Shown here: positions 1 through 32,629 of the stretch, piece by piece
How the letters are laid out: the number at the start of each line of letters is the position of its first letter
How positions within the stretch are numbered: position 1 is the first letter of the stretch
Position numbers and translations under genes: made by a program
Notes under the pieces: generated by a model
The model's database searches: none
What the model saw: only the letters and a program-made list of their open reading frames with translations
What the model was told of the DNA's origin: nothing
Virus record (IMG/VR): IMGVR_UViG_3300044213_000164
Span: 1-32,629 of that record
Strand: one strand, 5' to 3'
Source of the DNA: a virus
Length of the DNA stretch: 32,629 nucleotides

Positions 1-112
1 CTTTGATACCTTCAGTGCCCATATCTTCATCATTATGGTCCCAACGAAACCGTTTGTCATCTACTTTAACTGCCCACCCATCACAGTACCATTCAATCTC
101 AATATCTTTCAT
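1..112 (-). CDS. Hypothetical protein, C-terminally cut by the window edge
   Basis: Only the first 37 codons are inside the window, beginning MKDIEIEWYCDGWAVKVDDK. The ATG overlaps the TGA of the upstream gene in an ATGA junction, which supports this start and translational coupling. The peptide is rich in acidic and aromatic residues. I recognise no domain. It belongs to the small-gene operon running from 939 downwards. Confidence 0.6.
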   Translation of the reverse strand, partial: MKDIEIEWYCDGWAVKVDDKRFRWDHNDEDMGTEGIK

Positions 113-318
113 TCTTCAACTCCGAAATGTTCCTCGATCAAACTAGCACCATAGTAATAAGGCTCCTGGCCAGTTTCGGCACCTTTTATTTCTAAAACTT
201 TGGTACATTCTTTAATCAGCAACTCGGCGAACTTTTCAGCAACCAATTGTTCTTGGGTGTCAAGTTCTTTGATATTGTATCCAGCCTGTTCAGCAAGTTC
301 TTTAATTCGTTCGTTCAT
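109..318 (-). CDS. Small phage protein of the KFAEL(I/L)xxEC paralogue family
   Basis: A 69-residue protein starting MNERIKELAEQAG, with a central EKFAELLIKEC segment and the C-terminus EEHFGVEE. The same layout (an N-terminal MNE/MNK helix, a central KFAELIVREC helix and an HFGV-type tail) recurs at 679-939, 19079-19360 and 19357-19638, so this is one of four paralogues. The ATG at 318 was chosen over a longer frame because AAGG lies 9 nt upstream and the paralogues start at the same point. The function is unknown. Such short helical proteins are common in environmental T4-like phages, which is recollection and not a search result. The gene is tightly packed with its neighbours. Confidence 0.7.
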   Translation of the reverse strand: MNERIKELAEQAGYNIKELDTQEQLVAEKFAELLIKECTKVLEIKGAETGQEPYYYGASLIEEHFGVEE

Positions 319-322
319 AGTG

Positions 323-682
323 TTAAACCTTAAGTGTAGCCCAGAAGGCAGTCTTTTCCAAGTCACTTTGAAACTCAGGATAGACTTTGTTCAGTTCATC
401 AAACTCAACTGACCGGTAACCTTTATCTTGTTTCTTGAGAAACATTTCTTTAGCATCCCAATTGGAACCTTCCCAAATCTTAGTTTGAAGTTTTTTGCCT
501 CGGCGACCCCAGAATGTTACAAACGTTCCTTCATCCAGATAATAACCACCTGTCACTGAGTTGTAGTTGGCGATGCCTCCTTTATTTGGATCATAAGGTT
601 TGTTTCCATAATCTAAGCAAATAATACCCCACACTTTATCAGAGTTGCCTTCTTTGCACCAACCAATATGTTCGTATTTCAT
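323..682 (-). CDS. WGR-domain-like protein
   Basis: A 119-residue protein. After a beta-rich N-terminal half it has FVTFWGRRGKKLQTKIW, followed by a basic and aromatic stretch ending KGYRSVEFDEL. The WGR signature, with G and K residues after it and a downstream F-x-x-K-x-x-KGY segment, resembles the WGR nucleic-acid-binding module of PARPs and some ligase-associated bacterial proteins. It ends 4 nt before the next small gene and its ATG overlaps the upstream TGA (ATGA). A role in nucleic-acid binding is inferred. The DNA ligase a kilobase upstream in the same direction fits that but does not prove it. Confidence 0.55.
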   Translation of the reverse strand: MKYEHIGWCKEGNSDKVWGIICLDYGNKPYDPNKGGIANYNSVTGGYYLDEGTFVTFWGRRGKKLQTKIWEGSNWDAKEMFLKKQDKGYRSVEFDELNKVYPEFQSDLEKTAFWATLKV

Positions 683-939
683 TTTTTAACTCCGAAATGT
701 TGTTTAATCTTGTCTATAATATGTTGACTTTGTTGTATTCTTGCTTGGTTCCATTCTACATCACCTGGATTGAATACTTTCATATCCTCTACCCATTTCT
801 TTTGTTCAATGGCAACATCAACACATTCACGAACGATCAACTCGGCGAATTTTTCGAATTTGTGTTCAATGCCCAATCGTTCCATTTCTGGTTGATGAAA
901 GCCAGCTTTATTGAATAAATGTAGTAGTCGTTTGTTCAT
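679..939 (-). CDS. Small phage protein of the KFAEL(I/L)xxEC paralogue family
   Basis: An 86-residue protein starting MNKRLLHLFNKAGF, with a central KFEKFAELIVRECVDVA and the C-terminus IKQHFGVKK. It is a divergent paralogue of the proteins at 109-318, 19079-19360 and 19357-19638; the central helix and the HFGV tail are the best conserved parts. It is predicted to be soluble and helical. The function is unknown. Its TGA overlaps the ATG of the WGR-like gene. Confidence 0.7.
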   Translation of the reverse strand: MNKRLLHLFNKAGFHQPEMERLGIEHKFEKFAELIVRECVDVAIEQKKWVEDMKVFNPGDVEWNQARIQQSQHIIDKIKQHFGVKK

Positions 940-965
940 AATTTAATCTGTAAGAATGAAATTTA

Positions 966-1199
966 TTAATTTTTTAGTGCCTGTAATACCTGTTCTTTAG
1001 CTCTTCGGTCAAGATCTTCTTCTTCTGCTTTACGAATTTGAAAAGCCATTGCTTCTAAAAACGCCAAAATTGCCGCCCTACCTTCATCGGTGAAATGGCT
1101 ATATGGTTCGCCCAGCTGACTATGATAGTAAAAACGATTATTACTTAATAGCTCTTCGAGGCCGCCATATATTATTTGTTTAATTGCAGTTTTATCCAT
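966..1199 (-). CDS. Hypothetical small phage protein
   Basis: A 77-residue protein beginning MDKTAIKQIIYGGLEELL, containing NNRFYYHSQLGEPYSHFTDEG and an acidic, charged helical C-terminus. The open frame extends far upstream into the ligase gene. The ATG at 1199 is preferred because it follows the ligase TAA after a single base, the usual junction in this window. I do not recognise the family. The central aromatic segment followed by a long amphipathic helix suggests a small helical protein. Co-expression with the ligase is inferred from the junction. Confidence 0.6.
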   Translation of the reverse strand: MDKTAIKQIIYGGLEELLSNNRFYYHSQLGEPYSHFTDEGRAAILAFLEAMAFQIRKAEEEDLDRRAKEQVLQALKN

Positions 1200-1200
1200 A

Positions 1201-2526
1201 TTAAATTTTTTCGCCTTTTGCAAAACCTCTGAATCGAATAAATCGGGGAAACCGGAGGCTGTATATGTCTTGACTATCTTGGCTCCTAGTTGCCGCATCT
1301 GCTCGGATTTCCACGACCTGACCCACGACATTACTTTTGTCCAACCAAAATGCGTCGCGATCGCCATCACTAAATCCGCTACCCACATTGACCACAATCT
1401 TTTTACCATCATCTACTCCTTCGCATACCAATGCACCCATTTTACCCACATTACGCCCTGTACCTTCTTCGACTGCGATAACTGTCAAGCTGACTTCAAT
1501 GAATGGCTTGAGCTTAAGCCAGGCGACGCTACGTTTACACTCGTACGGTGCATTAATTTCTTTAATCATAATGCCTTCGTATCCGCCTGCAATAGCTTGT
1601 GTATTGATCATTTTAAATCGTTCTTGGCCCTGAATGGTATCAAGGTCAACTAATTCTTGAGCAACGATTTCAATATTTGGTGTTTCTTCTGCCCACAACT
1701 CTTTCCACGCCAGCAACTTTGCCGAGCGATCAATTTGCTTGCGGTCCCATCGACCTTTATTAAATGCATCAAGAGTCAAGAAATCAAACAAGTGCAATAC
1801 GCTGTCGCTGGCCTCAACATTGCTTTTGCGATGCACTTGTTTCATCAGATCTTGAAAGCTAGAACTCATGATTTCGCCATCAAAAACTACTGGTTCAGTA
1901 ATGCCTGTGACTGTCTTTGCAAACTGCTCTTTAATGTGCGGAAAGTTTACCAGCTCCTTACCATTGCGGCTGAATTGGTCAACACGACCATCAGGATACA
2001 CGACAGTAATAACACGAACGCCGTCGAGTTTGACTTCGATAAGTTTTTGTCCAGTAACTTTGGATTCATGATTAGCACTATCATGAGCAAGCTGGCAACT
2101 AAAAATAGGAATTGCATATTCGGGCCATTTCTTTTCTACAACTTTATTGATGGTTTTTTCGCTGGCCCCACATCGAAGATCTTTGATTAAAATACGGCGA
2201 TACCACCCATTCCATTCTTTCTGAGTAGCGGCCTGCATCAGTGATACAACCATATCTCTGGCGGCATTGCCGGTGACCTTCCGACTAATAAATCCAGTGA
2301 TGGCTAATGTAAAATTATCCCAGGTTAATCCCGAACCGTCTGAGTCAGTTTTTTCTGGAATTTGTTTTAGACCAAATGTAATCATCGGATCTAATGCAAG
2401 TTTACATCCTTCAAAAAATACATTATTGCCCCACTCTGCTTGGGCCTGAATAATTGCTTCTTTATTCAACCGGCTAGGATGGTTTTCGAGATCGCAGATT
2501 ACGCTATGTGGGGGATCAAATGACAT
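1201..2526 (-). CDS. ATP-dependent DNA ligase, T4-like
   Basis: A 441-residue protein with the ordered motifs of covalent nucleotidyltransferase ligases. Motif I is EVKLDGVR with the adenylated lysine at K166. Motif III is VFDGEI, followed by LHLFDFLTL, motif IV YEGIMIK, motif V AWLKLKP and a C-terminal RFPRFIRFR resembling motif VI. The length is close to T4 gp30 (about 490 residues). It should seal nicks in phage DNA during replication and repair. The start has no clear Shine-Dalgarno. A near-perfect sigma70 promoter sits just upstream (TTGACA-17-TATAAT), suggesting early expression. A hairpin overlaps the promoter and leader. Confidence 0.95.
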   Translation of the reverse strand: MSFDPPHSVICDLENHPSRLNKEAIIQAQAEWGNNVFFEGCKLALDPMITFGLKQIPEKTDSDGSGLTWDNFTLAITGFISRKVTGNAARDMVVSLMQAATQKEWNGWYRRILIKDLRCGASEKTINKVVEKKWPEYAIPIFSCQLAHDSANHESKVTGQKLIEVKLDGVRVITVVYPDGRVDQFSRNGKELVNFPHIKEQFAKTVTGITEPVVFDGEIMSSSFQDLMKQVHRKSNVEASDSVLHLFDFLTLDAFNKGRWDRKQIDRSAKLLAWKELWAEETPNIEIVAQELVDLDTIQGQERFKMINTQAIAGGYEGIMIKEINAPYECKRSVAWLKLKPFIEVSLTVIAVEEGTGRNVGKMGALVCEGVDDGKKIVVNVGSGFSDGDRDAFWLDKSNVVGQVVEIRADAATRSQDSQDIYSLRFPRFIRFRGFAKGEKI

Positions 2527-2557
2527 AAAAAAGCACCATTAGGTTAGTAATAGTGCT
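2526..2557 (-). terminator. Hairpin plus T-run between the 2593-3048 gene and ligase
   Basis: A 10-bp stem with one G-U pair (arms 2548-2557 and 2532-2541, loop 2542-2547) is followed on the minus strand by TTTTTT directly before the ligase ATG. For transcripts arriving from the upstream gene this has the form of a rho-independent terminator. It overlaps the ligase promoter start region, so it might also act as an operator-like palindrome. Confidence 0.6.
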
Positions 2558-2586
2558 ATTATATGTTAATTTTGAATTAATGTCAA
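2558..2586 (-). promoter_or_regulatory. Sigma70-type promoter for DNA ligase
   Basis: On the minus strand TTGACA (2581-2586), a 17-bp spacer and TATAAT (2558-2563) match the consensus exactly. Predicted transcription starts near 2551, giving a leader of about 25 nt before the ligase ATG. Confidence 0.8.
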
Positions 2587-2592
2587 ATAAAA

Positions 2593-3048
2593 TTAATTGA
2601 TAGATTCAACGGCTTTTTTGACTGTGTTGAAATACAGTTCATTAATATATTGGTATGCAGATGTAGTAATTATCACCGGAGTTTTATTTTGTGGAGTTCC
2701 GGTATACGCCAATGTACCGTCTTTATTTTTTGCCTGTACACCGGATTCTGATTTTGGAAGCCCGTTAACAAATGTTTGTACAGCAGTCTCGGCAGCATCT
2801 TTATCTGCTTGAGAAGGATATGTTTGAACTACTTGGGTATCGCTGGTACTAACTTCAACCATACCGTGTGATGCGCGAATACTGTTTAGTTCAGTAGTAA
2901 CTTCGGCCCAAACATCTGCAGCTGTTTTTCCTGCAGTATCTGGAAAATGTGCATTCAAATATGCATTATCAAATGCAGCCAAGAATTCATCAATGGTCTG
3001 ATTTGGATTAATTATTGGTGTGTTGTTATATGTAACTGTAATTGCCAT
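2593..3048 (-). CDS. Hypothetical protein, possibly virion-associated
   Basis: A 151-residue protein beginning MAITVTYNNTPIINPNQTID. It is acidic, rich in T, N and A, has no cysteine and no signal peptide. The N-terminal beta-like segment followed by an alanine-rich helical section is reminiscent of small virion proteins, but I recognise no family. An AAAGGA site lies about 8 nt before the ATG and an exact late-promoter octamer TATAAATA lies upstream, so late expression is likely. It is bounded downstream by the hairpin before the ligase gene. Confidence 0.6.
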   Translation of the reverse strand: MAITVTYNNTPIINPNQTIDEFLAAFDNAYLNAHFPDTAGKTAADVWAEVTTELNSIRASHGMVEVSTSDTQVVQTYPSQADKDAAETAVQTFVNGLPKSESGVQAKNKDGTLAYTGTPQNKTPVIITTSAYQYINELYFNTVKKAVESIN

Positions 3049-3074
3049 TTTACTGGTCCTTTAAATATTATGTG

Positions 3075-3082
3075 TATTTATA
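3075..3082 (-). promoter_or_regulatory. T4-like late promoter octamer
   Basis: TATAAATA on the minus strand, 27 nt upstream of the ATG at 3048. It is identical to the T4 late promoter consensus used by gp55-type sigma factors. Confidence 0.6.
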
Positions 3083-3095
3083 CCTGCCGGCAGGA

Positions 3096-3425
3096 TTAAA
3101 TGTGTTTACATTTTCCTCGAAATTTGAAGCCAGGACAGCCGCAGATTAATCCGTTTTCGGATTCTTCTATAATATATTTATTTCCTTTACTGCCTATTAC
3201 CTCTTTCACTACCCTATTTTCTTCTTTTTTGATAGTAAATTTAAATGTATTTTTTACTTCTTCAAATGTCCTGCCCCGAGAATCAATTCGAATCGGTTTT
3301 TTGAATTCTTTAACGGTAGTTGATTTCGGTGCAATATATGCATACATCAAACTCTTGCTATTGTCCAACAAGTAAATGCCGGACTTAATTCCATTGTAGT
3401 CGGTGGTATCTTGATAGAATTTCAT
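3096..3425 (-). CDS. SWIM-type zinc-finger protein
   Basis: A 109-residue protein whose C-terminus reads ICGCPGFKFRGKCKHI. The residues C95, C97, C106 and H108 form the CxC-x(n)-CxH pattern of SWIM zinc fingers, which bind nucleic acid or protein partners. The first 60 residues hold a beta-rich unit with IRIDSRGRTFEEV. The frame ends right after the finger, so it is a minimal SWIM protein, not a helicase or recombination mediator with extra domains. It has its own sigma70-like promoter upstream. The precise role is unknown. Confidence 0.7.
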   Translation of the reverse strand: MKFYQDTTDYNGIKSGIYLLDNSKSLMYAYIAPKSTTVKEFKKPIRIDSRGRTFEEVKNTFKFTIKKEENRVVKEVIGSKGNKYIIEESENGLICGCPGFKFRGKCKHI

Positions 3426-3452
3426 TTCACGGATTTATTGTGACAATACCAT

Positions 3453-3481
3453 ATTGTAGCAGAAAAATGCATTATTTGCAA
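3453..3481 (-). promoter_or_regulatory. Sigma70-like promoter for the SWIM gene
   Basis: Minus-strand TTGCAA (3476-3481), 17-bp spacer, TACAAT (3453-3458). An imperfect palindrome of the GTAATACT family lies 13 bp further upstream. Confidence 0.6.
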
Positions 3482-3494
3482 CCAATTTTAAATC

Positions 3495-3511
3495 TAATAC
3501 TTTAGTACTAC
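3495..3511. repeat. Promoter-upstream palindrome, copy 1
   Basis: TAATACTTTAGTACTAC is a one-mismatch inverted repeat of the family seen at 18516, 19881, 20421 and 23303. Each copy lies just upstream of the -35 box of a minus-strand sigma70-like promoter. Confidence 0.5.
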
Positions 3512-3513
3512 AT

Positions 3514-4248
3514 TTAGATTATTGAGTTGGTTTTAATGTAATTTTCTAAATAGTCATTTAAGACTGTATGATGCCCCGGTTGGCGATGTCTAAACCAAGG
3601 ACTAATCCCATACTTTTCATCCTCCGGGTTGCTTGGTACTCCTAAATCATCTTGATACTTTACTGCACGCCAATTTAAACCATCGATTATACAAGCCGTT
3701 GACTTTAACATAGACAATGTCGGATGTGCTAGCACAGGCAACATCTGAGTATCTGCTTGATTAAAAATCAACACTTTATGACCTCTATGCTGCAGGCTAT
3801 CGATCATTGACAATAAGCTATACATCAAATCTTCAACTCGTGCTTTTGTATTTGCATAATCTTCTTTTTCAGTGAGATCTAATAAACGTTTAGTATCACG
3901 GTCTGACCATAGTTTTTTCCATTTATTTTTAATGTCAAGTTGATTCTGCGTAATCGGATTAGTCCATTTACCTTCAAATGAAAAATCGGCATCATCATAC
4001 TCTAAGATTGCAACTTCTCTACGATTTATAAAAGTTACCCCGATTACATAAAAAGTAGGCTCGTGCAATGTGTAACTATATTTTAGTGTAGTTCTAATAA
4101 TTCTAGAGTTGTTACATCCTGCTTGTGCAAGAGATGTTGCGGTAGGAATACCTAATCTGCGAGATAAATCATCATGTCCGCCACCTTTGGCATAATCATT
4201 GACATAACTACAACCGTTCATTACTAGATGTTTTATGGGTTTTTTCAT
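3514..4248 (-). CDS. SGNH/GDSL-hydrolase-like phage protein
   Basis: A 244-residue protein starting MKKPIKHLVMNGCSYVNDYA. The NGCSY segment is in the place of the GDS block of SGNH hydrolases, QAGCNNSRI resembles the asparagine block, and the C-terminal RQPGHHTVLNDYLENYI resembles the DxxH block with a following amphipathic helix. This layout is known in phage proteins of unknown substrate. An esterase or acylhydrolase activity on cell-envelope or glycan substrates is possible but inferred. A late-promoter-like ACTAAATA lies 9 nt upstream of the ATG, with no clear Shine-Dalgarno. Confidence 0.5.
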   Translation of the reverse strand: MKKPIKHLVMNGCSYVNDYAKGGGHDDLSRRLGIPTATSLAQAGCNNSRIIRTTLKYSYTLHEPTFYVIGVTFINRREVAILEYDDADFSFEGKWTNPITQNQLDIKNKWKKLWSDRDTKRLLDLTEKEDYANTKARVEDLMYSLLSMIDSLQHRGHKVLIFNQADTQMLPVLAHPTLSMLKSTACIIDGLNWRAVKYQDDLGVPSNPEDEKYGISPWFRHRQPGHHTVLNDYLENYIKTNSII

Positions 4249-4256
4249 AATTAGAA

Positions 4257-4264
4257 TATTTAGT
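4257..4264 (-). promoter_or_regulatory. Late-promoter-like octamer
   Basis: ACTAAATA on the minus strand, the same octamer as upstream of prkA (9014-9021). It lies between spoVR and the SGNH-like gene, close to the ATG at 4248, so any transcript would have almost no leader. Confidence 0.35.
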
Positions 4265-4277
4265 AGCCCGAAGATGC

Positions 4278-5774
4278 TTAGAACATGAAAACAGATTGAG
4301 TTTCCGCAGCCGATTCATCCAAGGTTACTGTATATCCCCACAAATACTCGATGTGACTTAGTACTTTTGATTTATTTTTATCGCTGAGTTTGGTTTTGTT
4401 ATAAGGAGTATAAACTAATTCTAATTCCCTACTGCCTGTGAGATTGGCATTAACGATCTGTATATCGGGAGTATAATTTGATGTACTGTACTGATTGCTT
4501 AACGTTTTTCGAATACTATCGTATCCTGTTTTGTTTTGAATGCTTGACACGCTAACAAAGTTATCACTTTCGTTATTAGTAATTTCGAATAACCCCCACT
4601 CGCGAATAATCTTAGGACTCAAAAACTGCAAGATAAAACTTTCGTCACGGAAATTTCTGACTGCATCCAAACAAACATCCAACCACGGTTCATTGACAAG
4701 ATGTGGGAAATATTCCCGATCTTCGTCTGTTGGCGAGGTACATATTCTTCTGATGTCGCTGAATATAGCAAACCCCAATGCATAAGGATTAAATCCATTA
4801 TAGTATTTGCTCTTATAACTTTGCTGAGCCAATACTCCGCTGTGACTATGAATGAATTCTAAATAATTGCCGTCACTGATTTGTCCTTTTTCCCATAAAC
4901 GATTCATAATATAGTAGTGAGTAAAACTAGCCCAACCCTCATTCATTAATTTAGTTTGACGTTGAGGGTAAAAATACTGATTAATTTTTCGTACTATACG
5001 TACTACTTCACGTTGCCACCCTTCTAATACTGGGCTGTGTTTTTCAATAAAATATAGAATATTATCTTGCGGTTCTTTGGGAAATACATCGGTATCGTTC
5101 CCCTTGTCTAATATGTTAACGGTTTGAGATGGTAGTGTTGACCAAAGTACATTAGCCTGTTGTTGAACATATAATTCTCTCTCTTTTTGTTGTTCTAGTT
5201 CTCTTTTTTTACTTGGCTTTGTTGGTCTGGTATACTTATCTATTCCATAATCGCTGATAGAGTGGCAAGCGTCTAAGGTTTCTTCAACAGCCTTGCCCCC
5301 ATATTTTTCTTCACATTTTGCGATATAATTTTTAGCAAACTGTAAGTAATCTAATATGCCTTCGGCATCTGTCCATTGACGGAACAAATAATTATTCTTA
5401 AAGAAGTGATTATGACCGTATGCAGCGTGAGCAATTACCAAGGTTTGCATGGTCATGCTGTTTTCTTCCATCAGATAGCTAATACAAGGACTTGAATTAA
5501 TAACTATTTCATATGCTAGTCCCATATGTCCTTTTCTATAACTATTTTCTTGTTGTAAGAAATGTTTGCCAAAACTCCAGTGATTATACATTAACGGAAG
5601 TCCATGACTACTATATGCATCCAACATCTGATCGCTACCTATGATTTCAATTTGATTGGGGTATACATCCAACTTTAATTCGTCAAATGCAATTTTTGCA
5701 ATAGCATCTTCTACTTTTTTTAACTTTTCAAAAGACCATGAATTATCTGTATACAGTAACGTTTTTTTGCTCAT
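4278..5774 (-). CDS. spoVR: SpoVR/YcgB family protein
   Basis: A 498-residue protein, close to the roughly 510 residues of E. coli YcgB. Family features include an N-terminal helical region, YEIVINSSPCISYLMEENSM, the histidine-rich AHAAYGHNHFFKNNYLF, and NEGWASFTHYYIMNRLWEKG, all close to bacterial SpoVR. The molecular function is not settled; bacterial members are expressed in stationary phase or sporulation and are often encoded with PrkA and YeaH. The ATG overlaps the TGA of the yeaH-like gene, so translation is probably coupled. It appears intact. It is the third gene of the cassette. Confidence 0.93.
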   Translation of the reverse strand: MSKKTLLYTDNSWSFEKLKKVEDAIAKIAFDELKLDVYPNQIEIIGSDQMLDAYSSHGLPLMYNHWSFGKHFLQQENSYRKGHMGLAYEIVINSSPCISYLMEENSMTMQTLVIAHAAYGHNHFFKNNYLFRQWTDAEGILDYLQFAKNYIAKCEEKYGGKAVEETLDACHSISDYGIDKYTRPTKPSKKRELEQQKERELYVQQQANVLWSTLPSQTVNILDKGNDTDVFPKEPQDNILYFIEKHSPVLEGWQREVVRIVRKINQYFYPQRQTKLMNEGWASFTHYYIMNRLWEKGQISDGNYLEFIHSHSGVLAQQSYKSKYYNGFNPYALGFAIFSDIRRICTSPTDEDREYFPHLVNEPWLDVCLDAVRNFRDESFILQFLSPKIIREWGLFEITNNESDNFVSVSSIQNKTGYDSIRKTLSNQYSTSNYTPDIQIVNANLTGSRELELVYTPYNKTKLSDKNKSKVLSHIEYLWGYTVTLDESAAETQSVFMF

Positions 5775-7039
5775 TGTTTTGTACTTTCTTTGGCAAATAA
5801 TTCTTTAAATACAGGCCAAATGTCGGCTGGTCTGAATGCTTTTTTAATTTGTAAGGTCGGAAACATTTCTATTAAATGCTCATATAATTTCCAAATATCG
5901 GACCGTCTTAAAGAACCGTCGTAATAGTTACTATCCCTTAATTCTACATATGCAAAATATTGCACCAGTGGCAATAAACTTATCATTGCTTCGTTGCAAG
6001 GTTGATAGTCATCTCCGTAGTTATCGCCGTCGCTAGCTTGAGCTACATAGATGTTCCATTCATTTAAATTGTATCGTTCGTTAATAATTTTTTTAGTTAA
6101 TTCAATCGCGCCACTAACAACAGTACCGCCACTTTCTTTACTGTGAAAAAACTCTTGTTCGTCGCATTCTATAGCTGTTTCGTGATGTCTAATAAACACC
6201 ACTTCAACTTTTTGATATTTTCTATATAAAAACATATGCAGCAGAAAGAAGAATCTTTTGGCAAGATCCTTTTCTTTCTCTCCCATACTAGCACTGACAT
6301 CCATTATACAGAACATTACTGCTTTAGTCATGGGTTGCGGTTGCGGAACAAAGTTTCTATATCTAACATCAAACGGATCTAACCAAGGTATAGCCACTTG
6401 TCTTCTTTTTAATTCCTCGATTTGTTCGATGATTTTATTTTTTTCATCGTCGTCGACGGTTGATAATAGTTTTTCTTCTAATTCGGCAATTTCTTCATCT
6501 TTTGGTCTACATAAGCCGATTCTGCGTCCTATACTATTTTTTAAACTACGAACAATATCTAATTGACTGGGGTTTCCTTGATTGCTATAACCGGCACGTT
6601 TCATTTGCACCTTAGTTACATCTTTCATTTGTTTTTTAACAAGGTTAGGTAATTCTAAATCTTCAAATATAAAATCTAAAAATTCATCCTTACTCAAAAC
6701 AAATTCAAAATCATCTTGGCTTTCGCCTAACCCGCCTTCGGATCCTCCCGGGCCTCCCTGTTCGTTGGACTTGGCTTGTTTATCTCCTACTATGTGTTCT
6801 TTATTACCGGGCATGACATATTTTTTATCTCCGGTTTTATGATCGGTCGTAAAATGAGGTTCGTCTATGCCTTTGACTTTGACTCGTGCTTTATCTTTTT
6901 CGATGTCAGCAATATTACCATTCTTGATGGCATCTTTAACTGACTCTTTAATTTGATCTCGGGCCCGTTGGATAAACTTTTGACGATTTTTAATCGTCTT
7001 GTCTCGCGGATTTAAACGTCTATCAATTATATTAGACAT
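5771..7039 (-). CDS. yeaH: YeaH/YhbH (DUF444) family protein with VWA domain
   Basis: A 422-residue protein beginning MSNIIDRRLNPRDKTIKNRQ, near the 427 residues of E. coli YeaH. It has a basic N-terminal region, a glycine-rich linker (residues 90-105) and a von Willebrand A-like domain with a metal-binding D247-V-S-A-S251 motif. The later FHSKESGGTVVSGA is typical of the family. In bacteria it is a partner of the PrkA kinase. An AAGGAT site precedes the ATG, 11 nt after the prkA stop, and its TGA overlaps the spoVR start. All regions expected of the family are present, so it is probably functional. Confidence 0.93.
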   Translation of the reverse strand: MSNIIDRRLNPRDKTIKNRQKFIQRARDQIKESVKDAIKNGNIADIEKDKARVKVKGIDEPHFTTDHKTGDKKYVMPGNKEHIVGDKQAKSNEQGGPGGSEGGLGESQDDFEFVLSKDEFLDFIFEDLELPNLVKKQMKDVTKVQMKRAGYSNQGNPSQLDIVRSLKNSIGRRIGLCRPKDEEIAELEEKLLSTVDDDEKNKIIEQIEELKRRQVAIPWLDPFDVRYRNFVPQPQPMTKAVMFCIMDVSASMGEKEKDLAKRFFFLLHMFLYRKYQKVEVVFIRHHETAIECDEQEFFHSKESGGTVVSGAIELTKKIINERYNLNEWNIYVAQASDGDNYGDDYQPCNEAMISLLPLVQYFAYVELRDSNYYDGSLRRSDIWKLYEHLIEMFPTLQIKKAFRPADIWPVFKELFAKESTKQ

Positions 7040-7049
7040 TGGTCAATCC

Positions 7050-8993
7050 TTATGCACTTTTTCTGACACGCATATACCAATCGACCAATCGGCGTATTTG
7101 ACGTGAAGTATATCCTCTATCCTGCATTCTTGCAATAAAGTCGTTATGCTTCTTCTCGAGATCTTTATCTTTTTTGCTATCGAAACTGATGACTGGTAAT
7201 AAATCTTCAACTTGACTAAACATTTTCTTTTCAATTACATCGCGTAACACAGCGTAACTGGTCCAAACTGGATTTTTACCTTTGTTTTCTGTCTTAGCTC
7301 TTGCACGTAGACAGAAGTTGACTATCTCATTTCTGAAATCTTTTGGATTCGCAATGCCAGCCGGCTTTTCAATTTTTTCTAGTTCGTCATTTAACAAACT
7401 ACGATCCATTAACAAACCGGTATCTGGATCTTTAAATTCTTGATTCTGAATCCAAGCATCTGCATATTCAACATAACGGTCAAATAAATTTTGTCCGTAT
7501 TCACTATAACTTTCTAGATATGCTTTTTGTATTTCATTGCCTAAAAACTCTGCATATCTAGAACTTAGCTCGCTCTTGATAAAGTCTAGATATTTTTCCT
7601 CTCGTTCTTCACCCAATTGCTCACGTTTGATGGCTGTTTCTAGTACGTACATTAAATGTACAGGATCAGCGGCAATTTCTTCTGGGGTAAAATTAAATGT
7701 TTGGCTTAAGATTTTATAAGCGAAACGAGTAGAAATGCCATCCATTCCTTCATCCACTCCGGCAACATCTTTATATTCTTGTATACTTTTAGCTCTGGGA
7801 TCTTGCTCCCGAATATTCTCACCATTATATACACGTAGTTTACTAAATGGAGTTGAATTTTCGTGATCTCGTAATCTTGTCAACACACTAAACTGTGCTA
7901 ACATTTCAATGGTTTGTGGTGCACACGGTGCAGTACCTAAACCAGATCCACTGATCATCTTTTCATATATTTTCTTTTCTTCGTCAACACGTAAGCAATA
8001 TGGAACTTTAATAACACAAATACGATCTAAGAAAGCCTCATTATTTTTGTTATTTCTAAAAGTCTGCCATTCGCTTTCGTTGCTGTGGGCTAATACGATT
8101 CCTTGGAACGGTATAGCACTAATTGCCTCAGTACCAACATAGTTACCTTCTTGAGTGGCGGTAAGCAATGGATGTAAAACTTTAATAGGAGCCTTGAACA
8201 TTTCAACGAACTCTAATAGACCTTGATTAGAACGACACAGGCCACCACTATAACTATAAGCATCAGTATCATTCTGACTGAATTTTTCTAATTTGCGAAT
8301 ATCTACTTTACCTACTAAAGTTGAGATATCTTGATTGTTTTCATCACCCGGTTCTGTTTTCATAACAGCAATCTGTTCTAATTTACTAGGTTGTAAACGA
8401 ACAACTCTGAATCTGGTTAAGTCGCCGCCGAATTCTTTTAATCTCTTGATAGCCCACGGACTTAATATGGTGTTTAAATATCTTTTATTAATACCATAAT
8501 CATTTTCTAAAACATCAAAGTATTGTGGATTAGAAAAAAGCCCCAGTGGGCTTTCGAATACTGGGCTGATTTCCCCCGACTCTGAAGCCAAGGCATAAAT
8601 CGGATTAATTTCCATTAGTTCCTTAAGGCGTTCTGCCAAACTTGATTTACCACCGCCCACTGGGCCCAATAAGTATAGTACCTGTTTACGTTCTTCTAAT
8701 CCCTGTGCAGCGTGCTTGAAATAACCAACAATGCGTTCTACTGCATCTTCCATACCGTAAAATTCCTTGAAAGCTGGATAAATTCGCAATGTTCTATTAG
8801 AAAATATTCTGCTTAATCTTAAATCTTTACTAGTATCGATTAATTCCGGCTCCCCGATTGCAGAGACCATTCTCTCCGCCGCAGTAGCATAAATCATTGG
8901 ATCTTGTTTACATAAATCTAAATATTCGTCGATTGTTAAAGTTTTAAACACATTTTTATCGAAGTTTTCTTTGAAAAGTGATACGATTGACAT
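7050..8993 (-). CDS. prkA: PrkA family serine protein kinase / AAA+ protein
   Basis: A 647-residue protein, essentially full length against E. coli YeaG/PrkA (644). Walker A is LLGPVGGGKSSLAERLK (G110 to S118). Family blocks include ATAAERMVSAIGEP, RLSRIFSNR, FYGMEDAVERIVGYFKHAAQ and VLAHSNESEWQTF. The start at 8993 was chosen over a frame six codons longer because AGGAGG lies 5 nt upstream of this ATG and the N-terminus then matches bacterial PrkA. The family is described as a kinase and as an AAA+ protein in starvation responses. It is the first gene of a prkA-yeaH-spoVR operon with a late-type octamer about 20 bp upstream. Confidence 0.95.
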   Translation of the reverse strand: MSIVSLFKENFDKNVFKTLTIDEYLDLCKQDPMIYATAAERMVSAIGEPELIDTSKDLRLSRIFSNRTLRIYPAFKEFYGMEDAVERIVGYFKHAAQGLEERKQVLYLLGPVGGGKSSLAERLKELMEINPIYALASESGEISPVFESPLGLFSNPQYFDVLENDYGINKRYLNTILSPWAIKRLKEFGGDLTRFRVVRLQPSKLEQIAVMKTEPGDENNQDISTLVGKVDIRKLEKFSQNDTDAYSYSGGLCRSNQGLLEFVEMFKAPIKVLHPLLTATQEGNYVGTEAISAIPFQGIVLAHSNESEWQTFRNNKNNEAFLDRICVIKVPYCLRVDEEKKIYEKMISGSGLGTAPCAPQTIEMLAQFSVLTRLRDHENSTPFSKLRVYNGENIREQDPRAKSIQEYKDVAGVDEGMDGISTRFAYKILSQTFNFTPEEIAADPVHLMYVLETAIKREQLGEEREEKYLDFIKSELSSRYAEFLGNEIQKAYLESYSEYGQNLFDRYVEYADAWIQNQEFKDPDTGLLMDRSLLNDELEKIEKPAGIANPKDFRNEIVNFCLRARAKTENKGKNPVWTSYAVLRDVIEKKMFSQVEDLLPVISFDSKKDKDLEKKHNDFIARMQDRGYTSRQIRRLVDWYMRVRKSA

Positions 8994-9013
8994 TAAGCCT
9001 CCTATGTTCATAA

Positions 9014-9021
9014 TATTTAGT
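9014..9021 (-). promoter_or_regulatory. Late-promoter-like octamer for prkA
   Basis: ACTAAATA on the minus strand, 21 nt upstream of the prkA ATG and followed by the AGGAGG ribosome site. It is divergent from the TATAAATA at 9046-9053. Confidence 0.45.
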
Positions 9022-9045
9022 ATTGATCAATTAAAAGACAAGATA

Positions 9046-9053
9046 TATAAATA
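9046..9053 (+). promoter_or_regulatory. T4-like late promoter for the speD-like gene
   Basis: An exact TATAAATA on the plus strand, 24 nt before the ATG at 9078, which is itself preceded by an AAGGAAAT ribosome site. Confidence 0.65.
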
Positions 9054-9077
9054 TTTTAGTATTTTTAAGGAAATATT

Positions 9078-9434
9078 ATGTCTGCATATTGGGGATATCA
9101 TTTAATGCTAGATTGTTCAGGCTGTGAACAAATAGATAGTAAAGATAATATATATAATTTTATTAAAGATATGGTACCCAGAATAGGTATGCAGGCACAC
9201 GGTGAACCTATAATAGAATATTTGTTGCCGGGGGATCCTAAACAAGGATACAGTTTAATGCAGTTGATTACTACTAGTAATATTTGCGGGCACTTTATGG
9301 AATTAGATGGTACTGCATACTTTGATATATTCAGTTGCAAAGAGTTTGAAATAGATCTAGCTAAACAAATTATTGTAGAATATTTTAATCCTAAAAAAAT
9401 GAGAGTCAATTATATTACTAGACACGCAGATTAA
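9078..9434 (+). CDS. speD: S-adenosylmethionine decarboxylase-like protein
   Basis: A 118-residue protein, the size of prokaryotic AdoMetDC proenzymes, starting MSAYWGYHLMLDCSGCEQID. Family landmarks are the WGYHLMLDCSGC strand, YSLMQLITTSNICGHFMEL and AYFDIFSCKEF. S67 would be the self-cleavage serine that becomes the pyruvoyl cofactor; H72 and C87 match the catalytic histidine and cysteine by spacing (S+5 and the DxFSC position). The residue before the serine is Thr where cellular enzymes usually have Glu. It would supply decarboxylated AdoMet for spermidine synthesis. It is the only clear plus-strand gene, with its own late promoter and AAGGAA ribosome site. Confidence 0.82.
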   Translation: MSAYWGYHLMLDCSGCEQIDSKDNIYNFIKDMVPRIGMQAHGEPIIEYLLPGDPKQGYSLMQLITTSNICGHFMELDGTAYFDIFSCKEFEIDLAKQIIVEYFNPKKMRVNYITRHAD

Positions 9435-9456
9435 AAAAGGGCTCCTAGGAGCCCTT
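9433..9456 (-). terminator. Rho-independent terminator, possibly bidirectional
   Basis: The perfect 20-bp palindrome AAGGGCTCCTAGGAGCCCTT is followed on the minus strand by TTTTTT, giving a clean terminator for the outer-membrane protein gene. On the plus strand the tail is TTACTT, a weaker terminator for the speD-like gene. Confidence 0.8.
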
Positions 9457-9477
9457 ACTTAATAGTAAAATTACTAA

Positions 9478-9927
9478 TTAGAAACCGTACTTGAGTCCCA
9501 CGGTAACGCGATTACCATTGAACTGACTAACACTGTTTTGCCCAATTTGACGAGCAACATCTAGTCCTAATGTAACTTTAGTTGCTACTGGCATACTTGC
9601 GCCTGCGCCAACTGTCATGGCATAACCGTCCTTGGTAGTTTGATTGTCCAAATATGCAACACCAATTTTAGGGGTTACTGTAACCGGGCCTAATTTAGCA
9701 ATATCATTACCAACCACAAGGCTATATCGATTTTGATCATTTGAACCTTGAACAAATCGTTCAACACCTGCGGTTACGCCCATCGTGCCGTATTTTTCGC
9801 CTAATGTGATTCCGTAGCCAGTTCGATCTGCAGCACCAGAATAATCACGAGTAGTAGTTACTCCGATTTCAGTTGCACTTGCAGCAGTTGCCAATGCAAC
9901 CAAGGTTGCGATTAAAGTTTTCTTCAT
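9478..9927 (-). CDS. Outer-membrane beta-barrel-like exported protein
   Basis: A 149-residue protein with the signal peptide MKKTLIATLVALATAASATE. The mature part has alternating polar and hydrophobic strands with G, T and V (for example RYSLVVGNDI, VTVTPKIGVAYL, GYAMTVGAGAS) and ends VTVGLKYGF. The terminal phenylalanine with alternating aromatic and hydrophobic residues is the classic BAM-recognition signature of outer-membrane proteins. At this size an 8-strand barrel is plausible. It would sit in the host outer membrane, where it might affect adsorption, superinfection or permeability (inference). It has its own sigma70-like promoter and a clean terminator. Confidence 0.75.
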   Translation of the reverse strand: MKKTLIATLVALATAASATEIGVTTTRDYSGAADRTGYGITLGEKYGTMGVTAGVERFVQGSNDQNRYSLVVGNDIAKLGPVTVTPKIGVAYLDNQTTKDGYAMTVGAGASMPVATKVTLGLDVARQIGQNSVSQFNGNRVTVGLKYGF

Positions 9928-9945
9928 TTTTGATTTCCTGTTTGA

Positions 9946-9972
9946 ATAAAAAAATCAGTTAAAATACTGATT
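9946..9972 (-). other. 5'-terminal stem-loop with T-run in the OMP leader
   Basis: Arms 9966-9972 and 9953-9959 (AATCAGT type, 7 bp) with a 6-nt loop, followed by a run of T on the minus strand. The predicted transcription start is at or near 9971, so the hairpin would sit at the extreme 5' end of the mRNA. It could be an RNA-stabilising 5' hairpin, as on ompA, or a terminator for upstream transcripts. Confidence 0.5.
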
Positions 9973-9977
9973 GCACT

Positions 9978-10006
9978 ATTATATATACTTGTAAACATTA
10001 TTGCAA
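9978..10006 (-). promoter_or_regulatory. Sigma70-like promoter for the OMP gene
   Basis: Minus-strand TTGCAA (10001-10006), 17-bp spacer, TATAAT (9978-9983). Confidence 0.7.
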
Positions 10007-10054
10007 TAAAAAGTTTTCTGCATTTTACCAAACATTTTCACCAAATTACCCAAT

Positions 10055-10630
10055 TTAACTGTATTCATATGGTGTATCATCATCATTATAATCTACATCG
10101 ATGTATTTTCCCGAAGTTTGATCATAGGCTTGATAGTACCCTTCATTCGGCATCAGAATCCTAAACTGCCCCGCATACTTCAAAGATAACAAGGTCATTT
10201 CTTCTTCTTTAAGAATATCGCAGACAACGAAAGTTGTTGAACATCGCCCACTAATAGTTTTAAAAGGACTATGTTTAACTTCGTTTTTTTGCAGACCTGT
10301 ATGTATATCTGTTTGAGGTCTGAACATAATACGATGTATACCTAATTTTTGGTTACGTAATCGTATTTTATCGAATATAGTAAGCTGAGATAATTTAGCA
10401 GAATTTTCTTGGTCAATGGTTACTAAAACATCCTTGACTTTGATGCTGCCTTTGGTGTGCGGATTTTCTCCTGTTTCTTTTGTGCTCCACGGTACCTCAC
10501 AAGTTACGTGATTTACATATATCGTCTCTCCGTGGAATTTAAGTACCCACATTGGTATCGAAGGATCTTCTAAGAATTTTTTGTTAAAGTGGAAGACCAC
10601 ATCTTTGCAAGCGTATTCAATCTATGACAT
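10055..10630 (-). CDS. Hypothetical phage protein with an in-frame amber codon at position 3
   Basis: The open part (181 residues from a GTG at 10600) contains WVLKFHGETIYVNHVTCEVP and a very acidic C-terminus (DVDYNDDDTPYEYS). I recognise no domain. The best start is the ATG at 10630, preceded by AAGGAGA at about 7 nt, but the codons then read ATG TCA TAG ATT GAA TAC, so TAG is codon 3 and the frame stays open afterwards (IEYACKD runs into VFHFNKK). No ribosome site precedes the GTG. Either this is a point nonsense mutation, or the amber is decoded, possibly by the CTA-anticodon tRNA at 12013-12087, or the GTG is used. Annotators would probably call 10055-10600. Confidence 0.6.
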
Positions 10631-10652
10631 TTTTATCTCCTTAAAATTTAGT

Positions 10653-10689
10653 CAAAAGAAAAGCCCGGGGCAAAATGGTCCCCGAGCCT
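10653..10689 (-). terminator. Rho-independent terminator
   Basis: Stem arms 10680-10687 and 10663-10670 (GCTCGGGG with CCCCGGGC, one G-U pair), 9-nt loop, then TTTTCTTTT on the minus strand. It terminates the 10724-11011 operon just before the amber-containing gene. Confidence 0.85.
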
Positions 10690-10723
10690 AATTTTCTGTG
10701 TGTAATTAATCTACATCATAATA

Positions 10724-11011
10724 TTATTTATTATCGGAATTAAGGGAGATAGTTTCTCCTGGCTTAATGCCTAAATAATTCATAGCAATGATCAACATCA
10801 GTTTGGCATGTTCTGGATTTTTAGGTAAGACTACTCGTTCACCGTTGTTAATGCTGTCTAGTTCTGCTTTAATAAGCTCGTAGTCAAACAGTCGTTCTTT
10901 AACTTCTGTCATCATTACTTCACGGCAAATTTCTGTAATCTGTTCTCGTTCCATATTAAACATGTCTTGATCCATTTCTTTAAGTTCTTGTTCGGTCGCT
11001 ATCATATTCAT
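10724..11011 (-). CDS. Hypothetical small acidic protein
   Basis: A 95-residue protein starting MNMIATEQELKEMDQDMFNM. The first 60 residues are glutamate- and methionine-rich helix; the C-terminal half has AKLMLIIAMNYLGIKPGETI. No signal peptide or recognised domain. It sits between a lipoprotein gene upstream and a strong terminator downstream, so it is probably the last gene of the transcript beginning near 11990. Confidence 0.6.
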   Translation of the reverse strand: MNMIATEQELKEMDQDMFNMEREQITEICREVMMTEVKERLFDYELIKAELDSINNGERVVLPKNPEHAKLMLIIAMNYLGIKPGETISLNSDNK

Positions 11012-11047
11012 CGAGATGTTCCATATAGAAAGTAAGTTGGCTAATCC

Positions 11048-11491
11048 TTATTGTAGAGCAAATGGGCTAACAATAATACGAGGTTCGATGTACACCGGCT
11101 GAACTTTCTTAGTCTGTGGATTCAAACATTGCACCCAAGTACCATCAGCACTTGCTGGAGCATATAGTCCATTGGGATCTGCTAGTTTTGGATCAGTGTA
11201 TTGTGTTGCATAAGGCAACCCATAGCCTACACTATCACATACTTTAGTCAGTTGATTGTTTGTGCCAACAAGATAGGTATAGGTAGGAACCATTTTATCA
11301 CGTAATTCTAGCAGATCCTTCATCATACGCTTTTCAGCGAAGTTCGTGATAGCTGGCATGCCGATTGACAGAGCCATGGTCTTCAAAATTTTCTCTTGAT
11401 TTTCTCGCTCAATCTGGTTACTAGAACGCAAATCATTACACCCTGTCAGCAAAACTACAGTGGACAATGCAATAAGTAGAATTTTATTCAT
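11048..11491 (-). CDS. Predicted lipoprotein
   Basis: A 147-residue protein with the N-terminus MNKILLIALSTVVLLTGCND, a short basic n-region, a hydrophobic core and the lipobox LLTGC, so the mature protein should be lipidated at the cysteine. The mature part contains ITNFAEKRMMKDLLELRDKM and a C-terminal section rich in P and Y with two further cysteines (VCDSVGYG, WVQCLNP). I recognise no family. Its ATG overlaps the TGA of the 53-residue membrane protein, and the 113-residue membrane protein lies before that, forming a three-gene membrane cluster. Confidence 0.7.
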   Translation of the reverse strand: MNKILLIALSTVVLLTGCNDLRSSNQIERENQEKILKTMALSIGMPAITNFAEKRMMKDLLELRDKMVPTYTYLVGTNNQLTKVCDSVGYGLPYATQYTDPKLADPNGLYAPASADGTWVQCLNPQTKKVQPVYIEPRIIVSPFALQ

Positions 11492-11649
11492 GTTGGACCT
11501 TTACAGAGTTTAAGAATATCGTCTGTGCTCATACCTTTATTAATCGCTGCAATTTTGCATTCGTTAGCATTATATGATGATATGAGCAACGGACTGAACA
11601 TTGTGATTACAATTCCGATCATGAAGATAGCGATCCATTTATCTTCCAT
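11488..11649 (-). CDS. Small single-pass membrane protein (53 aa)
   Basis: Reads MEDKWIAIFMIGIVITMFSP and continues with LLISSYNANECKIAAINKG, ending CKGPT. One hydrophobic segment (residues 6-25) is followed by a soluble tail with two cysteines. It overlaps its upstream neighbour by one base (TAATG) and its TGA overlaps the lipoprotein ATG, so coupling at both ends argues strongly that it is translated. The function is unknown. The tail resembles small phage proteins with a membrane anchor and a short helix. Confidence 0.65.
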   Translation of the reverse strand: MEDKWIAIFMIGIVITMFSPLLISSYNANECKIAAINKGMSTDDILKLCKGPT

Positions 11650-11990
11650 TATAGTCTCCCTGAACGAAGCTCGTTATAAAAGCTGGACAAGTTACTGGGT
11701 AATCGATTTTGATCATAGACTGCAAAACGATGCAGAATAATGTCCTTTAATGCGGCTTTTTGATCTGCGTTGGCTTTGATGTATTCTAATTGTAGATTTT
11801 CCAAGTCGCGAATCATACCCTCATTATATTGGGGGCTTTCGTGGTAGACCTGATTATCTACAGCACGATATTTTGGTGCAAAGTAATGATATAATTCATA
11901 CGTACCAAAACTCAAACCGACCACTACAGCAATAGCCAACAAGGTCCCGCCAATACTGGCCCCGATACCTGCTAAAATTTCTCGAAACAT
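11649..11990 (-). CDS. Membrane-anchored protein with coiled cytoplasmic or periplasmic tail
   Basis: A 113-residue protein with an N-terminal membrane segment (IGASIGGTLLAIAVVVGLSF), a YHYFAPKY junction and a helical tail (MIRDLENLQLEYIKANADQK) ending in RLPSNLSSFYNELRSGRL. The second of two ATGs is used because AAGGA then lies about 6 nt upstream. The anchor plus FAPKYRAV pattern is familiar from phage and proteobacterial small membrane proteins, but no function is known to me. It leads the three-gene membrane/lipoprotein cluster and lies directly downstream of the tRNA. Confidence 0.65.
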   Translation of the reverse strand: MFREILAGIGASIGGTLLAIAVVVGLSFGTYELYHYFAPKYRAVDNQVYHESPQYNEGMIRDLENLQLEYIKANADQKAALKDIILHRFAVYDQNRLPSNLSSFYNELRSGRL

Positions 11991-12012
11991 CATTCTTCCT
12001 TCAAGTTGAAAA

Positions 12013-12087
12013 TGGTGCGCTAGACAGGAATCGAACCTGCTCTCTGGAGTTTTAGAAGCTCTTGCTATACCATTTAGCTTCTAGCGC
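12013..12087 (-). tRNA. tRNA with apparent CTA anticodon (candidate amber suppressor)
   Basis: A 75-nt cloverleaf with encoded CCA. The acceptor stem is a perfect 7 bp (GCGCTAG with CTAGCGC), the D-stem 4 bp (GCTA/TAGC) with AATGGTA loop, and the T-arm GCAGG-TTCGATT-CCTGT. Counting from both ends places the anticodon loop as TTCTAAA, giving anticodon CTA at 12053-12055, which reads UAG. Oddities: position 8 is A where U is expected, and the anticodon stem has only three clean pairs (28-42, 29-41, 30-40) with A-C mismatches at 27-43 and 31-39. A one-base shift would give TCT (Arg) but with a worse stem and no position 26. Confidence 0.8.
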
Positions 12088-12101
12088 ATAACAATATTAT
12101 A

Positions 12102-12620
12102 TTAGCTATTAAGAATTTTTGCAACCGAATTGATAACCGAAGCGATACGCCCAATATCACGAAGTTGTTCGACGCTATATCCGTGTTTTTTTAGCACATC
12201 ATAATGGGCTTTCACACAGAAATGGCATTTACCAACAATGCTGGCCGCCAGGCTATATGCTTCAAAACGCTCTTTAGTAGTTCCACCGCTTGTTGCTATG
12301 GCATTCATTCTCAACTGTGCTGGCAAGCCTTTTAGACTTTCGTCATCTGCCATTTCAACATATGGGTACCAAGTATTTGTCATTGACATTATACTTCCTG
12401 CTGTAAGTGCGGCATCTCGTATAACTGCCTGATCTTCTGTAAAATTACTACTAATAAATGTAACTAACTTACCGTTACCTGTAGCAAATGCCGCCGCTAA
12501 CGCACAAGCATTGGCAACTTCATCGGTCAATGTGCTTCTTTTAATTGCTGAATCTAAATTCAATTTAATATCTTTTGCGTATTCTGGTAATGCTTCTTTG
12601 ATCTGATCTACCCAACTCAT
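12102..12620 (-). CDS. AhpD-like alkylhydroperoxidase (CMD family)
   Basis: A 172-residue protein, the size of AhpD (about 175). The C-terminal half holds E120, then GKC132HFC135VKAH139, the E...CxxC...H active site of the AhpD/carboxymuconolactone decarboxylase fold. AhpD passes electrons to AhpC or reduces hydroperoxides directly. An AAGGAAT ribosome site precedes the ATG. An AhpC-like peroxiredoxin gene lies 0.8 kb upstream on the same strand, with a broken GIY-YIG endonuclease between them, so the two were probably once adjacent. Role: peroxide defence during infection (inference). Confidence 0.85.
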   Translation of the reverse strand: MSWVDQIKEALPEYAKDIKLNLDSAIKRSTLTDEVANACALAAAFATGNGKLVTFISSNFTEDQAVIRDAALTAGSIMSMTNTWYPYVEMADDESLKGLPAQLRMNAIATSGGTTKERFEAYSLAASIVGKCHFCVKAHYDVLKKHGYSVEQLRDIGRIASVINSVAKILNS

Positions 12621-12934
12621 AATTTTATTCCTTTACATTTATCAAAGTGTCTTCTTACAATATTGTGTTTAACTCCGGTAGCACCGCAATGAGGACATGA
12701 TATAACTTGTAATATTCTGCCGTTCTTCCAACCCATCTTAATGTAACTATCTAACTCATCTACATTAACCTTTTGTTGGTCAATACCATTGTTAATCCAT
12801 CTTGTTTGACTTACGATAGATGACAATTTTGATTTTGTTATATCATCGTGTGCTCTGCCCGTTGCCTTTGCTCTTATTTTGTTTCGTCTTGCTTCTTCAT
12901 CATCTCTTGGTCTCGCAAGTTGAGATTCTGACAT
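12617..12934 (-). CDS. C-terminal fragment of a frameshifted GIY-YIG homing endonuclease
   Basis: 105 residues starting MSESQLARPRDDEEARR. It contains the basic repeat-like IRAKATGRAHDDITKSKLSS and WINNGIDQQKV, typical of NUMOD-type DNA-binding tails of homing endonucleases, and a possible zinc site ISCPHCGATG...HFDKCKG. The frame is open upstream to the A7 run at 13007-13013, where it joins the GIY-YIG catalytic fragment (12987-13367) if one A is skipped: the joined text reads KPPEGNAKRSASLKGRIISN before the MSESQ. No ribosome site is seen before the ATG, so it is probably not translated alone. Confidence 0.65.
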   Translation of the reverse strand: MSESQLARPRDDEEARRNKIRAKATGRAHDDITKSKLSSIVSQTRWINNGIDQQKVNVDELDSYIKMGWKNGRILQVISCPHCGATGVKHNIVRRHFDKCKGIKL

Positions 12935-12986
12935 GCGTTTTTTTGTCTCGTTGGATATGATTCTGCCTTTTAGCGATGCTGATCGT

Positions 12987-13367
12987 TTAGCATTTCCTTC
13001 TGGCGGTTTTTTTCTTCCTTTGAGATTCTAACACTTTACTACTTGCTGGGCCTACATTTCTAAACTTTTCTCCTCCTAAGTTTTCGTTGAGCCACTCAAC
13101 TTTATTAAGGGCATCTACTTTACTCAGGAATCTATATTCATAGTTTAATGCTTGATCCGGCGTGTCAAAAACTTTTCTTACTTCTGCCCTAAAAGAACCT
13201 GCCCCATATTCTTGTAACAAATCCTTAATTTTTATAGATGAAGTAAAATACCCACCGGGTTTCCAAAATGTATCAGGGTTAGAACCTTTTCCATATTTCG
13301 ACCCGTAATATTTTTTACCGGTGGGTATGTGTAAAACAAAATAAGTGTAAGGTGTTCGGTCGGACAT
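12987..13367 (-). CDS. GIY-YIG endonuclease, catalytic half, truncated by a frameshift
   Basis: 126 residues starting MSDRTPYTYFVLHIPTGKKY, with YTYFVLHIPTGKKYYGSKYG as the GIY-YIG motif region and a catalytic-type arginine and glutamate further on (AEVRKVF, NYEYRFL). AAAAGGGA precedes the ATG by about 7 nt. The reading frame leaves the expected NUMOD-like tail at a run of seven A (minus strand) and stops 11 codons after it. The downstream frame carries the missing tail (12617-12934). It may be an inactivated homing endonuclease, or the A7 run may allow slippage. Confidence 0.75.
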   Translation of the reverse strand: MSDRTPYTYFVLHIPTGKKYYGSKYGKGSNPDTFWKPGGYFTSSIKIKDLLQEYGAGSFRAEVRKVFDTPDQALNYEYRFLSKVDALNKVEWLNENLGGEKFRNVGPASSKVLESQRKKKTARRKC

Positions 13368-13406
13368 AAATGTCCCTTTTAGTATAATTATGTCTGTCCT
13401 ACGGAC

Positions 13407-13946
13407 TTATAGAGTTTCGCCACCTATAGTTCTTGAGCAGGCACACAGCTCTCCCGTTTGTAAACTATCTAATACTCTTAGCGTTTCTTCAGGTGAACGG
13501 CCTACATTTAGATTGTTGACGGTGACATGCTGAATAACATTATCAGGGTCAACAATAAAGGTTGCTCGTAAAGGAGCACCGGCAGGAGCATAAAATACAC
13601 CCAATTGTTCGACCAAACTCAATTCACCTCGTTGTGTATCCGCAAACTGAAAGTGACGGATATTCTTCAAATCTGCGTGGGCTTTTTGCCATGCTACAGC
13701 ACAGAACTCATTATCAGTTGAACCAGTTAACAGCACAGCATCTCTGTCCTCAAAATCTTGATATAATTTGTCATACCCAACAATTTCTGTGGGGCAAACA
13801 AAAGTAAAAGATTTTGGATAGTAAACGATTACTTTCCACTTGCCCTCAAAACTGTTTTCATCGATATTGAAGAAAGCATCTTCTGGCTGTCCGGGCTTAA
13901 CACCTGTTACTACGAAATGTTCAATTTTATTTCCTACTGTTTTCAT
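13407..13946 (-). CDS. ahpC: AhpC-type 2-Cys peroxiredoxin
   Basis: A 179-residue protein, close to the bacterial AhpC length (187). The peroxidatic cysteine is C51 in YYPKSFTFVCPTEIVGYD, with the conserved T and R environment; the C-terminal resolving cysteine is in GELCACSRTIGG (C168 or C170). DNEFCAVAWQKAH and PLRATFIVDP are further family landmarks. It reduces hydroperoxides in the host cytoplasm and needs a reductant such as AhpF, AhpD or thioredoxin. AGGAGA lies before the ATG. The nearby AhpD-like gene suggests a complete peroxide-reducing pair. Confidence 0.93.
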   Translation of the reverse strand: MKTVGNKIEHFVVTGVKPGQPEDAFFNIDENSFEGKWKVIVYYPKSFTFVCPTEIVGYDKLYQDFEDRDAVLLTGSTDNEFCAVAWQKAHADLKNIRHFQFADTQRGELSLVEQLGVFYAPAGAPLRATFIVDPDNVIQHVTVNNLNVGRSPEETLRVLDSLQTGELCACSRTIGGETL

Positions 13947-13974
13947 TTGGGTTTCTCCTATATTAAAAATGAAA

Positions 13975-14331
13975 TTATTTTTGCGATAAGCAATTAGCGC
14001 ATAATACTACTAAATTTTCCTCAGAATTATTGTAAATGTTGTGATCGACTTGAGTTATTGTCAGTGGGGCCGGCCGCCCCATCCACTCAGTAATATTGCA
14101 TACTTGACAACAATGCCCGCGCTCTTGAATTAAATATTCTTTAATATAGTCGGGCACTTCTTTCCATACAAACAGACCACATCCTGCCTTCCATTCTCGA
14201 ATACGTTTTTCGTTTAATAGTTTTTTTCTGTGTTGTTGCTGACAATAGTTGTTACAATATTTGTTGGTGTAATTCGCACCTCGCACAGGATTTTCTCTAT
14301 TACAACTTAAACATTTGAAAACTTCAAGCAT
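13975..14331 (-). CDS. HNH endonuclease-like protein
   Basis: A 118-residue protein. The N-terminal zinc-binding half has FKCLSCNREN and YCNNYCQQQH; the second half has RGHCCQVCNITEW and the HNH core TQVDHNIYNNSEENLVVLCANC. The final C-terminal residues after ANC are only LSQK, shorter than in many relatives, where the last zinc-binding and DNA-contact residues extend further. It resembles small phage HNH homing or recombination endonucleases. It lies directly upstream of ahpC, with 28 nt between them. Confidence 0.75.
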   Translation of the reverse strand: MLEVFKCLSCNRENPVRGANYTNKYCNNYCQQQHRKKLLNEKRIREWKAGCGLFVWKEVPDYIKEYLIQERGHCCQVCNITEWMGRPAPLTITQVDHNIYNNSEENLVVLCANCLSQK

Positions 14332-14349
14332 TTTGATCTTTCTATAAAT

Positions 14350-14397
14350 TATAGAGCATCTATTAGAGCACTTACATACTTTTATTTATGCTCTATA
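14350..14397. repeat. Inverted repeat in AT-rich intergenic region
   Basis: TATAGAGCAT (14350-14359) and ATGCTCTATA (14388-14397) are perfect inverted copies flanking a 28-nt spacer. They lie between the 14436-14813 gene and the HNH gene. Possible operator or weak terminator; no T-run is associated. Confidence 0.4.
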
Positions 14398-14435
14398 TAA
14401 AAATTATAGACTAAATTAGGCTTAAAGTCAATTGG

Positions 14436-14813
14436 CTATTGGATGTGCAGCATTCGATACTTAACTAATGCACTAGTTCGAGCTAAAAATAACCGCCAAC
14501 GAATATCCTCGGATATTACCTTTTTTTGAGACAATTTCACTAAATCCCGACGGTGATACAGTGGGGCAATATTGTCGTCCTCGACATCGGTGGTAAGGTC
14601 TTGTTTGAGTTTGGTTATCCGGTGAGGATTTGATCTAAAAATTTTAAATTTTTGGACCTTTACACGGACCTGCACGTTTTTTGTCACAGTCTTCGGTGGG
14701 GTTGCGATGTGCCCAACGAGCAGATCTTGGTTCGGTACAGCAAGTGCAAGATAGGGGTTCATCATGTTTATTACTATCATGACAACTGCTATTATTTGAA
14801 TCATTCTTTTCAT
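14436..14813 (-). CDS. Hypothetical exported protein
   Basis: A 125-residue protein with an N-terminal hydrophobic segment MKRMIQIIAVVMIVINMMNP followed by LALAVPNQ, which could be a signal peptide with an ALA cleavage site. The rest is basic (VRVKVQKFKIFRSNPHR, KLSQKKVISEDIRWRLF). No domain recognised. It is the last of three consecutive exported-protein genes. It ends in TAG, the only amber stop I found among the likely genes of this window. A competing frame covers 14644-14868 but has no export signal or ribosome site. Confidence 0.5.
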   Translation of the reverse strand: MKRMIQIIAVVMIVINMMNPYLALAVPNQDLLVGHIATPPKTVTKNVQVRVKVQKFKIFRSNPHRITKLKQDLTTDVEDDNIAPLYHRRDLVKLSQKKVISEDIRWRLFLARTSALVKYRMLHIQ

Positions 14814-14833
14814 TTTTAACCCGGGCTAACATT

Positions 14834-15139
14834 TTATTGACAAGTCCGTGTAGTAGTAATAGAACCATCCTGATTACGAATCTCAGTCCAAGCTGTACAG
14901 TTGGGTTGGATTGCAGTAACCGCAGGTTGCGTATAAACTACGGGAGGAGGCGTATAAACTAAGGGCGGTGCTGCATAGACTGGAGTACTAGTGATTCCAT
15001 AACCAATGGCACCACCAATTAAGGCAGGTGCTACCCAACCACCCCAACCGTAGCCATGACGGTAATACCCACCGTGTCCCCAGGCAAATGCTGGTACGCT
15101 TAAAGCTACTAGAGCCAATGCGGCAATAATTTTTTTCAT
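14834..15139 (-). CDS. Small exported glycine- and proline-rich protein
   Basis: 101 residues with the signal peptide MKKIIAALALVALSVPAFAW. The mature part begins GHGGYYRHGYGWGGW, then a glycine-rich hydrophobic stretch APALIGGAIGYGI and a proline repeat region (YAAPPLVYTPPPVVYTQP), ending with two cysteines that may form a disulphide. This composition is typical of short periplasmic or envelope proteins of proteobacteria, often annotated as hypothetical. GGAG precedes the ATG. Likely co-transcribed with the glycine-zipper protein upstream. Confidence 0.7.
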   Translation of the reverse strand: MKKIIAALALVALSVPAFAWGHGGYYRHGYGWGGWVAPALIGGAIGYGITSTPVYAAPPLVYTPPPVVYTQPAVTAIQPNCTAWTEIRNQDGSITTTRTCQ

Positions 15140-15150
15140 TTCATTTCTCC

Positions 15151-15558
15151 TTATTGTGGGAATTGTTGACTAAACGTCATTCCCTGATAGCTGAATGTTA
15201 CAATACGACCCTGTTGAACTGTGACCGGAACGTAACTGCACACTTGCCGCTGTTCAACTTGAGCAGGGCCTTTGCTAACTTCATTACCAATGGCACCACC
15301 AACTAGTGCGCCTACTACTCCACCGGCTAGTCTATCACGACCATTATGGCCAATAGTACTGCCTAGAGCGGCGCCTGCAAGGCCACCAATTACTTTGCCT
15401 TCAGTACCGTCATTTTGACGAACTACTTCCTGCACACCACACTGTCTTTGTTGGACAGTAACATAGCGAGGCTGTGTGCTTATTACTGTGGCAACATCTT
15501 GGGCCATGGCCGACAATGTAGAAATTGTCAAGAGCGAGATTACAAAAAACTTTTTCAT
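15151..15558 (-). CDS. Glycine-zipper (17 kDa antigen/Rick_17kDa-like) envelope protein
   Basis: A 135-residue protein with the signal peptide MKKFFVISLLTISTLSAMAQ. The centre has GKVIGGLAGAALGSTIGHNG and AGGVVGALVGGAIGNEV, a double glycine-zipper typical of the 2TM glycine-zipper family of bacterial outer-membrane lipoproteins and 17 kDa antigens. No lipobox is present. Paired cysteines flank the zipper (QRQCGVQE and RQVCSYVP). It would locate to the periplasm or outer membrane. An AGGAGT ribosome site precedes the ATG, and a 7-bp hairpin and late-like octamer are in the leader. Confidence 0.75.
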   Translation of the reverse strand: MKKFFVISLLTISTLSAMAQDVATVISTQPRYVTVQQRQCGVQEVVRQNDGTEGKVIGGLAGAALGSTIGHNGRDRLAGGVVGALVGGAIGNEVSKGPAQVEQRQVCSYVPVTVQQGRIVTFSYQGMTFSQQFPQ

Positions 15559-15573
15559 TTTTGACTCCTATTT

Positions 15574-15606
15574 CGATAAACTGTTTATCGAGCATATATA
15601 TTTAAC
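15574..15606 (-). promoter_or_regulatory. Late-like octamer plus leader hairpin before the glycine-zipper gene
   Basis: GTTAAATA on the minus strand (15599-15606), the same octamer as upstream of the SprT gene. It is followed by a stem-loop CGATAAA-cag-TTTATCG (15574-15590) before the AGGAGT ribosome site. Confidence 0.4.
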
Positions 15607-15639
15607 GCCGTACGATATGGGTTAGTTGACAATTTTGGT

Positions 15640-15664
15640 AAAAAAGTAGGGACCGAAGTCCCTA
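15640..15664 (-). terminator. Rho-independent terminator of the tmRNA gene
   Basis: Minus-strand stem TAGGGAC, UUCG tetraloop, GTCCCTA, then C and TTTTT. It follows the coding piece of the permuted tmRNA at the expected place. Confidence 0.9.
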
Positions 15665-15965
15665 TTACTATTTTTGGTTACAAGGCATAGTTGCCCCGGA
15701 GATTACGCCGCTAGGGCAAATACCTCATCGTTAGATGCGTTAGCATTTACTTTATTTGCTTCTTCGGCCGAGTTCTCCCAACCCTAACGGCTTCTACATT
15801 GCCGAGTAGATCTTGTCAATACTTGTTGCCCTGTCGAAACCTTTCATCCCCATCAAATAGATATTGGAACCGTTTACATTCCAATTTTATGGTGTTTAGC
15901 TCTTAAGCATCTATTTGGTGGAGATGTCGGCATACGATAGCCGAGTCCAGAACTTCTTTCTATTT
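15665..15965 (-). ncRNA. ssrA: Circularly permuted (two-piece) tmRNA
   Basis: Transfer-messenger RNA, rescues stalled ribosomes and tags the peptide. Read on the minus strand, the acceptor piece comes first: T-stem TCGGC/GCCGA, then CATCTCC-A-CCA (15916-15926). A 64-nt linker (15852-15915) follows, then the coding piece starting GGGGATGAAAGGTTTCGACA at 15851. GGGGATG pairs with CATCTCC over 7 bp, including the G3-U70 pair that specifies alanine. The tag frame begins at GCA 15759 and encodes ANKVNANASNDEVFALAA, TAA at 15703-15705, ending in the usual ALAA. CAGGGC (15828-15833) can pair with GTTCTG (15948-15953) as the start of helix P2. The T-loop is 8 nt (TATCGTAT), unusual. The linker arms AAATAGAT/ATCTATTT extend the acceptor helix. 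The outer 5' boundary is approximate. Confidence 0.9.
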
Positions 15966-15970
15966 AAGCC

Positions 15971-16729
15971 TTAAACTACTATTCTGTTTTGTGGCATACT
16001 TTGTTTAAGCCTACCACTACTAAACCCTTTAAGTTTATACTCTTGTTCTTTTTCTAACAAGATGTAATGTTCCTTTATACCATTATTTACCCAACATTTG
16101 GTAATAGTATGCCCTTTCTTACCTCGGACCCACCCATCTGGTATACTGTCATTTATTGTAATGCGTTTCACTTCTTTAGTCAATATATTTGAAATCCAGA
16201 TTCGGCCAAATTGAGAATTATTCTCTCCCTGGCTGTGTTTACGCTTGTTAAAAGTTTCTTTGCGTTTTGCAATAGCATCAGGATCTTTGGCTCGCTCATT
16301 CATGAGTTTCATATGCTCAGGTGAACGAGTCCAATCATATTGCTTTTGCCACTCTGGATCCTTAAATGGATTATCGTCCCGTCTGGATCGTTTTTGTCCG
16401 CCACGCCTAGAATTTTCACTATGCTGTTCACTACCATTGTAGTGGTCCCACCCGCCGTTGCCGCCTTTGTGCATATTGTAGGTATCTTTACGCTTTACAA
16501 AGTCCTCTGTTACTATACTCAACTCTTTTTCGGCCATTTCTTCCTTTGAGTTGCAGTAGTGCAAAACTTCTTTCTTGAAGTTTTCTATACCATACTTTGC
16601 TATTGCAGATTTGATTTGCTTACCTGAACCGTAGTAGCCATTTTCTGCAGGTGGTAATGTGGACTTATGCTTGCCCACATATATTTTATTATTCAGGAGG
16701 TTAGTAATTTGATAGACATAAAAATACAT
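15971..16729 (-). CDS. GIY-YIG homing endonuclease
   Basis: About 252 residues. The N-terminal GIY-YIG domain has YFYVYQITNLLNNKIYVGKH and a following YGSGKQIKSAIAKYGIENF. The middle is a basic, repeat-like region (SRRGGQKRSRRDD, AIAKRKETFNKRKHSQGENN) of NUMOD3 type, and the end has two ISN/WVNNG-type DNA-binding segments (RIWISNILTKEVKRI and CWVNNGIKEHYIL). The ATG at 16729 is preferred to one four codons upstream because AAAGGA is only 2 nt from the upstream ATG and about 10 nt from this one. It ends just upstream of the tmRNA acceptor piece. Confidence 0.85.
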   Translation of the reverse strand: MYFYVYQITNLLNNKIYVGKHKSTLPPAENGYYGSGKQIKSAIAKYGIENFKKEVLHYCNSKEEMAEKELSIVTEDFVKRKDTYNMHKGGNGGWDHYNGSEQHSENSRRGGQKRSRRDDNPFKDPEWQKQYDWTRSPEHMKLMNERAKDPDAIAKRKETFNKRKHSQGENNSQFGRIWISNILTKEVKRITINDSIPDGWVRGKKGHTITKCWVNNGIKEHYILLEKEQEYKLKGFSSGRLKQSMPQNRIVV

Positions 16730-16787
16730 AAATGTATTCATCCTTTGCGTCCAGAATCCATTTCTTAATAACAGTTATACGCTGTTC

Positions 16788-16838
16788 TTATCTTTTTGGG
16801 TGTTTACCACCGCAAATTGGGCAATCATCATGTTTCAT
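16788..16838 (-). CDS. Micro-ORF with CxxC motif (16 aa)
   Basis: Reads MKHDDCPICGGKHPKR, a zinc-knuckle-like CPIC segment. AAAAAGGAGT lies 7-8 nt before the ATG, an excellent ribosome site, and a late-like AATAAATA lies upstream. It might be a true micro-protein, or the remnant of a longer zinc-ribbon protein cut at the border of the GIY-YIG insertion. Confidence 0.4.
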   Translation of the reverse strand: MKHDDCPICGGKHPKR

Positions 16839-16864
16839 GTTGTTACTCCTTTTTTATTGTTATG

Positions 16865-16872
16865 TATTTATT
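16865..16872 (-). promoter_or_regulatory. Late-promoter-like octamer
   Basis: AATAAATA on the minus strand within TATAATAAATAC. It overlaps the stop of the upstream gene and is 27 nt upstream of the 16-aa ORF. Confidence 0.4.
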
Positions 16873-17251
16873 ATACATGGCTTTGAATAAACCGCAATGC
16901 ATTTTGGACATCTTGGCGACTAAACGGTTTTAACTCGCCACGGGCTACATCTGCTTGTATATCCTTTAAGGTGTAGTCTACAAATTGTGTCTCAACACCG
17001 CCGGTTTGGTCATCTCCAACTAATTCTTGTTCTGAGTTAAACTTCCCGCGACAATCATATGCTACACCACTAGGAGCAACAACGTAAATATGGTCAACCC
17101 TGTAAGCATTATCATCTTCAACATCCTCCTCCCAACCTATGTGCGCTCGTAATTGCCAGTCCGGATGTAATAGTTTGTATGCTAAAGCCATGACATGACA
17201 ATGACCACGCATGTAGTCTAAATCTTTTTCAGTAACTTCTAAAATGAGCAT
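16871..17251 (-). CDS. Conserved-looking hypothetical protein
   Basis: 126 residues from the ATG at 17251 (a TTG five codons earlier is possible). It reads MLILEVTEKDLDYMRGHCHV and continues with MALAYKLLHPDWQLRAHIGW, an acidic loop, YRVDHIYVVAPSGVAYDCRG, and VDYTLKDIQADVARGELK. The HCH and CRG cysteines and the HPDWQ/HIGW segments suggest a compact alpha/beta domain, but I cannot name a family. There is no convincing ribosome site; GAATAAATATTAT directly precedes the ATG, so initiation may be leaderless or weak. Confidence 0.6.
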   Translation of the reverse strand: MLILEVTEKDLDYMRGHCHVMALAYKLLHPDWQLRAHIGWEEDVEDDNAYRVDHIYVVAPSGVAYDCRGKFNSEQELVGDDQTGGVETQFVDYTLKDIQADVARGELKPFSRQDVQNALRFIQSHV

Positions 17252-17311
17252 ATAATATTTATTCAATTGAATACACTGTAAAGCTGTTTGGGCATCAGCA
17301 ACCGCACTCGT

Positions 17312-17335
17312 AAAAAAAGGCCCCGAAGAGCCTTT
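17312..17335 (-). terminator. Rho-independent terminator
   Basis: Minus-strand AAAGGCTC, TTCG tetraloop, GGGCCTTT followed by further T. It directly follows the 17353-17673 gene. Confidence 0.9.
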
Positions 17336-17352
17336 GCTGAGCCAGTCGGCGC

Positions 17353-17673
17353 TTATTCAGCAACCGCGTCTTTAGCACGAGCTTTGATAGCTTCGAGACT
17401 GGGTTTGGCTTTGGCCTTGGTGACTTTAACAGTCTTTACGGCATTGTATTTTGCATCAGCGGCATCGATTGCAGCTTGATTTGCAGGAACTGAATACAGT
17501 TCAGTGGTCTTCAGATAGGAAACCACAGCAGGCTTGTCCATTGCAGAGGGCAACTCAAACAAGTTGATATCAGTGTGCCCGCTTTTTTGCAGGATCTTAA
17601 CACGGGTCATATCATTGGCGAAACGAACTTTGACTTCACCTTTGAGAGTAGAAACACCAGCGACTTTAAACAT
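17353..17673 (-). CDS. Hypothetical phage protein, alanine/lysine-rich C-terminus
   Basis: 106 residues beginning MFKVAGVSTLKGEVKVRFAN, followed by DMTRVKILQKSGHTDINLFE and a C-terminal helical region rich in A and K (KTVKVTKAKAKPSLEAIKAR). The N-terminal part looks like a small beta domain and the tail is basic, so nucleic-acid contact is possible but not shown. The leader (17674-17757) carries two stem-loops and a very short frame downstream of a sigma70 promoter. It is bounded by a strong terminator, so it is probably a monocistronic unit. Confidence 0.7.
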   Translation of the reverse strand: MFKVAGVSTLKGEVKVRFANDMTRVKILQKSGHTDINLFELPSAMDKPAVVSYLKTTELYSVPANQAAIDAADAKYNAVKTVKVTKAKAKPSLEAIKARAKDAVAE

Positions 17674-17697
17674 AAAAACTCCAATTGAAAAACAAGT

Positions 17698-17757
17698 TTA
17701 TTGAAAAATAATGCAAGCACCCTTGCCTACATTTCCTGTTAGCATCATCGCTAACAT
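17698..17757 (-). other. Structured leader with a 19-codon frame and attenuator-like hairpin
   Basis: Starts at the predicted transcription start. Stem 1 is GTTAGC/GCTAAC (17738-17755); stem 2 is GCAAG/CTTGC (17713-17726) followed by ATTATTTTT. A frame beginning ATG at 17757 encodes MLAMMLTGNVGKGACIIFQ and stops at 17698. The arrangement resembles a leader with an intrinsic terminator before the 17353-17673 gene. Confidence 0.4.
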
Positions 17758-17763
17758 ATTCAA

Positions 17764-17792
17764 ATTATAGCTGAAATCGGAATTAACGTCAA
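17764..17792 (-). promoter_or_regulatory. Sigma70-type promoter
   Basis: Minus-strand TTGACG (17787-17792), 17-bp spacer, TATAAT (17764-17769). Drives the structured leader and the 17353-17673 gene. Confidence 0.75.
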
Positions 17793-17819
17793 CCATATTT
17801 TGAATTCTTTTTACCAAAA

Positions 17820-17942
17820 TCAACGACTTTTGATCCAGTCGCCGGCTTTGGTCAAATCTTGACCTGCGCCACTGAGCGTACCACCAACGGTTCCACAAGC
17901 GGTCAACGCCAACATCATAATAATTGCAGCAACCTTTTTCAT
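17820..17942 (-). CDS. Entericidin-like small lipoprotein (40 aa)
   Basis: Reads MKKVAAIIMMLALTACGTVG and continues GTLSGAGQDLTKAGDWIKSR. A signal peptide with lipobox LTAC is followed by a G-rich segment and an amphipathic helix, the arrangement of the entericidin A/B family (short host lipoproteins linked to a toxin/antidote pair and to envelope permeability). The ATG overlaps the TGA of the 42-residue membrane protein upstream (ATGA), supporting expression. A phage copy may modify the host envelope. It is too short to be sure of the family. Confidence 0.65.
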   Translation of the reverse strand: MKKVAAIIMMLALTACGTVGGTLSGAGQDLTKAGDWIKSR

Positions 17943-18067
17943 TTTGCCAATTCCTTACTTTGAGTTTGAATTTCAGAAACACCGCGGTCTAAAATGCGAG
18001 CGATACCACCAAAGCCCACACTTGCAACAACCAATCCCAAAATGAATCCTACCAGGAGTTTAGACAT
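17939..18067 (-). CDS. Small membrane protein (42 aa)
   Basis: Reads MSKLLVGFILGLVVASVGFG and continues GIARILDRGVSEIQTQSKEL. One transmembrane segment (residues 4-22) is followed by a charged helix. It starts 1 nt after the preceding TAA, with GGAG 11 nt upstream, and its TGA overlaps the start of the entericidin-like gene. Short anchors with a GIAR..D.GV helix are familiar in phages of freshwater proteobacteria, from memory only. The function is unknown. Confidence 0.65.
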   Translation of the reverse strand: MSKLLVGFILGLVVASVGFGGIARILDRGVSEIQTQSKELAK

Positions 18068-18068
18068 T

Positions 18069-18152
18069 TTAAATTTCTCCCATAATAATCAAAGCCAGGC
18101 CAGTAACCAAAACCGGCATCAAAACGATAACCAAATTAATTATTGCTTGCAT
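18069..18152 (-). CDS. Tiny hydrophobic membrane peptide (27 aa)
   Basis: Reads MQAIINLVIVLMPVLVTGLA and ends LIIMGEI, almost wholly one membrane segment. It starts 2 nt after the 18155-18445 stop, and its end carries the GGAG of the next gene (coding GGAGAA). No strong ribosome site is visible, so translation would depend on coupling. Confidence 0.5.
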   Translation of the reverse strand: MQAIINLVIVLMPVLVTGLALIIMGEI

Positions 18153-18154
18153 TA

Positions 18155-18445
18155 TTATTTCTTTTCGGTCATTACATATGTAAACAGAATCCATTTAGCA
18201 CGATTCAATGCTTGGCGTACATCCTCAGCGATCATAATGTCAAATTGACCTGCATTGTCACTAGCAAGCATTTCCTGACAATCACTCATGAGACTTGCGG
18301 CCATCATAGCAGGACCGGAGAAACGAAAGGTCAAACTTTCCTCCACTGCTTCGCGCATTTGGGCTTCAGTGCAACCATACATACGAATTTCACGCTGTGC
18401 TTGTTCATTGCGAATTGAAGCGGGGTGGCGAGTTTTAACAGTCAT
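18155..18445 (-). CDS. Hypothetical helical protein
   Basis: 96 residues beginning MTVKTRHPASIRNEQAQREI, then RMYGCTEAQMREAVEESLTF, MMAASLMSDCQEMLASDNAG and RQALNRAKWILFTYVM. Predicted helical and soluble. The ATG at 18445 was chosen over an earlier frame because GGAG lies 8 nt upstream and a consensus promoter starts just before it. The function is unknown. It leads a four-gene operon of a helical protein, a 27-aa peptide, a 42-aa membrane protein and the entericidin-like lipoprotein. Confidence 0.7.
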   Translation of the reverse strand: MTVKTRHPASIRNEQAQREIRMYGCTEAQMREAVEESLTFRFSGPAMMAASLMSDCQEMLASDNAGQFDIMIAEDVRQALNRAKWILFTYVMTEKK

Positions 18446-18476
18446 TTCTTGCTCCGTTTTGTTACTGTATGTCATT

Positions 18477-18505
18477 ATTATAGCAAAATTGGGATTTATT
18501 GTCAA
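18477..18505 (-). promoter_or_regulatory. Sigma70-type promoter
   Basis: Minus-strand TTGACA (18500-18505), 17-bp spacer, TATAAT (18477-18482). The leader after it shares CATACAGTAACAAAA with the promoter at 19820-19848. Confidence 0.85.
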
Positions 18506-18515
18506 ATTTAGGAAA

Positions 18516-18533
18516 TGTATACTTAAGTATTAA
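18516..18533. repeat. Promoter-upstream palindrome, copy 2
   Basis: TGTATACTTAAGTATTAA, core ATACTTAAGTAT a perfect palindrome, 10 bp upstream of the -35 box at 18500-18505. Confidence 0.5.
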
Positions 18534-18617
18534 CTTCCGGTTTTCAAAAACAGTTAATTTTTACCGAATCGTTTTGGCATCCCTTAACTCCATAATGCTT
18601 CTTCAACTGTTTGGCTT

Positions 18618-18645
18618 CGTGGAGCAAAGCGACCATTGCTCCACG
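18618..18645 (-). other. Strong stem-loop downstream of the 18647-18889 gene
   Basis: A perfect 10-bp inverted repeat, CGTGGAGCAA and TTGCTCCACG, with an 8-nt loop. It starts right after the stop of the upstream gene, has no T-run, and the 18544-18646 stretch has no convincing gene. It may be an RNA-stabilising or termination structure. Confidence 0.45.
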
Positions 18646-18646
18646 G

Positions 18647-18889
18647 TCATTTTTCAACTCCGAAATCTTTTTTGAATCTGTTAATATCTTGTTCTGTTTT
18701 GAATGTAATACTGGTCCAATCGTCATACATACCTGCTCGTAGAGTAGCATTATAAGTTTCTTTAGCCCACTGCTTGAATCCTGCCATGCCTGCCCATTTT
18801 TCTGCTCGTGCAGCCTTCCTAATGTCAGCCGTCAATGGATCAATGGTGTATCCCTGTGTGTCTCGTATGAATAAGATAGTATGTGCCAT
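18647..18889 (-). CDS. Small phage protein with FGVEK tail
   Basis: 80 residues beginning MAHTILFIRDTQGYTIDPLT, then ADIRKAARAEKWAGMAGFKQ and WTSITFKTEQDINRFKKDFG. The last 20 residues parallel those of the upstream neighbour (SMAFLKESDAIKFKEHFEVE), so the two probably share a C-terminal module. The ATG at 18889 overlaps the TGA of the upstream gene (TGATG); a GTG one codon earlier is less likely. The function is unknown. Confidence 0.65.
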   Translation of the reverse strand: MAHTILFIRDTQGYTIDPLTADIRKAARAEKWAGMAGFKQWAKETYNATLRAGMYDDWTSITFKTEQDINRFKKDFGVEK

Positions 18890-19077
18890 CACTCAACTTC
18901 AAAATGTTCTTTGAATTTAATAGCGTCTGATTCCTTCAGAAATGCCATACTATCAATGTCCCAACCCCACTCGCCAATATGTGCTTCACACCATTTGAAC
19001 CAGTAATATTTTTGTGCCTGTGTAGGATTTGACACTTTTACTTTATATACAAAGTCATTCATATCATATAAACTCAT
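18889..19077 (-). CDS. Small phage protein with HFEVE tail
   Basis: 62 residues beginning MSLYDMNDFVYKVKVSNPTQ, with QKYYWFKWCEAHIGEWGWDI and a tail SDAIKFKEHFEVE. The WCE..IGEWGW segment suggests an aromatic-rich small fold. The ATG at 19077 lies 1 nt after the preceding stop; a longer frame runs into the upstream gene. The tail resembles the 18647-18889 protein and, loosely, the HFGVE tails of the KFAEL family. Function unknown. Confidence 0.65.
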   Translation of the reverse strand: MSLYDMNDFVYKVKVSNPTQAQKYYWFKWCEAHIGEWGWDIDSMAFLKESDAIKFKEHFEVE

Positions 19078-19078
19078 T

Positions 19079-19360
19079 TTAGACTCCAATATCTTTGAAC
19101 CGACGGGCAATTTCATTACCAACTTCTAATGCGCCATCAACACGGATTTCAAGTGTTTCAGCATCATCAGTGGTATGCTTAGTGTAGCCGACTGCGGTAG
19201 TTTTCACAGCGTCCATACATTCAGCCACGATCAATTCAGCAAACTTTTTAAGAAACGCATCCATCGGTGTGTGGGCATACATCGGCATGAAGCTTGAATC
19301 AAACTGGTTGCCAGTTTGATCATTGGCCTGTGTAGCAAGTTTTTCAAGTTGTTCGTTCAT
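19079..19360 (-). CDS. Small phage protein of the KFAEL(I/L)xxEC paralogue family
   Basis: 93 residues starting MNEQLEKLATQANDQTGNQF, with FLKKFAELIVAECMDAVKTT in the middle and a C-terminus VGNEIARRFKDIGV. A paralogue of the proteins at 109-318, 679-939 and 19357-19638. The coding strand includes a perfect 10-bp inverted repeat (19298-19320, 3-nt loop). The ATG overlaps the upstream TGA (ATGA). Function unknown. Confidence 0.7.
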   Translation of the reverse strand: MNEQLEKLATQANDQTGNQFDSSFMPMYAHTPMDAFLKKFAELIVAECMDAVKTTAVGYTKHTTDDAETLEIRVDGALEVGNEIARRFKDIGV

Positions 19361-19638
19361 TCTCCAACTCCGTAAAAATGTTCTTCAATCATTTTGATAT
19401 TGTCCATACATTTTTCAGCACACAATTCGGCTTCATCACTATCACGCATAATGTCACATTCACTGGAATATGAGTAAAGTCGTTCTGATTCGGCAAATAG
19501 TAATTGAGCACATTCCCGAACAATCAACTCGGCGAACTTTTCTCTGTATATTTGATGAAAGTGACCATTGTTGTCACATTCCCTTAACGCATATTCTTCA
19601 GCCTGTAGAGCAAGTTCTTTAATTCGTTCGTTCATCAT
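19357..19638 (-). CDS. Small phage protein of the KFAEL(I/L)xxEC paralogue family
   Basis: 93 residues starting MMNERIKELALQAEEYALRE, then REKFAELIVRECAQLLFAES and the tail IKMIEEHFYGVGE. It is the closest relative of the 109-318 protein (NERIKELA, KFAELIVREC, IEEHF). AGGAG lies 7 nt before the first ATG; the second ATG is also possible. Its start overlaps the TGA of the 53-residue gene. Function unknown. Confidence 0.7.
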   Translation of the reverse strand: MMNERIKELALQAEEYALRECDNNGHFHQIYREKFAELIVRECAQLLFAESERLYSYSSECDIMRDSDEAELCAEKCMDNIKMIEEHFYGVGE

Positions 19639-19796
19639 TCCATTTCTCCTGTAGTGATTTCGGAATTGTCATCTACTAGAATTTGTTGTGTAAAAACAAC
19701 ACCTCCATTAATTACTTGATACAGTTCTGCGGTTTCTTTAATAAAAAACTGCATAATTTTTCCGTTTTTGGTAATCAATGTGTAGGGCATCGGCAT
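19635..19796 (-). CDS. Small hypothetical protein (53 aa)
   Basis: Reads MPMPYTLITKNGKIMQFFIK and continues ETAELYQVINGGVVFTQQIL, ending in an acidic tail. It resembles short beta-rich phage proteins in which a KNGKIMxFF strand is followed by a GGVVFT strand. AAGGATGCCG surrounds the start; an AAGGA is 4 nt upstream of the first ATG and 10 nt upstream of a second. Its stop overlaps the next gene's start, and a promoter lies upstream, so it is the first gene of a KFAEL-family operon. Confidence 0.6.
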   Translation of the reverse strand: MPMPYTLITKNGKIMQFFIKETAELYQVINGGVVFTQQILVDDNSEITTGEME

Positions 19797-19819
19797 CCTT
19801 TTTGTTACTGTATGCCACT

Positions 19820-19848
19820 ATTATAACAAATTTGGGATTTATTGTCGC
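19820..19848 (-). promoter_or_regulatory. Sigma70-like promoter
   Basis: Minus-strand GCGACA (19843-19848), 17-bp spacer, TATAAT (19820-19825). The spacer and leader resemble those of the promoter at 18477-18505, suggesting a duplicated promoter cassette. Confidence 0.6.
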
Positions 19849-19854
19849 CCGTTT

Positions 19855-20034
19855 TTAGGAATTTACTGTGTTATACGGATTGTATACTTCAGTATTACTT
19901 TCTGTTTGTTGTAGTTCTGCAACATCATATACCCATGTTACCGGGACATTTAACAAAGCAGAAATGGTAATTGGGCGATATCCCTCATCTAGCATTTCTT
20001 CAATGTCAATTGCAACATCACTCATTGAGCCCAT
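19855..20034 (-). CDS. Small hypothetical protein (59 aa)
   Basis: Reads MGSMSDVAIDIEEMLDEGYR and continues PITISALLNVPVTWVYDVAE. The PITISALLNVPVTWVYDV segment looks like a helix-turn-helix recognition region (compare IAKxLNVPxxWVYxI in resolvase and phage regulators), so a small DNA-binding protein is possible but not proven. The start at 20034 was chosen because AAAGGG lies nearby and the earlier ATG would give almost no leader after the promoter at 20094-20122. Confidence 0.6.
   Translation of the reverse strand: MGSMSDVAIDIEEMLDEGYRPITISALLNVPVTWVYDVAELQQTESNTEVYNPYNTVNS
19881..19898. repeat. Promoter-upstream palindrome, copy 3
   Basis: TGTATACTTCAGTATTAC, with a two-base centre. It lies within the end of the 59-aa gene, 32 bp upstream of the -35 box at 19843-19848. 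Confidence 0.45.
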
Positions 20035-20093
20035 ATTAACCCTTTTCTTAAAAAAATGATTTGTACTTTCTGTCTTTTTCATTTGATACCAGT

Positions 20094-20122
20094 ATTATAT
20101 GCCCAAACCGATTTATTGTCAA
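20094..20122 (-). promoter_or_regulatory. Sigma70-type promoter
   Basis: Minus-strand TTGACA (20117-20122), 17-bp spacer, TATAAT (20094-20099). The spacer begins ATAAATCGGTTTGGG, identical to that of the promoter at 20382-20410. Confidence 0.85.
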
Positions 20123-20349
20123 ATGTAGAACGGGGTGTCAAAACCGAGGGCATCATAAACACACTCACGGACTGCGGTGTCAGTAGCCTCACCAAAGTCT
20201 TCGGGGAAACGATCAGCCAAACTACGGAGTTCTTGGAGAACTTGGGGCCAATCCATTTTGAGAACTTTAGCACTACGCACGATAGCATCAACTGCATCGT
20301 CACCGAATCCAGTATACATAGCATAACTACGATTAGAAAGTTGATCCAT
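20119..20349 (-). CDS. Small acidic hypothetical protein
   Basis: 76 residues beginning MDQLSNRSYAMYTGFGDDAV, then DAIVRSAKVLKMDWPQVLQE and LRSLADRFPEDFGEATDTAV. Helical and acidic. The ATG at 20349 was chosen because GGAG lies 8 nt upstream and a consensus promoter sits just before it. No family recognised; the size and acidity fit an early accessory protein (inference). Confidence 0.65.
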   Translation of the reverse strand: MDQLSNRSYAMYTGFGDDAVDAIVRSAKVLKMDWPQVLQELRSLADRFPEDFGEATDTAVRECVYDALGFDTPFYI

Positions 20350-20381
20350 TTTGTTTGCTCCGTTAATCAATCAATACAAGT

Positions 20382-20410
20382 ATTATAGTCCCAAACCGAT
20401 TTATTGTCAA
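20382..20410 (-). promoter_or_regulatory. Sigma70-type promoter
   Basis: Minus-strand TTGACA (20405-20410), exactly 17-bp spacer, TATAAT (20382-20387). A full match to the bacterial consensus. Confidence 0.85.
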
Positions 20411-20420
20411 CTTTCCAAAG

Positions 20421-20438
20421 GTAATACTATAGTATTAC
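20421..20438. repeat. Promoter-upstream palindrome, copy 4 (perfect)
   Basis: GTAATACTATAGTATTAC is a perfect 18-bp palindrome, 10 bp upstream of the -35 box at 20405-20410. It overlaps the methyltransferase stop codon. Confidence 0.6.
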
Positions 20439-21544
20439 TTTTTAAAGAGGTAAACGCCTTCCCATTTTTCCCTTCCCGCAAGTTTATCATTGCCTACCCC
20501 GGGTCGTGTATTCAGCATCATTTTGATAATGCCTGTATGTTTAAACCCCAGTTGTTCGGCTGTTTCAATCCAACGATCTACCACCTTAAATTCTTCTTTA
20601 ACTGTTTTATAATCTGCGATGTTTGTAGCAAACACACCGTCGGAGTTCAATCCCCGGTAAATATTCTGCATAGTGGGCACAACATATCCGTCGAACCAAT
20701 CATCCAAGGTACCAAACTGAACCATACACTGTGTGGGCTCGTTACTGTACTTTTCCAAATTGAAGTAAGGGGGGCTTGAAAAAGCCAAGTCGATGTCCTC
20801 GGGTTCAAATTCTTGGCTGGTCTTTTGGTATATTTCATTTCTCCCATTGCCAATTAACCTGTCGAGATATTGTAAGTATTCGTATGTTTCGGTGTTGGGA
20901 TCAACCCCGATATAACTAACGTTCATATTGCTAACACTCGTACCTAATAGCCGTCCCCCATACCCACAACTATAGTCGTAGACACGACCAAAAAATGTAG
21001 TACATAACTGATCTACAATAGCCCTGGCGTTCTGTGCTTTAAAGTTGGTGATATTTTCGCCAGTGACTAATTCTAGTGCACGACGCATTGCAGTGGGATA
21101 AACCAATTGAAGGCCTTCTCGAAATTCGAAGCAGATACGGATAGCACGTTTTAATTTTGTGTCGTTATAAAATCTGTCACGCAGACTATTCGAACCACGA
21201 CCTTTAGGTTCGGCGGTCATCATATTTGTAAAGATGAATCTATTAATGCTCTGTCCTGCATTATTGCCCAAGCCAATGCGCTGCCGGTCGACCCCATTAT
21301 AACTTGCGTGTCTAAATTCACTTATAGCATCAATTAAACCTGCTTCTGTGTAATATTTGATGGGTACCAAATTGACACTACGATATAAGTTAAATACTTT
21401 CTCTATTGTGCCTTCAGGATCTTTAGCATAGACTTCTTTTGTAAATTGATCAAATTGCGAATATAGCGATTCATAACCGGTAAATATCTCACTGGTTTGA
21501 TGTTCTGGCTCAATGCCCCAAAAATTATTGATCTTGTTAATCAC
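20435..21544 (-). CDS. DNA methyltransferase, probably N4-cytosine or N6-adenine type
   Basis: A 369-residue protein. Motif I, D190YSCGYGGRLLG, is followed by acidic D215 (YIGVDPNT) and the catalytic motif IV S257PPYFN. SPPY favours an amino-methyltransferase, most often N4-cytosine. The order motif I then motif IV without a large insertion fits the gamma-type layout. The 180-residue N-terminal part may carry target recognition or another function. It starts with GTG at 21544; no strong ribosome site is visible. No restriction enzyme is evident next to it, so it may protect phage DNA. The HNH and DGQH proteins upstream may form a module with it. Confidence 0.8.
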   Translation of the reverse strand: MINKINNFWGIEPEHQTSEIFTGYESLYSQFDQFTKEVYAKDPEGTIEKVFNLYRSVNLVPIKYYTEAGLIDAISEFRHASYNGVDRQRIGLGNNAGQSINRFIFTNMMTAEPKGRGSNSLRDRFYNDTKLKRAIRICFEFREGLQLVYPTAMRRALELVTGENITNFKAQNARAIVDQLCTTFFGRVYDYSCGYGGRLLGTSVSNMNVSYIGVDPNTETYEYLQYLDRLIGNGRNEIYQKTSQEFEPEDIDLAFSSPPYFNLEKYSNEPTQCMVQFGTLDDWFDGYVVPTMQNIYRGLNSDGVFATNIADYKTVKEEFKVVDRWIETAEQLGFKHTGIIKMMLNTRPGVGNDKLAGREKWEGVYLFKK

Positions 21545-21594
21545 TGAATCGAAAGCCTTGAAAAATTACAATGTATAATTGTAGCAAATTTTTG

Positions 21595-22068
21595 TCAATC
21601 GTCAACCGATTCCGGTAATGCATTGCCTTTAAGGTAGTCTTTTTCTTTATACGTGTTAATCATATGACAACGGCAACAAAGGGTCTGAATGTTGTCAGCG
21701 GTATCACTACCTCCATCGGATTTTCGAATTAAATGGTCCCCGTGCATTACACCTCGCATACAACGAAGTTTATGGAACGGATCTTCAATGTCGTCGAATT
21801 GTGAATCTTTTCTGGGATCGTACTTACATTTAACACATATCCAACCTCGATAGAAAGTATGTGGACGATCTGCCTTGCCCATACCTTCTCCATATTCAAC
21901 CATTAACAATTGATGTTCTCGGCAATAACTATCACTGCCCGGGCCCTCATAGTCAGTTAATGGTTGATTGCAATCTTCTAACCTACAAACCGGAGTATAT
22001 CGCAACTGTTGTTTTAGTAAACTAAAACTTTTCAGTTTATCTTTTGTCGGGTCAAGCAACTTAGACAT
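21595..22068 (-). CDS. HNH endonuclease-like protein
   Basis: 157 residues. The N-terminal half has two cysteine clusters (CRLEDC and SYCREH, ICVKCKYDP); the C-terminus has the HNH core MHGDHLIRKSDGGSDTADNI with QTLCCRCHMINTYKE. The full ββα-metal set (H, D/N, H plus CxxC knuckles) is present. The ATG at 22068 is preferred to a GTG overlapping the upstream gene. It could be a homing, restriction-like or packaging-associated nuclease; the context with a methyltransferase and DGQH protein favours a DNA-modification or homing role. Confidence 0.8.
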   Translation of the reverse strand: MSKLLDPTKDKLKSFSLLKQQLRYTPVCRLEDCNQPLTDYEGPGSDSYCREHQLLMVEYGEGMGKADRPHTFYRGWICVKCKYDPRKDSQFDDIEDPFHKLRCMRGVMHGDHLIRKSDGGSDTADNIQTLCCRCHMINTYKEKDYLKGNALPESVDD

Positions 22069-22073
22069 TTTGC

Positions 22074-23225
22074 TTACCACAAATCTGCTTTATTAGGAAC
22101 AAAATCACTATCGTTGTCTGCCGCAGGAACTTTGAGTTTTGTATGCTTGCGTAAGTTGGCCAGCAGGAATGGCCCGCCGCATTTCCACTCCTTGGTGAAT
22201 CCGCGAACTTTAATTTCACCATCTTCGTCGCGCTCTGCATCGGGATTGTGTTTATTGGCTTCTCTATACCAAGAGTCGTAGACCATCTTGCACTTACTCC
22301 AAAACGGGCCGCGAGCACTAAAATCTGCTTCAAAGTAATCCAATGTAAACTGTGCAAACTCTTGCAAATAAGCAGAATCTACTACAATGTTGGCTTTAAA
22401 TGCCGCATCGAAGAACTCATATAATTGACGAGCTTCCTTAGGATCAACTGCACGAGATTGATTAATTAAAACCCAATATTCCGCAAACATTCTAGTAACT
22501 TCGGGATCTTTAAGAGTTTTTTCACTCTTGCTCATTATGGTGTCAGCCAGCAAAGTAAATGCCCCGTCTTTATTTTCGTCGCCGAATTTTTCGTGTGTTA
22601 CAAAGATGCCCGCGCCCTCAAGATAAGTTTGCTTAAGTTCTGTAGCGACCCACAACGGATCGTCGGCGCCGTCTGATCGTACACCGCAAACCATTTGTCG
22701 ATACATATCAACAAAATCTAATGGCTCTTTAGCTTCGCCGTTCAATAAAATAAAGTTACGTCGAATTTCTGACTTCATCTTAACTGGATATATGACCACA
22801 GGCACCATTAGTTCTGCAATTCTTTCTCCGAATATTTTTGTGGCCAATATATATAATACAATGGCGGTGTGCTGCCCATCCCACGCAATATAATATCCAG
22901 GTCGATCCGGATCTTCATATACTTGAATAGCCATTATCATAGTTTCTTTAAAACTATTAATAATATTAAGAATATGGTTCAAATTGACTTGTCGTTGCAT
23001 CGTGGTGTCGATAAGAATTCGATCCATGGGCACTTGTATGGCCTTACATAAACCTAAATCGGAAAATTTTTTCCAATGCTTATGTCGACGCTTAAATTCA
23101 GCAACAATGCGATCTAATAGAGGTTCGAACACATCTCCGAGACTCTCTGCTAAACGTTCTCTCAACGAGACAAAATGACTTTCTTTTTGATTGTAAAAAT
23201 CATTTGCTTTATCAGCATACGACAT
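22074..23225 (-). CDS. DGQH-motif ParB-like domain protein
   Basis: A 383-residue protein. The N-terminal third has IQVPMDRILIDTTMQRQVNL and GYYIAWD116GQHTAIVLYILA, which matches the DGQHR signature of DndB and ParB/Srx-like nucleotide-binding domains, with T in place of R. A helical middle domain (PKEARQLYEFFDAAF) and a basic tail follow. DndB-type proteins regulate DNA phosphorothioate modification; the ParB-like fold alone is used in many phage proteins, so the role is open. AGGGAG precedes the ATG, and a sigma70-like promoter with an upstream palindrome drives it. It is the first gene of the module with HNH and methyltransferase. Confidence 0.65.
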   Translation of the reverse strand: MSYADKANDFYNQKESHFVSLRERLAESLGDVFEPLLDRIVAEFKRRHKHWKKFSDLGLCKAIQVPMDRILIDTTMQRQVNLNHILNIINSFKETMIMAIQVYEDPDRPGYYIAWDGQHTAIVLYILATKIFGERIAELMVPVVIYPVKMKSEIRRNFILLNGEAKEPLDFVDMYRQMVCGVRSDGADDPLWVATELKQTYLEGAGIFVTHEKFGDENKDGAFTLLADTIMSKSEKTLKDPEVTRMFAEYWVLINQSRAVDPKEARQLYEFFDAAFKANIVVDSAYLQEFAQFTLDYFEADFSARGPFWSKCKMVYDSWYREANKHNPDAERDEDGEIKVRGFTKEWKCGGPFLLANLRKHTKLKVPAADNDSDFVPNKADLW

Positions 23226-23264
23226 TTATCAACTCCCTACACCTTTGTTATCAATACAAACTAT

Positions 23265-23293
23265 ATTGTAACATCGACGGTATTTTGAGTCAA
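23265..23293 (-). promoter_or_regulatory. Sigma70-like promoter
   Basis: Minus-strand TTGACT (23288-23293), 17-bp spacer, TACAAT (23265-23270). Precedes the DGQH gene. Confidence 0.7.
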
Positions 23294-23302
23294 ACCAAAA
23301 AA

Positions 23303-23320
23303 GTAATACTAAAGTACTAC
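23303..23320. repeat. Promoter-upstream palindrome, copy 5
   Basis: GTAATACTAAAGTACTAC, one mismatch from a perfect palindrome, 9 bp upstream of the -35 box at 23288-23293. It overlaps the end of the 23317-23628 gene. Confidence 0.55.
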
Positions 23321-23628
23321 TTTGTTAACTGTTGCATTTTTACAACATCATCGGCTGTTTGCCCCGGTAAATTTGAATCAGCGGATGCTGTGGGGATTAT
23401 AACTGGGCGATATTCTCTAATAATATCAACGGGTTTTTGTTGCAACGGCACTTGATTCAGGCTGGTAAATCGACTGCCGTACTTTTGTGCCGCATAGTAA
23501 TCGGCATTATAAGAAGTGTTATAAACAGGAAATGGATACGGACTGACTCTCTCCACTTGTTGGTACACGATCATTTGTGCATCGCTGATCGCCGAGACAA
23601 ATATCAACAATAATCCAAGTTTTTTCAT
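23317..23628 (-). CDS. Small exported protein
   Basis: 103 residues starting MKKLGLLLIFVSAISDAQMI, a signal peptide cleaved after a SDA site. The mature part is rich in Y, P, V and Q (VERVSPYPFPVYNTSYNADY, QKPVDIIREYRPVIIPTASA). No domain recognised; it would be periplasmic. A near-consensus promoter has its -10 box over 23634-23639, so transcription would begin almost at this ATG and translation may be leaderless. An ATG two codons earlier lies inside the -10 box. Confidence 0.6.
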   Translation of the reverse strand: MKKLGLLLIFVSAISDAQMIVYQQVERVSPYPFPVYNTSYNADYYAAQKYGSRFTSLNQVPLQQKPVDIIREYRPVIIPTASADSNLPGQTADDVVKMQQLTK

Positions 23629-23633
23629 ACCCA

Positions 23634-23663
23634 TATTATAAACTGAACAAGTTTTTTTGTCAA
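23634..23663 (-). promoter_or_regulatory. Sigma70-type promoter with possible leaderless start
   Basis: Minus-strand TTGACA (23658-23663), 18-bp spacer, TATAAT (23634-23639). The expected start at about 23627-23628 coincides with the ATG of the exported-protein gene. Confidence 0.55.
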
Positions 23664-24257
23664 TTAACTTTTGGGTTGAATTTGATTTATTCGATTTTTG
23701 ATTATGTTTACCGTTCGATTAGCCAGCACTATTTCATAATGATTGGATTCTATATCAATATATTCCACATCGGTCCTTGACATCATTGATTTGCGAGTAA
23801 CCACACCATCATTTGGGCTTAACATCCAAGGAACTTCTCCCAATGTAGTTACGACTTGTAACCAAGGCACAGTCACAGGAATTTGTAAACTATTACGTAT
23901 AAAAGGACTAAAGCTAGTAACGTCACGAAAGACTTGATATGAAGGAAAACTAATCTTTCCTAATATTGCGGATTCGGATCCCCCGAATGGTGTTGCCAAA
24001 CTTACTACACCCACCACCTTTTTCTTAAATTGTTCTAATAGATATAAACTATAAATGCCACCCAAACTGTGACTGACTATAAAGAATGGTTCGTTTATAT
24101 TCTTTTTAATTGCTGAGGTGATATTTTTTAAATTTTCTTCGGCAGGCAATTCTTTTGGATAGTCAATGTGAAAATATTCGTATTCTGTAATATTTTGTTC
24201 TATATATGCAAAGCTATTATGGCTCGCAGTTGCGCCGTGTATGTATACCATCTTCAC
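23664..24257 (-). CDS. Alpha/beta-hydrolase, lipase/PGAP1-like
   Basis: 197 residues. MKMVYIHGATASHNSFAYIE contains the oxyanion-hole HGA segment; the nucleophile elbow is FIVSHS64LGGIYS, and the acid and histidine are D150 (SPND150GVV) and H173 (SNH173YEIV). FGGSESAILGKIS resembles the lid region of lipase-like PGAP1 or esterase proteins. No signal peptide, so it would act in the cytoplasm or be released at lysis. The GTG at 24257 is chosen because GGAGG lies 7 nt upstream. Substrate unknown. A role in host lipid or lysis is possible but inferred. Confidence 0.8.
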   Translation of the reverse strand: MKMVYIHGATASHNSFAYIEQNITEYEYFHIDYPKELPAEENLKNITSAIKKNINEPFFIVSHSLGGIYSLYLLEQFKKKVVGVVSLATPFGGSESAILGKISFPSYQVFRDVTSFSPFIRNSLQIPVTVPWLQVVTTLGEVPWMLSPNDGVVTRKSMMSRTDVEYIDIESNHYEIVLANRTVNIIKNRINQIQPKS

Positions 24258-24273
24258 CGTGATTCCTCCAGGA

Positions 24274-25002
24274 TTAAGTTTTACCAGTAGTACGTTGTTG
24301 ATTTGCAGCAGCTACTTTTACCAAACGTTCTCGACTGTCTAACCCTTTGGGTTTTTTACCATTGATTGCTGTTGAAATTTCTTTATGGCCAGCGCCGGCA
24401 GATATTTTTGGTGCAACACGTTCTCTCCAAAAAACCACCGCCAATGCTATAGCAACATCTTTACGCATGGCCAGGTTAGGGTTCTTTAATAGTTCATCGC
24501 CCAGGCCCGGACGAATTTTATCCCCGAAATGTTTATAATTATATTTTCCAGTAATTTGTAAAAATCCACGACCAATATATTTTTCAGCATCTTCCATACC
24601 TTTATTGCCCAATGGATTAGATGCTTTGGCGTAATGTTTTAAATTCTTCTCGGGATTTTTTTCAATCATACTAGTGAAGTTAGCAGTCTCATGTGCGACT
24701 TGACCAATAAAGAGTGCCACTTGATTCGCTGGCAAATACTTGTTGGCCATTTTTTCTACGTATGCTTTTAATTCTTCAGGACTTGCACCTGCACGACTTT
24801 GCTCGGGCGTGATTTTATTTGCAATGGGTTCTGCTTTTTGCATTTTTGCTTGCGGAGTTTGATGGCTAATACTGTGTGGTATAGCGTGTGCACCTAATGC
24901 AGATGCACCCAATGCGGCACCTGCTACCCAGTCCTTCCACCCTTCATCTAGCTCGGGCGTCGAATATATATTATCTTTGTTGTATAATTCGTGCAAAAAC
25001 AT
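24274..25002 (-). CDS. GH19 chitinase-like lysozyme (endolysin or virion muralytic enzyme)
   Basis: 242 residues. The N-terminus MFLHELYNKDNIYSTPELDE is followed by a hydrophobic VAGAALGASALGAHA stretch. The catalytic GH19 core begins around residue 78: IGQVAHE105TANFTSMIE114 holds the two usual acidic residues, and YIGRGFLQITGKYNYKHFG is the family substrate-binding segment. GH19 domains in phages cleave peptidoglycan. The LxE before GW resembles a T4 prohead protease site, so the enzyme could be a capsid or baseplate-associated lysozyme, not only an endolysin (inference). It lies between the lipase-like and HD genes. Confidence 0.85.
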   Translation of the reverse strand: MFLHELYNKDNIYSTPELDEGWKDWVAGAALGASALGAHAIPHSISHQTPQAKMQKAEPIANKITPEQSRAGASPEELKAYVEKMANKYLPANQVALFIGQVAHETANFTSMIEKNPEKNLKHYAKASNPLGNKGMEDAEKYIGRGFLQITGKYNYKHFGDKIRPGLGDELLKNPNLAMRKDVAIALAVVFWRERVAPKISAGAGHKEISTAINGKKPKGLDSRERLVKVAAANQQRTTGKT

Positions 25003-25006
25003 TTTA

Positions 25007-25558
25007 TTAACTCTGTACTTCGCTCAACTTTGCTCTAATTAATGAAATTAATTTCTTATGCGTTCCAGATAATACACGATTCTGCTCTAAATAATCCATT
25101 ATGTGCTCAGTTTCTGCTTTATATTTGGCACGCCACGCAGGGCTTTTAGCAGTAGCAATATCTGCTACATTATCCAGTCTATCAGCTAATTTAATTACAA
25201 GAGCGTAGCTGGTCAGGTCGTGTGCCATCTTCTTGGCAAGATAGTCTTTCTTGCCGATTCGTTTAATTTCCTCAACATCGCTAGTAAGTTCTTGGACCAA
25301 ACTAGCGACTAATCCGCCAAACAAATCGTGTAATGCTTCGTGCGTTGTATCAGTATCCTCAATGGTATCGTGCAGATAAGCGGCCGCGATCAATGCATCA
25401 ATGTTGTGACTTTGTTTATATTGTTTAACAAGCTGTGCCACTCTTACCGGATGTGTAATGTATGGAGCACCTCCGGACCGAGTCTGTCCTTGATGTTGTT
25501 GTGTAGCGTAATTTAAGACTTGTCTGAGATCTTCTGCAATAATTTCACTATATCTCAT
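25007..25558 (-). CDS. HD-domain ppGpp hydrolase-like protein (small alarmone hydrolase)
   Basis: 183 residues from the ATG at 25558, 1 nt after the amidoligase stop. Contains RSGGAPYITH36P, the HD signature LH63D64TIEDTDTT and LAD126RLDN, plus SDVEE, as in RelA/SpoT hydrolase and Mesh1-type proteins. There is no synthetase domain, so it would only degrade (p)ppGpp. The N-terminus MRYSEIIAEDL resembles the T4 capsid-targeting peptide MKTYQEFIAEA, with I-A-E before the predicted cut. It may be packaged and injected to lower alarmone levels at the start of infection (inference). Confidence 0.85.
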   Translation of the reverse strand: MRYSEIIAEDLRQVLNYATQQHQGQTRSGGAPYITHPVRVAQLVKQYKQSHNIDALIAAAYLHDTIEDTDTTHEALHDLFGGLVASLVQELTSDVEEIKRIGKKDYLAKKMAHDLTSYALVIKLADRLDNVADIATAKSPAWRAKYKAETEHIMDYLEQNRVLSGTHKKLISLIRAKLSEVQS

Positions 25559-25559
25559 A

Positions 25560-27851
25560 TTATCCCCAGACCGGAACAACTTCGTAGCCTTCGCCACTCA
25601 CACCGTATCCGTTGTTTCTCAACCATTCAGAAGCAATTCTGTTGGCGTCGCCTTGGTTGTTGCCTATGCCAGCGAACTGGTGGACTTCTCTGCCATCGGG
25701 TAATACAATCTTCCAGCCTCTTAGTTCGCGTTGTGCGTTTGGCTGTTGCGGTCTTCCTTGATCGGGGACTACTTCGATTTCGCTCATATCAGCATCCTCG
25801 GTGCCACGTTCTCTCAACCATTGCACAGCTAAATTACCAGCTGCTTGTACGTTGTAAACCCCGCCGAAACGATGTAGAATTTGTCCTGTATTAGAATCTT
25901 TTATTAACCAATTGCCTGTGATTCGGTCGCTGGTGTTTTGATCACCTGTCGGTGCTTGTGGGGACAAGTCGGTCGGTACCTGCTGACCGGCAACACGACG
26001 AAGACCAAGTTGACTTCTGGCAATTCCGGCACTAGCCGCCATTGAATCTCTATACCTGTTGCCAATTTCTAAGGCCATTTGATCATCGGCGGCCCAGAAT
26101 GTTCTATATGCTGTATCGGTTTGCCTATTGTATAATTCGTATTGTATACTGCCTGGTCGGCCGCCTGGACGTGGTTCGCCTGCTGTGGCCGTAACAGGTG
26201 CAGTACTATATGGACGAATAGGTCTAGCAGTGGCCGCAGGCATATGTTTTGGACTATCTAAACCAAATTCGGTAGCTGCTTTAGCCAATGCTTCTTCTTT
26301 AGTTTTAGCAACAACTTCGACGCCAGGACCATTACTGGCGCCTTCACCATCACGCCATACTTCCCACCAATAATCTGCTTGGCCACCGGTCTTACCTGCT
26401 TTGATGTTACGCTCTAACTGTGCTTGTTTAATAAAACTTTTTAGTGCGACTCGGGGCATTTTACCTGCCACATAGTCGGCAAAAAATCCGATAGTATCTT
26501 TACTACCATCGGTTTTAGCACCTAGTAGTTTGTATAATTTTTTTAAATATTCTTCACGATATTTTACTGGATCGACTGCCGCATCGAGTGCAACCACAAA
26601 TCTTAATAATGTATTTTTAATCTTAACAGGATCATGTTGCAAATCTGCTAACCAATTGCCACCCGGACTTCTAAATTCTATGTAACCGTCTTTAACGTTA
26701 ATACTGGTATACTTGCTAGTAACGCCAGAATGAATAATTTTAGTAGCAGCATCAGCCAAATGAGTTTTCATTTGTTTTAACAATGCCACTACGTTTTCGG
26801 GATTGTCTGTTACTTGTCGACGAAGTTTTTCCATGGCGCTAGCTGTGTATGTATTACCGAGACGACCAAATTGTTTCAATACATATTCGTCGCCTAACAA
26901 TAATGCTAATTTGACATAATCTAATTTTTCTAAATTCCCGGACCAAGATGGTACACTGACATTCATATGTAACCCTGTCGACGTATTTGTGTAACACCCA
27001 CGTCTTTTTGCCCACGTGCGTATGAGACCTAAATCATCAAACATTTCACTGACTGACATCGGGGGACTAATAAATTCGATACCGGCCTCGTCATCGTCGT
27101 CGGTATTGATACTTCCATCGGGTTCAACACTATATGCATCTTCGCTGCGTTCAGCGCCGTGATAGTTAGTGCTCCAATGTACAGGTTTTCCAATGGCATT
27201 TTCAAATTCGTCTGCTATTCCTTCTATATCGGCATCGCCGCCGCCCGAAGACCAAATTGGCCAGGTAATACTAAAAGAGTTTGCAATATCACTCATATGG
27301 GGATAGTTGCGACGTAACCAATCGTATTCATCTAATCGATTTCGCTCGTCTTCAAGAAATTCTTCTCTTGCTTCCTCATATGTATTGTTGGTTGACTCTA
27401 TACACTGATCAGTATATGCACCCCAATCATCCTTAGTGATTTCGTGATCGTCATCTAAATTTAGTTCGCTGCGTACCTCATCGTCGCTGACATTATTAAC
27501 AGCCCATTCGTATACTTGGTCAACTACGTTATTATTCCACTTGTCCTCTAATTCTTCATTGGCCCACGAATAAAATTCTTCTTGCATATTTGCTATTAGA
27601 TTACGAACTTCACGGGTACTATTCATGTCCTGATCGAAGAATTCTTCAATTACTCCCCAACTTGTAGCAGGTTCGTCATAATCATAATCGGGTTCTGGCT
27701 CCGTATCAGTAGTAATACCAGGCACCACCATTTCAAATTCCATACCTGCACGTGCATCAATTTGATTAGCCAACTTTTGCAAGTTGCCGGGACTCATATT
27801 GACTTCAAATAATTCTGATTCTTCTATTGTTTTTATATCGTTAAATCGCAT
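25560..27851 (-). CDS. Amidoligase-type protein with C-terminal repeat modules
   Basis: 763 residues. The N-terminus MRFNDIKTIEESELFEVNM resembles a capsid-targeting leader. RAGMEFEMVVPG (residues 35-46), AGIEFISPPMSVSEMFDD, TGLHMNVSVPSW and IEFRSPGGNW match the amidoligase (COOH-NH2 ligase) family seen in large phages. The C-terminal 250 residues hold imperfect repeats of a small module with WEVW, YELY, WLIK or WKIV strands followed by helices ending in WLRERG or WLRNNG. Substrate unknown. A late-like octamer lies upstream and the HD gene follows after 1 nt. Confidence 0.75.
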   Translation of the reverse strand: MRFNDIKTIEESELFEVNMSPGNLQKLANQIDARAGMEFEMVVPGITTDTEPEPDYDYDEPATSWGVIEEFFDQDMNSTREVRNLIANMQEEFYSWANEELEDKWNNNVVDQVYEWAVNNVSDDEVRSELNLDDDHEITKDDWGAYTDQCIESTNNTYEEAREEFLEDERNRLDEYDWLRRNYPHMSDIANSFSITWPIWSSGGGDADIEGIADEFENAIGKPVHWSTNYHGAERSEDAYSVEPDGSINTDDDDEAGIEFISPPMSVSEMFDDLGLIRTWAKRRGCYTNTSTGLHMNVSVPSWSGNLEKLDYVKLALLLGDEYVLKQFGRLGNTYTASAMEKLRRQVTDNPENVVALLKQMKTHLADAATKIIHSGVTSKYTSINVKDGYIEFRSPGGNWLADLQHDPVKIKNTLLRFVVALDAAVDPVKYREEYLKKLYKLLGAKTDGSKDTIGFFADYVAGKMPRVALKSFIKQAQLERNIKAGKTGGQADYWWEVWRDGEGASNGPGVEVVAKTKEEALAKAATEFGLDSPKHMPAATARPIRPYSTAPVTATAGEPRPGGRPGSIQYELYNRQTDTAYRTFWAADDQMALEIGNRYRDSMAASAGIARSQLGLRRVAGQQVPTDLSPQAPTGDQNTSDRITGNWLIKDSNTGQILHRFGGVYNVQAAGNLAVQWLRERGTEDADMSEIEVVPDQGRPQQPNAQRELRGWKIVLPDGREVHQFAGIGNNQGDANRIASEWLRNNGYGVSGEGYEVVPVWG

Positions 27852-27870
27852 AAAGTATACTCAATTAATG

Positions 27871-27878
27871 TATTTATT
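27871..27878 (-). promoter_or_regulatory. Late-promoter-like octamer
   Basis: AATAAATA on the minus strand (TAATAAATACATTAATTG), 20 nt before the amidoligase ATG. Confidence 0.45.
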
Positions 27879-27883
27879 ATGAT

Positions 27884-27923
27884 TAAAAAAGAAAAAGGTT
27901 AACTAACCTTAGTTAATTAACCT
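27884..27923 (-). terminator. Rho-independent terminator of the nuclease transcript
   Basis: Arms AGGTTAA (27917-27923 complement) and TTAACCT (27896-27902) with a second inner stem TTAACTAA/TTAGTTAA, followed on the minus strand by TTTTTCTTTTTT. The nuclease gene's shifted-frame TAA (27918-27920) lies in the first arm. Confidence 0.8.
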
Positions 27924-28004
27924 GGTGCATATGGGTTTACAGGAAGATCCCATTCCCCTTCTTGTTCAGGATAAACGGGGTAAGGATCTTCTCGAGGACC
28001 AGAA

Positions 28005-28829
28005 TCAGTCTGCGCTGGCGTTAGCGCCGCAAAGTTGTCGTTTAGCATTAGTTAATGCTCCAAAATCCACAGGCCATTCGCGACCTGGTTGTAATTCTTG
28101 TGCGTTTGCCGGGAATTTATATTGTACTCCTGCTTGTTGCTCTAACTGTGCAATAGTGATACGGAATTTAGTTAAATCATTGCCCAAGTTAGGATACGGA
28201 GCAACGTGTGGGAACCACCAAGCGGCAACTTGACCGGAATTTTCATCGATTACAATCTTATAAAAAGCGTGGGGCACAATGACGCCAGCACCAATTGTTT
28301 TGTCCCCTTGGCTGTATACTGCACCGCTGACAATGGTAAAGTTATGACCTACCTGTACTGCCCACCCTCTTACACTAGTTTCCAATAACTTCCAAATACC
28401 GCGGTTCAATGAACCTGCTTGCGGAGCCATATTGGTCATTAAGAAACTTTCGAATTCTACTTGTTGATCCCAGGATTGATCACCATCAGGGGCCATATGA
28501 CCTTTATCATATCCTGTACCGGCATAATCTGCAGGTGTAGCTCCTCCCTTGACACTTTGATCTGTAGCAAATGCATTGGAACGAGCTACACATCCCAATG
28601 CATTTTTAGGAATTAAAGTCCACATAACATATTGTGGTACTTTTACTGCTGCATCATATCCCACAAGATACGCTCTACGACAAACAGGAGTTAACTGTCT
28701 TGAACTTTGAGGGAAACCATATGGTGCGTGGACCTGACACTTTTCCACAGGTAAAGGTGCGGTTTGATTCCAAGCAAAAGAATTTAAACTTGAGAATAAG
28801 AATATAATTGATAAAAATATTTGTTTCAT
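28005..28829 (-). CDS. Exported DNA/RNA non-specific endonuclease (NucA/Serratia-nuclease family)
   Basis: 274 residues with the signal peptide MKQIFLSIIFLFSSLNSFAW. The active site reads YDKGHMAP (D108KGH111, family DRGH) and the metal-binding N is in LN142RGIWK. Family members degrade DNA and RNA outside the cytoplasm. The last part is probably shifted: after NA the frame with one A skipped (near 28050) reads NDNFAALTPAQTDSGPRED and stays open with PYPVYPEQEGEWDL until a TAA at 27918, inside the terminator stem. The annotated frame stops 80 nt earlier. Translation starts at ATG 28829 after AGAGG. Confidence 0.85.
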   Translation of the reverse strand: MKQIFLSIIFLFSSLNSFAWNQTAPLPVEKCQVHAPYGFPQSSRQLTPVCRRAYLVGYDAAVKVPQYVMWTLIPKNALGCVARSNAFATDQSVKGGATPADYAGTGYDKGHMAPDGDQSWDQQVEFESFLMTNMAPQAGSLNRGIWKLLETSVRGWAVQVGHNFTIVSGAVYSQGDKTIGAGVIVPHAFYKIVIDENSGQVAAWWFPHVAPYPNLGNDLTKFRITIAQLEQQAGVQYKFPANAQELQPGREWPVDFGALTNAKRQLCGANASAD

Positions 28830-28847
28830 CGAAAACCTCTAAAAAAG

Positions 28848-28855
28848 TATTTAGC
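28848..28855 (-). promoter_or_regulatory. Late-promoter-like octamer
   Basis: GCTAAATA on the minus strand, 19 nt before the nuclease ATG, overlapping the stop of the gene upstream. Confidence 0.4.
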
Positions 28856-29735
28856 TGATAGAAACTGACATTAAAAATTGATGCCCGTTGATTAAATCGA
28901 GTATCTGTGATTCTGACAGACTAGACTTGATTTTTGCAATTGGAAACTTCCCCGGTGTCAAAAACGGGTGATCCAGGGTAAATCCTTTATTTTTAAAAAA
29001 GTCTTCTTTACTATAATAAAATTCTTTAACCTTATTTCTCAGATTCTGAACTTCATTTATATTACTACTATAAAATGCAATATTAAAATCTGCACTACAA
29101 AACCTAAACGGTTTAAATGCTTGATCCGTAATATATGTGTCATTATCTCTGGCCAAATCTTCTAAGGTTTTGCCTATTTCTGCATAATTGACATATGCAG
29201 TTCCAAATTCAGTTATATCTGTAAAATATTGATAATGTTCTATTTCAAATTTTACTGTTTTAGGCAAACCATAATATGTTATAACCTGTCTAGGTTTGGC
29301 TCCTCGTGCAACACTTTCGCATCTATGTACCGCAACATTTAACTCTGCCAAGCTGAATTTTACATTATCTGGTGCCGTCGAAAATAAGCTGGTTTGTTGC
29401 TGATCCAAATGTCCGTGATATGTTTCAAAACACCAATGTAAATAGTTCAAGGTATCTTGATCATCAACGGTAGTGAGTTTTCGATCAATAATCGATTTAA
29501 AATTATTAATGGTATCAACGTGATAATTGATGGTTTCAACTGCATGGCGTTGTTGTTCCACAAGCGGGCCAAATCCATAAAATCTTCTTGGATCGTCGAT
29601 GGGATACGTTTGCGCCTCTAAAAACCGTTCGATCCATAGAGACACTCCAGGATTTTTTAACAGTTCAAAATCTAGTATAACGGTATCTATTAGATTATCG
29701 GGGTCAGCATACTTGATGCTTAATGTTGAATACAT
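28851..29735 (-). CDS. Hypothetical phage protein
   Basis: 294 residues beginning MYSTLSIKYADPDNLIDTVI, with WIERFLEAQTYPIDDPRRFY, a helical mid-region and FRFCSADFNIAFYSSNINEV near the C-terminus. No signal peptide, no recognised motif. The order with SprT (upstream, 2 nt apart) suggests co-expression, but I cannot name a family. Confidence 0.65.
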   Translation of the reverse strand: MYSTLSIKYADPDNLIDTVILDFELLKNPGVSLWIERFLEAQTYPIDDPRRFYGFGPLVEQQRHAVETINYHVDTINNFKSIIDRKLTTVDDQDTLNYLHWCFETYHGHLDQQQTSLFSTAPDNVKFSLAELNVAVHRCESVARGAKPRQVITYYGLPKTVKFEIEHYQYFTDITEFGTAYVNYAEIGKTLEDLARDNDTYITDQAFKPFRFCSADFNIAFYSSNINEVQNLRNKVKEFYYSKEDFFKNKGFTLDHPFLTPGKFPIAKIKSSLSESQILDLINGHQFLMSVSIS

Positions 29736-29737
29736 TA

Positions 29738-30235
29738 TTAGGCTTTAGTGAAGTCTTGGTATTTAAACCACTTACGTTGACTCCAATGAACTTTTAGGTT
29801 CATATCATATTCTGCAAATTTATCTCGCCAAGCATAAAAACTAGGTCCGTGTGCGCCCGACAGGTCGTACATAGGGCGGCCCTGCTGTATTAAGTGATCC
29901 CAACGGTAAATATCCCACTGATATTGATGAACCATTTCATGTGCCAACGTTTGTAAAAACCACTGAACACAAAACCACTTGTCCATTAACCTAATATAAC
30001 AGTAAGATCCCGATGGTTGTTGTTCCTGTTCCCAAGAACATATACCCCAGGCTTTTTTAATAATACCTAATTTAATTTCTGGACGTTTTAACTGATTTTC
30101 AAATATATATTTGTTTATGATATTATATGCGTATATTACGTCAGACTGAGTCGGGCGAAACTGTTTTCGACGCTGATAAGTTATGCCCGGTAGTGGGGTA
30201 GACATTATAACTCGAATCGGATTGGGCCTCGCCAT
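29738..30235 (-). CDS. SprT-like zinc metalloprotease
   Basis: 165 residues. The zinc site is TLAH99EMVH103QYQ (HExxH), with a third ligand candidate at H129 in SGAHGPSFYAW. SprT/Spartan proteins process DNA-protein crosslinks. The N-terminal PTQSDVIYAYNIINKYIFEN and KAWGICSWEQ match the family's helical start and beta strand. Its AGGGAG ribosome site is the right arm of a hairpin whose loop holds a late octamer, so expression may be late-specific. Confidence 0.85.
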   Translation of the reverse strand: MARPNPIRVIMSTPLPGITYQRRKQFRPTQSDVIYAYNIINKYIFENQLKRPEIKLGIIKKAWGICSWEQEQQPSGSYCYIRLMDKWFCVQWFLQTLAHEMVHQYQWDIYRWDHLIQQGRPMYDLSGAHGPSFYAWRDKFAEYDMNLKVHWSQRKWFKYQDFTKA

Positions 30236-30240
30236 AAAAA

Positions 30241-30272
30241 ACTCCCTAAAAGTATTTAACTAGTAGGGAGCG
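30241..30272 (-). promoter_or_regulatory. Terminator/late-promoter/ribosome-site hairpin before the SprT gene
   Basis: On the minus strand CTCCCTA and TAGGGAG form a 7-bp stem (outer pair extended by G-T), the loop holds GTTAAATA (30253-30260), and TTTTTT follows. Upstream transcripts would terminate or mask the AGGGAG ribosome site; a late transcript starting in or after the loop would lack the left arm. Confidence 0.6.
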
Positions 30273-30291
30273 TTTTAATATATATTGTTTA

Positions 30292-31026
30292 TTATCGAAT
30301 TGTAGTACTCAGCTGAATTACTTGGGATTTTTCTGCTTTTGCCCGTTCTGTAGCTGTTTTAATTGCTTCAGTTTTTGCAGTTTCTGCATCCGGGGATCGG
30401 GAATAATCTGCTAAAACGGTTTCTTTAATTTCGCTACCAGAGACTGGTGTTGCAGGGTTTTTCATTTCCTGGAATACTTCTTTGCTACGTTCTAACGATT
30501 TGATCTGTAGCTCGTGTTGTCGATTTTCTCGTTTAAGTTCGTTGGCTGATCCGATCGGCAAAGCCATCAGCACGTATGCTCGAAATCTATTACCAGTAGG
30601 AATGATCTTTTGATCTACTGGTTCCGCCCCAGTAACGTCAACACCTTTGCAATTTGCCTGAATTGCATTTTCGCTATTTGATGTAGTCACATCGTCGGAG
30701 TCTGATTGAAATGTACGACTGCGTCGATCTACACTACCGCCGGCAGTCATACAAATTTTACCCAATGCGTGTAGCTTTGCTTTATTGACGGCCATCTCAT
30801 AATCATTGCTCAGAGCCGTACCATTAGCATATACTGCATTGGTGCTAGTAGGCAACTTTTTCATCCAGTCTGGCGATTCATCTACTGTGCGTTTAACTTC
30901 TTCGGCCGAAATACCGGCTTGCTGTTTAGCTCTTTGACCGTATGTGTCTTCGCTGAATTGTTTATTAGATGCACATCCAAACAGTGATGCGATTACCAAA
31001 GAAACTGTCAGTAACTTCGTTTTCAT
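30292..31026 (-). CDS. LPP20-like lipoprotein
   Basis: 244 residues with the lipobox LFGC (MKTKLLTVSLVIASLFGCAS). SPDWMKKLPTSTNAVYANGTAL and SNDYEMAVNKAKLHALGKIC match the LPP20 family of outer-membrane lipoproteins, and the long helical tail (RQHELQIKSLERSKEVFQEM) fits a periplasmic coiled section. GGAGT lies upstream of the ATG. It would sit in the host envelope. Why a phage encodes it is unknown. A hairpin terminator follows. Confidence 0.75.
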   Translation of the reverse strand: MKTKLLTVSLVIASLFGCASNKQFSEDTYGQRAKQQAGISAEEVKRTVDESPDWMKKLPTSTNAVYANGTALSNDYEMAVNKAKLHALGKICMTAGGSVDRRSRTFQSDSDDVTTSNSENAIQANCKGVDVTGAEPVDQKIIPTGNRFRAYVLMALPIGSANELKRENRQHELQIKSLERSKEVFQEMKNPATPVSGSEIKETVLADYSRSPDAETAKTEAIKTATERAKAEKSQVIQLSTTIR

Positions 31027-31073
31027 TTCAATAACTCCAAGAGTTGGTTAATAACTGTAGTATATAACTGAAT

Positions 31074-31448
31074 TTAAAATTTGTCAATTATACGCCACAC
31101 ATTTGGTTGAATTTCACAGGCAATGCCTTGATATTGTACCAAATCTTTTTGTGCGGTATCTGCTTGTGCAAACCACCTACACTTTGTTTGCTTATAAACG
31201 AAATCACTTTTAATTACAGGATGAATTAAAAGCTGATTTCCACGAACAATGTTTCCGATTTGAAGTTTGGAAACATTTACTTCGGGTTCTTCTACACATT
31301 TTTCTTTTTGTCGAACAGTAGTAGAATTGCCGTCGTTGACAACGATTTCTTGCTCATATAAACACTCACTTCGCGGCTTAAGGCTTTGCGAATGACTATT
31401 TAACCAGCAACACAAAAGCATCAAGGGCAGTAGGTTCTTAGTTGCCAT
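31074..31448 (-). CDS. Small exported protein
   Basis: 124 residues with the N-terminus MATKNLLPLMLLCCWLNSHS, a probable signal peptide. The mature part has several cysteines (SECLYEQEI, EKCVEEP, KCRWFAQA, IACEIQP), which may form disulphides in the periplasm. No family recognised. AAGGTCAAAGAT precedes the ATG. It overlaps the gene upstream by 28 bp, so translation is probably coupled. Confidence 0.6.
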   Translation of the reverse strand: MATKNLLPLMLLCCWLNSHSQSLKPRSECLYEQEIVVNDGNSTTVRQKEKCVEEPEVNVSKLQIGNIVRGNQLLIHPVIKSDFVYKQTKCRWFAQADTAQKDLVQYQGIACEIQPNVWRIIDKF

Positions 31449-31759
31449 ATCTTTGACCTTGCGGCACTGTTAATTCTTCGTTGCTGTGCTGTCAATGTTT
31501 CAGGATTAACCGGAATCGAGCTTACTTGTTGTTCCAAGTAGTTTTCGATCAATTGTTTTTGTTGACAGCTTAATCCGATATTTTGTATCTGTTGATACCG
31601 TTGTTCCAATAATGCAGGATTATTTGGGTCGGCGGTTCTGTATGACTGAACGTATACCTGGGCAGCTGGTTGCGGATCGGGTGCCTGACACGGCGCTAGC
31701 GGCCAGCAAGTACCCAACACCCAAGATGCAACCACGCCTGGTATTACCGTTGTGGTCAC
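31421..31759 (-). CDS. Small exported or lipid-anchored protein
   Basis: 112 residues starting at a GTG that overlaps the TGA of the 51-residue gene. The N-terminus MTTTVIPGVVASWVLGTCWP is hydrophobic with a Cys at position 18, then LAPCQAPDPQPAAQVYVQSY. Later VNPETLTAQQRRINSAARSK. Two cysteines and a proline-rich start suggest export, and the C-terminal part is helical. No family recognised. Confidence 0.55.
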   Translation of the reverse strand: MTTTVIPGVVASWVLGTCWPLAPCQAPDPQPAAQVYVQSYRTADPNNPALLEQRYQQIQNIGLSCQQKQLIENYLEQQVSSIPVNPETLTAQQRRINSAARSKIWQLRTYCP

Positions 31760-31911
31760 GACTTATAACCGACCATTACCTGTTTAAGAGCCTGCCCAGC
31801 AGTTTTTGGGTCTACACTTGCGTGTCGCACCACATAACGAATAGCATCTTGCGTATTCATTTGCAATTGAAAGACTGCTTGATTAGCAAAGTCAAGGGCG
31901 GTTTGATTCAT
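31756..31911 (-). CDS. Small hypothetical protein (51 aa)
   Basis: Reads MNQTALDFANQAVFQLQMNT and continues QDAIRYVVRHASVDPKTAGQ, ending ALKQVMVGYKS. The ATG at 31911 is used because AAGGAGA lies 7 nt upstream; an earlier ATG nine codons upstream has none. Helical and soluble. It is translationally coupled to the 31421-31759 gene (GTGA overlap). Function unknown. Confidence 0.6.
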   Translation of the reverse strand: MNQTALDFANQAVFQLQMNTQDAIRYVVRHASVDPKTAGQALKQVMVGYKS

Positions 31912-31950
31912 AAGTTTCTCCTTAGTTAATTGAATCATGGTTAAAAAATG

Positions 31951-32391
31951 TTACCAGCTGGAATTGTAAAACACTCTCAAGCCGCAGAATAGCTCTGCTT
32001 TGGCTTGCTTAACAAATGCAAGATCGTCTTCGCGGTAGTGATCATCACTGGCATCACCAAAGAAAAATCCTTTAGTGCCTAGTTGGGCCATTGCTCCTGT
32101 TTTAATGTCTTTTTCAAGGTTGTCGAGATCTTCCCAGGTTAATTCAACTTCGACACCGTTAAATCCTCCGGCAACTTTACTTTCGATAACCTGATCACTG
32201 GCATTGGCTGGAATGTTTAATTTCTTAAGCCAAAGGTTCTGCATCCACCCTTGCAAATTAGGATGTTTGCGCCAATATGCAATTTCACGTGGTGCCTTGG
32301 CCTCGTCATTATTATTAGTATACCGTTCTTCGTAGTAATCTTCTTGAGCTTGAGCTTTTGCGGCAACATAAGCGTACTGATCTAGTCCCAT
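31951..32391 (-). CDS. Hypothetical phage protein of the MGLDQYAY type
   Basis: 146 residues beginning MGLDQYAYVAAKAQAQEDYY, with REIAYWRKHPNLQGWMQNLW and a tail LAFVKQAKAELFCGLRVFYN. I recall proteins with MGLDxYAY and AYWRKHPNLxGWM in large phages and bacteria, all of unknown function. The ATG overlaps the preceding TAA by 1 nt. No signal peptide. Confidence 0.65.
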   Translation of the reverse strand: MGLDQYAYVAAKAQAQEDYYEERYTNNNDEAKAPREIAYWRKHPNLQGWMQNLWLKKLNIPANASDQVIESKVAGGFNGVEVELTWEDLDNLEKDIKTGAMAQLGTKGFFFGDASDDHYREDDLAFVKQAKAELFCGLRVFYNSSW

Positions 32392-32629
32392 TATTTTACT
32401 CCATTAATAACAAACATTGCTTCTTTAAATTTCTTCATATTATCGACTTGGCTATCAATTGCCTCACACACTTGCAGTTCAACCGCGGTGTGCATCAATT
32501 GAATGCCGTACTCTACATCATCCTTGCCCACGGCGGACATCCAATCAACGATATCCGATTTAGTTGACAAATTCAACATGATCAATAGATCGGTTGCTTG
32601 TGTTGCGGTAAACCCCAATTTAGTCAAAT
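32391..32629 (-). CDS. Hypothetical protein, N-terminus beyond the window
   Basis: At least 78 residues of helical sequence (LTKLGFTATQATDLLIMLNL, STKSDIVDWMSAVGKDDVEY, and a KEAMFVINGVK end). The frame reads through the window edge; a TTG could start it but no ribosome site is visible, so it is probably incomplete. Function unknown. Confidence 0.55.
   Translation of the reverse strand, partial: LTKLGFTATQATDLLIMLNLSTKSDIVDWMSAVGKDDVEYGIQLMHTAVELQVCEAIDSQVDNMKKFKEAMFVINGVK

Follow-up and report, generated by a model that had tools for sequence, protein, structure and literature searches.

The window analysed here is an entire viral record of 32,629 bases, and on its minus strand (positions 4278-8993) lie three adjacent, full-length genes in the order prkA-yeaH-spoVR, whose coordinates are given in Table 1. 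All three products give near-full-profile Pfam matches, which bears out the original prediction, made from the sequence of this window, that a complete set of near-bacterial length is present. The motifs that it described as intact are all there as well, namely the Walker A motif of PrkA, the D-x-S-x-S MIDAS motif of YeaH and the His block of SpoVR. The short gaps that had been proposed are also seen: prkA and yeaH are separated by 10 nt, and the ATGA overlap between yeaH and spoVR is real. The predicted coordinates hold, including the PrkA end at 8993, where the ATG is favoured as the start over an alternative ATG at 9011 (653 aa) because AGGAGG lies just upstream of the former and not of the latter.

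Table 1 Features of the prkA-yeaH-spoVR locus in the window.
Feature	Position	Strand	Remarks
PrkA/YeaG-type AAA+ ATPase	7050..8993	-	647 aa; Pfam, residue matches to E. coli YeaG
YeaH/DUF444, vWA-domain protein	5771..7039	-	422 aa, MIDAS motif complete
SpoVR/YcgB	4278..5774	-	498 aa; gluzincin-like fold predicted, SpoVR_C domain
ACTAAATA, T4-type late-promoter-like core	9014..9021	-	26 nt upstream of PrkA ATG
ATGA stop/start overlap, YeaH-SpoVR coupling	5771..5774	-	
S-adenosylmethionine decarboxylase-like gene (phrog_3125)	9078..9434	+	Divergent neighbour of cassette

The PrkA protein contains both domains of its family, the AAA domain (AAA_PrkA PF08298, 1.1e-175) and the PrkA C-terminal domain (PF06798, 3.5e-69), and its Walker A motif reads GPVGGGKSS. 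Residues K122, R239 and K433 (653-aa numbering) correspond in E. coli YeaG to K116, R232 and K426, positions at which mutations abolish function (PMC4664914), and the equivalents are invariant in window PrkA and in the two phage clades, A and B, that are described below. The PDB contains a PrkA-family structure (9xip), and PrkA of B. anthracis has been described as an AAA+ protein in which protease activity was undetected (PMC13001217). We assign the window protein to the PrkA/YeaG family, with a predicted ATPase or kinase activity. Its partner YeaH is a full-length DUF444 protein (PF04285, 1.2e-150, profile positions 2-418 of 418) in which the vWA MIDAS residues D247-x-S249-x-S251, T306 and D337 are conserved. 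The AlphaFold model of YeaH has a mean pLDDT of 75.9, rising to about 90 in the vWA part, and structurally matches vWA domains, the MIDAS of Rea1/midasin among them.

Both family domains, SpoVR (4.5e-164) and SpoVR_C (1.8e-16), are found in the third protein, with a His block of H116..H121-N-H123. Its AlphaFold model (pLDDT 85.6) was compared with gluzincin metallopeptidases using VIA-align, giving Z scores of 13.2 for 3o0y, 11.0 for LTA4H, 10.1 for Pz peptidase and 7.0 for MATCAP; in a mostly helical protein, Z scores of 10-13 are suggestive of gluzincin likeness and not proof of it. Foldseek alone returned no significant matches to the model, and homology of SpoVR to DUF885 was considered and rejected after a negative hhalign profile comparison. 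The site comprises H116-A-A-Y-G-H121 and N278-E279-G280, in which the conserved H116, H121 and E279 could serve as metal ligands. An Ala follows the first His in all aligned relatives, in place of the catalytic Glu of gluzincins, and divergent phage SpoVRs show H-V-Y-G-H or H-A-T-G-H, plus (H/N)-E-G. The protein was not filed as a gluzincin peptidase, as the catalytic Glu of HExxH is missing although the proposed ligands are conserved. This combination would suit either a pseudo-peptidase that binds metal or a divergent enzyme, and the predicted gluzincin-like fold offers an initial structural hypothesis for the protein.

A late-type promoter had also been proposed ahead of prkA, and this claim stands in part. 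The core in Table 1 is a variant of the T4 late promoter TATAAATA, and it recurs in relatives, but PrkA is not preceded by TATAAATA itself. A perfect copy at 9046-9053 was rejected as a PrkA promoter since it lies on the opposite strand; it precedes the S-adenosylmethionine decarboxylase-like gene (SpeD) by 30 nt. On its own, the ACTAAATA site is uninformative because CTAAATA occurs no more often than by chance in the AT-rich window (8 found, 7.8 expected), so the informative test is a comparison with relatives. The T4 late promoter ends in TAAATA, and this hexamer was sought within 90 nt upstream of PrkA, with expected counts derived from dinucleotide shuffles. We see it in 10 of 11 clade B phages (2.2 expected) and in 14 of 27 clade A phages (4.8 expected), and in none of 37 bacteria. 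As TAAATA recurs in relatives before otherwise different sequences, the cassette is probably transcribed late in infection.

Elsewhere in the window are genes for a phage-type ATP-dependent DNA ligase, an endolysin, and GIY-YIG and HNH endonucleases, in addition to the S-adenosylmethionine decarboxylase-like gene. There is no T4-type capsid or portal gene in this 32,629-base fragment, and a search of phage records at the nucleotide level gave no match to it. At the protein level, many copies on viral contigs share 80-86% identity with window PrkA, against at most 73% for bacterial ones in the collections scanned. One cassette relative (81%) lies on a 164 kb contig (L013) that encodes a T4-type Gp23 capsid protein and a T4 portal. 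Among the contigs with a ligase close to that of the window are Gp23-encoding jumbo contigs of 244-356 kb, and a protein 80% identical to the product of window positions 22074-23225 is encoded on a contig of 231 kb that also has Gp23. Since T4-type capsid or portal genes are found in relatives by cassette and by ligase alike, the window most likely derives from a larger genome, that of a T4-like jumbo phage.

The original prediction had named a bacterial contig or prophage-flanking region as the finding that would undo it, and contamination of this kind does occur. The record of Enterobacter phage LAU1 (MN688132.1, L163, positions 1-3308) opens with host yeaG-yeaH, which is likely a chromosomal flank left on a prophage record; we counted it as bacterial, and it is also placed among bacteria in the tree. 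For the window, however, the cassette falls inside a phage clade whose members lie on contigs with Gp23 and a T4 portal. The far closer identity of window PrkA to phage copies than to bacterial ones, the phage-type ligase, endolysin and homing endonucleases, and the T4-like jumbo contigs on which ligase relatives are found all speak against a bacterial contig or prophage flank, and the dN/dS values given below argue against the decay expected of a functionless hitch-hiker. We regard such explanations as very improbable and practically refuted, the sole remainder being a mis-assembly of this contig, against which the relatives speak.

Some further features of the window were recorded. A permuted (two-piece type) tmRNA gene at 15703-15980 (-) matches Rfam RF04321 with 89.4 bits (cut-off 47, E 3.8e-16) and carries the tag ANKVNANASNDEVFALAA-stop; this gene was missed by ARAGORN. 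Of 34 related phage records, 15 score above the RF04321 threshold, including T4-like jumbo contigs of 164-578 kb, and the tags of these permuted tmRNAs differ, mostly ending in ALAA. The phage-encoded permuted tmRNA may merit separate study. A tRNA gene at 12013-12087 (-) has a CUA anticodon of the amber suppressor type (Pyl according to ARAGORN; Rfam tRNA 58.2 bits), and a TAG stop ends only 2 of 50 window genes. Finally, a 763-aa protein encoded at 25560-27851 (-) gives a weak amidoligase match (PF12224) just above cut-off, and one relative of it was found on a viral contig, at 60%.

A peptide-pattern scan of IMG/VR gave 198 PrkA relatives, and the best 80 loci were examined for the co-occurrence of the three families that had been suggested as a check. 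PrkA, YeaH and SpoVR are found in the order of the window and on one strand in 67 of these 80. The other 13 loci all end within 1.4 kb after PrkA, and a true loss of YeaH or SpoVR was rejected for them on that ground. Contigs bearing the cassette reach 578 kb, and all three families are present in three uncultured phage genomes of 634-642 kb; in LR756502, SpoVR is far from PrkA and YeaH. Twelve phage contigs that share a related ligase or other related genes with the window (six have Gp23, and the largest is 356 kb long) contain neither PrkA nor SpoVR above the family cut-off, in a test that detected all four positive controls. The cassette is thus an accessory, not a core, gene set of these phages. 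It combines a homologous host operon, accessory presence and maintenance by selection, as an auxiliary host-derived set should.

The surroundings of the cassette vary between clades. The S-adenosylmethionine decarboxylase-like gene that adjoins it in the window was not found next to it in relatives, and in one jumbo subclade (L033/L056) the cassette is downstream of head and tail-like genes and a PAAR-endolysin gene. Homing endonuclease-like genes, called partly from motifs, have repeatedly invaded the phage cassette, at both of its junctions, with GIY-YIG insertions in L007, L008, L009, L042, L043 and L061 and HNH-like insertions in L006 and L029; by eye, none were seen in the large gaps of bacterial cassettes. 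A full-length elongation factor G-like gene (phrog_6880) lies downstream of the cassette in five loci of jumbo phages, L014 (16207-18309, 701 aa), L020, L022, L027 and L028.

Separate trees were built for PrkA, YeaH and SpoVR from 73 loci, with bacterial sequences chosen by similarity to the window together with Pseudomonadota samples. Any pair of gene trees has 21-22 of about 30 well-supported splits in common and 0-1 conflicts. Because the three trees agree, we conclude from the sequences that prkA-yeaH-spoVR moves between genomes and is inherited as one block; the unrelated origins that would have spoken against the original prediction were not found. The window falls in clade B with a support of 100 in all three trees, and the large phage clade A, the 630 kb phages and L055 form lineages separate from it. 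A single origin of all phage copies, including L055, L164 and L166, is rejected by the AU test (p 0.013), while clades A and B as one clade are not rejected (p 0.56). Two loci on short contigs without a portal gene group elsewhere, L063 with Hyphomicrobiaceae and L057 with or near Roseomonadaceae; these appear to be later block transfers, and a bacterial origin is possible for both. For phage pairs with measurable dS, the dN/dS (Nei-Gojobori) is 0.02-0.10 in all three genes, a rough figure since several dS values exceed 1. This indicates that the phage cassette is under strong purifying selection.

Overall, the cassette is an accessory module, probably of host origin, in T4-like jumbo phages. 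Under nitrogen starvation, YeaG and YeaH of E. coli jointly quiesce metabolism, and mutants survive starvation poorly and restart faster (PMC10954441, PMC4664914); in nitrogen-starved cells the two have been described as a metabolic brake (PMC10954441). Given these yeaGH genetics and the conservation of the residues needed there, we infer a role in host starvation, as the original prediction suggested, in which the phage cassette would be a late-acting copy of the host AAA+/vWA/SpoVR stress machine, working on host physiology. We give this reading about an even chance. PrkA would be the oligomeric AAA+ ATPase of the machine, the vWA/MIDAS surface of YeaH would link a substrate or partner to PrkA, and SpoVR, gluzincin-like without the usual catalytic Glu, would be the third, substrate-handling component. 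Acting late on host targets, as YeaG/YeaH do in starved E. coli, the machine would provide a metabolic brake and stress survival, and a slow-growing or starving host might thereby be kept alive and productive through the long jumbo-phage cycle. That such a machine has this effect on the host is our inference. We favour a role in host physiology because the set co-occurs, is inherited as a block and is under purifying selection, with YeaG-essential residues invariant and the late core enriched. The lack of detectable protease activity in B. anthracis PrkA (PMC13001217) was counted against it.

The chief rival is that the set is a chaperone for virion assembly, in head or tail morphogenesis, which we consider rather unlikely. 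A morphogenesis role has been proposed for a MoxR-vWA-metallopeptidase pair of analogous design in group 2.2 jumbo phages (PMC7824862), and Acidianus two-tailed virus reportedly uses its MoxR-vWA system in this way. The late-type promoter core is in favour of this rival, and in several phages the genes lie near virion genes: between portal/minor head and TerL in Lalka8, a few genes from TerL in phiYS40, and behind the head, tail-like and PAAR-endolysin genes in L033/L056. The positions in Lalka8 and L033/L056 suit assembly and host physiology equally well. Yet the neighbours of the cassette change between clades, and related contigs with a T4-type capsid gene, as long as 356 kb, lack it; such patchy presence is expected of an accessory set rather than one essential for virion assembly. 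Host-like functional residues and the repeated transfer of an intact operon also better suit a host-type function. A second alternative is that the phage proteins form mixed complexes with host YeaG-YeaH-SpoVR, shutting off a host stress or dormancy response that would be limiting for the phage, as a form of interference or counter-defence. The PrkA identity of about 65-73% to host proteins would permit mixed oligomers, from which the remainder of this idea is extrapolated, but an inhibitor need not preserve the whole set intact, and here none of the known functional residues has been lost and purifying selection acts on all three genes. We judge this improbable. A broader formulation, possible but offered tentatively, is that of a three-part AAA+/vWA/gluzincin-like remodelling machine, with SpoVR as a metal-binding pseudo-peptidase or divergent peptidase, that has been recruited on separate occasions, at least twice by jumbo phages and independently by Thermus phages, as a late dormancy-control or virion-finishing factor.

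An intact, selected and apparently late-controlled phage set gives an independent handle on the widespread bacterial stress proteins YeaG, YeaH and SpoVR, and it is informative about their role because a lytic phage pays for each gene that it carries. It suggests that giant phages repeatedly need to control host dormancy, or need a chaperone, and leads to the testable idea that long-cycle phages in slow hosts bring their own metabolic brake.

The original prediction was rightly doubtful as to how often these genes had been reported in phages. Single genes of the cassette have been annotated before, in the phiYS40 record (SpoVR and a serine kinase), in the 2021 paper on Ralstonia phage RsoM2USA (SpoVR and PrkA; PMC8504454) and in PHROG families. 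A literature search, covering few subscription journals, found no paper that treats all three as one phage cassette, and PrkA and SpoVR are not mentioned in the jumbo-phage papers PMC7824862, PMC13282480, PMC12619734 and PMC13037316.

The closest known system is the yeaG-yeaH-ycgB operon of Pseudomonadota, which has the same families, order, lengths and motifs as the window; all three genes were present at 75 of 80 bacterial loci. The phage copy differs from it in having a T4-type late-promoter core before prkA, in being often interrupted by homing endonuclease genes, and in forming sequence clades of its own. Among isolated phages, the jumbo myovirus RsoM2USA carries SpoVR (ORF28, 21,854-23,371) and PrkA (ORF30, 24,727-26,670) on one strand and in the order of the window, annotated not as a set but as unrelated single genes for replication and signal transduction (PMC8504454). 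The 1355-base gap between them, taken from the coordinates in that paper, would fit a YeaH gene. The Thermus phages phiYS40, phiLo and Lalka8 have clustered vWA, SpoVR and PrkA-like genes, as in the window, but the order is vWA-SpoVR-PrkA, the identity is only about 21-35%, and the K426 position is not conserved in their PrkA-like proteins, unlike in jumbo-phage clades A and B. In Lalka8 the set sits among head and packaging genes, in the order portal, minor head, vWA, SpoVR-like, AAA, two short ORFs and TerL. Finally, the MoxR AAA+/vWA-metallopeptidase pair of group 2.2 jumbo phages (PMC7824862) likewise joins an AAA+ protein, a vWA domain and a peptidase-like fold, the last being predicted for SpoVR, but its AAA+ family is different and its peptidase is fused to the vWA protein.

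Follow-up and report, generated by a model that had tools for sequence, protein, structure and literature searches.

A phage-encoded permuted tmRNA gene with a recurrent variant elbow

A permuted, two-piece tmRNA gene with an unusual elbow lies on the minus strand of the window, which is the whole 32,629-base IMG/VR virus record IMGVR_UViG_3300044213_000164, classed as linear. The gene is a genuine member of the permuted tmRNA family. We explain it with good confidence as a functional two-piece tmRNA that is encoded by the phage and belongs to the permuted type of betaproteobacteria, with a distinct elbow variant. Anatomy, covariation and distribution were observed, and we infer the processing, charging, use of SmpB, tagging, numbering of the loop and the reason why the variant was kept. 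Taken on its own, escape from host factors as the purpose of the elbow is a guess, put forward tentatively.

Few motifs of tRNA are as strongly conserved as the T-loop. A recurrent, almost phage-only elbow in which both loops are altered constitutes a natural experiment on the requirements of the elbow, and it suggests that phages and hosts contend over tmRNA. Phage two-piece tmRNA is already known: 53 were reported among 18,146 phage genomes, with that of phage Melnitz described (PMC9004378), a set of 79 phage tmRNA sequences covers all forms (PMC11915505), and tmRNAs occur in huge phages (PMC7162821). The novelty is the elbow variant. No mention of its loop class, U-N-U-C-R-N'-A-K, was found in the literature searched, and an earlier description is possible.

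Anatomy of the permuted tmRNA gene

The Rfam covariance model RF04321 (tmRNA_permuted) matched the window at 15980-15703 (-) over its full length (model 1-213 of 213) with 89.4 bits and E 3.8e-16, against a gathering cut-off of 47 bits. A tmRNA hit far above the cut-off was thus returned for what the first-pass annotation had read from the letters as a phage-borne permuted tmRNA, and its closest relative resembles it in tmRNA type and in the adjoining operon and also encodes a terminase. The beta_tmRNA model RF01850 also aligned at full length in a 531-base search, with E 1e-24 and 80.5 bits against a cut-off of 84. ARAGORN reported no tmRNA in the window, its sole find being a tRNA with a CTA anticodon.

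The architecture proposed in the first-pass annotation was borne out in nearly all parts (Table 1). The piece ending in the encoded CCA precedes the piece beginning with GGGGATG, and a 64-nt linker separates them. The 7-bp acceptor stem with G3-U70 is read directly from the sequence, GGGGATG against CATCTCC. When the pieces are folded together, T-stem, acceptor stem and spacer arms all form in the precursor, whose fold reaches z -4.30 versus shuffles, with 0 shuffles equally good; the spacer alone gives -11.2 kcal/mol and z -2.15. The linker arms do continue the acceptor helix in this fold and are also visible as an 18-nt inverted repeat. The P2 helix across both pieces, which had been suggested as a possible pairing, recurs among the 11 permuted genes of this loop class, where 92% of its cells are paired versus 79% with shuffled partners; this share exceeds that of 500 of 500 shuffles, and sliding the strands lowers pairing to 39-50%. 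The D-loop is of the stemless SmpB type with the conserved GG and UUCGAC, and the predicted UUCG terminator was found downstream.

Table 1. Features of the permuted tmRNA locus in the window
Feature	Positions	Strand	Basis or remark
tmRNA acceptor piece, transcribed first: P2 strand, GGAC, T-arm, acceptor 3' strand CATCTCC, ACCA	15916..15980	-	RF04321 match begins at 15980; precursor 5' end putative
8-nt T-loop UAUCGUAU, closed by C-G (53-61): the variant elbow	15932..15939	-	
64-nt intervening spacer, removal expected; arms AATAGAT/ATCTATT lengthen the acceptor helix	15852..15915	-	folds, inverted repeat
Acceptor 5' strand GGGGATG, partner 15926-15920, including G3-U70	15845..15851	-	sequence
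D-loop AAAGGTT-TCGA, 7 nt ahead of TCGA; one shorter than in most other-loop relatives	15834..15844	-	
P2 5' strand CAGGGC; partner GTTCTG at 15953-15948 in the other piece	15828..15833	-	
Tag frame ANASNDEVFALAA and TAA	15703..15744	-	resume codon by homology
Intrinsic terminator: UUCG hairpin with a T run after it	15647..15664	-	
GIY-YIG homing endonuclease gene immediately upstream; its span overlaps the start of the Rfam match	15971..16741	-	

In the proposed pathway, a single precursor would be transcribed leftward as far as the UUCG terminator, and cleavage by RNase P and 3' processing is expected at 15851 and 15916. The two pieces would then be held together by the 7-bp acceptor stem and P2, and alanine would be charged by way of G3-U70. 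The charged RNA would bind host SmpB through the elbow, enter stalled ribosomes and append ANASNDEVFALAA. Charging, SmpB binding and ribosome rescue are expected here by analogy with established tmRNA biology (PMC3968760).

Relatives and the Rfam consensus alike take up the frame again at the GC of UAAAUGC-AAACGA, to which UAAAUGC-UAACGC is the homologous site in the window. By this homologous resume codon the tag of the window is ANASNDEVFALAA, with 13 residues at 15744-15706. The 18-residue tag ANKVNANASNDEVFALAA read from 15759 in the first-pass annotation is probably wrong: its TAA stands, but its start lies five codons too early by the Rfam alignment and by relatives. The tag frame is open and has the hydrophobic end LAA before its TAA stop. 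These features bear on the proposal that the phage RNA acts as a decoy or inhibitor, occupying host SmpB or ribosomes without proper rescue, comparable to the TLD-only RNA of mycobacteriophage DS6A, for which such a role was proposed (PMC4131195, PMC11915505). The elbow is indeed the place of SmpB binding and is altered here, and a TLD-like molecule inhibits tmRNA (PMC4131195, PMC11915505); a decoy, however, would need neither an open tag frame with a normal end and stop nor the message domain, P2 and terminator that are all retained, and this role is very improbable.

The spacers of many permuted phage tmRNA genes hold a short open reading frame that has a Shine-Dalgarno-like site right after the CCA and ends close to, or within, the following piece (seen in L284, L285, L301, L315, L303, L100/L104, L138, L270, L273 and L361). 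A similar spacer protein of 43-47 residues (MNWDWHWISW...) is common to four contigs, and other spacer proteins look membrane-like. Spacers of ~230 nt in L103 and L109 are filled by open frames whose TGA stop enters the acceptor 5' strand (TGATGGG...), and in the cultured jumbo Sinorhizobium phage Phosso (PV764938.1, 349596-350198) a spacer of ~400 nt separates the two pieces of a permuted tmRNA, at which locus ARAGORN reported nothing. T-arm-like hairpins in the spacers of L110 and L111/L112, GAGGTTCGATTCCTC and ACAGGTTCAAATCCTGT, are possibly tRNA remnants; an Rfam tRNA match is absent there.

The variant elbow

The most unusual part of the gene is its T-loop, whose odd length of 8 nt had been noticed at first reading and was confirmed as UAUCGUAU. 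This loop is unlike the usual 7-nt UUCRANY closed by G53-C61, yet the gene passes RF04321; the usual loop is not definitional, as many Rfam-positive phage tmRNA genes carry GGCRGUR. A wider scan with the loop letters left free yielded the class U-N-U-C-R-N'-A-K, closed by a pyrimidine-purine pair, and gives a lower bound on the size of the class. In the 29 distinct variant genes listed, of which 24 were drawn from a search with loop letters fixed, positions 2 and 6 of the loop are A-U, C-G or U-A in every case, with 0 mismatches. In the same 29 listed genes the T-stem is paired throughout and covaries at four of its five pairs. The covariation score was 0.343, compared with 0.101 after shuffling and no more than 0.092 after sliding, in a set for which the five T-stem pairs and the acceptor stem served as selection filters. 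The loop is closed by C-G or U-A in all 11 variant acceptors examined, whereas 108 of 109 others have G-C there.

In our interpretation of these letters, loop positions 2 and 6 would form a covarying pair in the place of U54-A58, with an extra U ahead of it after position 53, the closing pair 53-61 inverted to C-G, and UCR retained at 55-57. In tRNA, U55 and C56 touch G18 and G19, and R57 stacks between them (PMC7912444).

The D-loop is altered as well. It measures 7 nt in all 20 genes carrying the exact loop, a count of 9 in L157 being left out as a false match in a truncated contig, versus 8 nt in 45 of the 48 permuted genes with GGCRGUR loops and mostly 8 or 9 in UUC genes; between variant and UUC genes the difference has a Fisher p of about 1e-13 with relatedness ignored. 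When aligned with the closest other-loop relative, the variant D-loop was shorter in five pairs and equal in two pairs with L121. The lengths of the T-loop and D-loop thus change together. The retained UCR and GG letters suggest that the two loops still dock, probably on each other in an altered fold.

A second class of 8-nt T-loops, closed by G-C and usually accompanied by a D-loop of 8, emerged from a general scan for 8-nt loops and is distinct from the U-N-U-C-R-N'-A-K class. It comprises L523-L584 (e.g., L526, L533 and L558), with the loops AGTCGGAG, AGGCAGAG, CTTCGATG and others, in both gene forms.

Distribution of the exact loop

The pattern GGAC-N5-TATCGTAT-N5-CANCTCCACCA was found in 34 IMG/VR viral contigs and in 1 contig among 84,980 bacterial and archaeal species genomes. 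Since endolysin, exonuclease and endonuclease VII-like genes are present on that lone contig, it is most likely phage DNA inside a MAG. As a control for the reach of the pattern, its canonical version matched 19 of 148 Bacteroidota genomes. The variant elbow is almost phage-only. Among the 35 exact-loop records, 18 pass the one-piece model RF00023 and 12 others pass the permuted model, with which reading of the sequences concurs; the two gene forms thus have this loop in common. Three one-piece variant genes, L128, L129 and L130, have tags of 35, 45 and 32 residues by their putative resume codons, versus the usual ~10.

When two variant acceptor sequences were compared by BLAST with 50,697 named phage records, no full-length exact match was found; one of the queries retrieved canonical tmRNAs of Stenotrophomonas phages at 85% identity, and a DNA search of named phages with the window gene gave chance matches only. 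None of 94 tRNAs in the same loci carries the variant loop, which makes the elbow change tmRNA-specific. ARAGORN detected 0 of 35 variant genes, compared with 84 of 97 UUC genes and 51 of 75 GGC genes; since it lies behind the published phage counts, phage tmRNA is undercounted.

The failure of ARAGORN to see the window gene, together with a bit score below that of many relatives, could be taken as a sign of a decaying tmRNA gene in which the 8-nt T-loop is a chance lesion. The recurrence of the loop in 34 viral contigs with compensated stems, its retention in the closest relative and the open tag speak against decay, which is the least probable of the readings considered.

Phage context and host

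The genes of the window match phage families, including ligase, homing endonucleases, endolysin and nuclease. A block of SpoVR, DUF444 (YeaH) and PrkA (YeaG) at 4278-9011 (-) is kept in related phage contigs, and through PrkA the closest relative was identified as G001, which is 86% identical in PrkA and has the same operon, CTA tRNA and tmRNA loop. This relative keeps the loop unchanged despite altered stem letters, and its terminase is ~50% identical to those of jumbo phages, e.g., PA5oct and Phosso. A terminase candidate in G061 turned out to be PhoH-like. Permuted tmRNA was scored above the cut-off in 20 of 50 related phage records, several of them >300 kb, and none was seen in four uncultured huge-phage records with related PrkA genes. 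PrkA was also found in uncultured phages >600 kb. An SmpB gene was found in 0 of 35 related records, by which the phage tmRNA depends on host SmpB.

Elsewhere in the window, an S-adenosylmethionine decarboxylase-like gene at 9078-9434 (+) is the only gene in its surroundings seen clearly on the plus strand, and the gene at 25560-27851 (-) encodes a protein of 763 residues that weakly matches amidoligase. The CTA-anticodon tRNA, called tRNA-Pyl by ARAGORN, lies at 12013-12087 (-) and is kept in the closest relative (L145, 2344-2418 (-)). It is a possible amber suppressor, and TAG stops are rare in the window. Recoding of TAG was set aside, as the main genes are open under table 11 and a few TAG stops do occur.

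Stenotrophomonas is expected to have a one-piece tmRNA, and permuted tmRNA genes are present in its phages of the genus Menderavirus. A host lineage with two-piece tmRNA, at which the first-pass annotation had hinted, is therefore only weakly indicated by the phage gene; likewise, the tmRNA of Melnitz belongs to a lineage other than that of its host (PMC9004378).

Origin and purpose of the elbow

The message-like domain closest to that of the window gene belongs to L254, a permuted gene with another loop, and for most permuted variant genes the nearest message-like domain is again that of an other-loop permuted gene (L131-L204, L147-L215, L138-L224 and L136-L306). One-piece variants have a message-like domain unlike that of permuted variants. 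Permuted and one-piece variant loci show eight single-gene pairs at 27-44% identity, and gene sharing is otherwise absent, which speaks against common descent of all phages with the loop. Different kin of the message domain and near-absent gene sharing indicate that the elbow was exchanged as a module or arose repeatedly. Identical letters would favour module exchange; recurrence would be compatible with the loop variants.

Specific contacts of the T-loop and D-loop are required for SmpB binding by tmRNA (PMC3968760). The enzymes that make m5U54, and TruB, which makes pseudouridine 55, were described as needing a 5-bp stem and a seven-membered loop (PMC7912444). The phage RNA is therefore likely to escape these enzymes, and perhaps also nucleases or integrases by which the canonical arm is recognised. 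The variant elbow would then be retained since the phage RNA is thereby freed from host factors reading the canonical T-arm. The broader proposal, that a phage-restricted elbow passes as a module from one tmRNA gene to another, permuted or one-piece, among unrelated phages because a rescue RNA carrying it evades host T-arm enzymes or nucleases, is possible but held with reserve.

The same working tmRNA could instead carry the elbow as a DNA allele that resists homing endonucleases or island integrases reading the canonical T-arm and that spreads by gene conversion. Immediately upstream of the tmRNA, the window and L114 each carry a GIY-YIG gene, and an endonuclease VII/HNH-like gene adjoins the tmRNA in L161; moreover, elbow and message domain have different nearest relatives, as expected from gene conversion, and genomic islands, which use the tmRNA 3' end as their attachment site, travel on a jumbo phage (PMC12595487). 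Of the 32 genes found upstream of variant tmRNAs, however, only a minority match families of homing or HNH endonucleases, and such genes also adjoin other tmRNAs. The D-loop, which lies elsewhere in the gene, changes too, and the loop covaries, both pointing to RNA function. Resistance at the DNA level is unlikely. Homing-endonuclease linkage as the sole cause was discarded, with no clear enrichment beside variant genes. As the purpose of the elbow, escape from host factors ranks ahead of DNA-level resistance, and decoy or decay are given little weight.

Comparison with known tmRNAs

Methylophage Melnitz, phage Mosig and other marine phages (PMC9004378) resemble the window in encoding a permuted tmRNA; in the window, no smpB was seen beside it. 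Their set was found with ARAGORN (PMC9004378), which detects 0 of 35 genes with the loop of the window, and the Melnitz gene is of the alphaproteobacterial type with a glutamine riboswitch, unlike the window gene. The one-piece phage tmRNAs L144 and L128 (RF00023) are near-identical in letters to the window in the tRNA-like part and likewise have a D-loop of 7 nt, but they differ in an unpermuted gene, an unrelated message domain and very few neighbouring genes in common. L254, a permuted phage tmRNA of the beta type from IMG/VR that scores 95 bits to RF01850, has the message-like domain nearest to that of the window gene among those compared and departs from it in its TTCGATT loop, G53-C61 and 8-nt D-loop, so that the elbow differs and the rest is alike. 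The permuted tmRNAs of RF04321 and its betaproteobacterial subtype RF01850 have the piece order, CCA, G3-U70, D-loop motif, P2 and tagged message domain in common with the window, and the window gene departs from them in its 8-nt UAUCGUAU T-loop, C53-G61 and 7-nt D-loop.
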